Source: Blepharisma japonicum (lineage: Eukaryota; Ciliophora; Heterotrichea; Heterotrichida; Blepharismidae). Taken from it: 64,000 nucleotides of DNA. The stretch's first letter is position 1. Each line of letters starts with the position of its first letter. Shown in pieces: positions 1 to 64,000 of this stretch. The position numbers and the translations under genes are program-made. The notes beneath the pieces are model-generated. The model searched no databases and was not told where the DNA came from. It worked only from the letters and a program-made list of their open reading frames with translations. Where the stretch lies: positions 186,001 to 250,000 of the forward strand of contig CATKHK010000061.1 in the NCBI GenBank assembly GCA_949751835.1, read 5' to 3'.

Positions 1-2
1 AG

Positions 3-326
3 TGGATACCTTCAAAAACTCAAGTACAAATCTTAGAAGCTCAAGAGTACTTAAAAACAAAGCAGGGAGAAGGCAAGAAAATGCTTGAAGAGCTTAAGCA
101 AAAAATTAAAGTTCCAAATTCATTTGACATAGCATCAATTTTTGTAAAAGAAAAAGCAGCATCAGTAGACTTACTTCAAGAGAAACCTACTGAAGAGCCA
201 CCAAGAAAAAATGTGTTGAATATATGGGAAGAAATAAATGAGATCAAAAAATCAGCTGGAATTGAGCCAACTAATCCAAAATGGGTTGAAGAATTAGTGA
301 ACCCAACGCCAATTCAGCCAATTTAA
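3..326 (+). CDS. C-terminal part of an unrecognised protein, cut by the window edge
   Basis: The reading frame is open from base 3 to a TAA at 324-326, so the window holds only the last 107 codons and the true start lies outside. I recognise no family. The visible part is lysine/glutamate-rich and probably helical (a run around KKMLEELKQKIKV), then a linker with several prolines, and ends in a short hydrophobic PIQPI. The first ATG in view (81) is internal, because the codons before it continue the same composition. The next gene starts only 40 bp downstream on the same strand. No function is proposed. Confidence 0.6.
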   Translation, partial: WIPSKTQVQILEAQEYLKTKQGEGKKMLEELKQKIKVPNSFDIASIFVKEKAASVDLLQEKPTEEPPRKNVLNIWEEINEIKKSAGIEPTNPKWVEELVNPTPIQPI

Positions 327-366
327 TTTTATTTATTAATAGGGGACTTTAGATTAATCTTAAAAA

Positions 367-1512
367 ATGAAAAACAAAAGAGATTCTAAAGAATTAACTT
401 ATTTTTTTAAAAAATCTACTACAGGTAGCAAAAAATACAAAAAATCTGAGCCTCCAAAAAAAGATATAAGTAAATATACAAAGGATTTAGAAGAAATAGC
501 CCAAAGAAATCATAAAGATAAACATGAAGTTTTATTTCTAGCTAAAGCTATGTGGAGCAGTGAGATATTACCCATTTGAGCTAAATATGCCCCAAAACAA
601 GATATTGAAATAATGGATATTTCAGCTAAAGATGAAATTCGTAATTATTTGCAATTCTTTTTAGATAAAAATGAAGAAGATACACTTGTAATTCTATCAG
701 AAACTCTCCCAAAAGCAATAATCTTATATGGCCCTCATGGATCAGGAAAATCCTCATTAGTAAAATGCATGGCGAATGTGCTAGGCTTTAAAATCCTTGA
801 ATCTAATGTATCACAGTGCAGAAACAGCTCTTCAATTCTTAATTTAATGAAAGAAGCAAGCCAAAACCAAGTTGTTCAGTCTCATTTTTGGAAAGGGTCA
901 TTAATTTTTATAGAAGATATAGACATTGTTTTAGAGCCTGACAAAGGATTTTATAAGGCTTTATCAAATTTAGTTAAAAATTCAAGAAATCCAGTTATTT
1001 TGACTGCAACAAAAATTCCTCATGAATTTAGTAGAGACAAATATAAAAAAATTGAAATTAAAAGACCAGAAATAGAAGAAATTCAATTAAGGCTTGAAAT
1101 TATTAATATTTTTGAAAAGCTGGAAATCGGAAGCGATGATATAGCATTTCTTATATATTTGGCTGATAGGGATTTAAATTGAATTTTTAGTTCTTTAGAT
1201 GTGAAACCTTTATGATTTAGCCTAGGATTAACATTTCCTGTAAAACCATACATCAATTTCGAAAAGAAGGAAAAATTTATTACCGTATCTTGCAACCTTC
1301 CAAGCCGCCCTATAATTCCATCATTTGAATATTTATACTTGAACTCTATAGAAATAGAGCTTGGCATGGATGCACATTCAGAGTATTTATCATCATTAGA
1401 ATATGATTTTATAGATGTGCTCAATGATTTTTTCTCTCAAAAATCAAAAATCGACTCTCTAGTCTCTATACCAAAACTAAGCTCTGAAAATGGCATTTTC
1501 TCAATAAATTAA
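367..1512 (+). CDS. ATAD5/Elg1-like AAA+ clamp-loader ATPase
   Basis: This 381-residue protein is read through three TGA codons (577, 1180, 1213) as Trp and ends at TAA. It has a Walker A motif GPHGSGKSS (residues 122-130) and a Walker B motif LIFIEDID (179-186). The stretch between them (LGFKILESNVSQ, then LMKEASQNQVV) and the following NPVILTATKIPHEF match the pattern of ATAD5/Elg1, the large subunit of the RFC-like complex that unloads PCNA from chromatin. RFC1 is the nearest alternative. The protein is much shorter than animal ATAD5: the long N-terminal region with PCNA- and USP1-binding motifs is absent, and the C-terminal clamp-loader collar is short. Activity as a PCNA unloader is inferred from the family. 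It converges on the next gene with a 32 bp gap. Confidence 0.7.
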
Positions 1513-1544
1513 CATATTTGTTTACAAAAATAAATAAAATTCCA

Positions 1545-1898
1545 TTAAAACTCGTCTTCACTTTTTTCTGTCTCATTTTCGCTATCTTCTTCCTCCTCAT
1601 TGCTCTCTTCTTCTCCTTTTTCTGAGCCTTCTTCTTCCTCTTCATTTTCATCACTTTCTTTCTCATTTTGTAATAAGCTTTCTTCAGCTTCTAAATCTTG
1701 ACGAATATTTTTCACAGCACCGCCACCTCCTTTTTCGAATGACTGTCTAATGACATCAACACTTAGCATGGTTTCTAAACAAGCTCTAACAAATAAAACT
1801 CCAAAAACCAATATAAAAATTGAAAAAATAATCCCAACGGTTAGCCCAAAATTCCCTCCTTTGATGCTGCATTCTACAGTTAAGAAAATAGTTCCCAT
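1545..1898 (-). CDS. Small single-pass membrane protein with a long acidic tail
   Basis: A 117-residue protein of unknown function. Residues about 18-40 form one strongly hydrophobic helix (GLTVGIIFSIFILVFGVLFV). A short region with a GGGG run follows, and the last 45 residues are almost entirely Glu, Asp, Ser and Asn with a few Lys, a low-complexity acidic tail. The ATG at 1898 is chosen because the upstream frame meets TAG about 16 codons earlier with no other ATG between. The charge pattern suggests the tail is cytosolic or binds a basic partner, but that is inference. It lies tail to tail with the clamp-loader gene. Confidence 0.6.
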   Translation of the reverse strand: MGTIFLTVECSIKGGNFGLTVGIIFSIFILVFGVLFVRACLETMLSVDVIRQSFEKGGGGAVKNIRQDLEAEESLLQNEKESDENEEEEEGSEKGEEESNEEEEDSENETEKSEDEF

Positions 1899-2094
1899 TC
1901 AGATTCCTACTAACGTAAAATAGTATAATATTGATAATCATTTTTTCTATATGATGATTACACTTTCCCATGAATCGAAATAAAGCAGATCTGTTGGGTT
2001 TCCTTGTGAGAGATGGGGAAAATTCATAATAAATTACATTTGAAAAATTATGAATTACTTTAAATATGAAATATGTCAAGTGAATTAGCATGTA

Positions 2095-3204
2095 TTATAA
2101 TTCTGAGGGATCTTTTAGCCTTTTGCCTTCTTTCCATTCTCCTTCTTTCTTTTCTCCTCGGGCAGAAGCTTGATAAGTTCCTCTGCCATGCTGTTTCCCA
2201 TTAAACCAAGCTCCTTCGTATATTCTTCCGTCTGGCCATTTGAAGACTCCATATCCTTGTTTTTTGTCATCTACATAATCTCCAACATAGCATCTTCCGT
2301 CAGGCCATGTAAACGTACCTTTTCCATTCATTCTATTACTTTTTCATTCTCCTACGTATTTTCTTCCATCATTTCAAGTAAAAGTCCCAACTCCATGCAA
2401 ATTATTATCTTGAAATTCTCCTTCATATACATTTCCATCTGCACAATAAAACTTGCCTTTCCCATGCTTTTTTCCATGCAAATAGCTGCCTTCATATTTA
2501 GCTCCGTCAGGCCAAGTTTCTACTCCAACCCCATGCTGTTTATCTTCTTCCCAATTTCCAGCATACTGGGCTCCATCAATATGAGTATAAGTTCCATATC
2601 CATGAGCTTTATCATTAAGTCATGATCCTTCGTACACGTCTCCATCACCATGAATCAGCCTTCCTTGTCCATTTGTCATATCATTTTTCCAATACCCTTC
2701 ATAGATCGACCCATCCTTAAGCAACTGCTGTCCTTTTCCATGCCTCTCATTCCTCTCATTCCATTCTCCTATATAAATTTCTCCATTTTCTAGCAAAATT
2801 GGGCCTCTCTTGGCAACTTTAGTGTTATCTTGAGGGTCGAAATCATATCTATATGGTCCAAATTTGTGAATTGCAGCCATAGTGGCTGAATTAGAATAAT
2901 CAGGAATTTCTCCTTGGATTTCTTGAAGAGTTTCTCGTTTAAGGTTTTTGGTGATACTTGTGGGATGTTCAGCAACTAGGGATTTTATGTAGTTTCTGGA
3001 AAGATAGCCACGGAAAGCAGCTTGAGCTTTGACTGGAAAGGAAGGATCTGGCAGAGTTATATTTAAAGTTGTAAACTGTGTAGGTTGATTTTCAGCTGAA
3101 ACTTTTTCTGGAGCTTTTTTTATTAAAATTGATTCTTCGTTCATTATTCCAATTTCTTGGCTTGCGGTAGTATGAGTATTAAGGCATGAGCATGATGAAC
3201 CCAT
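2095..3204 (-). CDS. MORN-repeat protein with an IQ motif and acylated N-terminus
   Basis: This 369-residue protein is read through TGA codons within the MORN region as Trp. It begins MGSSCSC, a good N-myristoylation site (Gly2, Ser6) with adjacent cysteines suited to palmitoylation, so membrane attachment is likely. Residues about 65-80 ([16 protein letters not shown]) resemble an IQ calmodulin-binding motif. From about residue 135 to the end there are about ten MORN units of the type YEGxW...GxGxxxxxDG. MORN proteins scaffold membranes and cytoskeleton in protists, for example at basal bodies and cortex. The C-terminal repeat is degenerate. A specific orthologue cannot be named. Confidence 0.85.
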
Positions 3205-3625
3205 TTAATTTTAATTATTAATAATGGTTTATTAATTACGATATTTGGATATGATATTTAACTTATGGATGAAGCTTCTTATTTACTGAATATTATAAAA
3301 AATGATCTAAATTTATTGTTATATATTTTCCTAAATAAAAGCATAAAAATAATTTGTTTAAATCATGGTACTTAGTTATTTTCAAAATCATTTCTTATAA
3401 GAAATTAATTTTAAAGAGAAAATTATAATTTTCTGCTCCAAAATCTTAGTTCGCTTTCATCTTACAATTTATAATATTTTCTTAACCAATCTTCATCTGA
3501 AAAGTATATTTCAAGCATTTAAAATTCAAATATCAATATATCAAGCATTCAAAGCTTATAAGAAAATTAATATTAACAATAAATTAAAATAAAGTCTAAA
3601 TTCTCCTAAAGAAATTCTTATTCAA
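3205..3625. other. Non-coding AT-rich spacer
   Basis: About 420 bp between the start of the MORN gene and the end of the bL36 gene. It is very AT-rich with stops in all frames and no RNA gene that I can recognise. It must hold the promoter of the MORN gene and the 3' end of the bL36 transcript. Confidence 0.6.
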
Positions 3626-3916
3626 CTAAAATAAATACTTTTGCCTTAAGAAGTTGAAATAAAAGTTGTTCATAAATGCCATCTGGATTCCGAAAATTCC
3701 GTGAAGATGGTATTGAAAAGCCAAGTCATTGTTCTGAAATGTGCCATTAAATGTGCTGTCAAATGTGCCATTAAATGTGCTATCAAATGTGCCAAACGCT
3801 CTGCCTTGTCTTTGCTTATGTCTTGGATTAGACTCACACCTTACAAACAGCCTTTTGCCTCTTCTCACAAAATAGCATTTCTCGCATCTCTTTTTTAGCG
3901 ACCCTACAAGCTTCAT
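3626..3916 (-). CDS. Mitochondrial large-subunit ribosomal protein bL36 with C-terminal extension
   Basis: The first 38 residues are a complete bL36: the zinc-ribbon ligands are C11, C14, C27 and H33, followed by the diagnostic HKQRQG. bL36 belongs to bacterial-type ribosomes, so in this eukaryote it should serve the mitoribosome, where it sits near the GTPase-associated region of 23S-like rRNA. Bacterial bL36 stops here, but this protein continues for 58 residues, beginning with a tandem GTFDSTFN repeat and ending in an aromatic-rich segment. There is no space for an N-terminal presequence before the ribosomal domain, and the upstream frame is closed by TAA after five codons. Import information may lie in the extension or in an unseen 5' exon. 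Confidence 0.85.
3737..3793. repeat. 24-bp tandem repeat (12-bp half units) in the bL36 extension
   Basis: Two 24-bp copies differing at one base (3737-3760, 3761-3784) are followed by a partial third. Each copy is two related 12-mers beginning AAATGTGC. On the coding minus strand the repeat specifies the GTFDSTFN units of the bL36 extension. As the length is a multiple of three, copy-number change would keep the frame. Confidence 0.85.
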
Positions 3917-3983
3917 ATTTGATGTAAATTATATAATAGTCCAATATTAATCTAGCTTTCACATAATTTTTACAAATAAAATA

Positions 3984-6161
3984 ATGAAGATTAAGGTAAA
4001 ATTTCTCAACAATTTATCGAAAAGGAATATTTTAGAGCTTGAGTTTAACCCTGATAGTTCTGTATCCCAAGCTAAAAAGACAATTGCAAGCTTGCTTGGT
4101 GTCCCAAGCAAAACGATAAGGTTGTTGACATATCGATGTGGGCTTCAAGTTTTAATGAGCGATTCATGGCCGCTTAGATTTTTTATTTCAGATGATTTTT
4201 CAACTATAAAAGTAGACAAATTCAAATTTGCAATTGAAAATACTCCACGAAAGTTAAGAAGAGCTTCCACTTATATGGATACTTTAGGGCGTGGAAATTA
4301 TTTCCCCACTAGCAGAGAGTATGGGCCTTTTGATAAAGTTATTGACGAGTGCATATTGGGTAGTTTAACAGATTTACAGAAAATTGTTGAAATTTATGAA
4401 AATGAAGTTCCTGATGATGAGGATATTTTGAACCAAACCCAAGGATGCTTGTGGAGTCCTTTACATTATGCATGCTATTATGGGCATAGCAATATAGTCG
4501 AATATTTAGTGAGTAGGAACGTAAACGCGAACAAAGTAACGATAGATGAATGGACGCCATTGCAACTTTGTTGCTATCAAGGGAATATTGATGCTGTAGC
4601 TGAGCTGCTAAAACATCCGAATCTTCAACTAAATAAAATGACAAAATTTCGAGGCACAGGACTTCATCTTGCATGCGAAAGAGGCTTTATCGATATCGTA
4701 AAAATGCTTCTCGACAAAAGCGCCTGCATGACTTTAGAAGACCCAAAAGGCAAAACCCCAATTGAGGTCTCAACAGAAGTCGAAATTTTATCAATAATCC
4801 CTGTATACCTCGGCCAAGAACAGCTGAAAAAATACACACAAATTTCAGACTCCCTCACCTTTTTTTGTGGAGAAGTCTGGATGACTGGCTCTTTATTTAT
4901 TCATGACAAATCAGTTTTCCTATATATGGATCCTGAAAAAGGTACAATAGATAGGCATCAAAATAAAGAAAATTACCTAGATGGAGTAGCTCCAGAGTCG
5001 ACACTCTTATTAACTGATATCCAAGATATAAGGCTTTCAGGTGGAAATTCTTTTGTTATTGAAACCTCCAAAGCAAGCTACAAATTTTACACAAAATATG
5101 TAGATTTAACTAAGGAATGGGTCAATAGAATCAAGCAAAGCGTTAATTATTGCTTAATCACCAAACCAATAGAAAAAACCAAAAAAACCTTTACAGAAGC
5201 TACAATAAACGAAATCACAGAAGACGAAACAGTTTCCACCACAGTCGATGCTACAAATCCTGTAGAAACAGATGAAAAGGAAGTGGTTAATTTTAATAGT
5301 TTTTCTATATTAGAAGAAATAGGTAGCGGGTCATTTGGAATAGTGTATAAAGTTCAAAAAAACAACACAGATGAAATATATGCTATGAAATCTCTATCTA
5401 AAGCTACATTACAAAAAGCAAAGCAGCTGAAATATGCTATCAGTGAGTGCAAGATAATGAAGTTGCTAAAGCACCCATTTATAGTGACGCTGCATTATGC
5501 ATTTCAAACAAGCAAGTTTTTGTATTTAATTCTTGAACTGTGCCCTTATGGAGACCTTTTAGGTCAAATTGAGTCTAAAGGATATTTAAGAGAAAATGAT
5601 GCCAAATTTTATTTAGCTGAAATTATATTGGCATTAGAATATCTACATTCGCTGGATATTATATATAGAGATTTGAAGCCAGCAAATATCCTTATAGACC
5701 AAGGAGGGCATGCGAAACTTGCTGATTTTGGCTTAGCCAAAGAAAAAGTTGACAAGAATAACCCTGCGATGACTATGGCAGGCTCTCCAGCTTATTTGCC
5801 TCCTGAAATTGTTTCAAAAAAAGGAGCAAGTAAAGCTTCAGATATCTATGGAATTGGCCCGCTTCTATACGAGCTTCTCACAGGAACCCCTCCTTATTAC
5901 TCAACAGACATTGATGTTTTGTTTCAAAACATAAAGCAAGGTCGTTTATCATTCCCTCCTAACACGAGTATCAGCGCAAACGCAAAAGACCTCATCAACC
6001 TAGTTATGAACCGAGACCCTTTGAAGCGTCCACAGATCTCTCAAATAAAGCGACATCCCTTTTTCCGTAAACTCGACTGGGAAGCCTTGTTGGCCAAGCG
6101 CATTCGTTCCCCGAAGCTTGGCGGCTCGACAGATTCCTTATTTTTATGTGATGATAATTAA
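3984..6161 (+). CDS. Ankyrin-repeat / PH-domain AGC-family protein kinase
   Basis: A 725-residue Ser/Thr kinase. Residues 1-80 look like a ubiquitin-like or RA-type fold. Ankyrin repeats occupy about 150-270 (WSPLHYACYYGHSNIVEYL, then WTPLQLCCYQG). A PH-like domain follows at about 290-395 (GEVWMTGSLFIHDK... ending in a Trp-containing helix). The kinase domain runs from about 438 to 692 with GSGSFG, AMKSL, YRDLKPAN (about 562), DFG and GSPAYLPPE. The YRD form of the catalytic loop and the short C-tail point to the AGC group; no hydrophobic FxxF motif is seen at the end. All catalytic residues are present. Every Trp is TGG, unlike most neighbours. Lipid or protein binding by the PH and ankyrin parts presumably localises the kinase. 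It converges on uS5 with a 16 bp gap. Confidence 0.88.
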   Translation: MKIKVKFLNNLSKRNILELEFNPDSSVSQAKKTIASLLGVPSKTIRLLTYRCGLQVLMSDSWPLRFFISDDFSTIKVDKFKFAIENTPRKLRRASTYMDTLGRGNYFPTSREYGPFDKVIDECILGSLTDLQKIVEIYENEVPDDEDILNQTQGCLWSPLHYACYYGHSNIVEYLVSRNVNANKVTIDEWTPLQLCCYQGNIDAVAELLKHPNLQLNKMTKFRGTGLHLACERGFIDIVKMLLDKSACMTLEDPKGKTPIEVSTEVEILSIIPVYLGQEQLKKYTQISDSLTFFCGEVWMTGSLFIHDKSVFLYMDPEKGTIDRHQNKENYLDGVAPESTLLLTDIQDIRLSGGNSFVIETSKASYKFYTKYVDLTKEWVNRIKQSVNYCLITKPIEKTKKTFTEATINEITEDETVSTTVDATNPVETDEKEVVNFNSFSILEEIGSGSFGIVYKVQKNNTDEIYAMKSLSKATLQKAKQLKYAISECKIMKLLKHPFIVTLHYAFQTSKFLYLILELCPYGDLLGQIESKGYLRENDAKFYLAEIILALEYLHSLDIIYRDLKPANILIDQGGHAKLADFGLAKEKVDKNNPAMTMAGSPAYLPPEIVSKKGASKASDIYGIGPLLYELLTGTPPYYSTDIDVLFQNIKQGRLSFPPNTSISANAKDLINLVMNRDPLKRPQISQIKRHPFFRKLDWEALLAKRIRSPKLGGSTDSLFLCDDN

Positions 6162-6177
6162 GAAGAATTTCTTAGTC

Positions 6178-6975
6178 TTAAACTGTTAAAGTCTTCTCAG
6201 CACCTTGGCTTCTTAAAAAGTCCTGATGCTCGTCAAATGGAGTCTTCAAGAAGTAAGTTGGCTTCCACTGGTCTGGAGTTAAGAACTCAAATGTCTTAGA
6301 AAGTGCGTCATAAGTGGCTCTTACAAAGTTATAGGTTGACCTCGTCTTTCCAGCCGTCGAGGTATATACATCGCCAACTCCAGCTAAGTTCAATATCTTC
6401 TTAGCCACTGGTGGAGCCACAATGCCAGTTCCTCTAGGTGCTGGGACAAGTCTCATCCTGACGCTTCCACATTTTCCTGTCACCTTCATTGCAATTGTGT
6501 GAGGGTTTCCGATTTTGTTTCCCCAATAACCTCTTCTGACTGGCACAATGTTGAGCTTGGCAAGCTGGGCAGCTCCTTTGATGGCAGTTGGAGCTTCCTT
6601 AGCGACTTTCATGCCAATTCCGATGTGTCCGTCTAAGTCACCGACGATCACACAAGCTTGGAATCTGGTTCTTTGTCCTGCTTGGGTCTGCTTTTGGACT
6701 GGCTTGATTCTCATAAGCTCTTCTTTCAGCTTGTCGCCTAAGAAGTGCTCCACGATTTCAGTCTCCTTGATAGGAATGGAGTGGAGGAAAATCTCTTCGA
6801 TTTTCTTGAGCTTTCCTGCCTTTACAAGTCTTCCTAATTTGGTGAGAGGAGTCCAGGCTTCCTTTTCTTTAGGAGCGTCGCCTCTGCGTGGTGGGCGGTC
6901 GCCTTGCCTTCTTTCTGGCTTGCCTCTGCCAAATCCTCTGCCTGTGCCTGTCTTAGGTGCTTGCTTTTGTTCCAT
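6178..6975 (-). CDS. RPS2: 40S ribosomal protein uS5 (RPS2)
   Basis: This 265-residue protein has the eukaryotic uS5 layout: a Gly/Arg-rich N-terminal tail (residues 1-35), the double-stranded-RNA-binding-like S5 N domain ([19 protein letters not shown] onward) and the S5 C domain ([20 protein letters not shown], then [19 protein letters not shown]). Length and order match the family. It forms part of the 40S mRNA entry channel and contributes to decoding fidelity. All Trp codons are TGG and codon choice is noticeably less AT-biased than in neighbours, as expected for a highly expressed gene. The start is the only ATG before the tail. Confidence 0.97.
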
Positions 6976-7015
6976 TTTTGGCCACTAAATTATAAGTTTA
7001 ATCTAAGAGTATTAC

Positions 7016-8482
7016 TTAAAGCTTCCAAGCTTGTCTAAGCATGGCTTCAAAGTAGTCATCGTTATCAATGCTAGCGCTAACATCTTCATAATATCTTGCG
7101 AACTCTTGTAGGGTCACAATACCGTCTGGTTTTTCTGTATCCCACATAGTGATGAACTCTCTGAAGATTTCTGCGTCAGTTTTCTTGCCAGAAACTACGT
7201 CTGGGTGTCTGCTGGCGTCATAAGTTCTGGCAATATCGTCTAATGTGACTTGGCCGTCTCCATTTTTATCAAGTTTTTCATAAGCTAAAGCGACAAGTCT
7301 GAGTCTTCGGTTGTTCATAGGGCCTTTGATAGTTGTTAAAAATTCGTCGAAATTAACCACGCCGTCTTTGTTACGGTCAAAACAGGAAACTAAGGTTGCA
7401 ATTTCGGAGTCGTTGAGAATTATGCCGTAGTTTATGAGGCCCCATTTAAAGTCTTCTGGGTCTAGGAGTCTGTTTCCGTTCGCGTCCATGTTTTTGAAGA
7501 TTTTTGAAAGGCCTCTGATGCCGTAGCCGCCTCTTTCGAGTAACACTTGTCTGATTCTAGAGAGAAGCTGCTCTGGGCCAATTGAAGTGCCTTCTGCTGG
7601 TAAATTTTCTTGAGCTGCGTTTGGATCGTTTGAGGTGACAAACATCCAGACATTTTCATCTCCTTGATGTCTACTAGGGATATCAACTGTTAATTTTCCA
7701 ACCTTTTCTGATGACAGTTGTTGCGCCTTTTTATGATTTAAAAATGAATGGGAGCACACTTCAAATTCACTCCCATAATCATTTTTATAGTTTATGTTGT
7801 CAGCAGCTAGCCACTGGCCAGTCAAATTGTGTTTTATCACAACAGCTTGGTTTGCTCCTACAGGATGACCATTCATTTCAAAGCGGACTTTAGGGTCAGA
7901 ATGTTCAATCACCCATATAGTGTTTGCATTTTTACGAGGAGCCATACTGACTTCTTGGTGACGCGAAAATCTTGCAAATCTCATTGGAGAAACAACTAAG
8001 GAATGGAGATAAAGAGGGTATTGAGAAAGATAAGGGTGAACAGTCAGGGTAAATTGTTGGCCATAATGAAGGTAATCTCCAGGAAAACCATCATCTTCGC
8101 TGAATCGTTGTAAAATGAACACTGAACGAGCTACTGGAGATCTGTACTGAGGCGATGCTGTAACTGCAACTCCTTCATCACCATCAATCTTGTCTCCCAT
8201 ATCAGTTACTAAGAACCCATTCGTTTTCTTATTAAGCAGCATAATCCTATCTCCGAAATGCAGCTTCCCATCGCCACTAAAAGAATGCCCAACTGTTGTT
8301 AGACTTTTCTGGAGTTTTTCCTGAATTTGGTGCACTACTAGTTGTCCACCCTCTCTTCTTTTCAAAAAATCCTTAAACCTTATTTGGTCAAGATCTACAT
8401 CTTCACGCCAATTTCCAATAAGAACTTTTGGATTATATCTTTGGCCGCCTTGCTTCTGCTGGGTTGTAAACAACATATTCAT
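7016..8482 (-). CDS. CFAP161: CFAP161-calcyphosin fusion, axonemal microtubule inner protein
   Basis: A 488-residue protein in two parts. Residues 1 to about 290 match CFAP161, a MIR-domain microtubule inner protein of ciliary doublets: YNPKVLIGNWREDVDLDQ at the start, then SGDGKLHFGDRIMLLNK. Residues about 300-488 are calcyphosin-like with four EF hands. Loops 1-3 (near 331, 367 and 406: DANGNRLLDPED, DRNKDGVVNFDE, DKNGDGQVTLDD) look able to bind calcium; loop 4 (DTEKPDGIVTLQE) carries an insertion. Animal CFAP161 lacks the EF-hand part, so here a calcium sensor is fused to a luminal doublet protein. All seven Trp are TGG. It starts 32 bp from the divergent PP2C gene. Confidence 0.85.
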   Translation of the reverse strand: MNMLFTTQQKQGGQRYNPKVLIGNWREDVDLDQIRFKDFLKRREGGQLVVHQIQEKLQKSLTTVGHSFSGDGKLHFGDRIMLLNKKTNGFLVTDMGDKIDGDEGVAVTASPQYRSPVARSVFILQRFSEDDGFPGDYLHYGQQFTLTVHPYLSQYPLYLHSLVVSPMRFARFSRHQEVSMAPRKNANTIWVIEHSDPKVRFEMNGHPVGANQAVVIKHNLTGQWLAADNINYKNDYGSEFEVCSHSFLNHKKAQQLSSEKVGKLTVDIPSRHQGDENVWMFVTSNDPNAAQENLPAEGTSIGPEQLLSRIRQVLLERGGYGIRGLSKIFKNMDANGNRLLDPEDFKWGLINYGIILNDSEIATLVSCFDRNKDGVVNFDEFLTTIKGPMNNRRLRLVALAYEKLDKNGDGQVTLDDIARTYDASRHPDVVSGKKTDAEIFREFITMWDTEKPDGIVTLQEFARYYEDVSASIDNDDYFEAMLRQAWKL

Positions 8483-8514
8483 TTGTTCAAATTATTTATG
8501 ATGAAACTTTATAA

Positions 8515-9979
8515 ATGGAAAACAAGCCTATTGAAACTCGATCCAGATCGAGTGGGGTTTTACCATCTCGATCAACAATTTTGAGGGAGTTTAATATGTT
8601 TAATAAAGCTAGACTTGAAGAAAGGAAAAAAAATGTAATAAATACAAGTGCATTGAATAAATCTGTGGTTTTTAAAAGGAAAGAATTCTATACACCTAAT
8701 ATATCTCCTAGGCTTTTAAATAAAACGCAAATTGGCATAAGAAATGTGGAAACCCCTAATAGGCTAAATCAATCACAAAACGTAAATATTCCAATAAAGG
8801 AAACTGTTTTAAGGGGAAATAACGACCCTCACTCATTTGCAAGAGCAATTCATCTTGAGCCTAAACCAACAAATAATTCGCATTTATCGTTACAAAATAA
8901 ACAAAGAAAAGAAAAAATTAAAATTTATGAAGAAAGTTCTGTAATCGAGCTCCCCTCTGTCAATAAGTCTAAAAGAAAAGCTACAAAAGAGGTAGTTGTT
9001 TCAAGGAATCAGAGTCCTTTATCTAGTTCAATACCCGAGATAAGGCAAGTTAATATAGCATCAAAAGCTCCTATTAGATGTGCATATTTAACGAAAACAG
9101 GGATTTCTGCAGGAAAAACCAAAGCTAATAACCAAGATGCATTTATTTTGAAGTATAAATTTGGACAAGTTTATAATCAAATTTTATTAGGAGTTTTAGA
9201 TGGTCATGGTATAGAAGGACATCTTGTTTCAAATTTCATTAAAAGGGTCTTGCCTATTGAAATAGAAAGCAATAGTCCTCCAGAAGGTAAAATATTATAT
9301 AGTGGTCACAAATAGCCATATTCCAACAGAAGAGCTGCATTCCAAGCTAAAAGAAAGCATGAATAAAGGCTTTTTAGCTGCAAATGTTGATTTAAGCCAA
9401 AATAAAACTATAGATTCCAAATTTTCTGGGACCACTGTAAATTTAGTTTTAATCAGAGGGAAATTTTGTATATGTGCAAATGCTGGAGACTCTCGAGCAA
9501 TTATAGGAAGATATGAAAATAATCGATGAACGCCAATTCCATTATCAAATGACCATAAACCAGAAGTGGAAAGCGAAAGAATTAGAATTGAGAAATGTGG
9601 AGGAAGGGTAGAGCCTTATAGCGAAATTACTGGACAATTTTTAGGCCCTCAAAGAGTATGATTAAAAAATTCACAAATTCCTGGACTTGCTATGACTAGG
9701 TCTTTAGGGGATTTTATAGCTTCACAGGTGGGGGTAATTCCAGATCCTGAAATAAAAATCCATGAAATAACGAAAAGTGATAAATTTATAGTGCTTGCGA
9801 CTGATGGAGTATGAGAATTTGTATCAAATGAAGAGTGTGTCAATTTAGTAGGAAGGTTTTATAGAGAAGGAATTCCAGAATCCGCTTGCAATGCATTGAT
9901 GGAAAGAGCATTGAATTATTGGAAAAATATTGATCAAGTTGTAGATGATATTACTATAATTGTAGCGTATATAAAATAA
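8515..9979 (+). CDS. PP2C-family protein phosphatase (PPM)
   Basis: This 482-residue product needs removal of a 16-nt intron (9287-9302) and reading of three TGA codons as Trp. Residues 1-185 are a low-complexity basic leader without a recognised domain. The catalytic domain has the PPM signatures in order: NNQDAF, LDGHG (Asp229), SGTTVNLVL, ANAGDSRAIIG, LAMTRSLGD, ATDGVWEF (Asp425, with Trp encoded by TGA at 9812-9814) and DDITIIV. All metal-coordinating aspartates are present, so an active Mg/Mn-dependent Ser/Thr phosphatase is expected. Its substrate is unknown. It is transcribed divergently from the CFAP161-like gene; the shared promoter region is only 32 bp. Confidence 0.93.
9287..9302 (+). 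other. 16-nt spliceosomal intron in the PP2C gene
   Basis: GTAAAATATTATATAG. Removing it restores the frame between the two PP2C halves and gives GTG (Val) across the junction. Without removal the frame ends at TAG eight codons later. Confidence 0.9.
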
Positions 9980-10408
9980 AACTTTAATTTATATGCATTT
10001 TCTTGAATTTTCCTTTGAGAAAACTTGTAATAAAAGATAAGTCATAATGCTTTAAAAATAGATAAATTAACGGTTTCATTTTTGAAAAAAAGCTAACTTA
10101 TTTTGCATTGTTTTGAGTTAAAGAAATAAAATCCAAGTTTTCCTGAATATTTTTATTAACCTGAACCAAAAATTTCGAAGCATTCTATCGGTGATGTCAA
10201 TTGTTCTGCACTAAAATTTCATCTGATAATGACTGTAAATTTTCATAAATATAGCAATATATATTATTTTTCACAATTTTTATTATTTTATCATTGTTTT
10301 TATAATACTAAGATTTCATTATTCAGTTGCCTTTCTCTTAAACCTTCTAAAAAAATCATCCATTTTCTTTTCCAGTTCATATATAATAACAATAATAACT
10401 CCCAAATC
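9980..10408. other. AT-rich spacer
   Basis: About 430 bp between the PP2C stop and the phosphatase start. An open plus frame extends upstream of the chosen phosphatase start (from 10229), but it is low-complexity Tyr/Phe/Asn-rich and unlike the family, so I treat it as leader. Two short minus-strand stretches look faintly coding but are in different frames and resolve into no gene. Confidence 0.5.
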
Positions 10409-10882
10409 ATGATTTGCATTGATAAAATCGATGACGGTATTTATCTAGGAAATGAAGCAGCGGCTTCTCGTTTAGATTTACTCAAAAACAATGGAATCTC
10501 TCACATAATTGTGGCAGGGATTGAGCTGGAACCTCATTTTCCAATCCATTTTAGCTACAAGAAACTTGAAGTACTGGATCGTAGCGAAGAAAAAATCGAT
10601 AAATACTTCGAAGAATGCAATGAATTTATCGATGAAGCAATTAACAGCAATAGCCGAGTTTTTATTCACTGCTATCAAGGGGTTTCCAGAAGCTGTTCGA
10701 TAGCAGCTGCTTATTTAATATCAAAAAAGAAATTCACCCCTAGGCTTGCTCTAGATTATATTAAAAGCAAACATTTTGAGTGCAACCCAAATAAAGGGTT
10801 TTGTGAACAATTGGAAGGCTATGGGAAGAGAATTAATATGAAGCGGATACAGAAGAATTCTACTTGTTGCCAAGTATTTTAA
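10409..10882 (+). CDS. Dual-specificity phosphatase with a C-terminal CaaX-like motif
   Basis: A 157-residue atypical dual-specificity phosphatase. The start at 10409 is chosen because the family begins here (IDDGIYLGN is the usual first strand of small DUSPs); the longer open frame upstream is low complexity. The signature HCYQGVSRS contains nucleophile Cys88, preceded by VFIH and followed by the conserved AAYLI helix. The general-acid Asp is probably in EVLDRSEE. The protein ends CCQVF, a CaaX-type prenylation motif with an adjacent cysteine, so membrane anchoring is likely, as in PRL phosphatases. MAP-kinase or other phosphoprotein substrates are inference. Confidence 0.9.
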   Translation: MICIDKIDDGIYLGNEAAASRLDLLKNNGISHIIVAGIELEPHFPIHFSYKKLEVLDRSEEKIDKYFEECNEFIDEAINSNSRVFIHCYQGVSRSCSIAAAYLISKKKFTPRLALDYIKSKHFECNPNKGFCEQLEGYGKRINMKRIQKNSTCCQVF

Positions 10883-11331
10883 GCTAAAATTTTGTAAATT
10901 TCATTAAGAAATGCTCTAATGATTACTATTAATAACTGTTAGCTAATACAAATGGAGAAATCTATAAGCTAAAATAATTAAAATGAGGTTACATGCTAAA
11001 GTTTGCAAGCAAATTCTGATCATTTCTATTTATGCTAATAATCTTATGGATGTACTTAATAAATGATATTTTTTAACATTATAAATAAATTTATTAATAT
11101 AATAAAAAAATACTTTTATATTTTAATATTAATTAAGAATTTCACATATTTTCAATCCCTCCCCACTTCATTTTAACTCCATTTTTAAGACGAACTAATT
11201 CATTATCCTTAATTTTTTAAAGAATTCATTTTATTAAATTTTAACTAATATACATATATTTTATTACATAAATTCTATTATTCAATATAATTTCTCTTCC
11301 CACGATTATTGAATATTAGTATAGCAAAAAT
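10883..11331. other. Non-coding AT-rich spacer
   Basis: About 450 bp with stops in all frames. I see no RNA gene or conserved element. It presumably contains the promoter of the downstream gene. Confidence 0.6.
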
Positions 11332-12810
11332 ATGGAATCTGAAAGCGAGACTGTCATATCTGAAAGTAAGCTCTATTCAGACGAAATTCCTCGATTTCTT
11401 CACGAATACCTCTCTCTTGCCTTGCAATTTATCGTAAAAGGTGAATTTCAAAGTGCATTAGAAGCTCTTTCTCACAGTCAAGAACTTCTTGACGCAGTTA
11501 TTTCACAAAATGCTTATATAGACTCTGATTTTATTACTGCAACATTTCATAATACTGCACTTTGCTATCAAAGGTATTTGAAATTTAGACTAGGAGAGCT
11601 TCAAGAATGTGCCTCTGCTCTTTTTGCATGTATAACAACCTCTCAGCGTATAATAACTCAAAAATATCAGCCAAACCCTTCTCCTTTATCTATTGATGAA
11701 AGAATTATTAAGCTTCAATACATCAGTAAACTGCATTTACAACTATGTGCAGTTTTTTCCCAATTGGGGCAGCATGAAGATGCTTTGCAGCATGCAAAAG
11801 AAGGATTATCAAAAATTCAAGAAAACGTTCATTTAAATTTAAAAGTTTGCCAAGATCATTTAGAAAGGCATGAAAAATTGACTCATTTAAGCGCGTTAAG
11901 AAAAAGAGTGCAAAATCAGCAGCAGTATAAGTTATTTGAAAGTCCTCACTATAAAAGTTATCATAAGACTGTGATTAAAGCCATACCGATTTTGAAGTTT
12001 TTAGATGAAGATGCTAATTTCAATAATAAAAAGATGAAATTTAGTTTAAAGCAAGATGAGGAAGAATATGAGTGGATTAATGAATATAATATTGGAGATA
12101 TTATGGCAATTGAACCGTTAGGAATCGAAGAACTAAAAGGATTAGCAAACGTGTCACCTGCACTTAGCAGGGACATGCTACTTGAAAAAATATGCTTGAT
12201 GATAGCTGCAAATTTTTGTGTGGCGACCGAAATTAGGTTTTTAATTGAAAATGGAGCAAATGAGTATTATCTACTAGAATCCAAAGTTTGGCTTCAAAAA
12301 TCATTAAAATTTGGGGAAAATCTCCTTCCTGAAGAGTGCCCTTTATTATCTTATATTAGGATGTTTTTTCATAAATACTATAAAGATGAAGTCAGAAAGC
12401 CTGTTGATAAATCTGCAAAATTTGCGAATGATAATTTTCTATTCGCAAAAGCAATGCTGCGCTCTAAAACTCCACAACCTGTCGTAAATCACAGTGTCCG
12501 AAAAACTTATAAACAAAATTTATTTAAAAACTCTACCAATTTAAATAAAAAAGAAAAACTGTCCAACTCTGCACACAAACCCAAACATAAAAAAAATAAA
12601 AAATCTAATTCATACTTAGAAGATGACTTGCAGTCGTCAAATAGAAATGTTTCTAAAGAAGAGAAAAAACCTCTGGAAGTTTCTTATCCTGTGCCGTATC
12701 ATCAATTACACGAAAAACTCGAAAAAATTCAAAGTCAAGAATCAGAACCAAGCTCGTCTGAAGATTATCCTGTTCATTTTGCCAATAAATCAAAAAACAC
12801 AAAATTTTAA
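11332..12810 (+). CDS. TPR-like helical protein with a basic low-complexity tail
   Basis: This 492-residue protein has no TGA codons. Residues 20-180 are helical with TPR-like spacing (FIVKGEFQSALEALSHSQEL; LQLCAVFSQLGQHEDALQHAKEGL is the clearest unit). The middle holds a conserved-looking segment around LKGLANVSPALSRDMLLEKICLMIAANFC, and the last 110 residues are Lys/Ser/Asn-rich and probably disordered. A similar arrangement occurs in the TPR-IQ gene at 48307. Proteins of this type are abundant in ciliates and their roles are mostly unknown; a scaffolding role is a guess. It ends 15 bp from the convergent allantoinase-like gene. Confidence 0.75.
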   Translation: MESESETVISESKLYSDEIPRFLHEYLSLALQFIVKGEFQSALEALSHSQELLDAVISQNAYIDSDFITATFHNTALCYQRYLKFRLGELQECASALFACITTSQRIITQKYQPNPSPLSIDERIIKLQYISKLHLQLCAVFSQLGQHEDALQHAKEGLSKIQENVHLNLKVCQDHLERHEKLTHLSALRKRVQNQQQYKLFESPHYKSYHKTVIKAIPILKFLDEDANFNNKKMKFSLKQDEEEYEWINEYNIGDIMAIEPLGIEELKGLANVSPALSRDMLLEKICLMIAANFCVATEIRFLIENGANEYYLLESKVWLQKSLKFGENLLPEECPLLSYIRMFFHKYYKDEVRKPVDKSAKFANDNFLFAKAMLRSKTPQPVVNHSVRKTYKQNLFKNSTNLNKKEKLSNSAHKPKHKKNKKSNSYLEDDLQSSNRNVSKEEKKPLEVSYPVPYHQLHEKLEKIQSQESEPSSSEDYPVHFANKSKNTKF

Positions 12811-12825
12811 TATCTATATTTAATA

Positions 12826-14541
12826 TTAATAATTTTTTCTCCTTAATACCTCTCCTACTGCACAGATTACTCCAGAATTATCATTAAACGCTAATTTCCC
12901 TCTAACATAGGTTCTCATGATTTTCCCATAAAGTTCTTCTCCCATCAATGGTGACATTTCTGAAGAGATATTTTCATTAGGTTTTACAATAAATTTCTGA
13001 TAAGGATCCCATATAATCAAATCTGCATCTTTGCCAGCTGAAATTGATCCTTTACTCTTCAGCCCCAAAATTTCAGCAGGGGTTTGAGAAAGTCACTGTG
13101 ATAATAACACCAAAAATGATTTCTCATTATCTTCTCTGACATCTGCTTTTAGCTTCGTTCAAATTGCTTGAAGCAAATACCCCATACTTGAAACACCATT
13201 AACTGCCCTTTTAAAGTCCCCTAAAAATTTCTGAGGAGGGGCTACTGGTTGATGGTAGCTTGATATACAGTCAATATATCTTAATTTTAAAGAATCTCAC
13301 AGAAGCTTATAATTACCGCCATCTCTAATAGGAGGGTTTACCTTATAGCGTGTATCTCCTGGCTTTACATCAATATTTGAAAAAAATAAATAAGGTAGCG
13401 AAGTCTCACACGTCAAATTTGGATAAGAATCTCTAAAATTTCTTATCAGTTCTATAGCTTTATTAGAGCAAACATTGGTAAAATGGATTTTTGCCTTGAT
13501 ATTTAAGCTTAACACTTTTTCAACAGCTTCAATTTCTCATGACTCTGGAAATGTTTTGGCATAATTTTTATATGATTCTGAACTTATACTGCCTCTTTTC
13601 ATAAACGGCAAATCTTGTGGAGGAATCGGCTTATTTTTATTTCCTAAAGTGCATAATATAGAATGCCTTTTTCCTTTAGCTTTATTAGGACAAGTTTTTA
13701 TTTCTTCAGGAAAATTCTGATTTTGAATGACGCTGAAAACGTTAGGTAAAGATCCACGCTTTTTTTCAGGGCTTCTATTCGGCAATATTTCAAATGGTGA
13801 AATTACAACAGGAATTTTAAACGAAGTTCTACGGATTCCACCAATATCTTTAGTTGTAGGAGTACTGTCAGGCGAATAATCAAATGGTTCAATTTCATCA
13901 TCGCTGCTTGAGCTTGATTCTTCATTTTCTGGAAATTCCTCAATTTTGAATTCTGAAGGCATCAGGTCTCTTTCCTCAGGAACTACCATACGAAAAGGGG
14001 TATTTTCAAGCAGCTCTTTATGACTTGTGAACTCTGGATGCACAAAAATTGGCAAATTTCCATTAGTTTCTCTGAGAACTTCTTCAACTTTTGTTAAAAT
14101 TTGAGATTCTGGACCTTGTGGCACTAAAAATGCTTTTAACCCAAAAATGTTACTATTAAGGAGGCTTGCAATTTCTCCGATCTTATCGTCTGAAATTTGG
14201 AGCAAAGGAGCAATATCAGTATAGATTTCGCCGTCAAGCCTGTCTGTTGTAGAAATGCATGTAACTCCTCCACATAATCCAGCCTTTGTTGTAACTGATG
14301 ATCCTTCGTATCCAAAGGTGACATTTAAATCTATCAGTCCGGGAGATATAAAAAGATCGCCTAGATCCTCAACTAAATATTGTTCCATAAGAAAATCATA
14401 GGTATCTTTGTCATAAGGGAGTATTTGGGAAATTATACCGTCTTCTACCAAAATAAACCCATGAAGGGGCTGACGATAACTGAATGAAATTTACCCTTCA
14501 CATATGATATTTTTGCTTATAAAAGCTAGTTTGAAACTCAT
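12826..14541 (-). CDS. Allantoinase-like amidohydrolase with degenerate metal site (probable pseudoenzyme)
   Basis: This 566-residue product results from splicing a 15-nt intron (14480-14494) and reading internal TGA codons as Trp. The fold follows allantoinase/dihydroorotase: HGFILVEDGIISQIL, SPGLID, the carboxylated-Lys strand GLKAFLVPQG (Lys131), VHPEF (His163), NPPIRD, then GDFKRAVNGVSS and SAGKDADLIIWDP. Catalytic positions are lost. The HxH metal pair after PGLID is NVT (Asn68, Thr70), the metal-binding His of the IVHLSS strand is Asn351, and the DHSP aspartate is Tyr424 in SSYHQPV. So four of six ligands are changed and hydrolysis of allantoin is unlikely. About 125 Ser/acid-rich residues (near 190-315) are inserted in the barrel. 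By analogy with CRMP/dihydropyrimidinase-like proteins, a structural or regulatory role is more plausible. Confidence 0.87.
14480..14494 (-). other. 15-nt spliceosomal intron in the allantoinase-like gene
   Basis: On the minus strand GTAAATTTCATTCAG. Splicing links an ATG-led 15-codon exon to the β-sandwich start YRQPLHGFILVEDG; otherwise the frame is closed by TAA with no ATG. Confidence 0.88.
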
Positions 14542-15538
14542 CGGTTTTATTATTATAGTCCCGATCCGAAAACTTCACTGAATGGATACATATCTGGAGT
14601 ATCCCAAAAGGGCTTTGGGAAATTAAGGAAAAGGAATTTCAATAGCATTAAGATTCCTATAATTGAAATTTGAAAAGATATACAAATATATAAAATTTAT
14701 TTTGTTTGTTATTATTACAGAAAGTCTTTATGAAATTGCTAATAATTCCACAAGGGTTATTTTTTAGTTTTTCTGTTGATATGCATGCCATATCTGAACC
14801 TAAGTTCACATCTTAAGAAAAATGCTTACATTCAGTAATAGAATAACCTCTAAACTTCTAGCTTCTTCAGTTTTATGTATCCACTTATTGTCAGTTGAGA
14901 AGGTCTTCGGAGTAAATTTATAGAATGGCTATTTTATAATTTTTATTTGTAAAGATTCACATTTTCTTTAGAACATATAAAAGTGCGTGAGACTATATAA
15001 TTTGATGCTTGATTTTTATTAGGTTTGCTGTCAAGCTTCGTTTTGCATTTAAAAATCTAAAAAGCCGATAGAAAGAAGTAATCAATTTAATTCTTTATGA
15101 ATGAATAATAGCTAAGTTTTGGCTAATCTTTTATAGTATACTTCGAAAATTCTATTAATTCCTATTAATTTTATAAGATAAAATAATAATAATTTCCTCA
15201 TCTGAAGATTTTTTAAAATAAAGATGCGAAATTTTGGATTTTTTAAGAATGTCATTTTTGGACTAAAAATTTAAAATAAATCCTTTAAATTAGCCTTTAT
15301 GTCTTAGAAATTAAATAAGAATAGTACACAAATTCAATTATCTAATTGGTTTACTGACGAATTAGAATTTCGAAAATTTTCATTTAATTATCCAATTTAC
15401 TCTCTGGCGAATCTGCAATCTTACGAAAGATCTAAAGAAAATTTATTTAAATGTGCTGATTATTCCAAAATTTTATCCTAACAGCTATTAATTTTCTTCC
15501 CTTTTTAAAATGATAACTTCTTTCAATATTAAATTTGC
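14542..15538. other. Large intergenic region without a recognisable gene
   Basis: About 1 kb, the longest gap in the window. It is AT-rich with frequent TAA/TAG. One open plus-strand stretch (about 15308-15481, 57 codons) has coding-like composition (QLSNWFTDELEF) but no ATG, no homology I recognise and no splice route into the next gene. It may be the remnant of a lost gene. Confidence 0.5.
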
Positions 15539-16123
15539 ATGTGGAATTCAGTAGCCTGCAATACAGTTTATGGCAAATTTCTACGAGAAAAAGAAGCTCA
15601 AAGATATCATCGTTCTCTCAGCAGTGTTCGATCAGTAATGAACACACATAAAGCTCCCAAAGAAATGCGGCATCTCCAATACAAAGCAAAAAGAATTCGC
15701 ATGATTCAAGATCGTAACGAAGAAATTGAGCATCAAAATCAGCTTCTTCTGAACAAAATGTATACTATTGACAGCAAGCCTTCTTCTTTAAATCCAAATA
15801 ATTGCGCTCCTAGGTCTCCTTCAATAGCAAATCTCAATTCAAAAGTTCGCAGTAGAAATTTAAGTCGAATTTATGATGAAAACAAAGTAAAATCCAATTA
15901 GAAATTTTTAGAAAGACTTCAAAGTGCTGAAAGTGCATACTCTATTGAAAGATGAGATGAAGAAGAAAGAAGAAGAAACTATTTAAAAGAAAATATAAGC
16001 AGAAATTCAGGTAGATGCTTCAGGAAAAATAAAGTTATACAGGATTGGGAATCACAAGATCTGATATCAAAAATATTGTCGAGGAGGCAAAGCAGACCGA
16101 TAACTGCTGAGCAAGCATTATAA
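15539..16123 (+). CDS. CFAP97 (hemingway/KIAA1430)-like protein
   Basis: A 189-residue protein spliced through a 15-nt intron (15887-15901), with one TGA read as Trp in ERWDEEE. Residues about 15-75 match the short CFAP97 domain: RYHRSLSSVRSVMNTHKAPK, then LQYKAKRIRMIQDRNEEIE and NQLLLNKMYTI, the last being the family hallmark (IERENRxLLxKM). CFAP97/hemingway proteins are needed for motile cilia and sperm flagella. The C-terminal half is basic, Ser/Arg-rich and unlike known members. Small size resembles CFAP97D1. It ends 22 bp from the PLK gene. Confidence 0.75.
15887..15901 (+). other. 15-nt spliceosomal intron in the CFAP97-like gene
   Basis: GTAAAATCCAATTAG, in phase. It contains the only in-frame TAG before the coding sequence resumes with KFLERLQSAESAYSIER. 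Confidence 0.85.
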
Positions 16124-16145
16124 ATAATAAATTATAAAAGAATCA

Positions 16146-17882
16146 TTAGTCATCAATAGGCGATTCTTCCTTATTTGGGTCTAGCATATGGGTAAGTATA
16201 TCTTTTGTGTATTTTAATCTTTTAATCATTTCTTGATTGTTTCTATCTTGAGCTGTGGCAAGAGGATAAGTTGATCTTTCTCCTAGTTTGTTGGTATAGG
16301 TAACAACTCTAGTTTCACTAAACAGAATTATTTCAGTGTGATCTTTGAAATTTGCTTGTACAATTTTATTAGAAAATTTAAACATAATTGCGTATCTCGT
16401 TTTCATTCATTTTTTTACATATACATGATTCATCGGGGCATTTTCATCTTCCAACCCTGCCTCTTGTTTTGCATCTCCTTCCAAACTGCTTATAAAACTC
16501 TGCAATAGTGTGATTTTCTGTTTTAGTTCTTCTGGAAACTCTGTCAAAGTATGCACCACCACGATGCTTTGGTTTTCAGATCCTTTTTCTATATACTCAA
16601 ATCTATTATGAGTAGGTCCTAAAATAATTTTAGTGGCATCATGAAAAATTACCCCAGCTGCCCCATTAGATAGCAAATACCCCAAACCATATTCTGATGA
16701 ATAGTCAACTCATTTTTTTACTCATACTTCAGGACCTGCAATCCCTGTCTCTTGTTCTGGGGCATCTGAAGGCTGTGGAAGCTGTTTGGTTTCTTCACAA
16801 AATTTAGAAATCCTTTCAGTATTTGCAAGTTCTTGTCTATTAACCTTCTCTATTACATTTCTTGAAGCGAAAGAAGGAACAGTCTTATCAAGTTTGTTAG
16901 GAGACTGATATTCATCGTTAAGAGAAGGCGATTTAAATTCACCTAATAATGAAGTACTTGGCGGGCATGCCAAAGTAGACAGAGGCATTAATCTTGGTGC
17001 AGGATTCCCTTGATGGAAAAATTCATGAGCTAATATTTCATCAAGTGAAGGACGTTGTGCAGGGTCACAAACAAGGATTCTTGTAATTAAATTTTTACTA
17101 GCTTCACTGAGAAGGATGCTATCAGGAAATTCATAAGCATTCTTAAGGATTCTTCTATATGTGTTTTTCACATCTGGAGTCTCAAATGGAGGTTTTCCTA
17201 CTAATAAAGTATAAGCAATTACTCCAAATGACCATATATCAACTTCATAAGAATGACCATTTTTACCAGCTAATATTTCTGGGGCTATATAATTAGCTGT
17301 CCCACAAATAGTCCGCTTGCGCTCACCTTTAAATCCAATTTTAGTTGCTGAGCCAAAATCTCCAATTTTTATTTCCATTTTGTCGGATAAGAATAAGTGT
17401 CCCAATTTCAAATCTCTATGAATCACTTTGTTGTTATGAAGATATTGCAAAGCTGAAATTAATTGAAGTAAGTAGCACTGGACTTCTGGCTCAGTCAGTC
17501 TCTTTCTGCATCTTAAGAACTCATTCATAGTCTTATTTGTACAGATCTCTAATAAAATGTACACATTTTCATTGTCTTCAAAGAAGTTTTCAAACTCTAC
17601 AATATTTGGATGATTAAGGGCTTGATGAATTTTGATTTCTGACATAAGCTTTTGTTTTCCTCGTGGTGTTTTTAGAGAATCTTTGGGGACTATTTTTACT
17701 GCAGATAATTTTAATGTTTCAAGATTGATAAACTCATAGCACCTTGCAAAGCTACCTTTACCAAGGAATCGACCCTTATTATAGCATCTGGTTGCAATGT
17801 CTCCGCTCTCTTTTACAACTTTTTCTTCAATTGTGGTTGCAGATCCTATATCTTCAAGGTTTCTTTTAGGGTTGGCTTCCAT
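16146..17882 (-). CDS. Polo-like kinase (PLK)
   Basis: This 578-residue protein has a kinase domain at about 35-290 and two polo boxes. The kinase has GKGSFARCYE, AVKIVPK, VIHRDLKLGH, GDFGSA and CGTANYIAPE, the last two typical of PLK. The polo-box region opens with WVDYSSEYGLGYLLSNG at Trp391, where the conserved Trp is a TGA codon, and polo box 2 follows (YAIMFKFSNKIVQANFKDHTE). PLKs drive mitotic entry, centriole/basal-body and cytokinesis events by docking to phosphoprimed partners. Oddity: the catalytic-loop Asn (HRDLKxxN), a Mg ligand, is His162 here, which could weaken activity. Length and order otherwise equal PLK1. Confidence 0.93.
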
Positions 17883-18149
17883 AATTTGAAAAATATGGAA
17901 TCTTATTATATTTTATGGTGAAATAGTATCTTTGGAGAGAAAAGAGATAAAGCTTAAAGGAATTTAAATAGCATAAACGCCAAAATCTATTAGAAATTTC
18001 AAATAATTTTTAATAGATAGTAGATGCTTTAATTTAAGTAATAGCTGTCAATATTTTGGATATAAAAATATATTTAGCTTTAATTTTGCTTCTATCAATA
18101 ATGAAAAATTTAATAGAAAATCCGTTTTTCAATTTTATTATACATATTT

Positions 18150-18917
18150 ATGATATTTTTCCTAATTGTTCCAGCTTTAGCATATGACTGTGCCTTTTCT
18201 TTATCAAACGGCTACAGCGTAGACCTAACTCCTATGATCAATACTTCTCCTCCAGATTATTTAATCACAGACGATTATGGCAACACTTATCAAGCCAACA
18301 TATGTTCAGAGCTGAATTCTAACTGTGCAGGTGATATCACAGGAATTGCTTCCGTCACAAGCTCTCAATCTCCTTGCAAAATATTAGGACGCCAATCTCC
18401 TCTAGGCCAGTTATCAGGTCCTAGAGTTGACTTTCTAGACAAATTGAATCCCACAAATGGGGTGAGTCTAACATATTATGGAGGAGACTTATGTACAATG
18501 ATTGGCTTTGTAGACACTCAAGTAGAATACAGAATAAAATGCAACCCCTATGGAGGTCCTGATGTCCTCACTCGGGCTTATGCTTTATCATCTTGTTCAT
18601 ATATTTTTGAATTTTCAAGTAAATCTGCTTGCCCTTTTCCTCCAGCCCCAGTGAACCCAAACTCCCAGCCAAAATCTAGAATAAAGTCTTTTCTTGCTTT
18701 ACTATTTGTAGGATTTTTATTTTATTTAGCTATTGGAACTATTTATAATAAACTGAAAAATGAAGAAAGCTGGATTGATAGCATCCCTCATAAAGAATTT
18801 TGGTTTAATTTGCCTGGGATGATAAGAGATGGAATAGGTTTCACAATTTGCAGGGCTAAAGAAATTATTAGAAATGGAAACTTAAAATATTTAGGAAATG
18901 GGCACATTCCTGTCTAA
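18150..18917 (+). CDS. Cation-dependent mannose-6-phosphate-receptor-like membrane protein
   Basis: A 255-residue type I membrane protein. A short signal peptide (MIFFLIVPALA) is followed by a Cys-containing luminal domain of MRH type (residues about 12-170; ten cysteines, with GVSLTYYGGDLC resembling the MRH core) and one membrane helix near 178-202. The tail carries IPHKEFWFNLPGMIRDG, then FTICRAKE, very close to the animal CD-MPR tail pattern around its FW retrieval signal. This argues for a sorting receptor cycling between Golgi and endolysosomes. ATG27/Mrl1-type proteins are the alternative. Whether it binds mannose-6-phosphate cannot be judged. The convergent neighbour ends 13 bp away. 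Confidence 0.75.
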   Translation: MIFFLIVPALAYDCAFSLSNGYSVDLTPMINTSPPDYLITDDYGNTYQANICSELNSNCAGDITGIASVTSSQSPCKILGRQSPLGQLSGPRVDFLDKLNPTNGVSLTYYGGDLCTMIGFVDTQVEYRIKCNPYGGPDVLTRAYALSSCSYIFEFSSKSACPFPPAPVNPNSQPKSRIKSFLALLFVGFLFYLAIGTIYNKLKNEESWIDSIPHKEFWFNLPGMIRDGIGFTICRAKEIIRNGNLKYLGNGHIPV

Positions 18918-18930
18918 TATTTTAATTAAT

Positions 18931-20529
18931 TTATGACTTAAGAAGATATTTTGTATATAAATTTTCAAACGTATCACTTCTTGATAACGATTTTGATTCT
19001 TTGGAATTTTGAATATTATCTAATAATCTTGACCTAGCTTTTTCGAAATTTTTTAAGACTTCTCCATTAGTTTTTAAATGCTGCTTTATTTTTTCGTCGA
19101 TTTTCTCAGGATTTTTATTTATTTCTGATAATGTCATAGGGATATTTTCTGGAGATTTATTTCCTTCTCTCGAAGAAGTGCGAGGGTTCTCTTTTGTTGT
19201 GTCTGAATGGTGACTTATTTCAGATAGACGTGAAATTGTTCTGGGATCTTTTATTACTTCTTGATCAATTTCGATGATTTGTGGGTTTTCTTGCTTTTTA
19301 ATGATTTCTTCTAAGCGTGATCCTAAATTATCATTTTCAGTTTTGTATATTTCTATTAAAAATAAAGCAAATTCGCTTTTTATTAGTAAATCAATAAACT
19401 GCTTATTGAATTTTTCTTTATAAAATTTTTTCCTTGCTTTTTCTTTTATAATCCACTCATGATGTGCAGCATAAAATTCTTCATACAAAGGCTGGAGAAT
19501 TTTTATTGCCTCATTATAGACATTTACATATTCCATTTTTGTGCTTTCTAACTTTTCCATATTAATCCTCATTTCTTTTAAAACTCCAGTGTCTTCTAAT
19601 GTAACTTTTTCTAATTTTTCCAATAAATTATTTTCCCTTTCTCTATTCGCAATTTCTATTTCTTCCAGCTCGCTGTTTTTCAGCTCATTTAATCTATTTT
19701 TTTCTTGCTCATGCGAATCAATAAGATTTTGGATTTGAATTTCATATTTATGCTGTAAACTTTCCAGATCAATAGAATATGCGTTTTTTGCTTTTTCTAA
19801 TTGATCCAGCATTTCTTCTTTTTCTTCATTTAATTTCATATTTTCCATGATCAGTTCGTCAACATTTTTCATTTTATGAAAATCTAATTGTGAAGATCTT
19901 GCAGATTGGCTTCTTGGGGAAAATTTTAATTGGTATTCTTGGATTTTTTCAGTTTCTTTAGCTGCATTAATAGTAATGATTGATAGCTCATTTTCTATTT
20001 CTTTCATTTTTTGCTCTTTGTCAAGCAAAGCTTCTTTTACTTTATCTATAACTAAAACTGTTTGATTTTCAAATTCTTCAAAATCCTGAGCTATAGCTTT
20101 TAGATTTTCTAGTTCATTTTCTTCTAAATCTCTGAATTTGTCTAAAATATCGTCATTGAATTCTTTTCTACTTGCTGTAAGCTTCGGCAAGTCTCTTAAT
20201 AGAATTTCCATAGCCCTTGACCTATTCGGTAATTGAGTATTTTCTATTTTTTTGCCTACAATTTCTAATATTCTGTTGTACTTTTCTAATGCAGTGCTCA
20301 TCCAAGCTATCATAAAGTCCATGACCTTTGAATAATTTCTAATAATTTCGTGACTTATATCTAGTCTATGCAAATAAGGAGAATGCGTTTTCATAGTTTC
20401 TATGTCTGCTTTGTAGATTGCTGCTTCTCTAATGCTTTTGTATTTACTAAGAATAGCTTCAGGTAAATTCAAAGAAAATAATATATCTTCGGCGATTCTT
20501 AAAAGGAATTTTATGCTATCATCGCCCAT
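18931..20529 (-). CDS. Coiled-coil protein of unknown function
   Basis: A 532-residue protein without TGA codons. Long heptad-rich segments run through about 110-400 (EEMLDQLEKAKNAYSIDLES, REREN, EKLEKVTLED), with a globular-looking N-terminus (residues 1-100) and a charged Ser-rich tail. No family is recognised. The MGDDS start lacks the Ser at position 6 wanted for myristoylation. Ciliate proteins of this shape are commonly cytoskeletal, which is only a suggestion. It lies 33 bp downstream of the kinase-kelch gene. Confidence 0.75.
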   Translation of the reverse strand: MGDDSIKFLLRIAEDILFSLNLPEAILSKYKSIREAAIYKADIETMKTHSPYLHRLDISHEIIRNYSKVMDFMIAWMSTALEKYNRILEIVGKKIENTQLPNRSRAMEILLRDLPKLTASRKEFNDDILDKFRDLEENELENLKAIAQDFEEFENQTVLVIDKVKEALLDKEQKMKEIENELSIITINAAKETEKIQEYQLKFSPRSQSARSSQLDFHKMKNVDELIMENMKLNEEKEEMLDQLEKAKNAYSIDLESLQHKYEIQIQNLIDSHEQEKNRLNELKNSELEEIEIANRERENNLLEKLEKVTLEDTGVLKEMRINMEKLESTKMEYVNVYNEAIKILQPLYEEFYAAHHEWIIKEKARKKFYKEKFNKQFIDLLIKSEFALFLIEIYKTENDNLGSRLEEIIKKQENPQIIEIDQEVIKDPRTISRLSEISHHSDTTKENPRTSSREGNKSPENIPMTLSEINKNPEKIDEKIKQHLKTNGEVLKNFEKARSRLLDNIQNSKESKSLSRSDTFENLYTKYLLKS

Positions 20530-20562
20530 TTCTAATTAAATTATAAAGATTACTTTATAGTT

Positions 20563-22503
20563 CTAACATTTGAATCTCATAAGCTCCCATTGATTACTTG
20601 CAATTGTATATTCGAAGACACCCATTAATTGTCCAATAACTACAATTTTTTCTTCATCTAAATATGAACAGCAAGACGTAAAAGCATCACCTTCATCTAT
20701 AGGTGTCCCAGGAACAATTTCATTACTTTCAATATTCCAATGATAAGTATTTTGTGAGTATGCTCCTCTTTCTCGTGCTCCACCTACCATCAAAATATTG
20801 TTCGGTGCTGTTTTGATTAAAGCAACTCCAGACATAGGCTCAGGCAACCTGATTTCTAATTCATTCCACACGCTATTCTCAAATTTTTCAATGCTTGACA
20901 AGAGATCCCATCTTCCAGAATCTTTGTTTGACCCACCTACTACATAAATATTCTGATCAAAAACCACACTTGTCGCATTTTCCCTTTTTCTTTGCATTGG
21001 GGATATTAATTCCCAATTTTCATTATTATAAATTTCAACACTTGCGAGTGCATCTTTTGTTTCAGGGTTTCTTCCTCCTATTACATATACTAAATCACCT
21101 AAAATTGCCATAGAATGCCATGCTCTAGGCACATTCATATCTTGCTGCTTGGTAGAGGCTGAAGATTTCAAATTGATAGAAAATGTATTTTTTGGGTTTT
21201 TTAAGCCTCCTGTTAATAAGACGTTTTCTCCTATAATGACGGCTCTAGAAGAGTATTGAAAACGATGGCAGCTCATAGAAGTTATTTTTCGTGTCAAAAT
21301 GCTGTAAATATTGGCTTTTCCAGGAGTTTGGGCAAGAGAAAACAACGTTGGGCCAGTAAATAAAGACTGGCTACGGGAAGGAGTTCTTGTTGTAAGTCTT
21401 GCATCATTACGAGGAGTTGCAGGAGCTGATTGAGAAGCTGGGTGAGCTGCAGGAGAGCCAGTCATAATTTCAGTTAAAGAAGCTCTCAGCTGTACGAAAT
21501 CTGATCTTCTGTTTTCTGGCACCTGAAGCATTCTATCTAATAGCATTTTGATCCTTTCAGGGTAATTTAGCTTAGAAATGGCTCTTTCCACTTGATTTTG
21601 TAAGGCGTCTGATCCTATTTCCAGGTTGTTCAGCTCAATAGGTTTATTTAAGCTAGCCATGTGGAGGAAGCTTAGACCTAATGAATAAACATCAGATTTG
21701 ATTGGGTTGTGTCTGACATCTCCAGAAACATTTTTGCCTTTGATTATTTCCAAATACGCTTTGAATAGCAATGGGCTGAAATAAATAACGGTTCCAGTAA
21801 CTTGATAAGTCCTAGTGACCAGTGCATGCATCCCTTGTCTAGACTCCCCAAAGTCTCCTATTTTCATTTTCCCATCATTTGCAATAAATAAGTTTCTAGG
21901 CTTCACATCTCCGTGTGACAGATTTTTTTCTTGTAAATATGCAAAAGCATCAATTAGGTCTGTCATGTGGGTCATGAGATCAGTTTCGCTCCAAGGATTA
22001 TTTCTCAATCTTCGATTTTCTATATCTTGCTCCACGTCTCCGTTTTCTGAGAACTCCATTACAATAACATATTTATATCCGTATTGATAAGATTGATCAA
22101 GAAAAGCAGTAATGCATTTGCATATATTGGGATGTTTCATAGAAATCTGCAGCTCTGCTTCTTTTTGTTTCTTTTTGAACTCCCCTTCAGATCGACAAAT
22201 CATGGTTTTGATCGCGACTTTTCCGGCAACATCTTTTATGCGGCCTTCTGATACTTCAGTTGTGCCTTCAGGAGACCGATAAATGTTCCGAGTAAAAATC
22301 AAATTTGATAGAGTCACCTGGGCTGGAGCGCTATCTAACGATTTGTGTGCATCATTGATTGGGGTGAATTCGTGACGATCATGAGGGTTAGCTTCTCTAT
22401 GCTGCTCTATGTGGTCTACACATAATTTGGTATTTTTACATAAGCAGATGTAAAGAGCTTCATTTTTGCATCACTTGGTTTCACAAGAGTTTTTGTTTCC
22501 CAT
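20563..22503 (-). CDS. Protein kinase with N-terminal zinc-binding motif and C-terminal kelch propeller
   Basis: A 646-residue protein. The start is the ATG at 22503, giving MGNKNSC, a classical N-myristoylation site; a TGA at codon 11 is Trp. Residues 7-35 form a small Cys/His cluster (CETKWCKNEALYICLC, CVDHIEQH) resembling a B-box. The kinase domain (about 60-330) has VAIKTM, EAELQISM, LSHGDVKPRN and GDFGES. The Gly-rich loop is unrecognisable and HRD is HGD (near 196), so it is a divergent, RD-minus kinase that keeps the catalytic Asp and Asn. A Ser/Pro/Thr linker leads to kelch repeats from about 408 to the end (VLLTGGLKNP, DLVYVIGGRNPET, NIYVVGGSNKD). Kinase-kelch fusions suggest a membrane-tethered signalling scaffold. 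Confidence 0.85.
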
Positions 22504-22894
22504 TTATAAATTTATGTCTTTGTGTGAGTTTATGTTTTATCCAACTTTTTTGTACTAAGAATCATTTGAAAAATTAAAAGCTATTGAAGGTTTTTTACAA
22601 ATTATTTTGAGGCTTGAGAAATTTATTATTGATTATGGGAAAATCTTGAAAAAATGTTATATAGAATTTAAAATAAAATCAACGCAAAATTTTGAGACTT
22701 TTTGAATTTTAGAGTATTTTGAAGCAAATGTGATGCATTTAGATGCTAAATTGATAACAGTTATTAAAATGCAGTTTTTATTTATTTAGATATTAAAGAT
22801 TAGTAGTATTATTGAAATCTCTCAAAATTTCTTAATATATTCAACCCTAATTTCCATAATTTATTTTAATTACAATATATTTTATTTACCCGGT
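22504..22894. other. AT-rich spacer
   Basis: About 390 bp upstream of the kinase-kelch gene. A 77-codon open plus-strand stretch (22559-22789) lacks a start codon and homology; such lengths are expected by chance at this AT content. Confidence 0.5.
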
Positions 22895-24181
22895 TTATCT
22901 CTTCTTTTTCTTCCCTTTCTTCTTTTTCTTTCCTTTCTTCTTCTTTTTGATTTTACTAAATGGGTTATCCAGTAATAACTCTCCTCCCTTAGGGAATATT
23001 AATGGTGATGAATTATCCGCATCAGGATACAGTAGCGCATTTTCTAGGTTTTCCATTGAGCATGGAATTCTTTTTGAAGCAAAAAGTCTTTTAATTCCAA
23101 TAATTTCTTGATATTGCTCATTTTGCTGAGTTATTATTGGAGTAGAATTTCTTGGAATATCTATTTGAGAATTTGATTTATATTCAGTTTGAAATGGAGA
23201 TAAGCTCCCCTCAAATCTCCTTTTCGGTTTTGAGGGCTCAAGCTCTATATCAATTAATCCGCAATGCACATGCCTTATATGTGCCAATCTTGATAAAATT
23301 GGCTTATTTATGTCGCTATCGTCACTTTGCGGAGTATATCTTGATTTACTATCGTCGATTCGAAAATCATAGAGACTAGGAGATTTTTCTGATTCTTGCC
23401 TTTTTATGTTGTCAATTGGGGTAATGGATCTATAAATTCTGTTATCCAGTGTTGTTTTTACTCTGGCTTGTTCACTTTTTCTCGAAAATTCTTCACTTAG
23501 CCTGGCTTTTTTCTTTCCTCAAACATTTAATGCTCTACTGTAATTTTCAATGGATTTTACATCTTCAACGTCCCTTTTTCGATTATGAAGATATCGATTT
23601 TCTAATTTTGCTATAATTTCTTTGCATTCTTCTGGATCAATTACCTTTACGGGTTCCTTTGGAATGAAAGGAGAAGGTAATTTTATAGGTGAAGGCGTAG
23701 GACTGTCATAAAAAGAAATACTTCGGCTCTCAAGTGATTCTTTTGGCTTGTAAAATGAAGAGTTCTCTGAAAATGAAGGCTCTTTTTGAACTAACACACA
23801 AGGGGTATTAGAGCGTGTCGAAATTTCTGGGAGGTGAAGCCTCCCAGAGGTTTTTTCGAGATATCATTTATGTACCTTGTCTAACAATTTTAATTGTTCT
23901 TCAGGATATTTTGTGTATGTAACCTCATTAAGGAGACCTTGTAAAGAAACATAAAAATGCTTTTTTCAACGTTGAGTGCGGATTTTGTGGAGACTTTGCA
24001 ATTCTGGAGGTAAACGGCATTCTTTGTAGTATTTTTCAAGCTCAGATTTAAGGAGAATAAATGTTGAGTTTTTATCAAGATTAGGGTGGCGAATAATGGA
24101 TAGACCTGAATCTTCTGCATTTGTTGGAGGTTTTGGTATATCAATACCTGTCCCTAGGATTTCAAAATCTGCATCTGCCAT
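22895..24181 (-). CDS. Unrecognised protein with a poly-lysine tail
   Basis: A 428-residue protein in one frame across three TGA-Trp codons. The N-terminal third is probably folded (PELQSLHKIRTQRWKKHFYV, LNEVTYTKYPEEQLKLLDKV). The middle is Ser/Pro-rich and the protein ends in an almost pure Lys/Gly run. The tail could bind nucleic acid, acidic tubulin tails or serve as a nucleolar signal. No domain is recognised, and the ATG at 24181 is the first in a long open frame. This is a real gene by frame length and composition but its role is unknown. Confidence 0.7.
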
Positions 24182-24853
24182 ATGTTAAATAATTATTTAA
24201 AATATAGGAAAATTTTTACTTAAACAAAGGAGGTGATTGAATTATATATTAATTGATATAAAAGGAATGAATTAACTATAATGGAAAAATCCAGTTAAAT
24301 AAAAAAAATATACAAAATACACTTTTAAGTAGAATGATATTTAAATTAGCAAATTATTCTTATGCGCCTCGCCTAGTAAAGTTTTTTAACCAATTTTAAT
24401 TGCAATCTACGCCATATTTTGAGAAGGAGATTTTGCTTTCCTCTTTCCTTTATAAGCTTTTATAAAGAAAGTCAAAAGTAAAGAGTATGATATAAATTAA
24501 AAGAATGATTTGATAATAAAATAATTGAATATGAATGCAATCATAATATGAAGAGGCTCATATATTTAGTTAATTAAATGATGCCTTTTATATAAATTAT
24601 TATAAGTCTTAACTAAACACCTAATTGAAGACTTTTGCTGGCAATGCCATGCATAGAAGAGCCTATATATAACCATCATGATTATAAAAAAAAGCAATAA
24701 CTTCAGACTTGTTATACATAGCTATCAAACATTTTAGTATGTTTATCGAAATTCTAGGGAAGAATTAATAAATAGATATAATATATAATCAAAATAGATT
24801 ATTAACAAATAGTGAAATACCGCAAAATCAGTATACCACTTAATATCGTTTAA
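24182..24853. other. Non-coding AT-rich spacer
   Basis: About 670 bp between an upstream start and the histidine kinase stop. It is very AT-rich with stops throughout. I see no gene, repeat array or RNA. Confidence 0.55.
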
Positions 24854-27022
24854 TTAATTTAAACGATTTAAATATTTTTGTATTGTCTCAATAATTTCTT
24901 CAGAGCTACAAGGCTTAACCAAGCACTCTGCCATTCCACTCTCAAAGCATTTCTCCACGTCTTCGCTTGAACTAAATGCTGAGTATCCAATAATCCATGG
25001 CACTCTCCTCAATGTCCCTTCTCTATGTAGTTGATGAATAAGCTTAGTCGCTTCTCACCCATCTAGCTCTGGCATGCTGCAGTCCATAACAACAACAGAA
25101 TATGGCTTCTCTTTATTATCCATAGCTATCACACATTCTACGGCTTCTTTTCCATTACAAGCTTCATTATATAAAACCCCACTTTTCGCCAGCAGCGATC
25201 CAAGAATAATCCTATTAAAATCATTGTCATCCACAATTAGCACCTTAGGGTATTTATTTTTTGTGTCATTATATGTAAAAAACTGTGCGATTTTTAACAA
25301 CTGTTTTTCTTCTTCGATTGTATAATCAGAATCTTCTTCTTGAAAAGAGGATGGGGTATGATTGGAATCAAACGCATTTATTGTAAAAGAAAATGTGGAG
25401 CCTTTACCAGGCTGTGAAGAAACATCAATGCTTGTCCCTTCAAGTTCTTTTATAATGCGATTTGTTATGTGGAGGCCAAGACCACAACCTTGAGGATTGA
25501 TATTGGGGGTGTTTGAAGTGCTGAATTCTTCGAAGAGTTTTAATAGTTTATCATCAGGAATGCCAATTCCTGTATCTTTTACAACTATTTTCAATTTTTC
25601 TTCAGCTGTCATCAGACAGCATATTTCAATTGAGCCTTTCATGGTAAATTTCAAAGCGTTACTTAATAAGTTTAAGATTGCTTGGCTAAGCCTTAAAGGG
25701 TCTGTATACACTCATTCAGGCAAGTCTGGGTCAAATCTTAAATTTAGCTCTAATCCCTTTTTTTGGGCTTGAAGCTTAATAAGATCGCTTGTACCAGAAA
25801 CGAGTTCTCTTATGCAAAACTTTGACTTTTGGATATTAAATACCCCAGCTAACATTCTAGAATAGTCTAATAAATCATTAACTAAGGAAAGAAGCAGTTT
25901 AGAAGAAACCAGGATCATTTCGATTTTTTTGGTTTGGCATTCGTCAATAATAAGTCTTAATTCTTCCCCTAATTCCTTTGCTAAAAACAATATAGTATTA
26001 ATAGGAGTCCTTAGCTCATGAGACACCGATCTCAATAAAATCGTCTTAATCTTATTTTCTGCATTAGTTTGCTCCAATTGGATAATTTGACTAGCATTTT
26101 TTGCATAAATAATTAATGCTACTTTTTGATTTTCCCACAAAATTTTGGTTGCTTTTCACTCAATATATTTGTCCCTCTCTGTCGAAATCCCTAGCATGAC
26201 TTCATGGTTAAATTCATAATTAAAAAGAAATTGAATATCATCAATTAGCAAATTTGAGCTTGTTAAAGCTGAATATTTTTTATCCTTTGTATATTCTACA
26301 TCTTGAAGTAAAGAAATTACTTCTTCTTTAGAACAAGACAGTAGTCTTAGGATATTTGAATTAAAATATTCAATTTTGTTTTGTCTGGAAATTACTAAAA
26401 TTCCGTCAGGACACGCATTAATTAAAATCCCTAGTCTGCTTTGAATTTTCTCGAATTCCTTCCAATATGCAAACCTTTCTTGAGAAGCCTGCAAACGGAG
26501 GCAAGAAATCAAATTAAAAATGATGAAAATATAGAGAATTGTCATATAAATAAAAAGACTCTCCATATAGTTCAGATTTTCAGGAGTTGATTTTATAGAA
26601 TGTCAAAGCACTATGTGTCTTCCATATATGAGGTTTTTGAGCCAGATCCGTTGAATAATTGACATTTCTAAGTGCTTAACGAGTAAACATGCCAGCATTT
26701 CGAAAAGGATTTTATGCTCTATGCTAAAAAATAAAGAGTTATAGAAAAGAGCTAAACTTATCAGTTCTGCGTATAATAAAGATAAAATTGCCTTATAAAT
26801 AGCCTTTTTATTTTCTAGAAATTTTACTATTAAAATGGTCATTGTCTGAATTCCTATAAAAGGGGCTTGATTCATAAATACTGAAAAAGTTTTCTCAAAA
26901 AGCAAAAAGCTGAGGGACCAGACTAGTAGAATAATACCCATTGAAAGGTATATGTACTTCTTTAAAATTTGAAAAGTCTCATTGACCTCTTCTTCCCACC
27001 AATTATTTTGGAAATCAGTCAT
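24854..27022 (-). CDS. Hybrid sensor histidine kinase with receiver domain
   Basis: A 722-residue membrane protein in one frame across four or more TGA-Trp codons. Residues 1-170 carry about five or six hydrophobic helices without a large extracellular loop, then a PAS-like region (about 180-300; ACPDGILVISRQNKIEYFN). HisKA contains SVSHELRTPIN with His335. The HATPase domain has N (LLSNALKF), G1 (DTGIGIPD) and G2 (GCGLGL) boxes. The receiver has VLIVDDND and phospho-acceptor Asp647 (VVMDCSMPELDG), with the conserved Lys in LVKPCSS. All phosphorelay residues are present. Ciliates use such hybrid kinases, but the stimulus and the downstream transfer protein are unknown and no partner lies nearby. 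Confidence 0.94.
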
Positions 27023-27546
27023 TTAATAATAATTAATTTATAATGAATCAAACCAAACAATTTTTAATCAGATTTATAAAAAATGCGATGACTTTATCTT
27101 TTCGCAATATGGCAAATGAAAGTCACAATTTTATTTTATTAAATAGAAAATAATTAAATTAATGTTTTTTAATTTTTGGAAAGATCTAGACCTTTCTTGT
27201 ATTTCAGAACATTTCATAAGTATTAAATTTATTTTTACCGAATTAATTAAAATATTATAAATAATGATAATTACATCAGGTTATTTAATTTAGTAATTCT
27301 GTTCTTATTGGATTAAGCATATGATAAAACATTTGCATTTCAGATTTTCTTTAATGTCTATATAGTTTATAGCCTGAAAGGACTTTTTAAAAATATCACA
27401 GATTGGATAATCAGAATAAGCCATTAAAATAGGGTTATCCTTGATTCTTATTATAATATTAGAATTGCCAGAAATATAATTTAGAGCCAAAAATTTCCCA
27501 ATTTTATCAATATTAATAATTCATATCAATAATTTTATGATCAAAA
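27023..27546. other. AT-rich spacer with a weak open frame
   Basis: About 520 bp. On the minus strand 27305-27523 is open, with a coding-like phrase (ISGNSNIIIRIKDNPILMAYSDYP), but no ATG precedes it and no 15/16-nt intron links it to the upstream gene. It may be decayed coding sequence or chance. Confidence 0.4.
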
Positions 27547-28782
27547 TTATACTTGATATTTTAGCCTTCTTCTTCCATAATCTTTCCAAAGTCCTGTGAG
27601 CTCCTCTCTCAGCTTTTTATTTTCATTTAATAGTTCTTCATAATCCTTTTCTCCACCTCCTATTTTCCCTAATTGATCTTTTAAGTCTTCATTTTGCTTC
27701 TTTAGTGTAAAAATCGATTGCTCGTTTATTTGCAATTTTAGGTCATATTCTTTTCTTAATTCTTCCATCTTTTTTTGAGAGTATTTCTTATGCTGCTCGC
27801 CTTCAACTAATTTTGTTTCTACATCTTTCATGGAATTTTCAAATTTTTCAGCATATGCATTTTTCACAGTATTTAATTGTGTCTTAAACACGTCAATTAA
27901 TTTTTCTTTGAAGTTTTCCATTGGATTTATCTGAGTTTTCAATGAAACCAGCTCTTGTTGCAACATAAAAATTTGTTTTTCCGCGTTTTCTTTATATGAA
28001 ATAAATTGTGTTTGCAGTATTATTAAAGCTTTGTCATATTTCTGAGCTTGTTTTCTTAATAATGATTTTACTTCAGCATTTATATTTCTTGGTATATTAT
28101 TTTCTTTGTTTTCTGAAGAGCATTGCAAAGGTTTATCAATTAATACTTTGCATTGTGGGCCAATAATAGAGCTTTCATCAAGTCTTGAGTACGTTTTTTG
28201 ATTTGCGACTGGAGAAAGCTGCAATGTATTATTTTCCCACTCTTTTTCTGCTTCCTGTTCTAGCATTTTAATTAGCTGAAAACTTTCGTCTTCTCCTGTA
28301 ATTGTTACAGGCTGCTGATTTTTTGAAGAAATTTCGCAGCCAATAGCTGAAAGATTGAGACTTGCCTGTTCTGAATCTTCTTCAAGAAGTGAGTCAAGTG
28401 GAAGCTTAGGAATTCTGGGCTTTTTAGAATTGCCAAAAGTTTGGAGTTCTTCGTTACTTTCTGGGTAGCCGAGAAGCCCGGACATATTTCGAGTCGCCTG
28501 TCGAGAAGACGAAAGAGGTTCAAACTGATGGTTCAGTGCTTGTCTTGAAGTATATCTTTCACTTTGCTCGATCCCAAAATTAGGCGTGCATGATCGCCTG
28601 CTAGTTGAAACTGGTTGCTTGGAATCGAAGGATTTTACATTTTGAATGGAATTTTCAAGAATGTTGTGATCACATCGATAAGCGCGAGGCTGAGAAAGAT
28701 CGCGATGCTGAGAGGAAAGTTTGGATGTATTTATTGATTGATTTTGAGTTAGCATAACGCTTTTGCTGTGAATCCCGGACAT
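27547..28782 (-). CDS. Coiled-coil protein of unknown function
   Basis: A 411-residue protein without TGA codons. The first 200 residues are Ser/Gln/Arg-rich and probably disordered (SSSRQATRNMSG, SKNQQPVTITG). Residues about 235-400 form a continuous coiled coil (LRKQAQKYDKALIILQTQF, QEKMEELRKEYDLKLQ-like heptads, ELLNENKKLREELTGLWKDY). The layout resembles centrosomal/basal-body and axonemal coiled-coil proteins, but no orthologue can be named. Confidence 0.75.
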   Translation of the reverse strand: MSGIHSKSVMLTQNQSINTSKLSSQHRDLSQPRAYRCDHNILENSIQNVKSFDSKQPVSTSRRSCTPNFGIEQSERYTSRQALNHQFEPLSSSRQATRNMSGLLGYPESNEELQTFGNSKKPRIPKLPLDSLLEEDSEQASLNLSAIGCEISSKNQQPVTITGEDESFQLIKMLEQEAEKEWENNTLQLSPVANQKTYSRLDESSIIGPQCKVLIDKPLQCSSENKENNIPRNINAEVKSLLRKQAQKYDKALIILQTQFISYKENAEKQIFMLQQELVSLKTQINPMENFKEKLIDVFKTQLNTVKNAYAEKFENSMKDVETKLVEGEQHKKYSQKKMEELRKEYDLKLQINEQSIFTLKKQNEDLKDQLGKIGGGEKDYEELLNENKKLREELTGLWKDYGRRRLKYQV

Positions 28783-28961
28783 TTATTTGAATTTAATAAA
28801 TTCATAAAAAGATGTTAAAAAAAGTCATCGAATAGTTTAATGATTTTTTAATAAATTCTGAGTTTATTTTAAGGTAAAATTTTGAATAAACCAAAAAACA
28901 TAATAAATTTAGGCAAAAGTTTTTCTCCCTATTTTCATTTTTTACCATAATAATTCTTTAT

Positions 28962-31900
28962 ATGCTGAGATTAAGCCGAATTCTTAGGCTTCAATCCACT
29001 ATAAAGGCTTACTCCAAAGAGATCATCAAACAAATGAGAAATGAAATCGATGCAAAACTATTGAAAAGTAGAGACTTAGAAACAGGAAGCGACATTCTTT
29101 CTCATGAAAATATTAAATTATATCAAAAAGTGTATGGCTTATGTGTTTTAGACGAGAAATATTTAAACAAATCTTTTGAAGGAGACCCAAAAAAGATTTA
29201 CCAAGTTTTTGATCAAATTAAACAAAATATCAAAAGTTTAGACCCATTTAGTCTATTAGAATTTACACAATTTCTTTCTAAGCATTGAGAAACAGAGGAA
29301 TTCTATTTAAACAAAGATATTGAGAAAAAAAATCTCATAGATCAAGCTTCTGATTTACTCACATCAAATTCATTTACTAACTCTCAATTGATTTCTTTAT
29401 TTAAAAGCTTAAATGATATAAAAATCAATATAAAGCAATTAAATGACGAAATAGAAAGGCTAGTTATTGGGTCACCTAATGATTTATCTGTAAAACAAAT
29501 TTCTGAAATTATTTCTGGATATGGAAATAGAAATTTTACGACCTATAAGCATTTATTAGATGTGCTGCTAGAAAGATTATCAAATTTCAAAGCTTCTGAA
29601 ATTGATTGCAATTCTATGCTAATGATACTCGAAACTTTAACTTTTGCATATAAAAATGCTCATAACAGAATATTGATAAATGATTTTTTAAAAATTTTGG
29701 AACCATCCATGAGATATTGAAATGACTATCAGATACTTTCAGCTGCATCTATTTTGAATAGGATAGAGCTTGTACCAGTAAAACTTACATTTTCAGTATG
29801 ATCAGAAATTTTAAAAATTTTGGAAGCAAATAAAGATTTAGATATTTCCTTTTATATTAATGTTCTAAAAATAAAACTACCAAAAGATAGGATTGGCCCA
29901 TATCAAGAATCCTACAAGCTTGCACTCAATTTTGCGCTCAAAGCAGATTATATAGGAGAAAATGATTATTTGCAACTTTTAGAAAGCGCAAAAGCAGAAT
30001 TGCTCTCCTATGAAAATGCTCTTCTGTTAAAAAATCATTTAAAGAATATTCGGTTTAGGCTTCCTCAAAACTATTTCAAAGCAATTAAACATTTATCACT
30101 GCTTACGTTCGAAAGTGATGGAAGAATTTATTCTATGGATTCATTAATATCAGCTTACGATCTCCCTTCGCTCTCAAGCAGTAATATGCCTCATCATTTT
30201 TTGGAAAAAATTATGATTTTAGACAATATCTTTACAACAAAAAATTATGAAATAAAAAATCTTAAAAAATATGCAGAGAATATTCTAAATCAAATAATTA
30301 AGCAATGCTCAAGCGATTTTTGGATTAAAAATTTTATCACAGCATATAATAGATGCTTTGATTTTCAGCTGTCTCCAACTACTATACAATTTTTACAGCC
30401 TCTTAAAAAAATGATGCTAGACAACCTTATTTCACAAATAATTGGCTCTCCTGATAATAAAACCTTATTATGTGCTATAAATGTTCTTGGCCCGCATTCT
30501 GAAGAATGGCAAAATTTCAAAAAAAAATATGACCCACTATTTACACAAGAGCAAATATATCATGCAATTGATTGCATTCATCAATCATTCACGAAAATCA
30601 ATGAAATAGTATCTATAGCAGAAACTCCAAGAGCGATCGTATTAAAAAGAGCAGCTAGCAAGATAAATATTGCGACTACAAAGGAATTAAATGATTTTTT
30701 GATTTTTTTAAATAAATTTCCTGCAAAGGAATTTATAGACAAAATCACTATAATTTTACCCCCTGAACTTTCACATAAAATTGCGTTGGAAGGAGATTTA
30801 TCATTACTTTCTGATCTATTTGAGCGAACTTCTGCCGAATTATTCCAATTAAAATCCAGTGATTTTAAAATTGAAGCTATTTGGAGATTTTTGTATTTAA
30901 TGGCAGGAGCACAAAAATTAAATGAAAATCTTGCAAATAAAATTATATCAAATACTGATATTAATTTGAAACAAAAACATTATATATATCCAGTAATTCT
31001 TGCTGCTTCAAATCAAGAAAGGATAGAGCAGGTGCTAAAAGAGTCTTTATTGAAAGGTATTAATTTTCAAGAACTCATAAATGCGGTTAAAGAAATATCC
31101 GCAAAGCCTAGAAAAGAATTTATAGATGAAATATTTATCAATGAGATAAATAAAACTCAGTTTAATTACTCAACTGCCGACTTATTTTGTTTTAACAGGG
31201 CATTGCTTTTTCTAGAAAATCATAAACAAGAGCATAGAAAATTATTTGATTGCTTAGTTAATTTGTTTGCAGATTCTGTTAATAAAAATATAAAACAATT
31301 GGACATGAATGAAGTGAATAACTTATTTGAGCTAAAAAATTGTGACTGGCTTAACAAATTAAACTGAAATAGTATTTCTGAGCACCTGGTATCGGGGCCT
31401 GAGAGAGATAAAATATTATCCTGAAACCCTACCTTCACAAATAAATTAATTGAAAGCGGATTTTATAATAAGACTATTTTTGATGCCTTACTTAGAGGAA
31501 GGCCGATGAAGTATTACGATTCAATTTATGGGCCCTGAAATCTTTCCTTTCTAGCAGATATAAAGCCTATAATGGGAGATGACTCAAATGGAAATACCAT
31601 CGCTAGAAATTTAATTAATATAGGGACAATGAAAATGATGACGTTTAAAAATAATATTTCGACAATAAAATGATTATATGGACTCATGAGTTTTAAATCA
31701 TTAGATTCAGAAATCGAAAGACATTATAGAAATTCTAAAGAATTTGAAATAAAAGAGCTCACATTTAAGCATATTTTAGTTGAAAATTACATAGCCTTAA
31801 ACTGCCCATATTTAAAGCCTGATCTTGATTTGCAGCATTGTTTCGATTTTTTAAGCTATTTTGGATTAAATGGAGGCTTACTTAATTCATATAAATTGAT

Positions 31901-32174
31901 GTTTGAAAAGGGCGGCTTTGAAGTAAAAGAAAATGAATTTATTAATAATATTTGGGTTCCTCTTTATCTGGTGAAGAAAAGAATTGCTTTATGGCCTGTT
32001 TCCAGCAATATTTGGTTTTATGGTACAAATGTATTGAGAGGAGAATTTTTTATGCATAAACAGCATATGAAGCAAATGTGTGAAAATGTGGTTTTTATCC
32101 CTAAATATGAAGAAAATATGAAAAGTGTTGATCCTAATGAGTTTTTAGAGAATTATAAGCTAAGAATAGAATAA
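28962..32174 (+). CDS. Large helical-repeat protein, probably mitochondrial, with RAP-like C-terminus
   Basis: A 1070-residue protein in one frame across at least seven TGA-Trp codons. The N-terminus MLRLSRILRLQSTIKAYSK is basic, hydroxylated and amphipathic, a good mitochondrial presequence. The body is all-helical with repeating units of the octotrico/heptatricopeptide kind (for example SVKQISEIISGYGNRNFTTY, TADLFCFNRALLFLENH). The end (GTNVLRGEFFMHKQHMKQ, then VVFIPKYEE) resembles the RAP domain of FASTK and protist mitochondrial RNA-binding proteins. A role in mitochondrial RNA maturation or the mitoribosome is inferred from this; the RAP assignment is tentative. Stop codons face the giant surface-protein gene 11 bp away. 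Confidence 0.65.
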
Positions 32175-32185
32175 GAAAATTATTA

Positions 32186-35100
32186 TTAGATATTTAATAT
32201 TTGTGTTTTATCATGAGTTTTCATTTCTTTCATTAGGATTGATTTTGCAATAGGTCGCTTTGAAAATTTACCTTTTCTTAGTTTTATGTATAAACAAACA
32301 GCTGCTATTGCAATTAATAAGATTGCAAGTACTACCAAAATAAAAATTCATCATAAATTATTGCCTTCATTTATTGGTCCTTGTCTTTTCATCGTTAAAG
32401 CAGTTGAAAGTATTGATCCATTTTCATTATTTACAGTGATAAAAATTTCAAAAATATTGCTTCCTCATTCATCAATCATAGAGTAATATTGATTTTTGGT
32501 CATTTTTCTAATATTAAGTACATTTGGGTTTATACGAAAAGTTTTGAAATTTTTATTAACACTTTCAACTGCGATAAATGTATTCGCATTAATAAACATA
32601 ACTCTACCAAGATAGTTTGTGGAATAAACTTGAGATATATAAACATTTGAAATTACTGAGGAGACTTTGCTTGCATTTAAATCTCAAACCCTTATATAAT
32701 TACTATTGTTAATCATCTTCAAAAATGTTACAACGTACTGTAGATTATCAGAGCATGCAAATTCACTTGCTTGAAACATATAATCAATAAAATAAGAACC
32801 ATAAGAATTGTATGAAGTCTCAAGATTCAATTCAGTAAAATTGCTGATTAAATATTTTTTCAAAATGTTTTCCTTATCAATAATAAAAAGAAAATCTCCA
32901 CATATCCCTAACGTGCCAATGAAATTGTATTTATTTGCAATTTTTATATTTTTTACTACTTTCGATAGGTGCTTTTGGCTTGTCTCAACTATTTTAATAT
33001 TTGAGGAATGCTCTCCAAAATATCAGTATACTTGATTGTCGTTTTTGATATTAAAGTCCATAAAATATGGAGAAAAGGATTGCAGAGATAATGTAAAAAA
33101 ATTAATTTTCTCAGAAATGGTTATTATGAATTCAGTAGGGTCTCAACTTCCTCTCACTCTCATTAATTTTTTATTTTCTAAACGTGATGAATCGTAATCA
33201 AGTTTAAATAGAATCATTATTTCAAATAATGACCAATTAATTGTTGCAAGTTTTAGGTGGAAAACATCATAGTCAATAGATACCTCTTTTAGTCTTATAA
33301 TTTTGAAAGTGATTATGTCCAATTCAAAAATTACTAATGAATAAAGTGAATATTTGTCGGGGAGTATTCAACTATTTTGGGGTATTTCTCCTTCAAAATT
33401 GTAAATGCATGATGCTGCAATAAGTAATAGCCCGTCTTTCGTGTATTTAAAGTTATCCATGTGCTTGCAAATGGGATTTTGATACTTAGTATATTTATTA
33501 ATTTTTATATTTCATGAGTCCATATAATTTACTGCAGAATTTATCACCATAAAACCTTCATCTGATAAAATTATTGAAAAGTTTGTATTTGGAATCATCA
33601 TATAATCATATATAATGAATCCATCTTTTGTTTCATATTCACTTATTTTTTCTATTCTTTTTGGTATTTCTGCTGGAATTATCTTTTTATTTTGATTTTT
33701 TTCATCTAATCCATTTATATTCAAAGAAAAATTCAAATTTTGCCCAAAAAATACTTGACTTAGATTAACCTCAAAGCTTTCATCATAGTCTATTTCATTC
33801 GGTATTTGCCAATTTGTAGATTTAAAGCGAGGATAAAATCCATTTGAATTTAAAATTAGCATCAAGTCAATTTTTTTGATATCAAATTCATTATATGCGA
33901 TTATAGATATTGATGTTGAATACTCACTTTCAGTTAATAGCTGAGGCTGATTTGTTGTAATCACAACTAAGCCAGCGGTTATACATCTATTTGAAGGGCT
34001 TTCAGATATTTTTTCACATAAAATTTGGTGCATGTCATAAAATTTTTGGCCTTCTTTTTCATAGGTTATACATATTAGATTTGGTGTAGACTTTATATCA
34101 ACAGAAATGATGCTTGAATGATCAAGCTTTTTAATAAGAAATAGTGAACTTAAAATCGGCTGAGAAGAATCATATATCAGGAAATAATCAGAAATTTGAA
34201 GATAAAGTAACTTATAAATTGCATATGCTTTGACGACATTTCCTGTAATAAAAGGTTTAAAAGTTCTATATAGAACTGTAGGATACGTGTAAATATCAAT
34301 GCATTCTTGGCTGATTAAATATATTAGTGTGTCTGATGTCACAATTTTTTGAAAATTTTTCAATAATTTTACAAAAGTAATTTCATAATTTGGATCATTC
34401 ACTCAAATTTCTTTAAGCGAAATTATAATAATTTCATTTTCATCATTAAGAATGTAAACATACTGATCTGCAAAAATAGCGATATCTGTAATATTTCATG
34501 ACTTTTCATGAACTGATGAGGCATTAAATAAGGCAATTTTTGCTATTTCAATAGTTTTGTAATAGTATAAGTTTATTTGATCGGAATTAGCACATAAAAG
34601 CAAATCACCTGAAGATTTTAATCATAAGCACTTTATATCTATAATAAAACTCTCAAAAGTCAGAAATTCTTTATTTATAACTAAAATGCTGTACTGTTTT
34701 ATTGAGGGCTCAAAGTACATAATTCTATAGTTTAGTAGAGTCAAAACTTCTTTGGGGTTTATTATATTTACTTCAAAGCTTTGATTATATCTATTTACAG
34801 CGGAAATGGACTCATCATAAAAATAAATTATCCATCCATCATCAACTTGAATATTTCTGACACTGCTAGGAATAATTTTTGTTTCAAGATATTGCAATTT
34901 TTCAACTGGATATGCTTCAATAGTAAGAAAGTCCACAAATGATTCTTTAATTATAAAATTTAGATTTTGACCTGAAAAATAATTGTTTGGATAAAGAGAA
35001 ATTGATGTTTGGTTTCCTCATTCATAAAGAGAAAAATATATAGGCACTGCAGAGCTCTGCTTATATCCATTAACATAATAAATCTCTTTTGAGTTCTCAG

Positions 35101-36478
35101 GAATAGAAATTACATTCAAGGTAGATGATAATGATGATAGTTTTGGTGATATTTCTGTCGCTTCAATATTTATAGAATAGTTTGAATTTCCCCAAATTTT
35201 TAATTTTCATTCTTCGATAACTAAGAGAAATATTCTAATCCCATCTTTATCTTTTCTTACGTAATATATATTGTTATTCGTCAAATCTTCAAAAACGCCG
35301 GCTGCTCCTTGAATATCAAAATCTTTTCCAATTTTTTCTTTTAAATCAATATCTGATAATCTTTGTTTAGGCATACGAGATGACATTATCGATAAAATTG
35401 ATGATGCCTGAGTAATATAATATAAGCTGACTTGCTGAAATAGGCTAAAAAACAGAGATTCTCCGTTAATTTCTATATTTGGAAACATTTGAATTATTCG
35501 GCTGGGGTTATCCACAATAAAAATTCCTGCTTTTGTGTTTATACACATATGCCTGAAGTTAAATGTAAGAGCAAATCATGATGAATTAAAGGGGCTTAAT
35601 AATTCTTGGCTAATAAATCCTTCTTCGTTGTATAAATCGTTATTATATTTTAATCTTTTAAAAAAAATAACTCCTACGTTGGCATCAATAACACATAATA
35701 AAAAATTGTCTCTAACTAAAATGTCTAAAATCATCATACTTTTGTCTGGATTAAGTTTGTATTTATTTATCTTTTGCAAAAGGATAGGGTTGAATGATTT
35801 TTCAAAATTATATATGTGAAGAGTATTAATATTATCTATTTCAATATAAATAGGCAAGAAATTTGATAGAATTCCTGAGCCTATAATGATTTTTGAGGAA
35901 TAAGTTATTTCACTTATATTCATTCATAATGGATATCCATTATAAGGATCTGTCACATTAAGTATATAAATATCATTTCTTCATATTGATTTTTCATCAA
36001 AATACTCTTGCTGCCTGACATGTATAAGCAGATAGTGAAAATAACTTGATGGTAAAATCAATTTAATATCTTCTATATATGTGTTTTTGTGCTTAGTTTC
36101 GATTTTATATTTATTGGCCACTGTATAATTTTTGAAAAGAAATGAAAATTCGTAAATAATGATTTCATTTTGGAAGAAATCTGCTATAAACTTATTAGTA
36201 TTTTGATATCACATTACAAATTGCTTATTTCGAGATTTATATGTCTGGTTTAAATTTGGAATAAAAGTAGAAAGCTGCAACTCAAATTTACTTTTCAATT
36301 CTGGTTTATTATTTGGTGTGTTTGCATCAGAAAGCGAGAAAGTTAAATTATCTCCTTCAAAATATTGTGATAGCGGAAGCTCTATAAATTCTCCATTTGT
36401 CAAATATATATCTCCAAAGTTTTCCAAGAGATTCAATGATGAAGCCAAGGATCAAAAGAGACAATAAATTTTCCACAT
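32186..36478 (-). CDS. Giant cell-surface protein with cadherin-like motifs, membrane-anchored paralogue
   Basis: A 1430-residue type I membrane protein read through many TGA-Trp codons. It has a signal peptide (MWKIYCLFWSLASS), a very long extracellular region rich in Asn, Ile, Tyr and Ser, one membrane helix near the end (IFILVVLAILLIAIAAVCLY) and a basic tail of about 35 residues. A motif of the type (I/V)xLSxYFxGxNLxFxL recurs three times: ELPLSQYFEGDNLTFSLS, ISLYPNNYFSGQNLNFII and NLSQVFFGQNLNFSLN. This is the pattern of cadherin-like/dystroglycan-type or Ig-like (CADG) sandwich edges; the stretches between look β-rich, possibly propellers. It is the tandem paralogue of the gene at 36605-40711. 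Surface recognition or adhesion is inference. Confidence 0.8.
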
Positions 36479-36604
36479 TAAAATTATTAATTTAGAAAAA
36501 ATGTTTTGTCTTAAAAATCTTAAATAAATCTGCCTTTATTTTTATTTCTTTTATCAGTTAATTAATATTATATAATAAGATTATTTTTATGGTTTAAGAA
36601 CTAT

Positions 36605-39600
36605 TTATCTTAATCTAAATGAATTCGATTTCTCCTTATTTTCTATTTGAGTCCTTTTAAAACTTATAACTGAAGAATTGGCTTGACTATCTTCGTTTTT
36701 AGCTGTAATAAAAATATCAAATTCATTTGTTCCTCATTCTTTAATCATTTTATTATATTCGCTTTCATTCAATTTTGGAATGTACAACATACTAGGATTG
36801 ATTTTGATAGCTAACAATTGATGTTTCTGAGCAACTAAAAATGTATTTAAATTAATAAATTTCGCTTCATTTATATCTGTAAAGATAAGGTCATTTTCTA
36901 TCTCGACATTGTGCACATGAGAGGAATAAGGATTAGTTGAAGTATCAATTATTCGAACTGAATATTTTGTAATGCTATCAAAGAGATATAAAGTTGCGTA
37001 TTTTCCATCCTCTGAACAAACTATTCTTGAATATGACGAAGTAGGTAAATTGTTTAAGTAATATTCCTCTATTAATGTTATATCAGAGTAATTTTTTATT
37101 GAGTATTTTTTTAAGGAATTAGTGCACACATATAAATAATCGCCACATACTCCTATTGAACTAAACAAATCTATTCTTTCCATAGGAAATTCTATGATAA
37201 AATCTGAATAATTTTCATTTGTTTTTAAAACTCTTAAGCCATATACCAAATCCATTATATATCAGTACGCTGTGTTTGAGTTTGCAACAATTCCATCATA
37301 AATATACGAACGAAAACTAGGCAATTTTAAGGAGGCTGAGCTGATTATTTCTATTTGCTGGAGCTTTATATCCCCTAGTATCCAGGATCCTCTAAATCTT
37401 AATAATTTCTTTTCGAAATATAAACTTGAGCTAGATTCTGATAAAATAATTTCAAAATTCGTATTATCAAGAGTGAGAGTTTTTAAATTTACTGGTCTTC
37501 GCCCAAGAGGGAGCGATTTAAATGATTTTATTGTAAATAAAACATAGTCAAGTTCCCATAAAATTAATACATGTTTAATACTAAAAACGCCAGTACTATT
37601 CAAAAAAGAAACTTTATGAGCACAAGTTGTCACAATGAGTGCATGAGAGTTTTTAGTGAACTGAAAATTGTCAATCAATTTGCATGTTAATTCTTCAGCG
37701 TCAAAAATTTTAGAAAGATTGAGAGAAAAACCCTCGTTAGTGTTTTTCATTATTTGTATTAGAATTAAAGCTTCATCTGATGTAATGACTTGGATATCAG
37801 TTCCAGGTATTAGAATATAGTGATATAAGGTATTAGAAGAATTATAATGTCCAATAATTTCAGTTCTTTTGCTTACATATGCTGGAGCCATAACTCCATC
37901 TTGGCTATTGAAAAATTTTCCATTTATGTTCAAAGCCATTTCAATCTTTTGCCCATGAAAAAGATTGCTTAAGTCAATATTATACTGATCATCATAATTA
38001 ATTTCTTTTTTGATACTTAAGTGGCTGTTTTCATCATATCAGACAAAGGCTCCATTTGGAATTAAATTCAGTTTTAAATCAATACTTAATTTTGAATATC
38101 CATTATATGCTATAACAGAAATTTCTTCTTGGTAAATTTGATCGATCAATTTTTCAGGAGATTTAGCAGAAATTGATATTTGAGTCAATTGATCTTGATA
38201 TTCAAAAATTTTGTATATTTCATAATACTTTTCTTCAGAAATAGGATAATATATCATAAATTCTAAAAAATCTGCATATAGATTAGCCTTGCTAATTTCT
38301 ATATTTGAAAAATAACTGTTTTTTTCTAATTTCATCTCTAAAAACAATGCATTATGAGCAGGCATGTCGGTATCGTAAACATGTAGCATTTCATCAAACT
38401 GTATATAAAGATAATTTTTAACTAAGGAGGCATTTAATACATTCCCACCTTTTTCAAATTGAAGAGTTTTTACATAATTTAAAGGATAACTGAAGGTATT
38501 CACAGTCCCGTTTTGTCTAACCATATATATTAGATTTTTCGAGTAAAGAATACTATGAATATCTTTAAAAGTCTTGTCATGGACCATATAAGTGTTTGGA
38601 ATCTCATTTGTCCGATACTCTATAATGAGCAGCCCATTATTTTTGTCTATTAAATATATTAAAAAATCTTGAAAAGAAATCGAATAAATAAAAATTTCAT
38701 TTAAATTCCATTGGAATCCTTCTTTAAAATTTTCTCCTGCTAAAGTAATAACTTTTTGAGAGCTATAGTCTACAGCCAAATAGATGTCAATTCTTTTTAG
38801 ATCAGAGCACATAAAAATGCCAAAGGTAAAATCATGCTTGAAAATAGAGCATTCAGTTTCTGACTCCCAAGTTTCCATACTTGAATAATCTTTTAAAATA
38901 TAAGATGATATCATTGGAATAGATTCTTGAGTTTTCCAATATATCCACACATTTTTCCCTGTGCATACAATATTAATTGGGTTAGTAATATTTCAAATTT
39001 TTTCATCTGCTATTTCTATATAATCTTTGTAGTAGTAAATTATTGAAATATCTTTTTTCTCGACTCATAAAGCATCTTTAGAAACTGTGACCCTTTCGAG
39101 AAGCTTAAATTTACTAGGAACACTGGCGTTATATGAAAATAAAGCAGAATTTGAATATTTTATGGTATAGCATATATTTGGGCCAGAAATATAAGAATTA
39201 AGCGGAATATCTATATATTTGCTGCGTGCATCAAAAATTAAAGTAATAGGATCTATAATAGCTGGCCTGTAATTACTAATGGGAAGTATATCTTTAGATC
39301 CAAGAGGAATTGAAACTATGCTTACAGAACAAGATATAGATGAATCCTTTTCTTTAGCTGTTATTAATGCTTTGAAATTTGATTTTCCTGTAATTTTCAG
39401 CTTAAAAGATTCAAAATTTAGAGAGAACTGTCTTAACCCATCAAGATCACTTCTTACATAATATATTTCATTATTATTCAAGTAATTTATAATCCTTCAC
39501 TGGCCTGCAGGATTATGAGAGCTTCCAATTAAATTTTTTATGTTTATTTCTATTCTCGTTTCCGATGGGCTGTTCTGGTCTATAATTGATAAAATAGATT

Positions 39601-40711
39601 CATTTTTATACACATAACTTGCCACAAAATAATCATTATATAATTGTGAAAACAATGTTTCATATTTTATTTCATTTATTTCTCTATTTGGAATTCATTT
39701 TTTTATTTCTCCTCCCATATTAAGCAGAATGCTGCCTAGACTTGTCTGAATATTTATTTGCTCTATAGTTGAATATCTTCCACCCAAAAATCATATTGAA
39801 TGTAAATCTCCATAAAATTGAAGGTCAACATAGTAATTTTCTCTTAATTTGTAAAAGAAAAGATAAGCATAAGATAGCATTCCAATATTTCCATCAAGCA
39901 CATATATCTGATTTGATGTATGCAAAATACCCTTGACTGATAATTGCTGAGCTGGGGAAGTAAAAGCAAAGCTCTTTGTAATGTTTCAAAAGTTAATTGG
40001 ATGATAAGGATCTGCGAAATTGTAGACGTAAATTGTGTTTGGGATATTTGTATTGGGAAATTCAGCATAAATAGAAATTTTTGGGACATTTTCTCCGTTG
40101 TTAATAACGATTTTTGATGCATAAGTCAAAGAGTCTAACTCTAGCAGGACCGGCCCTTCAGTGACTAAAGAATCTGTGGATTTTAATAAATAAAAATCAT
40201 TTCTTCATATTAAATTTTTATCAATATTTTCTTGCTGCTTAATATATATTAGAAAAGCCAGGTCATTTCCAATTTTGAGGTTTTGAACATTTTCGATAGT
40301 TGGGCTCAGGAATTGAGTTTGGATTTTTTCTGCATATATTAATGTAATATTGCTTTCATCGTATGGAATTTGATATATATAAATATAGTTTTGATAGAAA
40401 CTACAGAAAATTAATGAAGTATCCAAATTCCATGACTTATAAGATTCTTTTGTCAAAAAGAACGAATCATTGCCAACTTGGCTTTTGAATGGTAGAAAAG
40501 AAAGTAATTTTAAGTTAACACCACCTTTAAGTGCTATTTCGTCTTCTTTAGCATCTGTTTCCGAGATTTGATAAGTAAGATTATTTCCAGAGAAATAATC
40601 AGATAGTTTAAGCTCATAAGTTTCACTTTCAGTTAAGTAGAGATCTCCAATGTTTTCTTTAAGGTATATACTTCTTACCAGTCAGAAAAGAGATAAGATA
40701 TAAATGATCAT
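36605..40711 (-). CDS. Giant secreted protein with cadherin-like motifs, tandem paralogue without anchor
   Basis: A 1368-residue protein, same strand and architecture as its downstream neighbour 126 bp away. It has a signal peptide (MIIYILSLFWLVRSIYL), the mature start NIGDLYLTESETYELKLSDY and three copies of the LSxxFxGxxL motif (KLSDYFSGNNLTYQIS, IPLNSYISGPNICYTI, DLSNLFHGQKIEMALN). Shared landmarks with the paralogue include WRND(F/I)Y, NNN(E)IYYVR and, near the C-terminus, GTNEFDIFITAKNED against GSNIFEIFITVNNEN. It stops (TAA) about 30 residues after that last landmark, without the membrane helix and tail. No 15/16-nt intron that would add one was found, so it is probably secreted. Many TGA codons are Trp. 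Confidence 0.8.
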
Positions 40712-40844
40712 TTTCTTCACCAGTAATAAGTATATTTAATAAAAATGTGAATTTAAAAATCTAAATGCAATAATCACTTTTATTAGACAAAACTACAAAA
40801 TTAAAATCAAATGCAAAAATTAATATATCAGCAAAAATTTATTC

Positions 40845-41438
40845 ATGAAAATGGAAATAAGATCAGGTCTCCCCAAATATTCGGGGGCATTTCAACCTAA
40901 TGCACTATGTGGAAGAATCGGCAATATCAATGGTTTTTTATTCAACGGAAAAGGAATGCCAAGACTTTGCTTAGGCCCAGACTGTAAAATCTATTCAGGA
41001 TTATATTTTTTAGGTTTATTAATAGCAATGATTATTTTGATATGGGTTTTCATCATTATTATTGCTCCTTCTACTTATATAGCTTATGCAGGAGAGCTTA
41101 TATTTGCTTATCTAATTATTTGTTTTTTGCTTGCTTCATTTTTGAACCCTGGAATTCTTTTTAATCCTTTAGAAGATGAATCAGTAGACTCAGAGCCAAA
41201 TAACAAAAGTCGAAGATTTTGCAAAATCTGTGGATTATTTAGAGCTGAGAGAACAGAACATTGTGATCAGTGTGGGGTTTGTATTGATGAATATGACCAC
41301 CATTGCCCTTGGATTAGTAAATGCATAGGAAGAGGGAATATTATTTTTTTCTATGGATTTTTAACAGGTCTTGTGATTACTGTGATTTATATGGCACTAA
41401 CTATTGCGTTTTTATCAAATGGCTCAGCAAAACAATAA
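40845..41438 (+). CDS. DHHC-type protein S-acyltransferase
   Basis: A 197-residue palmitoyltransferase with no TGA codons. Two membrane helices (about 50-75 and 80-100) precede the Cys-rich domain FCKICGLFRAERTEHCDQCG..., which leads into DEYDHHCPWISKCIGRGN with catalytic Cys154. A third helix follows (FFYGFLTGLVITVIYMALTI). All zinc ligands and the DHHC signature are intact. It is shorter than the usual four-helix enzyme: the frame ends soon after helix 3, without the TTxE motif. It resembles short plant/protist PATs. It could acylate N- or C-terminal cysteines like those of the lipid-anchored kinases and MORN protein in this window, but that link is only speculative. Confidence 0.92.
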   Translation: MKMEIRSGLPKYSGAFQPNALCGRIGNINGFLFNGKGMPRLCLGPDCKIYSGLYFLGLLIAMIILIWVFIIIIAPSTYIAYAGELIFAYLIICFLLASFLNPGILFNPLEDESVDSEPNNKSRRFCKICGLFRAERTEHCDQCGVCIDEYDHHCPWISKCIGRGNIIFFYGFLTGLVITVIYMALTIAFLSNGSAKQ

Positions 41439-41507
41439 GTTAATTTTTTATAATATTTAATTAAATTAGAAGCATAATAATGCGAAAAATTAATTAATTT
41501 GTTTAAA

Positions 41508-42701
41508 TTATGTTAATTGGTAATATAAATCTGCGATAGTCCCTGTCACAGTGTCAGTTTTGTTGCTTTTAAAAGCTGTTATCTGAGAATTGAAGAACTC
41601 GATTGCTACATCGCCTTCTCCTTGCTCAGTCAGAATGCAATTTTTGCACCGAAAAGTGGGGGTACCTTGAATTTGGAAAAATAGCGTGTAAAATGTGTTA
41701 GCCTGCAAAACCACAGGACTTTTCAATGGAATTTTAAATGTTGAATTCCCTGTGTATTCCATATAAACTGATTGAGGATGTGTGTATGCCAAAGGACAAT
41801 TCGTCCCAGGCCCTTTATAAATGCAGAAACTCTTTACACAATTCCAGCCTTTTTCTTTGTATGGGCTGCAAATCCCTACAGCTCTTAACAAAATTGGTTT
41901 AGAGACCCTCAGGCTGATTGCGTCAACTCTTTTGCCATTGTATTTTCATTTGGTTCCCCATGGCATTCGTGATCTGGATATTTTGTGTTCATTTTTGAAT
42001 AATAGAGAAGTTTCAATGTTATTTTCTATCAATTTTGACAAAATTTGATCAGGGACCGCTACTTCGACCCTTGATTTTAAGGAAGCATCAATTTCTTGCA
42101 GTTTCAAGCTTGGCCGCTTCAACTCACAGGCTTTTTTAAGCCTAAGTAGAGGGTTTGTCTCAGAATTAACAGCTTCTTTATATGCTTTATAAAGTTCTTG
42201 CTCTTTTTCAATTATGCTATTAATTTCTATAATATTATTTTGTAGTTCTTCAAATCTTTCAGCATTTTCTGTGTCTAGAATTTCTTGTAATTCTTCTTCT
42301 CTATCAATTAGTACTCGTTTTAATTTATTTGCAGCACTAATCAATTTTACATCAGTCATAATTTTTTGCTCTAGAATTTGTTTGTTCAATGGTATGCTTT
42401 TCGAATTTATAAGGGATTTCATGGAATCTTGCCATGAAAGTACTTCATTTTGGTTGCCAAAAGATAATATAAGCTTTGTTTTTTGTGTGAGAATGATTAA
42501 AGTGAAATATTTTCCGTATTTTTTGTCAGCAGGGCAGACAGTAACTATTTCATTGATTGGAATTTGCATTAAAAGCTTAGAATTTGATGTAGAGTCTCTA
42601 AAGAATGAAATATGTTTAGAATTTAGAGTTGTCCAATTCCTTTCCCAGCTCTGAGAATATTTAGATCTAGTCTCCAGTCATCCTTCTTTAATTATTTCCA
42701 T
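41508..42701 (-). CDS. PH-domain / PHR-domain protein
   Basis: A 397-residue protein. The true start is the ATG at 42701, giving MEIIKEGWLETRSKYSQSW, a textbook PH-domain opening, with a TGA-Trp at codon 8. The PH domain ends near residue 95 (EVLSWQDSMKSLIN, the C-terminal Trp helix). A coiled coil covers about 100-190. After KYNGKRVDAISLRVSKPILL comes a PHR-type β-sandwich (about 265-397; LLRAVGICSPY, VVLQANTFYTLFFQIQG), the fold found in PAM/Highwire/RPM-1 and BTBD proteins. Phosphoinositide and protein binding are expected. The PH+PHR combination is not one I know from animals. Confidence 0.78.
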
Positions 42702-42944
42702 TTATATTAGGCGAAATATTTTGTAAATGAGTTTTTTGATCTGCCATTTTCATTATATTTATTAAGTAGCCAAAAATCTAGAGAATAAATATTTCTTAAA
42801 ATTGAAGAAAAAAATCTTATAATAAATTTTATTTTTTTGTAAAATCAACATGCATTATACTGGGTTAAAAAATTGATTATTTTTTATCAATAAAATAAAA
42901 TTCTGTTAAAATGAATATGACTTATTTTTTAAAAAAGTTGTTAA

Positions 42945-44048
42945 TTAAAGCTTTTTAATAATCTGCACGATATCTTCATCCATCAAAACATGCTCTCTCC
43001 CAACTTTCTGTGCATAATGCTTTGCAGACATCCCCCATACAAGTGCGTACTTAAATTCACTCATAATCCCCCTATGAATTCTATTGCAAAAATCTTCGAC
43101 GGTACATTTTCTTCTCGGAAGTACAACTGGTGCATCATAATCTGGTGCAATTCCTTTAGGCTTTGTATAGATTCTAAGCAAGTCCAGCATATCCCATATT
43201 CTTTCAATCATCCCTGATAAATTCCATTCTTTATCAGCAGACACATACGCACAATTAGGAAGCTTATTCATAACATTTAAATCTTCCAAGCTAAGTTCAT
43301 CACATTTATTAATGACATACAAGCAAGGAATATACGCTCTATTTCCTTCCAAAACATCAATAAGTTCATCAGCAGTGCATGGTGCCCTCAAAGTAATATC
43401 AGCGCTATTCATCCTATATTCTTTGCATATCAAATTCACAGTTTCATCTGACAGCCTAGGAGTTGGCACAGTTCTCGTAATAAAAATGCCTCCTTTGTCT
43501 TTTTTCCTTACAATGATGTCTGGAGGTGTCTTGTTTAGCCTAATTCCGAACCCTTCTAATTCTCTTTCAATAATCAGCTTATCTGTGAGTGGCCTTGTCC
43601 CATCTAGTACAATGCAGATCAAGTTACAAGTTTTGGCCACAGCAATAACTTGTTTACCTCTTCCTTTGCCATCTTTGGCGCCTTCGATAATTCCAGGAAG
43701 ATCTAATAATTGGATTCGAGCTCCTAAGTGTCGGATAACACCAGGAATACAAGTCAAGGTTGTAAACTCATAAGCTGCCACTTCTGAATATGTCTCTGTA
43801 AGCTTGTTAAGAAGGGTTGATTTACCAACTGATGGAAATCCAACCAGCCCCACACGAGCATCTCCTGATTTGCTGACATCGAAACCTTCACCAGCGCCTT
43901 TGCTGCCTTTTGTGGCGGATTCTAAGAGTTCGCGGCGAAATCTGGCGAGCTTGGCTTTGAGTAAGCCTAAATGGTTTTCTGTGGCTTTGTTTTTTTGTGT
44001 TCGAGCGATTTCGGCTTCGATTTCAGCGATTTTTTGTGCCGCACTCAT
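42945..44048 (-). CDS. DRG1: DRG1, developmentally regulated GTP-binding protein
   Basis: This 367-residue GTPase has the size and order of DRG1. The N-terminal helical pair [18 protein letters not shown] is diagnostic. G-motifs are GFPSVGKST (P-loop), TTLTCIPGV (switch I), [16 protein letters not shown] (switch II), NKCD (G4) and a C-terminal TGS domain ending [17 protein letters not shown]1 binds translating ribosomes with DFRP1 and relieves stalls. All Trp are TGG and codon use resembles the uS5 gene, consistent with high expression. A DRG2 assignment is excluded by the KKKDKGG-like insert and C-terminus. Confidence 0.96.
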
Positions 44049-44144
44049 AATTATTATTAAAATGAAGAATTTAATCAGGTAGATTGCGAGGAGGAGATCG
44101 TAAATAAATTAATAAAAGAATATACTAGAAAATGGAAAAAGAAT

Positions 44145-44933
44145 AATTGATTGAGGATATAGTGGAGACAAGGATGTTTCTCTGAATTGGGATATAGAGG
44201 ATAAAATCAATTTGCCAATAAAAATCCAAAGACTTTTGAGCATGATTCTAGTAGTTCACTAAAAAGACCAAAATTTTCTTTAAAGCGAGCCAAAATATTT
44301 TAACTAAGCATTTCAAGTCAAAAATGAAGGAATGAACCCAGAAAAGTTCACTTTGTATCTGTCAAAGCCTGTTAAACCACCGATTTTGGAGATTTTTCTA
44401 GCTCAAAAGATTCTCAAGGCGCTAAGGGTTGATATTGCATTTTTTCGATTAAATCTTGGTTTCTTCACACGACACTTACATTATAGACTAAAAAATAGAC
44501 CAAATAAATTTTCATGATATAATAGTTGCCGTATGAGTCACGATAAATTTCTTAAGCAATAAGCAAAATTGTTTGATCCCTCATAGAAATTACGAGTAAA
44601 GATATACAATCTTTAGAAGCATGCTTTTCTCTTTGGGAGTTTTTTTGTCACAACAAATCCCTCTGACATAATTTTGTGGGACTCATCAAATGGTAATAAA
44701 ATTGCAAAAACTAATAAATTTTTGGTATTAAAAAAATATCATTATCTCAAAGTGGAAGATATATTGCATCATACATAGAAGATGATGTTTTATTAATTTG
44801 AAATGTTGAGTCATGCCTAAATGAATATAAAAATGGGATCAATATGCACTCAGTTGTTATATTAGATATAGAACGAGATATTACAGCTCATACTACTATT
44901 TTTTCAGTAAACAACTTTTCTGATATTTCTTAA
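44145..44933 (+). pseudogene. Decayed WD40-repeat gene
   Basis: Fragments of WD40 blades occur in different frames of this otherwise empty 950-bp gap. They are WGYSGDKDVSLNWDIEDK (about 44149-44208), EITSKDIQSLEACFSLWEFF, VTTNPSDIILWDSSNG, and finally SLSQSGRYIASYIEDD and LLIWNVESC ending at TAA 44931-44933. The breaks include length changes in a 7-T run (near 44641) and a 7-A run (near 44731), and TAA/TAG elsewhere; no 15/16-nt intron repairs the ones I tested. TGA at the LIWN site is again Trp. Either a pseudogene or a live gene with sequencing errors in homopolymers. Limits are approximate. Confidence 0.5.
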
Positions 44934-45005
44934 CGAAAATAGCACTCTATAAAAATTATAAAAGAATTAATTAAATAAAAATGGCTTTATTTATATATAT
45001 GGTTT

Positions 45006-45686
45006 TTAGCAAGGAATAAAGGAGTAGTCAGGATTATGAATGTCGCCTCTAGAAGGAATGTGTCGCTTAGGATATTTTGTTGGAATTGTTTGTGTAAGAC
45101 ATTCAACATCAAAATAATTCGAAAAATGGTTAGGATTGTAGCTTAATTGTGGGGGTAATATAGATAATGATAAATTTTCATTGAATTGGTTGATAGAGTT
45201 CACAAGAGTAGGCTGTGGAGGAATTGGTACAATAAAACATGGTGGATTTTCTATAGCTGGGGGAGAAAGAGACTGAGGAGCTGACACAATAAAACATGGA
45301 GGGGCTTCTATGATTGCGGGAGGATTAGGATTAGGTGAAAAAAATGATAAATCAATGACATTTGAACTCGGCAAGCTAAATTTTGGGATTGACAGTGTAA
45401 TATCTATGATATTGTTATGAGTTGGGTTTATTTCTGAAGAGTTCAAGGAGTGATCATCATCTGTCTGCATCATTTGGTCACAATTGTTATCAGGGTACAT
45501 AGCTCCTCTGCATTTTTTACAAAGATCGCTTGGTTTCAAACTACTATCTTTAGGAATTGTTATTTCAGATGATTCTGAAATATTGCAATTATAACTGTTT
45601 GAAATTAAGCTTTCCAAATCTATGATTTGATTTTCTGTGTTATTTCTTATGTTATTTTCTGTTTGGCTTTCGACTTCTCCTATCAT
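45006..45686 (-). CDS. Unrecognised Pro/Asn/Ser-rich protein
   Basis: A 226-residue protein of low complexity. A small Cys cluster (CKKCRGAMYPDNNC, residues about 57-70) could bind zinc. The middle contains an imperfect duplication PPAI(I)E(A/N)PPCFIV. The C-terminus is rich in Pro, Asn and Tyr. No domain, signal peptide or membrane helix is seen. It probably is a real gene given an uninterrupted ATG-to-TAA frame in AT-rich DNA, but function cannot be suggested. Confidence 0.55.
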   Translation of the reverse strand: MIGEVESQTENNIRNNTENQIIDLESLISNSYNCNISESSEITIPKDSSLKPSDLCKKCRGAMYPDNNCDQMMQTDDDHSLNSSEINPTHNNIIDITLSIPKFSLPSSNVIDLSFFSPNPNPPAIIEAPPCFIVSAPQSLSPPAIENPPCFIVPIPPQPTLVNSINQFNENLSLSILPPQLSYNPNHFSNYFDVECLTQTIPTKYPKRHIPSRGDIHNPDYSFIPC

Positions 45687-45807
45687 AAATTTATAATAAA
45701 TTTAAGCCTTTTAGCAAGTTTTAATGGGGGCATATTTGCAAATTTAATAAAAATTTAGATTCTCGATACATTGAAAAAAATTATATCAGACTTTATTTTA
45801 GCTCATG

Positions 45808-47115
45808 TTAATTATATTTCTCATTAAGCTTGTCTTCAATTTCTTTAGTATTCATTATAATCTGCTCAAACTCCGCAATTGAAGTACTAGCAAATGATCT
45901 CAATATAAGCTCATACTTCTTTGATTTACTCTGCTTAAATGTAGGAATTTCTAACGAAGCTAACCTTGACGTGACGATTTTGATAATGATTACCAAAGCT
46001 TCAATTTCTGCTTCTAAATTTACGCTATTATCTTGAAGGATTTTCATGTTTTTCTCTTTTGACTTTGTTGAAAGAATTTGTGATAACGACTTTTTACCTA
46101 ACTGCAACTTTTGGTACTGAATTCTGTCATTTTCAAGTTTTGCTTCGGTTTTTGTTTTAATTTTTTCAAGCTCTTTTTTCCATCCGACTGCTTCTATCAT
46201 AGCTTCAATATCAATTATTTCCCATCTCGCCCAGTCAAGAAGGACAATAAAAGGGTTTTTAAAATTTTCTCTTGGATTTACCTCTAAGGGAGGATTTCCA
46301 TAAGTTTGGGAATAAAATGTGTTTACTTCATTGATCCCATTAAACAGCTGTGCATGTGAGGCTTCAAAAGAATGGAAATACTCTGTGTTTACTTTAGAAA
46401 TTTGTTCAAATTTATCTAATACACATTTTCCAGCTTTGAAGTATTCGTTGGCTTCATCTATGATTCTTTCATAGTTTTCATTATAATCACATGAGGAAAA
46501 ATTCTTAAAAATTCTTTGGTAATTTCTTGAAATTTCGTCGTAAGTAGGCTTTTTCAGCTCATTAACTCTTTTATTAAATTCAGAAGGGCCTCTTATAAAG
46601 AGCTGAAATTCATCGGACTCATAAAGAAAATTCATTGATGAAATTTTGCTTAAAAATAAGTTAAGTAATTTTTTTCGCTGCTCTATGAATTGTGGCTGGG
46701 TAGTTCCCTAAATATAAAATACTAAGTGCTGCTTATGAGGAACTGGGGGTATATAACAACCAGGCCATGAGTTTAATAAATGCTCTCTAAGAGCTCTGAA
46801 ATCTTTAAATCTCCTAAAGTTTTCAAAGGTCCCTGACTTATCTTGGCCTTTGATATTAAAATAAACATGCTTTTTCAGAAGCTCAGATCTAAGGGTGTGC
46901 TCATTAATTGCTAGTTTTATACTTGAATCTGACTTTTGTTCCTCTTCTTCATCTTCATCAGGCAGATTCGGTACATTTGGAACTATTGGATATTTAACAT
47001 CAACTTTTTCCATTGAAGGATAATTTGGCTGGTTTCCAGTTTCATCAACTAGATCTTCTTCTTTGTATTCAACAACCTTGATTTCTTCCAAAGGATTTAT
47101 ATTTGAATACTCCAT
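45808..47115 (-). CDS. PX-domain sorting nexin, PX-BAR type
   Basis: A 430-residue protein after removal of a 15-nt intron (46708-46722) lying inside the PX domain. The N-terminus is acidic (MEYSNINPLEEIKVVEYKEE). The PX domain (about 65-165) shows YFNIKG, RRFKDFRALREHL and the PPxP loop GCYIPPVPHKQHL, continuing after the splice as FIEQRKKLLNLFL and ending DEFQLFIRG. Residues about 190-430 are helical with BAR-like character (FHSFEASHAQLFNGINEV, LLDWARWEIIDIEAMIEAV). This is the SNX1/2/5-like layout: PI3P binding and endosome tubulation with retromer. The start is the ATG at 47115. Confidence 0.87.
46708..46722 (-). other. 15-nt spliceosomal intron in the sorting nexin gene
   Basis: On the minus strand GTATTTTATATTTAG. 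It contains the only in-frame stop between the two halves of the PX domain; removal preserves frame and PX continuity. Confidence 0.9.
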
Positions 47116-47268
47116 AATTACTTTCCAAATATTATTAAACACCAAATATTATAGCTTCGTCTTTTATTACGATATACGCATTATTTTCTCTCTTAAAATT
47201 CCTACCAAAAAGTATGATTTCTTTAGCTTATTGGCAAAAAATAAATTTATTTAAAATATAATATTTAA

Positions 47269-48180
47269 TTAAACAGACGAATCTTTATAGTTTTTAAGTT
47301 TTCCTAGCGAATATATCATTGCCCCTGTCGTGCTACACAATAACCCTATTAAAAATAAAGGACTTAAAACAACATCCCCAAACGCTATTAGCCCTACAAA
47401 CATCGAGCACAGATCTTTTACATTCCCAGTTATTGTCGTCGCCATTGGGGAGTTATAAGTTGTGCACAGTGTAATTGAAAAATTGCACAAAAGCCCTACA
47501 AAGGAAGACGCTGACAATCAAAACACAAAATTCCATGTTTTAGTAAGCGGATTTAAGGCTACGTCGATATATTCTTCTTGTGTATAAGCTCCAATCATGA
47601 CAATTGGCAATGATAGAATTGCTGTGTAATAAAATTGTGATAAAGCATCTAGCTTATCATTTTTTTGTTTTAATTTATTCATAAGCTGTAATTGAAGTGC
47701 ACACATCACGTCTGATAATAAAACAAATAATAGCCCTATGAAACTTAATGTAAGGTCATTGCAACCTGCTATTAGAGCACCAGCTGTAATAAAAATGACC
47801 CCCAAAGTGCTTCATAGATCGACAGGCTTACGTAAGACAAAAATATCTATTGAGTATATCATAGCTGTGACTAGCTTTCTTAACGCAACATACATAGGAA
47901 GATTTGTATAGGCCATCCCAATTAATCCTAGCACGATGTTGCCTATAAATGCTAAAGATACATGGATAGTCTCAAAAGCTTGATCTATGTGAAACCTAGG
48001 AAGTGACTTGTAAATCCCATAATACCTTGTAGCTTCAATCACAAATACTGAGAGAAAATACTGAGCAAAAAGCATAAGAAAAGTGCAGCGGAATTCGTAG
48101 AGACTTATCATGACTTTGTTGGATAAGTTCATCATTGTTGCTGTGATGCCGTAAAAGATACATATTAGTAATGGTCTCAT
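47269..48180 (-). CDS. Nucleotide-sugar transporter, SLC35D-like (DMT superfamily)
   Basis: A 303-residue multispanning protein read across two TGA-Trp codons, with about ten hydrophobic helices. Landmarks are NLSNKVMISLY in helix 1, LPMYVALRKLVTAMIY, and SPMATTITGNVKDLCSMFVGL, the positions where SLC35D/GDP-mannose-type carriers have MFxxLRR and TTxxGxxKN motifs. It should exchange a nucleotide sugar for the nucleoside monophosphate across Golgi or ER membranes. The substrate cannot be told from sequence. Triose-phosphate translocators are a less likely alternative. Confidence 0.87.
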
Positions 48181-48306
48181 TTATAACATTTCCATTTTAT
48201 ATTACGTGTTGAGTTGAAAAAAGATATTTTTAATTATTTCGAATTTTTATAAGAATAATCATATTAATATATTGGGGAATTTACAGCTACTTAAAATTCA
48301 TAGTCA

Positions 48307-49827
48307 ATGTCTGGAGAAAAATCTGAAAAACTCGCTATTGATGCAAATAGAGCTGCTATGGTTTATCTAAAAGAAGGAGAGCTTAACAAGTGCTACGATT
48401 TATTGAAAAAAGCAGAAAATTCGTTAATCACAAGCCCTTTCAAAAATTCGAAACAATTGTTAGGGACCACATGAAATAATTTAGGCTGCTTTTATAAGAA
48501 AACGGAGAATTATAACGCGGCTTTGTATTATTTTCGAAAATCCTTGGAAATTGGGATAAAAGAATCAGTTGACCCAGGAAATATCGCTTCGACTCATCTT
48601 AATATGTGCACGATTTTATCACGTCAAGGAAACCATGAGCCAGCGGTTGGCCATGCCAAGCAAGCAATGGAGATTTTGATACCATTATATGATAAAAGGC
48701 CAGAATTAATTAGTAATTTGGTGCTGTCGTATTTTAATGCAGCTGTTGAATATGAACATATGAATTTTAGGACTGAGTCAATTGAATATAATAAGCTTGG
48801 GCTAGAAATTGCACAGAAATATATGGGAGCTAAGCATCATTTAACGAGCACTTTAAAGAAAAATTTAGAAAGGATTATGACTGTAAAGAGAAGTACAGTA
48901 AATAGAGTAAGGTCGATTGATCGATCAATTTCTCCTATAGAAGATGAAACGTCTGTTAGCAGAAGATGAAGAAATAGCAAATATCTCAAAAACATTGACG
49001 ATGATGAAGCAATTGCAAATCTACCGACCTCATTAAGCGTGAAATCTCATAAAAATTCCCAAAAAAAACAATTTACTATGTACAAAAGACGGCAAAGCCT
49101 TAATAAATGGAGCAGTAATAGAGCAAGTCCAAATAAATTGGATTTCGATGAAATTTTTCCGACACCAGAAAAACCGAAAAGCGTCCCAAGAATACAAAAA
49201 AATTACGAAAATAGTTTAGATCCTGCTAGTAGCAGAGTAAGAAAAAATAGAGAGAAAAGTAATAAACAACTAAATAGAAAACCTTCTACTTTGAAAATAG
49301 AAGCACCAAAAATATTTCTGACAAAAGCAGAGCATGAAGATGGAGGAAAGTATTTGCAAAATATACAGTATAGAAAGAAAGAGATTTATTTGAGTAAATG
49401 TGATTTTAAAAAACACCTTGAAAATGTGAAAAAAATAATTGAGGGAAATTTACAGCCAAATTATTTAGATCCACAAAAAAAAGGTGCTTTTACATATCAT
49501 TCGGGTAAGCTCATAGCAAATCCTGAAACTCCTCCACCTAGGCCAAGGAAAATTGATTTAAAGCCTCTATTAGAGCAATTTCCGCCAAGGTCGCCTTTAT
49601 CAAGATTTGCCAAAGAAAAAGCCCGTGTAACAAAAATCCAATCACATGTCAGAAAGCTGATTGCTGTAAAATCATATAAAAACTTAAAAAGTTCAGTTGT
49701 AAAAATTCAAAGCTATATAAGGATGTTTCTTATCAGGAAACTCTACAAATCAATATTAAGTGCAGTTGTTTTTATTCAATCTGTGTACAGGGGTCATAGA
49801 GTAAGAAAAAACCTTAACTATTTATAA
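48307..49827 (+). CDS. TPR protein with C-terminal IQ motifs
   Basis: A 506-residue protein in one frame across two TGA-Trp codons. N-terminal TPR units occupy about 1-190 (ANRAAMVYLKEGELNKCYDL, NNLGCFYKKTENYNAALYYF, LNMCTILSRQGNHEPAVGHA, NAAVEYEHMNFRTESIEYN). A basic disordered middle is followed at about 440-500 by three IQ calmodulin-binding motifs (KIQSHVRKLIAVKSYK, KIQSYIRMFLIRKLYK, FIQSVYRGHRVRKN). A calcium/calmodulin-linked scaffold, possibly ciliary or cortical, is inferred. The 11332 gene is a looser relative. Confidence 0.85.
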
Positions 49828-50015
49828 CATGTTTTTATCGCTTAATTAATATAAATTTTTTGTTTATTTTCTCTAATAAATATGTTTTATATTTAGCCTA
49901 ATAAATTATGCCATTTACTATAACTCACAACACTCCTAGAAATAATATTATTAGCAAACATCAAATTTACTATCAAATGATAATTATAAATAAATATTTT
50001 ATTTCAAATTATGTT

Positions 50016-50937
50016 CTACGCAGCTGGCTCAAATAAATTCAAAAAGTCTCCATCCAAAGACGACTGGAAAGCGGCTTTCACAGATTTATAAGATGGAGGC
50101 CTTTGCTTTCCAGACTTAGCTTCAATTACATGAGCGCTAAAAATCCTTCTATTATACTTCTCATCCCTATTCAAAATAATAGGAACATCATAAAGCTTAT
50201 CGGTAAGTGGTTTCTTTATTATATCATTTCCCATAGGAGGCTGCACCTTTTCTTGGGATGCAATGATTCTCATTCTTCTAGTCTTCTCATTCTGAGTTTT
50301 CGGTCTTGTCACACCTTCATCTCAAGCATGCTCAAATGCTGGCGATCCAGCATTTTTTCTGTCAGAATATTGTAATTCACTGTTTTCTTCCTGCTCTGCT
50401 GGATGCTTATATGACCAAGTTTTCTCAAACATTTCTTTTGTTGCTAAATCATTAGGAGGCGTGCAGCTTGATGGAGGAAGATAAAGACCAGTTGCTTTTG
50501 GAGGAGTTTTATGTCTTGATGGTGGACGATGCCTTGACATTTCATTGATTTTTGTCACCTCTGATGCTCGATAGCCAATAGTTACTGGCCTTTTAAAATC
50601 TTCTGTAGGTTTTAAAGCATTAGTTTTTGTATTATCCTGCATCATTGTAAGCAATTTCACTGGAGCTCTTGTTATTGAAGAATTTCAACCAGAGCCCCTG
50701 ATAGAAACCTTATTACTTTTTGGATGGCTCGGAGAATTCATAGAATTTACTTCAAATTTGTGAGAACTCACAGGAAGTTTTTTTTGGTAATAAAAATTCC
50801 GTTCTGGAAAGCCTGGTGCTGTCCCACCTCTTTTAGCTTCTTCTCTACATTATTTTTTACAATGGACTGAATGGCCAAATAGAATAGCCTAGTGAAGATC
50901 CTTCTTTTTGCTTCCTTTGGTTTCCTGTTGAATACAT
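50016..50937 (-). CDS. Unrecognised basic protein, two exons
   Basis: A 301-residue product of two exons joined across a 16-nt intron (50845-50860); it ends at TAG. Exon 1 encodes MYSTGNQRKQKEGSSLGYSI. The rest is rich in Pro, Arg, Lys and Ser with short hydrophobic motifs (PPSRHKTPPKATGLYLPPSS, YDVPIILNRDEKYNRR), and the last 30 residues look folded (YKSVKAAFQSSLDGDFLNLF). No family is recognised; the composition recalls axonemal and microtubule-associated proteins. The start codon lies 25 bp from that of the divergent coiled-coil gene. Confidence 0.72.
50845..50860 (-). other. 16-nt spliceosomal intron
   Basis: On the minus strand GTAAAAAATAATGTAG. It connects an ATG-led 77-nt exon to the main frame, which otherwise is closed by TAA with no ATG. 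Confidence 0.85.
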
Positions 50938-50962
50938 AAAGTTAAATTTTATTAAAATATTT

Positions 50963-51877
50963 ATGTCACAGTTTGCTACTGAAAATTTTCTTAAAAAAAT
51001 AGCTGACCTTCAATCAGAAATAAAAATAAAGGAAGCACAGATATATGATCAGCTGAAAAATCAAAGAAAATTAGAAATTGACTTAGAAGCAGCCAAAAAA
51101 AGATATAAAGAAAAAGAATATGAAAATCGACGAATTCTAGAAGATAACCATAGGCTAAGGGCGAGATTTAAAGAAATAAGCACTTTCAATTTTGGTGAAA
51201 ATAATGAAAGTAATGTAGAAATGATGGAAAAAGAAATAGTTAGAAGGAATGAAGAAATCAAGCGGCTTCAAGAACAATTGAAATCTCAAGAAAAGGATTT
51301 TAAAACTAAACTTGATGGAGAAACAAGGAGGCTATCAAAATTAGTGGCAGAAGGGGATAGAAAACTAATTGAGCTTAAAAAAATGATAAAAAATTCAACC
51401 GAGCCTAAAGACCAAAATTATGCTGACCCTCAATTATTATCAAAGTTGGCGCAGCTAAAAGAAGAAAATAATTATTTGAAACAAGAATTAGCTGAAAAAG
51501 CTATAGATCCTTCAATGGAAGACAGAATTAAAGAGCTTGAAGAAATGCAAGCAGAAATAATTCAAGAGAACAATAGAATGAAAGAAGAACTGCAAAACTC
51601 CTTAAAAGATAAAGGAAGTGGAGCTTATACAATTAGCAGAGAAATTAATAGAATATCCAAAGATGTCCATGGTCTATTCGAAATTTTGAATGCGTTTATT
51701 ACTGGAAAAGAAATTCCAATAAGATTATTATTAACAGTTCAAGAGCCCGATATGCCTTCTTTTTATCAGATTGATAAAGATTTCCAAACAATTAGGAATG
51801 ATCTCAACGAAATAAGAACAATGATAGCAGATTATCATGCAGAGCAGACTGGAAATAATATGTGTAATACTCAATAG
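50963..51877 (+). CDS. Coiled-coil protein of unknown function
   Basis: A 304-residue protein without TGA codons. Residues 5-215 are an almost unbroken coiled coil (LKKIADLQSEIKIKEAQIYD, MEKEIVRRNEEIKRLQEQLK, MEDRIKELEEMQAEII). The last 90 residues look globular (INRISKDVHGLFEILNAFIT, PIRLLLTVQEPDMPSFYQ, IRNDLNEIRTMIADYHAEQ). This end resembles the CEP-type and CCDC proteins of cilia, but no orthologue can be fixed. It is divergent from the preceding gene with a 25-bp gap between start codons. Confidence 0.75.
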   Translation: MSQFATENFLKKIADLQSEIKIKEAQIYDQLKNQRKLEIDLEAAKKRYKEKEYENRRILEDNHRLRARFKEISTFNFGENNESNVEMMEKEIVRRNEEIKRLQEQLKSQEKDFKTKLDGETRRLSKLVAEGDRKLIELKKMIKNSTEPKDQNYADPQLLSKLAQLKEENNYLKQELAEKAIDPSMEDRIKELEEMQAEIIQENNRMKEELQNSLKDKGSGAYTISREINRISKDVHGLFEILNAFITGKEIPIRLLLTVQEPDMPSFYQIDKDFQTIRNDLNEIRTMIADYHAEQTGNNMCNTQ

Positions 51878-52025
51878 CCAGGTGTTTCTCTTCCATTTAT
51901 TTAATCGATTTATTTAATTTTTTAATTCATCTAGTAATATTTGTTACCCTCTGATATCGGTCAAATATTAGGATAAAGAAGTTCAATTGAGAATAAGTAG
52001 AAAGTAGAAAAGCAGTCTTATGAGA

Positions 52026-52099
52026 GCTCCCGTAGCTCAGTTGGTTAGAGCATTGGTCTTATGAGCCAAAGGTCGCGAGTTCGAGCCTCGCTGGGAGCA
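52026..52099 (+). tRNA. tRNA-Ile, anticodon UAU
   Basis: A 74-nt complete cloverleaf without intron. The acceptor stem GCTCCCG pairs with TGGGAGC (one G-U), with discriminator A. The D arm is GCTC/GAGC, the anticodon stem TTGGT/GCCAA with one wobble, the loop CTTATGA, and the T arm GCGAG/CTCGC with loop TTCGAGC. No CCA is encoded, as in eukaryotes. The loop geometry places TAT at 34-36, hence Ile reading AUA, a common codon here. Position 37 is G, where an A (t6A) is usual for ANN-reading tRNAs. That is odd and slightly lowers confidence in the identity. Confidence 0.9.
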
Positions 52100-52105
52100 T
52101 TTTTT
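52100..52105 (+). terminator. RNA polymerase III terminator
   Basis: A run of six T follows the tRNA discriminator base immediately. Confidence 0.8.
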
Positions 52106-52151
52106 ATATCACTTAACCCTGTTTTAAAACATTTCTTTATTAAGTAGATTA

Positions 52152-53144
52152 TTAATTCTCCGCTCTTGAAACAGTAGAAGAACCATCCTCACATGAGTCT
52201 TTATGTCTGTACAGCATATTATACAAATCTTTCATTGTCCAAGTGCATCTATCCCCAAGCTCAGTCTCAAATGTATATTGAATCTTCGCAGGCGCTTCTC
52301 CATTCTCATACATTTCTAGTGCTTTTTCCTTTATATAATCTGGGATAAACCTGTTTTTCGCAGTTTTTCTAAGTTCTTCACGTGTCAATAGCTCATGAGT
52401 GTGTTGAAGTTTCCTCGTTGTAATCATTCATATATTATTTTTTTTCCTTAAAATTATATGGCATTTGCACGATTTTTTGATGCTTTTTCTGTTTCTTCGT
52501 TTATCTTGGTCATTTATTTTTCTCATCCGAACCTTCCCTCTAGCAGAGCATGCGTATTCTTGATATACATCTTTTTTGCTGTTTCCTTTGCAAATGTTAA
52601 ACCCACACCTTAAAGCGTATTTATTGAATTCTTCGGCTGCATCTTCTAAGGTATCAAAGAATTTACCAACTGCAATGCATTCGCTGTCAATGGAGGGATC
52701 AAATTCTATCTCATCCTTAAATAATGGATGGAGTTCTTTTTTAAGCATATAGATTGCTGGTTGTAGATCTTCTTTTATCTCTTTAAAAGATGATACTAAA
52801 TGATTAGTTTGAGGGGTTGAAATTTTAAGTTCATCTTCAGGCTTTATAATTGGGGTTAATTCTGTAGAAGCTATATTAAACTCGGTAGCAATTTTATTAA
52901 GAGCTTTTGAGGCTTCTGAAACATGCTTGCAAATTTTGTCGTGTTCGGATTTTGAAAGATCTAGATAAGGTTTACCTGATCTAAGGGTTGTCGAATCAGC
53001 TGGCTCGCGAAGGATAGCAATCAAGTTATTAACGTTATCTATGATACTGTTTAAAGCTTGAGCTGCTGTCATATCATAAGAAGTGCATTGGGAATATGTT
53101 TCCATACCACTCCACTTTACTGGGGAATGTGCATACCAGTTCAT
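52152..53144 (-). CDS. FAR1-type zinc-finger protein, probably MULE-derived
   Basis: A 330-residue protein with a TGA-Trp at 52428-52430, the Trp expected at the end of the FAR1 core. Residues about 163-255 fit the FAR1/WRKY-GCM1 zinc finger: FFDTLEDAAEEFNKYALRCG, ACSARGKVR, SCKCHIILRKKNNIW and the HTHEL ligand pair. This domain binds DNA in Mutator-like transposases and in the plant FHY3/FAR1 factors domesticated from them. No transposase catalytic core or terminal inverted repeats are visible, so a domesticated regulator is more likely than an element. The N-terminal 150 residues are helical and unrecognised. Confidence 0.75.
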
Positions 53145-53224
53145 TTAAGATACTAACTTCTAACTATTTTAATTTATAACAGAATTTCTAAAAGAACATT
53201 CTGCTTTTAGGCTAAGAAAAACAA

Positions 53225-54016
53225 TTATTTCTTCATCCTTCCTCGTTGGATTATATCTTCTTGCAGATCAGCAACTCTTTGCTTATCGATGCAATCTAGA
53301 ATTTTTTTCTTTTCATGAAACTCAGCAATTTTCTTTTTCTGGATTTCCATGTATATTCTTCTTTTTTCTTCTTCTTTTCTTATTAATGCAGCTTGCTCTT
53401 CTAGTTCAAGCTTTGCTTGCTCATTTTTTTGCTTCACAATTTCTTTATACTTCTCTAATTTGTTTTTTTGTGCTTTATGCTGCTTTAACCTTTTCAGCTC
53501 AGAGAGCTCATTCTCTATCTTTTTCTTTTCTTCGTTATCTATAAATTTTTTTTGTTTTTCTAATTTTTTCTTAGCTTTTTCTTCTTTATAAATTTCGATT
53601 TTTTCAAGAGTTATAAGCTTATTTTTATCAGGGAGGGAGCTGCGTCTTAGAGACGAAGACGTTTGAGAAAATCTTGAAGAATTCCCTTTAAACCTAACTG
53701 TGAATTCTTTTGGTTGATTATTGATCGATGGGAGTGTGCAATTCATATGATCAATATTTATGTCTTCCAAAAGTCGATTTAAAGGATGCTTTGGTAAGGA
53801 AATCATTGGCTCTTGCATATCTTCGATTGAAGAATAGTGAGAGCAAGGAATTTTCAATGTGCAAATTATGCAACGACCTTGTTGAGGAAGTGAGTTTTGG
53901 TAATTCCCCACAGCATATTTGAACTCTTTTCTAGTGAGGTCTTCTAAAGCAATTTTTAATTCTAATTGCTTCTGTTTAAGAGCATCAATTAGTACTTTAT
54001 CCATCTCAACTGACAT
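53225..54016 (-). CDS. Highly charged coiled-coil protein
   Basis: A 263-residue protein without TGA codons. A small possible zinc site (CIICTLKIPCSHY, residues about 49-61) is followed by a Ser-rich linker and then a Lys/Glu single-helix or coiled coil from about 140 to 255 (KKLEKQKKFIDNEEKKKIEN, EEEKRRIYMEIQKKKIAEFH). Such ER/K helices are common in cilia and flagellar proteins. Function is unknown. Confidence 0.72.
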   Translation of the reverse strand: MSVEMDKVLIDALKQKQLELKIALEDLTRKEFKYAVGNYQNSLPQQGRCIICTLKIPCSHYSSIEDMQEPMISLPKHPLNRLLEDINIDHMNCTLPSINNQPKEFTVRFKGNSSRFSQTSSSLRRSSLPDKNKLITLEKIEIYKEEKAKKKLEKQKKFIDNEEKKKIENELSELKRLKQHKAQKNKLEKYKEIVKQKNEQAKLELEEQAALIRKEEEKRRIYMEIQKKKIAEFHEKKKILDCIDKQRVADLQEDIIQRGRMKK

Positions 54017-54045
54017 GGGTAGAAACTATTATGCTTATAAAAATA

Positions 54046-54201
54046 TTAATATTTCATAGTTATAAACTGCTCTTTATTCACATTCAGAATATTCTCGACA
54101 ACCTTGTCTGCCAAATTTTTTAAAATCTTATATTTTTTGCTAATGGCTGGTTTTTTCTTCAAGGAAACTCTTTTCTTTTTCTTTCAAACAAAAATTTTCA
54201 T
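54046..54201 (-). CDS. Small basic protein, 51 residues
   Basis: ATG at 54201 to TAA at 54046, with a TGA at codon 6 read as Trp (MKIFVWKKKKRVSLKKKPA), which would hide it from standard-code gene finding. Fifteen of 51 residues are Lys. The second half is a plausible amphipathic helix (KILKNLADKVVENILNV). It resembles small ribosomal, ribosome-biogenesis or mitochondrial proteins in composition, but I cannot name it. It sits divergently 54 bp from the CK1 start, in line with the tight gene packing here. Confidence 0.5.
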
Positions 54202-54255
54202 AATTAATGCAAATACTTAAAAAATAAACCCAAAACGGTATTCAATGTATTAAAT

Positions 54256-55326
54256 ATGCATGATATTAGGATAGGAGGAAGATATCGAATTGGGAAAAAA
54301 ATTGGAAGCGGATCATTTGGGGAAATTTTCTTGGGAATTGAAGTACAAACAAATGAAGAGGTTGCTATCAAGCTAGAAAATATTAACACGAGACATCCTC
54401 AATTGATTTATGAAAGCAAACTTATAAAGCTCTTGCAAGGAGGTCCTGGATTGCCAGGTGTTTTATGGTATGGAGTTGAAGGGAATTTCAATGTAATGGT
54501 GATGGATCTTCTAGGACCTAGTTTGGAAGATCTTTTTAGCCTTTGCAACCGAAGATTTAGCTTAAAAACAGTTCTTATGCTAGCAGATCAATTGATTTGT
54601 CGTGTGGAGTATGTTCATTCTAAAAGCTTTATCCACAGAGATATAAAGCCTGATAATTTTCTAATTGGGCTTGGAAGAAGAAGCAGCATTGTTCATATCA
54701 TAGATTTTGGTCTAGCTAAAAAGTACAGAGACTTTAAGACGCTTAAACATATCCCATATGTTGAAGGGAAAAGCTTAACAGGCACTGCAAGATATGCATC
54801 AATTAATGCGCATGTAGGAATCGAACAAAGCAGAAGAGATGATTTAGAAGCAATTGGATATGTTCTAATGTATTTCCTCAGAGGTTCGTTGCCATGACAA
54901 GGAATTTCAGCTCACGGCAAGCAAGAAAAATACCAAAAAATAAAGGACTCAAAAATGAGCACTCCTGTCGATACGTTATGCGAAGGGTATCCTAGAGAGT
55001 TCTCAATTTATATTAATTATTGCAGAAACTTGCAATTTGAAGATCCTCCTGATTATGCCTATTTGAGAAGGCTATTTCGGGATTTATTTTTACAAGAAGG
55101 ATATGAATATGATTATATGTTTGATTGGAATGCAATTAATGCTATGCAAAAAAATCAGAGAAGACCACCACAAAATGAAGAAACAAAGCATAATCTTGCC
55201 AATAATAGAGCACAGACATTCGCAAGAGGTGAACTTGATAAACAAGAGCAAAAGCCAATAGATAGATCGAAAACTGCAGATAACAAAGCACAAGAAAAAA
55301 AGAAAACTAAATGTGCTATATTTTAA
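54256..55326 (+). CDS. Casein kinase 1 family kinase with a C-terminal CaaX-like motif
   Basis: A 356-residue protein with one TGA at 54895-54897 lying exactly at the invariant Trp of SLPWQG. The kinase domain (about 5-275) has [39 protein letters not shown] and the CK1-specific [11 protein letters not shown] in place of APE. All catalytic residues are intact. The tail is hydrophilic and ends [12 protein letters not shown] is a CaaX-type prenylation signal with adjacent lysines, pointing to membrane attachment, as palmitoylated tails do for yeast Yck1/2 and CK1γ. Roles in Wnt-like, trafficking or circadian pathways cannot be specified. Confidence 0.96.
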
Positions 55327-55604
55327 TAAATTATTATAAATATTTACTAATATATATAATGGCAAATTTCATTTGGATATTTAAATTTATATTAAGTTAA
55401 AGATTCTAAAATGAGAACTCAAGACAGCTTTAATACTATTATATAAATATCCAATATAAATAAATGAAATCTGAAGTAAAATTATTTGAAATAAATATTC
55501 ATGCAAATTTGTTAAATATAAGATTTATCATGAATAATAAGAAAATATATAAATCAACATTTCTTCTGTTATATTAATTATGAAAACATCAATAAAATAA
55601 TCTT

Positions 55605-58600
55605 CTAATCAATTTTTTCTTTTATTGAGCTCCTTCCTGTCAAAATTTTAATGATTTCTGGCGACCTCATGATATCAATCAATTCATAATACATTTCTTC
55701 TTCCTTCAGCAAATCTCCAGTCATTCTACTTATATGAACTGCTGTACACATATTAATTAGTGGCTCAGAGTTTGGAATATCAGTTAAAATAATATTTTGA
55801 GCACCTCCTGACAGTGCCATTCTAAGCAACCTCCCAGCCACATAAACAACAGAAATATAAAACGTGAGCACAGAAAAGTCAAAAGTTGCAGGAGAATAAT
55901 ACTCTGATATAGTAATAAATGACAATCCTGAATTTTTACCATCCTCATCAATCATTTCTCAATAAGAAAACTCATTTGTTATAGGAATTAATGAAAGAAC
56001 CAGCTGACTTGTATGATGCTCTTCTAATAATACTTCTGGAGTAATTTTCGTCCCAGTGCTTGGCAGTTTAAAAATTTGACGCTTTAAATCAGGGTAAATA
56101 AAGGTTTGGTTATGGTTCAAGCAAATCATACTGTTAAGGTAAGTAATTTCTTCTTTGTCAAGGCTTGTTTGTGTAGATATATATGTTCTTTGTTGAGTTG
56201 TTGGGAAATCTCTAACAAAAGTATAACTGAGCTGCATGCTGATTTTTGTGTTTTTTGGTCCTAACCCATCTACAAATGAATTGCAAAGCTGCAGTTTGCT
56301 TGGAGGTGCAATATCTCATATTGAATCTGAAGTAGTCGGAATTGTAATCACTTGTGTGAGTTCTTTATCAGTCGCTTGTATTTCTTTCAAATCTTGCAGC
56401 CCCATTTGGTTCCACTCCGTATCTGTAATATCATGGATATCAACAACTCTTGACGCTAAATATAATTTAAAATAATTATTGTCTTCAACTAAAATCCCAA
56501 ACTCCAATCCCATAGTTTTCACTTTATTTAGCTCTATAATTGGATTTAAAGAGCTAAACAAGATAAGTGGGGTTAAAATACAGATTAAAATCAAAAACAA
56601 GCCACAGCCACCTATAGCGAATTTTGATAAAAAATCCATTTTTTCGCCTCGTGGGTGTTCTGCGTAGCGTTTTTGGATGCATTGTGTAATATAGAGCTGA
56701 GCATGGATTTCTTCGAATTTGATCCATTGGAATAAATCTAGGGCTGTGGGAGTGAAAGCTCAATCAATAATTGTACGAAGCTCAAACATGAATGGAAATC
56801 CACGGTATATTTGGAATAAGATTTTACTTGCTCTTGAGGTACTTCGCATTAGTGGGAATGACCCAGTTCTAAAGCTAGGCATTCCATATCGAACTTGTAA
56901 TGAAACAATGATAAAATAAATCATATAAAGCACATAAAACCATTGCAAAGCGTCATTTATTTGAAAATTGTTACACCTTTCTTCATCATATAGATCTGTG
57001 CATGTAGGTTTTCCAATAAGAGATTGAGTTCCATTAATAGGAAAATACCAAAAAACAAGTGCATGAATTGTTAAAAGCAGCAAAATGTGGAGTGTCAGCT
57101 TCACTTTAAGTGGTCGATTTCATTGAGAAATCATATTTGATCGCTGCTCTTGACCATCTACCATAGTTGCTTTATATAATGCTAATTTAAGTGCTTGTGA
57201 AGTCCTTTCCAAGTACAAATATCTTTCTAATAATATAAGTGACACATGAAAAATCAAAGCAACCACCATTCTCCCTTGAAATTGGTTAGCCCTATATAAA
57301 ATTTACTTAAATGCCTTCGAAATATTCGCATTAGTTCCATCCATTTTCCCAAAAAAACAAATAAGATAAAATAAAATGACAAGCTGGATTATGATGGTAG
57401 GGGTATAGAGGTCTTCCCCAGGTTTTTCTTCCTTATTATGAGGTAAAAGTCTTTTGAAAAATCCTATGACTTCTTGGGATTTTGGAATTTGATGAATAAT
57501 GGATAGCCTTGACATGACTCGTGGGGCTGTATCTTCTGCTATGATAAAAGAATCGTCATCTTCTATAGAAAATCTAGCCTTGGCTGTTTCAAGAGTTTCC
57601 AGCCCTATTTCAGTTTGATTTCATAAGCCAACTCTTAGTAAATAATATTCATGAATTAAAAGAAAAAGCATGACCATGGCATCTCATAAAATATAATTAA
57701 ACAAATTTTCACTGTAAGTATTTTTCGTTAAATTGAAGCCAGTTTTTAAAGTATCATGGTAGTTAGCTAGAATCCCATTAGCAAAAATATAATTTCAAAT
57801 ATCCAATTGCAAACTAAATTTTATAAAAAAGACAGCTTCTGTATATAGCAGCATAAATCTGAAATATTTCGCAGGAGGCCTTGGGTACTCTAGCATAGAA
57901 TATCCAATTGTAAATATTGGCAGGGCAACTGATTCCATGCTAGCATAGATTATATGGTTCACAAAGAAAAATAAATAAACTAATGCTTGAGTGTTGCTAG
58001 CTACCACATAGGCTGACAAAATAAAATAATCCTTCCATTTTAGGTCATACTCTGATTTGTTTTTGGCTTGGTCTTCACTAAAATTTACCTCTTCATCAAA
58101 GTCTTCCTCATTTTTTTCTTCATTAAATGGAAGCGTTTTAGTTCTTCCTCATACTCTTGGGCTTGCTTCATGAGGTGTTTCTTCATCTTCTTTCTCTTCT
58201 TCTATGTCACTTTCTTTGACTTCTTCCTCTTCTTTTATTTCATCTAGATGCTGATCTGAATACTCTTCAACATTTTCTCTATCAAATGGGCCTTCTCCTT
58301 CTCTATTTCATTTAGGTTTGATATAGATCTTTTTCTTTTTTCTGGTTTTTATTTTTTTTACATAATTTTTGTAAAGGATAGGGTTAATCAAACTAATGAG
58401 CATGTTTTGAAATTTTACCTTTATGCTCTTTATTTCTGATGTCCCAATTTCTAAATAAGTAGGCTGAACTGGGCTTGTAGCTACCTTTGTTGAGGTCATT
58501 CTTGACCTGCTTCTTATACCTCCTATAGAAGCTCTGCCCTGCTCAGCCAAATAAAATTTTTTATTCCACTTACTTACATTCATATCAAGTTTTCTTATTT

Positions 58601-61600
58601 CATTTTCAAATCTTTTTCTTTTATCTTGATATTGCCTATTATGCTTTATACGCTTATTATTGAAATGCTGTGCCATTTCAAAGCCAATCCTTTTTGATTG
58701 GACATAGATTTTTTGCCTTTGAGACCTCATGAAATCTTGATAGTCTTGGCTTTTCATCATCCGATACATGATATATAAAAATGCGAACGTGAATACTTTA
58801 AATCTGACTAAATTTCTTCTTTCAGATAAATCTGAAGGCTCATCGTCTTCTCCTGCACTTCAGAGCCGAAAAATCCCAAATGCAAGGATTCAATTTCTGA
58901 ATTTATCATCATGAATATACGCTGAAGGGATTTGGTAAATCATTTGTAATGTAAGATCAACTAATAAGCAGACTAAAAAATAATTCCTTAAATATTTCAG
59001 ATATGAATTCCAGCTTTCTTCGTTTCTTATAACTTCATTTGCTTTGAAAATAAAAATAAGACAAAATAGGCAATATAAACTGGAAACAACTCCATAGCTG
59101 AGACTGATAAAAATTAGTACAAAAATGAGAATCAGGATGTGGGACATGTTATACATGGCTTTTTTAACAAATTTAAATATCTTTCTTCCTCTAGTTTTTC
59201 GATTGATATTAGTGTCAGATGAAGAATGGGACTGACTAAGCTTAGGCTCTATACTATCTTCAAAACCTTCTAGCTCGCTTTCTCTGGTTGATAAAAATGT
59301 ATAATAGCCTAAAATAAATAAAAATGTTAATAAGTCATAAAAAATACTGTGTAATTGAGAAATGGAGGTCCCAAGATTCAAAAATGTTGCATAATCTTTG
59401 GTTCTTCAGTCAATATTATTATATCAAGGAGTATCAAAAGGCTTATAGGTTACAATTGGCATTTTATGAGGCGAATTTCCATTTTGAATATTGCTCAAAA
59501 TGAGTGTATATTGTGTGAGGCACATAATAATTATAACAATATACAAAAATAAAGTTCGGTAATAAGGGGATTTTATATAGATTGAAACAAAGACTGAAAC
59601 CACATAAGTTAACCCCACAAAAGTAAGCTTGGAAAATGCCATTAAAAGCATAAATAAAGGTATCATAGATTCAGCAAAAACCCTCATGAAGTTCAAAAAC
59701 TTTATTAATATTTTTATTTTTTCAAAAGCACTGATTTCTTTATTGAGAATTCTCCTATTCATCATATATTCCAAGCAATGCCTTTCTATTATTAGCAGAA
59801 TAGCAATAATAATATATCCATAATTCTCTGAAACTATAAAACTATTATCGCTCTTTTTTGTAAATCCAGAAAAAAAATAAAGTCATATTATATTATCATA
59901 TGCAATTTTGTGGAAAATCAGCCTTGTTATCATAAAGCATGCATATGAAATAACCACATAAATTAATGTAAAATACCATAGTACGTTTCAGCAATATGAT
60001 CTAATTTTGTGTTCCTTCGCTAAATTTCTTCTTTCTAAACTTAGAGCTACTCTTGTAAAATAATACCCTAGATAAGCACATGAAATACAAATTGCTATTA
60101 AATAAATATTCATTGATATAGACAACCTCCAGTAAACAGAAAATATTGAGATAGTCAAATAAATAAAAAATGGAAAAAATTCTTCGAAATAGTTGAAAAA
60201 TTTAATTGATTTCTCTTCAGGTTTTCTTGATAAATTCACCTTAATTATACCTGATAAAAGTCCAATATCATCAAAAATCCCGCCATCTGAATTTCCATAA
60301 TTTATATTGTCTTCTTTTTTAAATGCTTTTGCCCCAAGCACAGTCACGATAAGAAGAATACAATCAGATACCATACTCCCATACAATGTGCTAGAGCTAA
60401 ACACTTCCAAACCAAACAAAGGATACTGCTTTACATCATAAAAAAATGGTAAAAATTGATATAAATATCTAATAACCAATATTATACCGCTGATATATTC
60501 TAATATAAATCAAATTTTCCTAACAAGAAAATAATTTTTCCCAACTTTAAGCTGCAAAGGACTTCTCAAGTGAATAATCATAAAAGATGCGACTATAAGT
60601 AGCCTTATAAAATTAAGCAGATTTAGCGAAGATACCATAACAGTAATCATTATTATAGAATAAAGCACCCAAACTTCAGTTAAAAAATATCACTCATATA
60701 CTAGCACTAATACTTTTACTAAAAGAGGATGCTGCACAGATACATTAACTCTATTGAATTGCTGAAAAAGAATTGAAAAAGTAGTCGACCTATAAGCTTT
60801 GAGCTGCATAGATGCAGAAACTAAAAGAATCCATACAAGATAGTCATAAGGAATTATTGAATTTTTGAGTGTTAATTCAGAACGGTTAGCTGGCATACCA
60901 ACAAGCCTTAAATAATTTCTAGGAATATAATCTGTAAATTTCAATGGAAAAGCAAGAATTCAAATATATCGGAATAATAGCAAAAACATTGTGTAAATTA
61001 CCAAAGAGGTTCAATGATTTTTTGCAAGTTTTGTGTTAAGCATAAATATTAAACAGATAATCATAAATCCAGTATGAAGTAAATTGATATCTGATAAACC
61101 AACCACAAAAAGAACGCATAAGGATAGCTTATCAGCATTTTCAACCACTATTCTTACAAAAAGTCCTATAACTGATTTATCTTTATCTTTTAGATGTTTA
61201 TCTCTTTTTTTCCTTTGCAGAATATTATTTAGATATAAAAATAATAATATGGTTAACAGCTGAAAAGCAATTTCCAAAGGTGGAATTTTTAATAAGCAGA
61301 TACCAAATACTTCAGATACATCAATTTTGAATAGATTTATAATATAAAAACCAAAGAAATTCAAAATGAGGATAGGAAACAAAGAATACTTCGATACTTG
61401 TAAAATCCTTTTTAAATCATAGTCTAAAAATGAATAAAAGAGCCATAGCATCAATAAGATACCTATAAAACTTCGATACCGAATAATCCATGAAAAGATC
61501 AAAACTCTAGCAAAAAAGTAAGCTACAGAAACAGAAAAAAAATATCTGATAAACTCAGGTATTTTTGAACTTTTCCAAAATGCTTTTCTAGGCATTTCTG

Positions 61601-62447
61601 TATTAATTACAATGATTTCTTCAATGGATTTGCTTTCTTCAAGATTTTCATCTTCAATAGAATCAGTTCTCAGCCTTTTCATATAAACTCTGAGTTCTTT
61701 CATAAGGATTTTTCTCCCAATTGAAAGTGAAAATCCATGCATAAAAAAGACGATTATATAGTCTGGCAAGCCCTTCATTGATTTTAAAATAATTCCATAG
61801 GTTAGGACATCGCTTTCTGATGCATAATCTTGCCATAACATATAATATAGTGCCGAAAATAGTACCTGAAGTATAGTTATAAAGCAGACTATTCTACAGC
61901 CAATTCTATAGCCATTTCAGCATCTTAAACTCCATGAGATTGCCCAATAAAATATAACAAATAAATAAAATAAATTGACTATTGAAAAGTTTATTATACA
62001 ATTGCAGCAAAGCAATAAAAAAAGTGCAAAAAGCCTTGCTCTTTTTACATGTTTATGTTCAGAAGGCTTAATTCTCGATTTTTTTGAATAGCAAATTCCA
62101 ATAATGCCAATAATGAATGTACAAATATCAGGCAAAAACGTCAAAGATGAATCAAATTCAAATTTATTTCTGCTAAGTTGTATTCCTAAATATTTCAAAA
62201 GCCAATCTCAATCTGAGAAAAACTCAGGGTATTGATCAAAGTAAAATAATATAAGTACAACTATTTTCCATAGTAAAAATAAAGTGCTAATAGCTGTCAA
62301 AGTTTGATATAAAAACCTTGGAACCTGATAGAAAAACATTAAAGTAAGCCAAATTCCTATGGTAAACCCTATATAAGCAAATGAAAGCAAAGAAGGAGCA
62401 AAAGAGCCACAAAGCAAAATGACCATGCTCAAACATTCTTCAATCAT
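55605..62447 (-). CDS. PIEZO: Piezo mechanosensitive ion channel, complete
   Basis: A 2275-residue multispanning protein in one frame over 6.8 kb, with at least 20 TGA-Trp codons, one 15-nt intron (57292-57306) and a final TAG. The N-terminal two thirds are repeated membrane bundles (the blade). An acidic cytosolic linker (about 1380-1450) precedes a basic beam-like segment (RQKIYVQSKRIGFEMAQHFN). The C-terminal third aligns well with animal Piezo: FQGRMVVALIFHVSLILLER, the anchor PTALDLFQWIKFEEIHAQL, the outer helix near FAIGGCGLFLILICI, the extracellular cap, the inner helix FYISVVYVAGRLLRMAL, and the C-terminal domain KEEEMYYELIDIMRSPE. A homotrimeric cation channel opened by membrane tension is expected, in plasma or contractile-vacuole membrane. 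Confidence 0.95.
57292..57306 (-). other. 15-nt spliceosomal intron in the Piezo gene
   Basis: On the minus strand GTAAATTTTATATAG. It contains the single in-frame TAA of the 2275-codon frame; removal joins SKAFK to ANQFQGR without a frame change. Confidence 0.93.
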
Positions 62448-62492
62448 TTTCCAAATTTATTTATTTATTTATACTTAAATCAATTAACTTTA

Positions 62493-63164
62493 CTAGGCAT
62501 TATTTTTGAGCCTTAAATTCTCTGCTTTTAATTTAGTAATAACTTCTAAAAACTCTGTTCTTTGATTTTCCATCCTTTCTTCTGCTTCTTCTATTTTAGT
62601 TTTATAATATGCAACATTACTGAAAAAGTTTAGATTATCCTCATCAGACTTTAAGTGTGTGTTGCCCTCTGAGCTGGCCAATTCTTTATCAAATTTATTG
62701 AAATCTAATTCTGTTGCCTTCAGTTTATTGATTAAATAGAGATTTTCAGATTTTATTTCAGCTAGATCAGCAGCTTGCCTTTCGATAATGTCTTCATAAA
62801 ACATTTTTACTTTTTCATATACAGTTTCATATTCTTTCAATTTTTCATTTAATAAATCAGTATCATCTCTTTCTGTATGGCAACTTCTTGGGGTAAGAGA
62901 ACTTTGGTTAGTTTTAATATTCCGGAAATCCTGATTGCTGTATTTTGGGGTGCATCTCGCAGAAGTTAAGGAGCTTATACTGTTGTAATCTAAATTTGAT
63001 GCAGCTCTTTTGCGATTTTTTTCGATCAAATAGAACTCTAAGCGTGTTTTATGTTCTAATTCTTTTGGACAAATCTTAGAAGGGGCTTCAGTTTTGGCCT
63101 TAGTAGATCTTAAAGATTGGCTTCAAGATTTATCTTTGAAAATTTGGGAAGAATTATTTTTCAT
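62493..63164 (-). CDS. Coiled-coil protein of unknown function
   Basis: A 223-residue protein from the ATG at 63164, with one TGA-Trp at codon 14 (FKDKSWSQSLR). The first 95 residues are basic, Ser/Thr-rich and probably disordered. The rest is a coiled coil (LLNEKLKEYETVYEKVKMFY, AEERMENQRTEFLEVITKL). There is no family match. It lies 45 bp upstream of Piezo on the same strand; the spacing is normal for this DNA and implies no functional link. Confidence 0.68.
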
Positions 63165-63312
63165 ATTTTTAATGACTATTTGAATGATTTTAATCAAAGA
63201 AATAAAATTAGATAATGAAATATTTTTTAGAGAAATAAAAATCAAAATAATATAAGGCTTTATTTTACCTATTTATTATGGAATATTTAATTTATTATGC
63301 AACAGTTTGCAT

Positions 63313-64000
63313 TTACCTATGATATTTTCTCCCTGCTCTTTGACTAGAAATTTTGGTTTTCCATTTCATATTCCATTTCCTCTTTGAATTATTTTCTATA
63401 TTCCTTATTTCTGGTAGCACCATTGATTTCCAGCTCTGCAATCTGCTTGTTGCTGCTTCAATTTCTTTAACCGAATTAGCAATAATATGTGCGAAATCAG
63501 GTGGCTGAATCGATATATTTCTTTCCAAACTATTAAGAGTATTTGAAACTAAATTGAATTGGCTTAATAAAAAGTGCATATCTAAGGCTTTCTTTAACGG
63601 CATCTTATACATACAATTCAATAAATCAGTATGATATTTGCTTGTAATATGTAAAAGTCTCAAATATTTCCTCGAGCTCATCCATAATCTAAAAGTCGAC
63701 ACTGGAAGTTGGTCATAAGTTACATTTAATTTTTCAGAAATTGACGAAAATAATACAAGCTCTAAAATATTCCTCATTTTATTACGCTTGAATTTTGCTA
63801 TTTTAAGCTTTTTAATCTTAGCTACAGATTGGTGATGGACTGCTAATAGTCTTACCTCATTGAACCATGCTGTATTAAGTTCTTCAATCGAAACTTTGCT
63901 ATCTTTTACTGCTTCATGGAATACATTTATATAGCCTTTTCTTTCCTTTTTCTTTCTCTGTTGGCTTTGATATTCTTGAAGCTCACCAATAGTATTTATG
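63313..64000 (-). CDS. C-terminal part of an unrecognised protein, cut by the window edge
   Basis: The frame is open from the window edge to TAA at 63313 (229 codons seen). The visible part is basic and helical: near the edge GELQEYQSQQRKKKERKGYI, then EELNTAWFNEVRLLAVHHQS, a Leu-rich section and a Trp/Lys/Arg-rich end (KRKWNMKWKTKISSQRAGRK). A first internal ATG at 63777 is not the start, because coding character continues upstream. I recognise no domain; nuclear or RNA/DNA-associated roles would fit the charge but are not supported further. Confidence 0.6.
   Translation of the reverse strand, partial: INTIGELQEYQSQQRKKKERKGYINVFHEAVKDSKVSIEELNTAWFNEVRLLAVHHQSVAKIKKLKIAKFKRNKMRNILELVLFSSISEKLNVTYDQLPVSTFRLWMSSRKYLRLLHITSKYHTDLLNCMYKMPLKKALDMHFLLSQFNLVSNTLNSLERNISIQPPDFAHIIANSVKEIEAATSRLQSWKSMVLPEIRNIENNSKRKWNMKWKTKISSQRAGRKYHR

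Follow-up and report, generated by a model that had tools for sequence, protein, structure and literature searches.

The window, that is, the whole 64,000-nucleotide stretch of contig CATKHK010000061.1 of Blepharisma japonicum analysed here, carries on its reverse strand a gene for an allantoinase-like protein in which most of the metal site has been replaced and the barrel is interrupted by a long insert (Table 1). The window also encodes a protein kinase domain joined to ankyrin repeats (3984-6161, forward strand), kelch repeats fused to a protein kinase domain (20563-22503, reverse strand) and a hybrid histidine kinase with HisKA, HATPase and receiver domains (24854-27022, reverse strand). 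Two adjoining, related proteins of about 1400 aa each, without a Pfam match, are encoded on the reverse strand at 32186-36478 and 36605-40711; one ORF of another contig, C91, matches both at 28-38% identity. A Piezo channel is represented by two reverse-strand ORFs, one with the cap and anchor domains (55605-57269) and the other with the Piezo transmembrane unit (57303-62447), which probably belong to one gene that is divided by a frame break or an intron.

Table 1. The pseudo-allantoinase gene, its sites and the neighbouring genes with counterparts on contig C91; positions are those of the window.
Feature	Position	Strand	Remarks
Pseudo-allantoinase coding region	12829..14541	-	566 aa spliced, code TGA = Trp
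Stop codon of pseudo-allantoinase gene	12826-12828	-	
15-nt intron gtaaatttcattcag	14480..14494	-	contains the sole in-frame TAA
N68-V-T70, replaces metal-binding H-x-H, strand 1	14317..14325	-	by alignment
K131, kept lysine, AllB K146 column	14134..14136	-	Lys in 18/20 members, Arg in 2
H163, kept strand-4 histidine, AllB H186 column	14038..14040	-	His in 5/20 members, Asp in 15
Insert, residues 186-317 as cut, predicted disordered	13576..13971	-	Ser/acid patch, four [KR][KR]x[S] sites, P300
SSSSSDDE Ser/acid run, residues 204-211	13894..13917	-	within insert
RRTS site, residues 232-235	13822..13833	-	within insert; also in C91a and C91b
KRGSLP site, residues 256-261	13744..13761	-	within insert
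KRHS site, residues 286-289	13660..13671	-	within insert
KRGSIS site, residues 310-315	13582..13599	-	within insert
N351, replaces strand-5 histidine, AllB H242 column	13474..13476	-	Asn in 18/20 members, Gly in 1, Ser in 1
Y424, replaces strand-8 catalytic aspartate, AllB D315 column	13255..13257	-	by alignment
MORN gene	2095-3204		counterpart on C91
Short relic matching the C91b 5' flank	15175..15225		53 columns, 85%
Small ORF	15533-16091		counterpart on C91
Polo kinase	16146-17882		counterpart on C91

The genome (45.2 Mb, 224 contigs) was searched for genes of the same family and of the relevant pathways. A protein search yielded 19 further genes, for each of which a gene model was built, bringing the family to twenty members spread over 19 contigs. 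The closest relative of the window protein is C91a (81%), followed by its tandem neighbour C91b (53%) and by the other 17, at 35-43% over the matched part.

Read with TGA as tryptophan, the frame 14541..12826 of the reverse strand is open save for one TAA, which falls within the 15-nt intron. Introns of the same length, one or two near the 5' end, are present in four of the 19 paralogue models as well. The use of TGA for tryptophan is stated for B. japonicum in PMC10942620, and PMC9942806 gives the same for Blepharisma stoltei, together with introns of 15 or 16 bp. Three further in-frame 15-nt GT..AG stretches occur within the ORF (GTCATTCAAAATCAG, GTAGCCCCTCCTCAG and GTGTTATTATCACAG); we judged all of them to be coding rather than intronic, because the paralogues encode protein across those places.

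The protein has the cyclic amidohydrolase fold, a TIM barrel flanked by an N/C-terminal beta domain, and both its best profile (TIGR03178, E 8e-50, 169.9 bits) and its best fold match are allantoinase, in line with the scaffold assigned in an earlier note on this gene; the related folds include dihydroorotase. None of the twenty genes reaches the curated cut-off of TIGR03178, 357.85 bits (six frames, unspliced). The profile of the family scores 184 bits against allantoinase, 97 bits against the best dihydroorotase and at most 110 bits against dihydropyrimidinase and D-hydantoinase (105 for the dihydropyrimidinase type).

To assess the metal site, the cores of the 20 family members were aligned with 48 cyclic-amidohydrolase sequences, E. 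coli AllB among them. Residues N68, T70, K131, H163, N351 and Y424 of the window protein align with AllB H59, H61, K146, H186, H242 and D315, respectively, the six metal ligands. Hence the protein has four ligands replaced (N68, T70, N351, Y424) and two kept (K131, H163), exactly as the earlier note had it, with residue numbers that are correct on the spliced protein; the alignment places no canonical His or Asp at the four positions.

The replacement of H59, H61, H242 and D315 extends to all 20 members. The H59 column contains Asn in 15, Gly in four and Cys in one of them, the H61 column Arg (11), Lys (4), Ser (2), Cys (2) and Thr (1), the H242 column Asn in all but two, and the D315 column Tyr, Gln and His (five each), Ala and Ser (two each) and Asn (one). 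In 15 members the strand-4 histidine has been lost as well. Each member keeps from zero to two of the six ligands, compared to five or six in 44 of the 48 references; the remaining four references keep three, two, one and none, and may be inactive relatives or misaligned. As the 19 paralogues show the same pattern, chance is ruled out, and what had been noted for a single gene, a dead site combined with an insert, is common to twenty. At the same time, 18 or more of the 20 members share 44 residues with AllB, among them K146 (18) and S314, H316 and K286 (20 each); the invariant histidine next to Y424 in the window protein is H425. Around the former pocket, at least 19 members retain the PPIR, S-x-H and K segments of the second shell.

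The strand-8 aspartate is the general base of the superfamily. The metals and this aspartate are required for the canonical amidohydrolase chemistry and are missing from all 20 members; we are highly confident that the family has lost this chemistry. Some remaining or altered activity is conceivable, because the lysine is kept in 18 members and the strand-4 histidine in five.

The insert is situated after strand 4 and its helix and before the helix preceding strand 5, at the same site in all 20 members, which are 115-214 residues longer here than AllB. In the window protein it amounts to 134 residues beyond AllB; the earlier note was right in describing it as Ser/acid-rich and interrupting the barrel, while its size of about 125 residues has to be increased accordingly. 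The predicted structure of this protein contains the disordered stretch internally, at residues 167-316. We rejected the possibility that the insert consists of unrecognised in-frame 15-nt introns, as the candidate GT..AG stretches do not span it. No known domain was found when the inserts were compared with Pfam; we attribute to chance two weak matches, each in a single member, with E 0.018 and 0.048. One proline (P300 in the window protein) is invariant in all 20 members, and F198-P199 is kept in 16-17. In the paralogue C33, a helix is predicted at residues 301-328, inside the otherwise disordered insert, and its DLDxRIK...NIExLSxAE motif recurs in most of a 15-gene clade.

The inserts are enriched in the motif R-[K/R]-x-[S/T]. 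In 15 of the 20 inserts, one per close group, we observed 19 occurrences versus 4.4 in composition-preserving shuffles (none of 1000 as high), whereas the matching 15 cores contain one versus 3.5 expected. In the 28 other ORFs of the window the motif occurs 12 times versus 10.5, and the 19 low-hydrophobicity chunks of these ORFs show a weak excess, five versus 2.5 (46 of 500 shuffles reached this count). Strict sites, one or more, are present in 17 members and lacking in three; the insert of one member, C42, has no [KR][KR]x[S/T] site, strict or Lys-first. The window insert itself contains the strict motif once (RRTS), the other three sites being Lys-first (KRGS, KRHS, KRGS). Judging by the motif, these would be sites of PKA/AGC-type kinases.

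The family genes are maintained as proteins under purifying selection. By the Nei-Gojobori (NG86) method, which gives only rough values here since the synonymous distances are saturated, omega ranges in five close paralogue pairs from 0.036 to 0.080 for the barrel and from 0.093 to 0.129 for the insert, whose sequence is thus constrained as well in these pairs; two distant pairs yield barrel values of 0.069 and 0.111. For the insert of these distant pairs, omega is 0.72 (0.716) in the pair C42/C75 and is not computable in the pair C91a/C91b. Positions 2095-17882 of the window and 75600-100100 of C91 are duplicated, syntenic segments, which share the MORN gene, a pseudo-allantoinase, the small ORF and the polo kinase gene. 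C91 carries the tandem second copy, C91b, and there is no such copy in the window. At 15175-15225, however, the window still matches the 5' flank of C91b, and so the window copy probably lost its tandem partner after the duplication.

Relatives were sought in several ways. A scan of viral contigs with the family alignment gave eight pattern matches and no relative, and a scan of genome contigs with one family protein gave 65 pattern matches and again no relative; a second scan of genome contigs produced 42 bacterial loci with 21-31% identity, which were used as references. The tree comprised 33 rows, 13 of them drawn from the 48 references and the others being the family members, with no eukaryotic allantoinase included. 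In this tree the family forms one side of a 100/100 branch, and the 15 members with Asp for the strand-4 histidine group together (99/98), so that the fifth ligand loss needs one change. The four shared losses, being found in every sub-clade, most simply predate the expansion of the family. The best tree joins the family to three other bacterial rows (88/94, not starred); constraining it to group with the five allantoinase-like rows gives p-AU 0.086, and with the two dihydropyrimidinases, 0.325. Regarding descent, the profile and fold scores favour allantoinase, while the 33-row tree leaves the sister group unplaced. The ciliate origin suggested earlier is supported.

The metabolic context was examined by profile searches of the genome, in six frames and unspliced, with only the best candidates scored. 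Matches to the models for allantoinase, D-hydantoinase and dihydroorotase are confined to the 20 family genes, none over the cut-off, and so the search for an intact allantoinase elsewhere in the genome, proposed in the earlier note, found none; PF01979 adds one gene beyond the family, on C113, which by its sequence resembles an imidazolonepropionase. No match in the genome was obtained for uricase (control matched in two of 14 genomes), HIU hydrolase (four of 14), OHCU decarboxylase (four of 14) or the aspartate/ornithine carbamoyltransferase N-domain PF02729 (14 of 14). The allantoicase search also gave no match, but its control was silent as well, hence being uninformative.

Several explanations of a conserved barrel with a dead metal site have to be weighed. 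If the enzyme had been repurposed and its barrel now catalysed a different reaction, in a remodelled pocket that may do without metal and comprises the kept lysine, the strand-4 His or Asp and the strand-8 S-x-H, both the 44 retained AllB residues and the strong selection on the barrel would fit; however, the strand-8 aspartate is missing in all members, and the columns of the replaced ligands, such as those of D315 and H61, vary freely, whereas one would expect a new active site to be the same across members. We regard this as rather unlikely. Alternatively, the dead pocket could bind a small molecule, e.g. a purine or pyrimidine catabolite, and signal via the loop. The conserved second-shell segments agree with such a sensor, but the strand ends lining the pocket are poorly modelled in the window protein (model residues 55-70, 80-87 and 412-430 have a pLDDT <50) and the pocket residues differ among members, leaving it, too, a small probability.

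Loss of the active site, taken alone, could also mean decay, yet a pseudogene, a contaminant or an assembly artefact is very improbable and was rejected: all twenty frames are intact when read in the genome's own code (TGA = Trp), 15-nt introns typical of this genome occur in some of them, barrel omega is 0.04-0.08 in the five close pairs, the copies reside on 19 contigs, and the window copy has a syntenic duplicate. An active allantoinase, in spite of the best profile and the best fold match, is hardly credible and was rejected, given the four replaced ligands, the score of less than half the cut-off and the failure to detect uricase, HIU hydrolase and OHCU decarboxylase. Bacterial PyrC' is a non-catalytic dihydroorotase-like partner of aspartate transcarbamoylase; a similar role here, for which the presence of dihydroorotase among the related folds might speak, is just as hard to credit and was rejected for want of a PF02729 match in the genome, although a divergent carbamoyltransferase could be missed, and because allantoinase outscores the best dihydroorotase.

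Thus, with a conserved barrel, a flexible arm with putative kinase sites beside a dead pocket, many paralogues and the parallel with the animal CRMPs, we favour, with moderate confidence, a pseudoenzyme of an expanded family that acts as a phospho-regulated, CRMP-like scaffold or adaptor on an allantoinase-type barrel; the scaffold role, the oligomers and the phosphorylation are what we infer from these features. The barrel would then be a stable core, probably oligomeric by analogy; cyclic amidohydrolases form tetramers. The flexible loop leaving the barrel after strand 4 would serve as a docking and regulatory arm, partner binding would be switched by a basophilic (PKA/AGC-type) kinase phosphorylating the R-[K/R]-x-[S/T] sites of the loop, and mixed oligomers of the 20 paralogues could make the scaffold combinatorial. 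If CRMPs are a guide, and they are the only one, the most likely partners would be cytoskeletal or cortical. A more far-reaching and tentative proposal is that a CRMP-like system was invented independently in this ciliate lineage after the purine-degradation pathway of the parent enzyme had been lost; a large set of dead allantoinase-type subunits would assemble into phospho-switched hetero-oligomers and provide a scaffold for the cortex or cytoskeleton of the giant cell.

The ciliate family would be a second, separate case, besides the animal CRMPs, of a cyclic-amidohydrolase barrel stripped of its metals and re-used, here with 20 paralogues and with the regulatory arm formed by a loop instead of a tail, and the comparison of the two would allow one to test which properties of this fold make it prone to become a scaffold. 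In practical terms, such genes will be annotated as allantoinase, dihydropyrimidinase or dihydroorotase, even though the organism seems to be without those activities. Our searches of the open-licence PMC literature gave no description of such a family, nor anything on Blepharisma or Stentor with allantoinase or dihydropyrimidinase; judging by title and abstract, none of the papers on ciliates and allantoinase that these searches returned concerns such a family.

Compared to the allantoinases of E. coli (AllB, PDB 3e74/8hfd) and Bacillus halodurans (PDB 3hm7), the ciliate family is distinguished by the few ligands kept (at most two of six), by the long insert after strand 4, by scores under the family cut-off and by a genome without detected upstream urate-pathway genes. 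Dihydropyrimidinase and D-hydantoinase are more distant by profile score (at most 110 versus 184 bits), and the ciliate family lacks the metal site. The analogy with CRMPs (DPYSL, the animal pseudo-dihydropyrimidinases), drawn in the earlier note, is supported, since both groups have lost the metal site on a cyclic amidohydrolase barrel, that of CRMPs being of the dihydropyrimidinase type. The ciliate family is allantoinase-type by profile (184 versus 105 bits), although the tree, with two dihydropyrimidinase rows, does not reject their grouping. As stated in PMC4051505, CRMPs form homo- and heterotetramers, and phosphorylation of their disordered tail controls partner binding; of the six metal residues, two remain in CRMP-4, which has Leu for the bridging lysine. 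This lysine is kept in 18 of the 20 ciliate members. The disordered part, which in CRMPs is a C-terminal tail, is an internal loop in the ciliate protein, and the window protein ends soon after the beta domain, with no extended disordered C-terminal tail. Finally, the ciliate family comprises 20 members, versus five human CRMPs.
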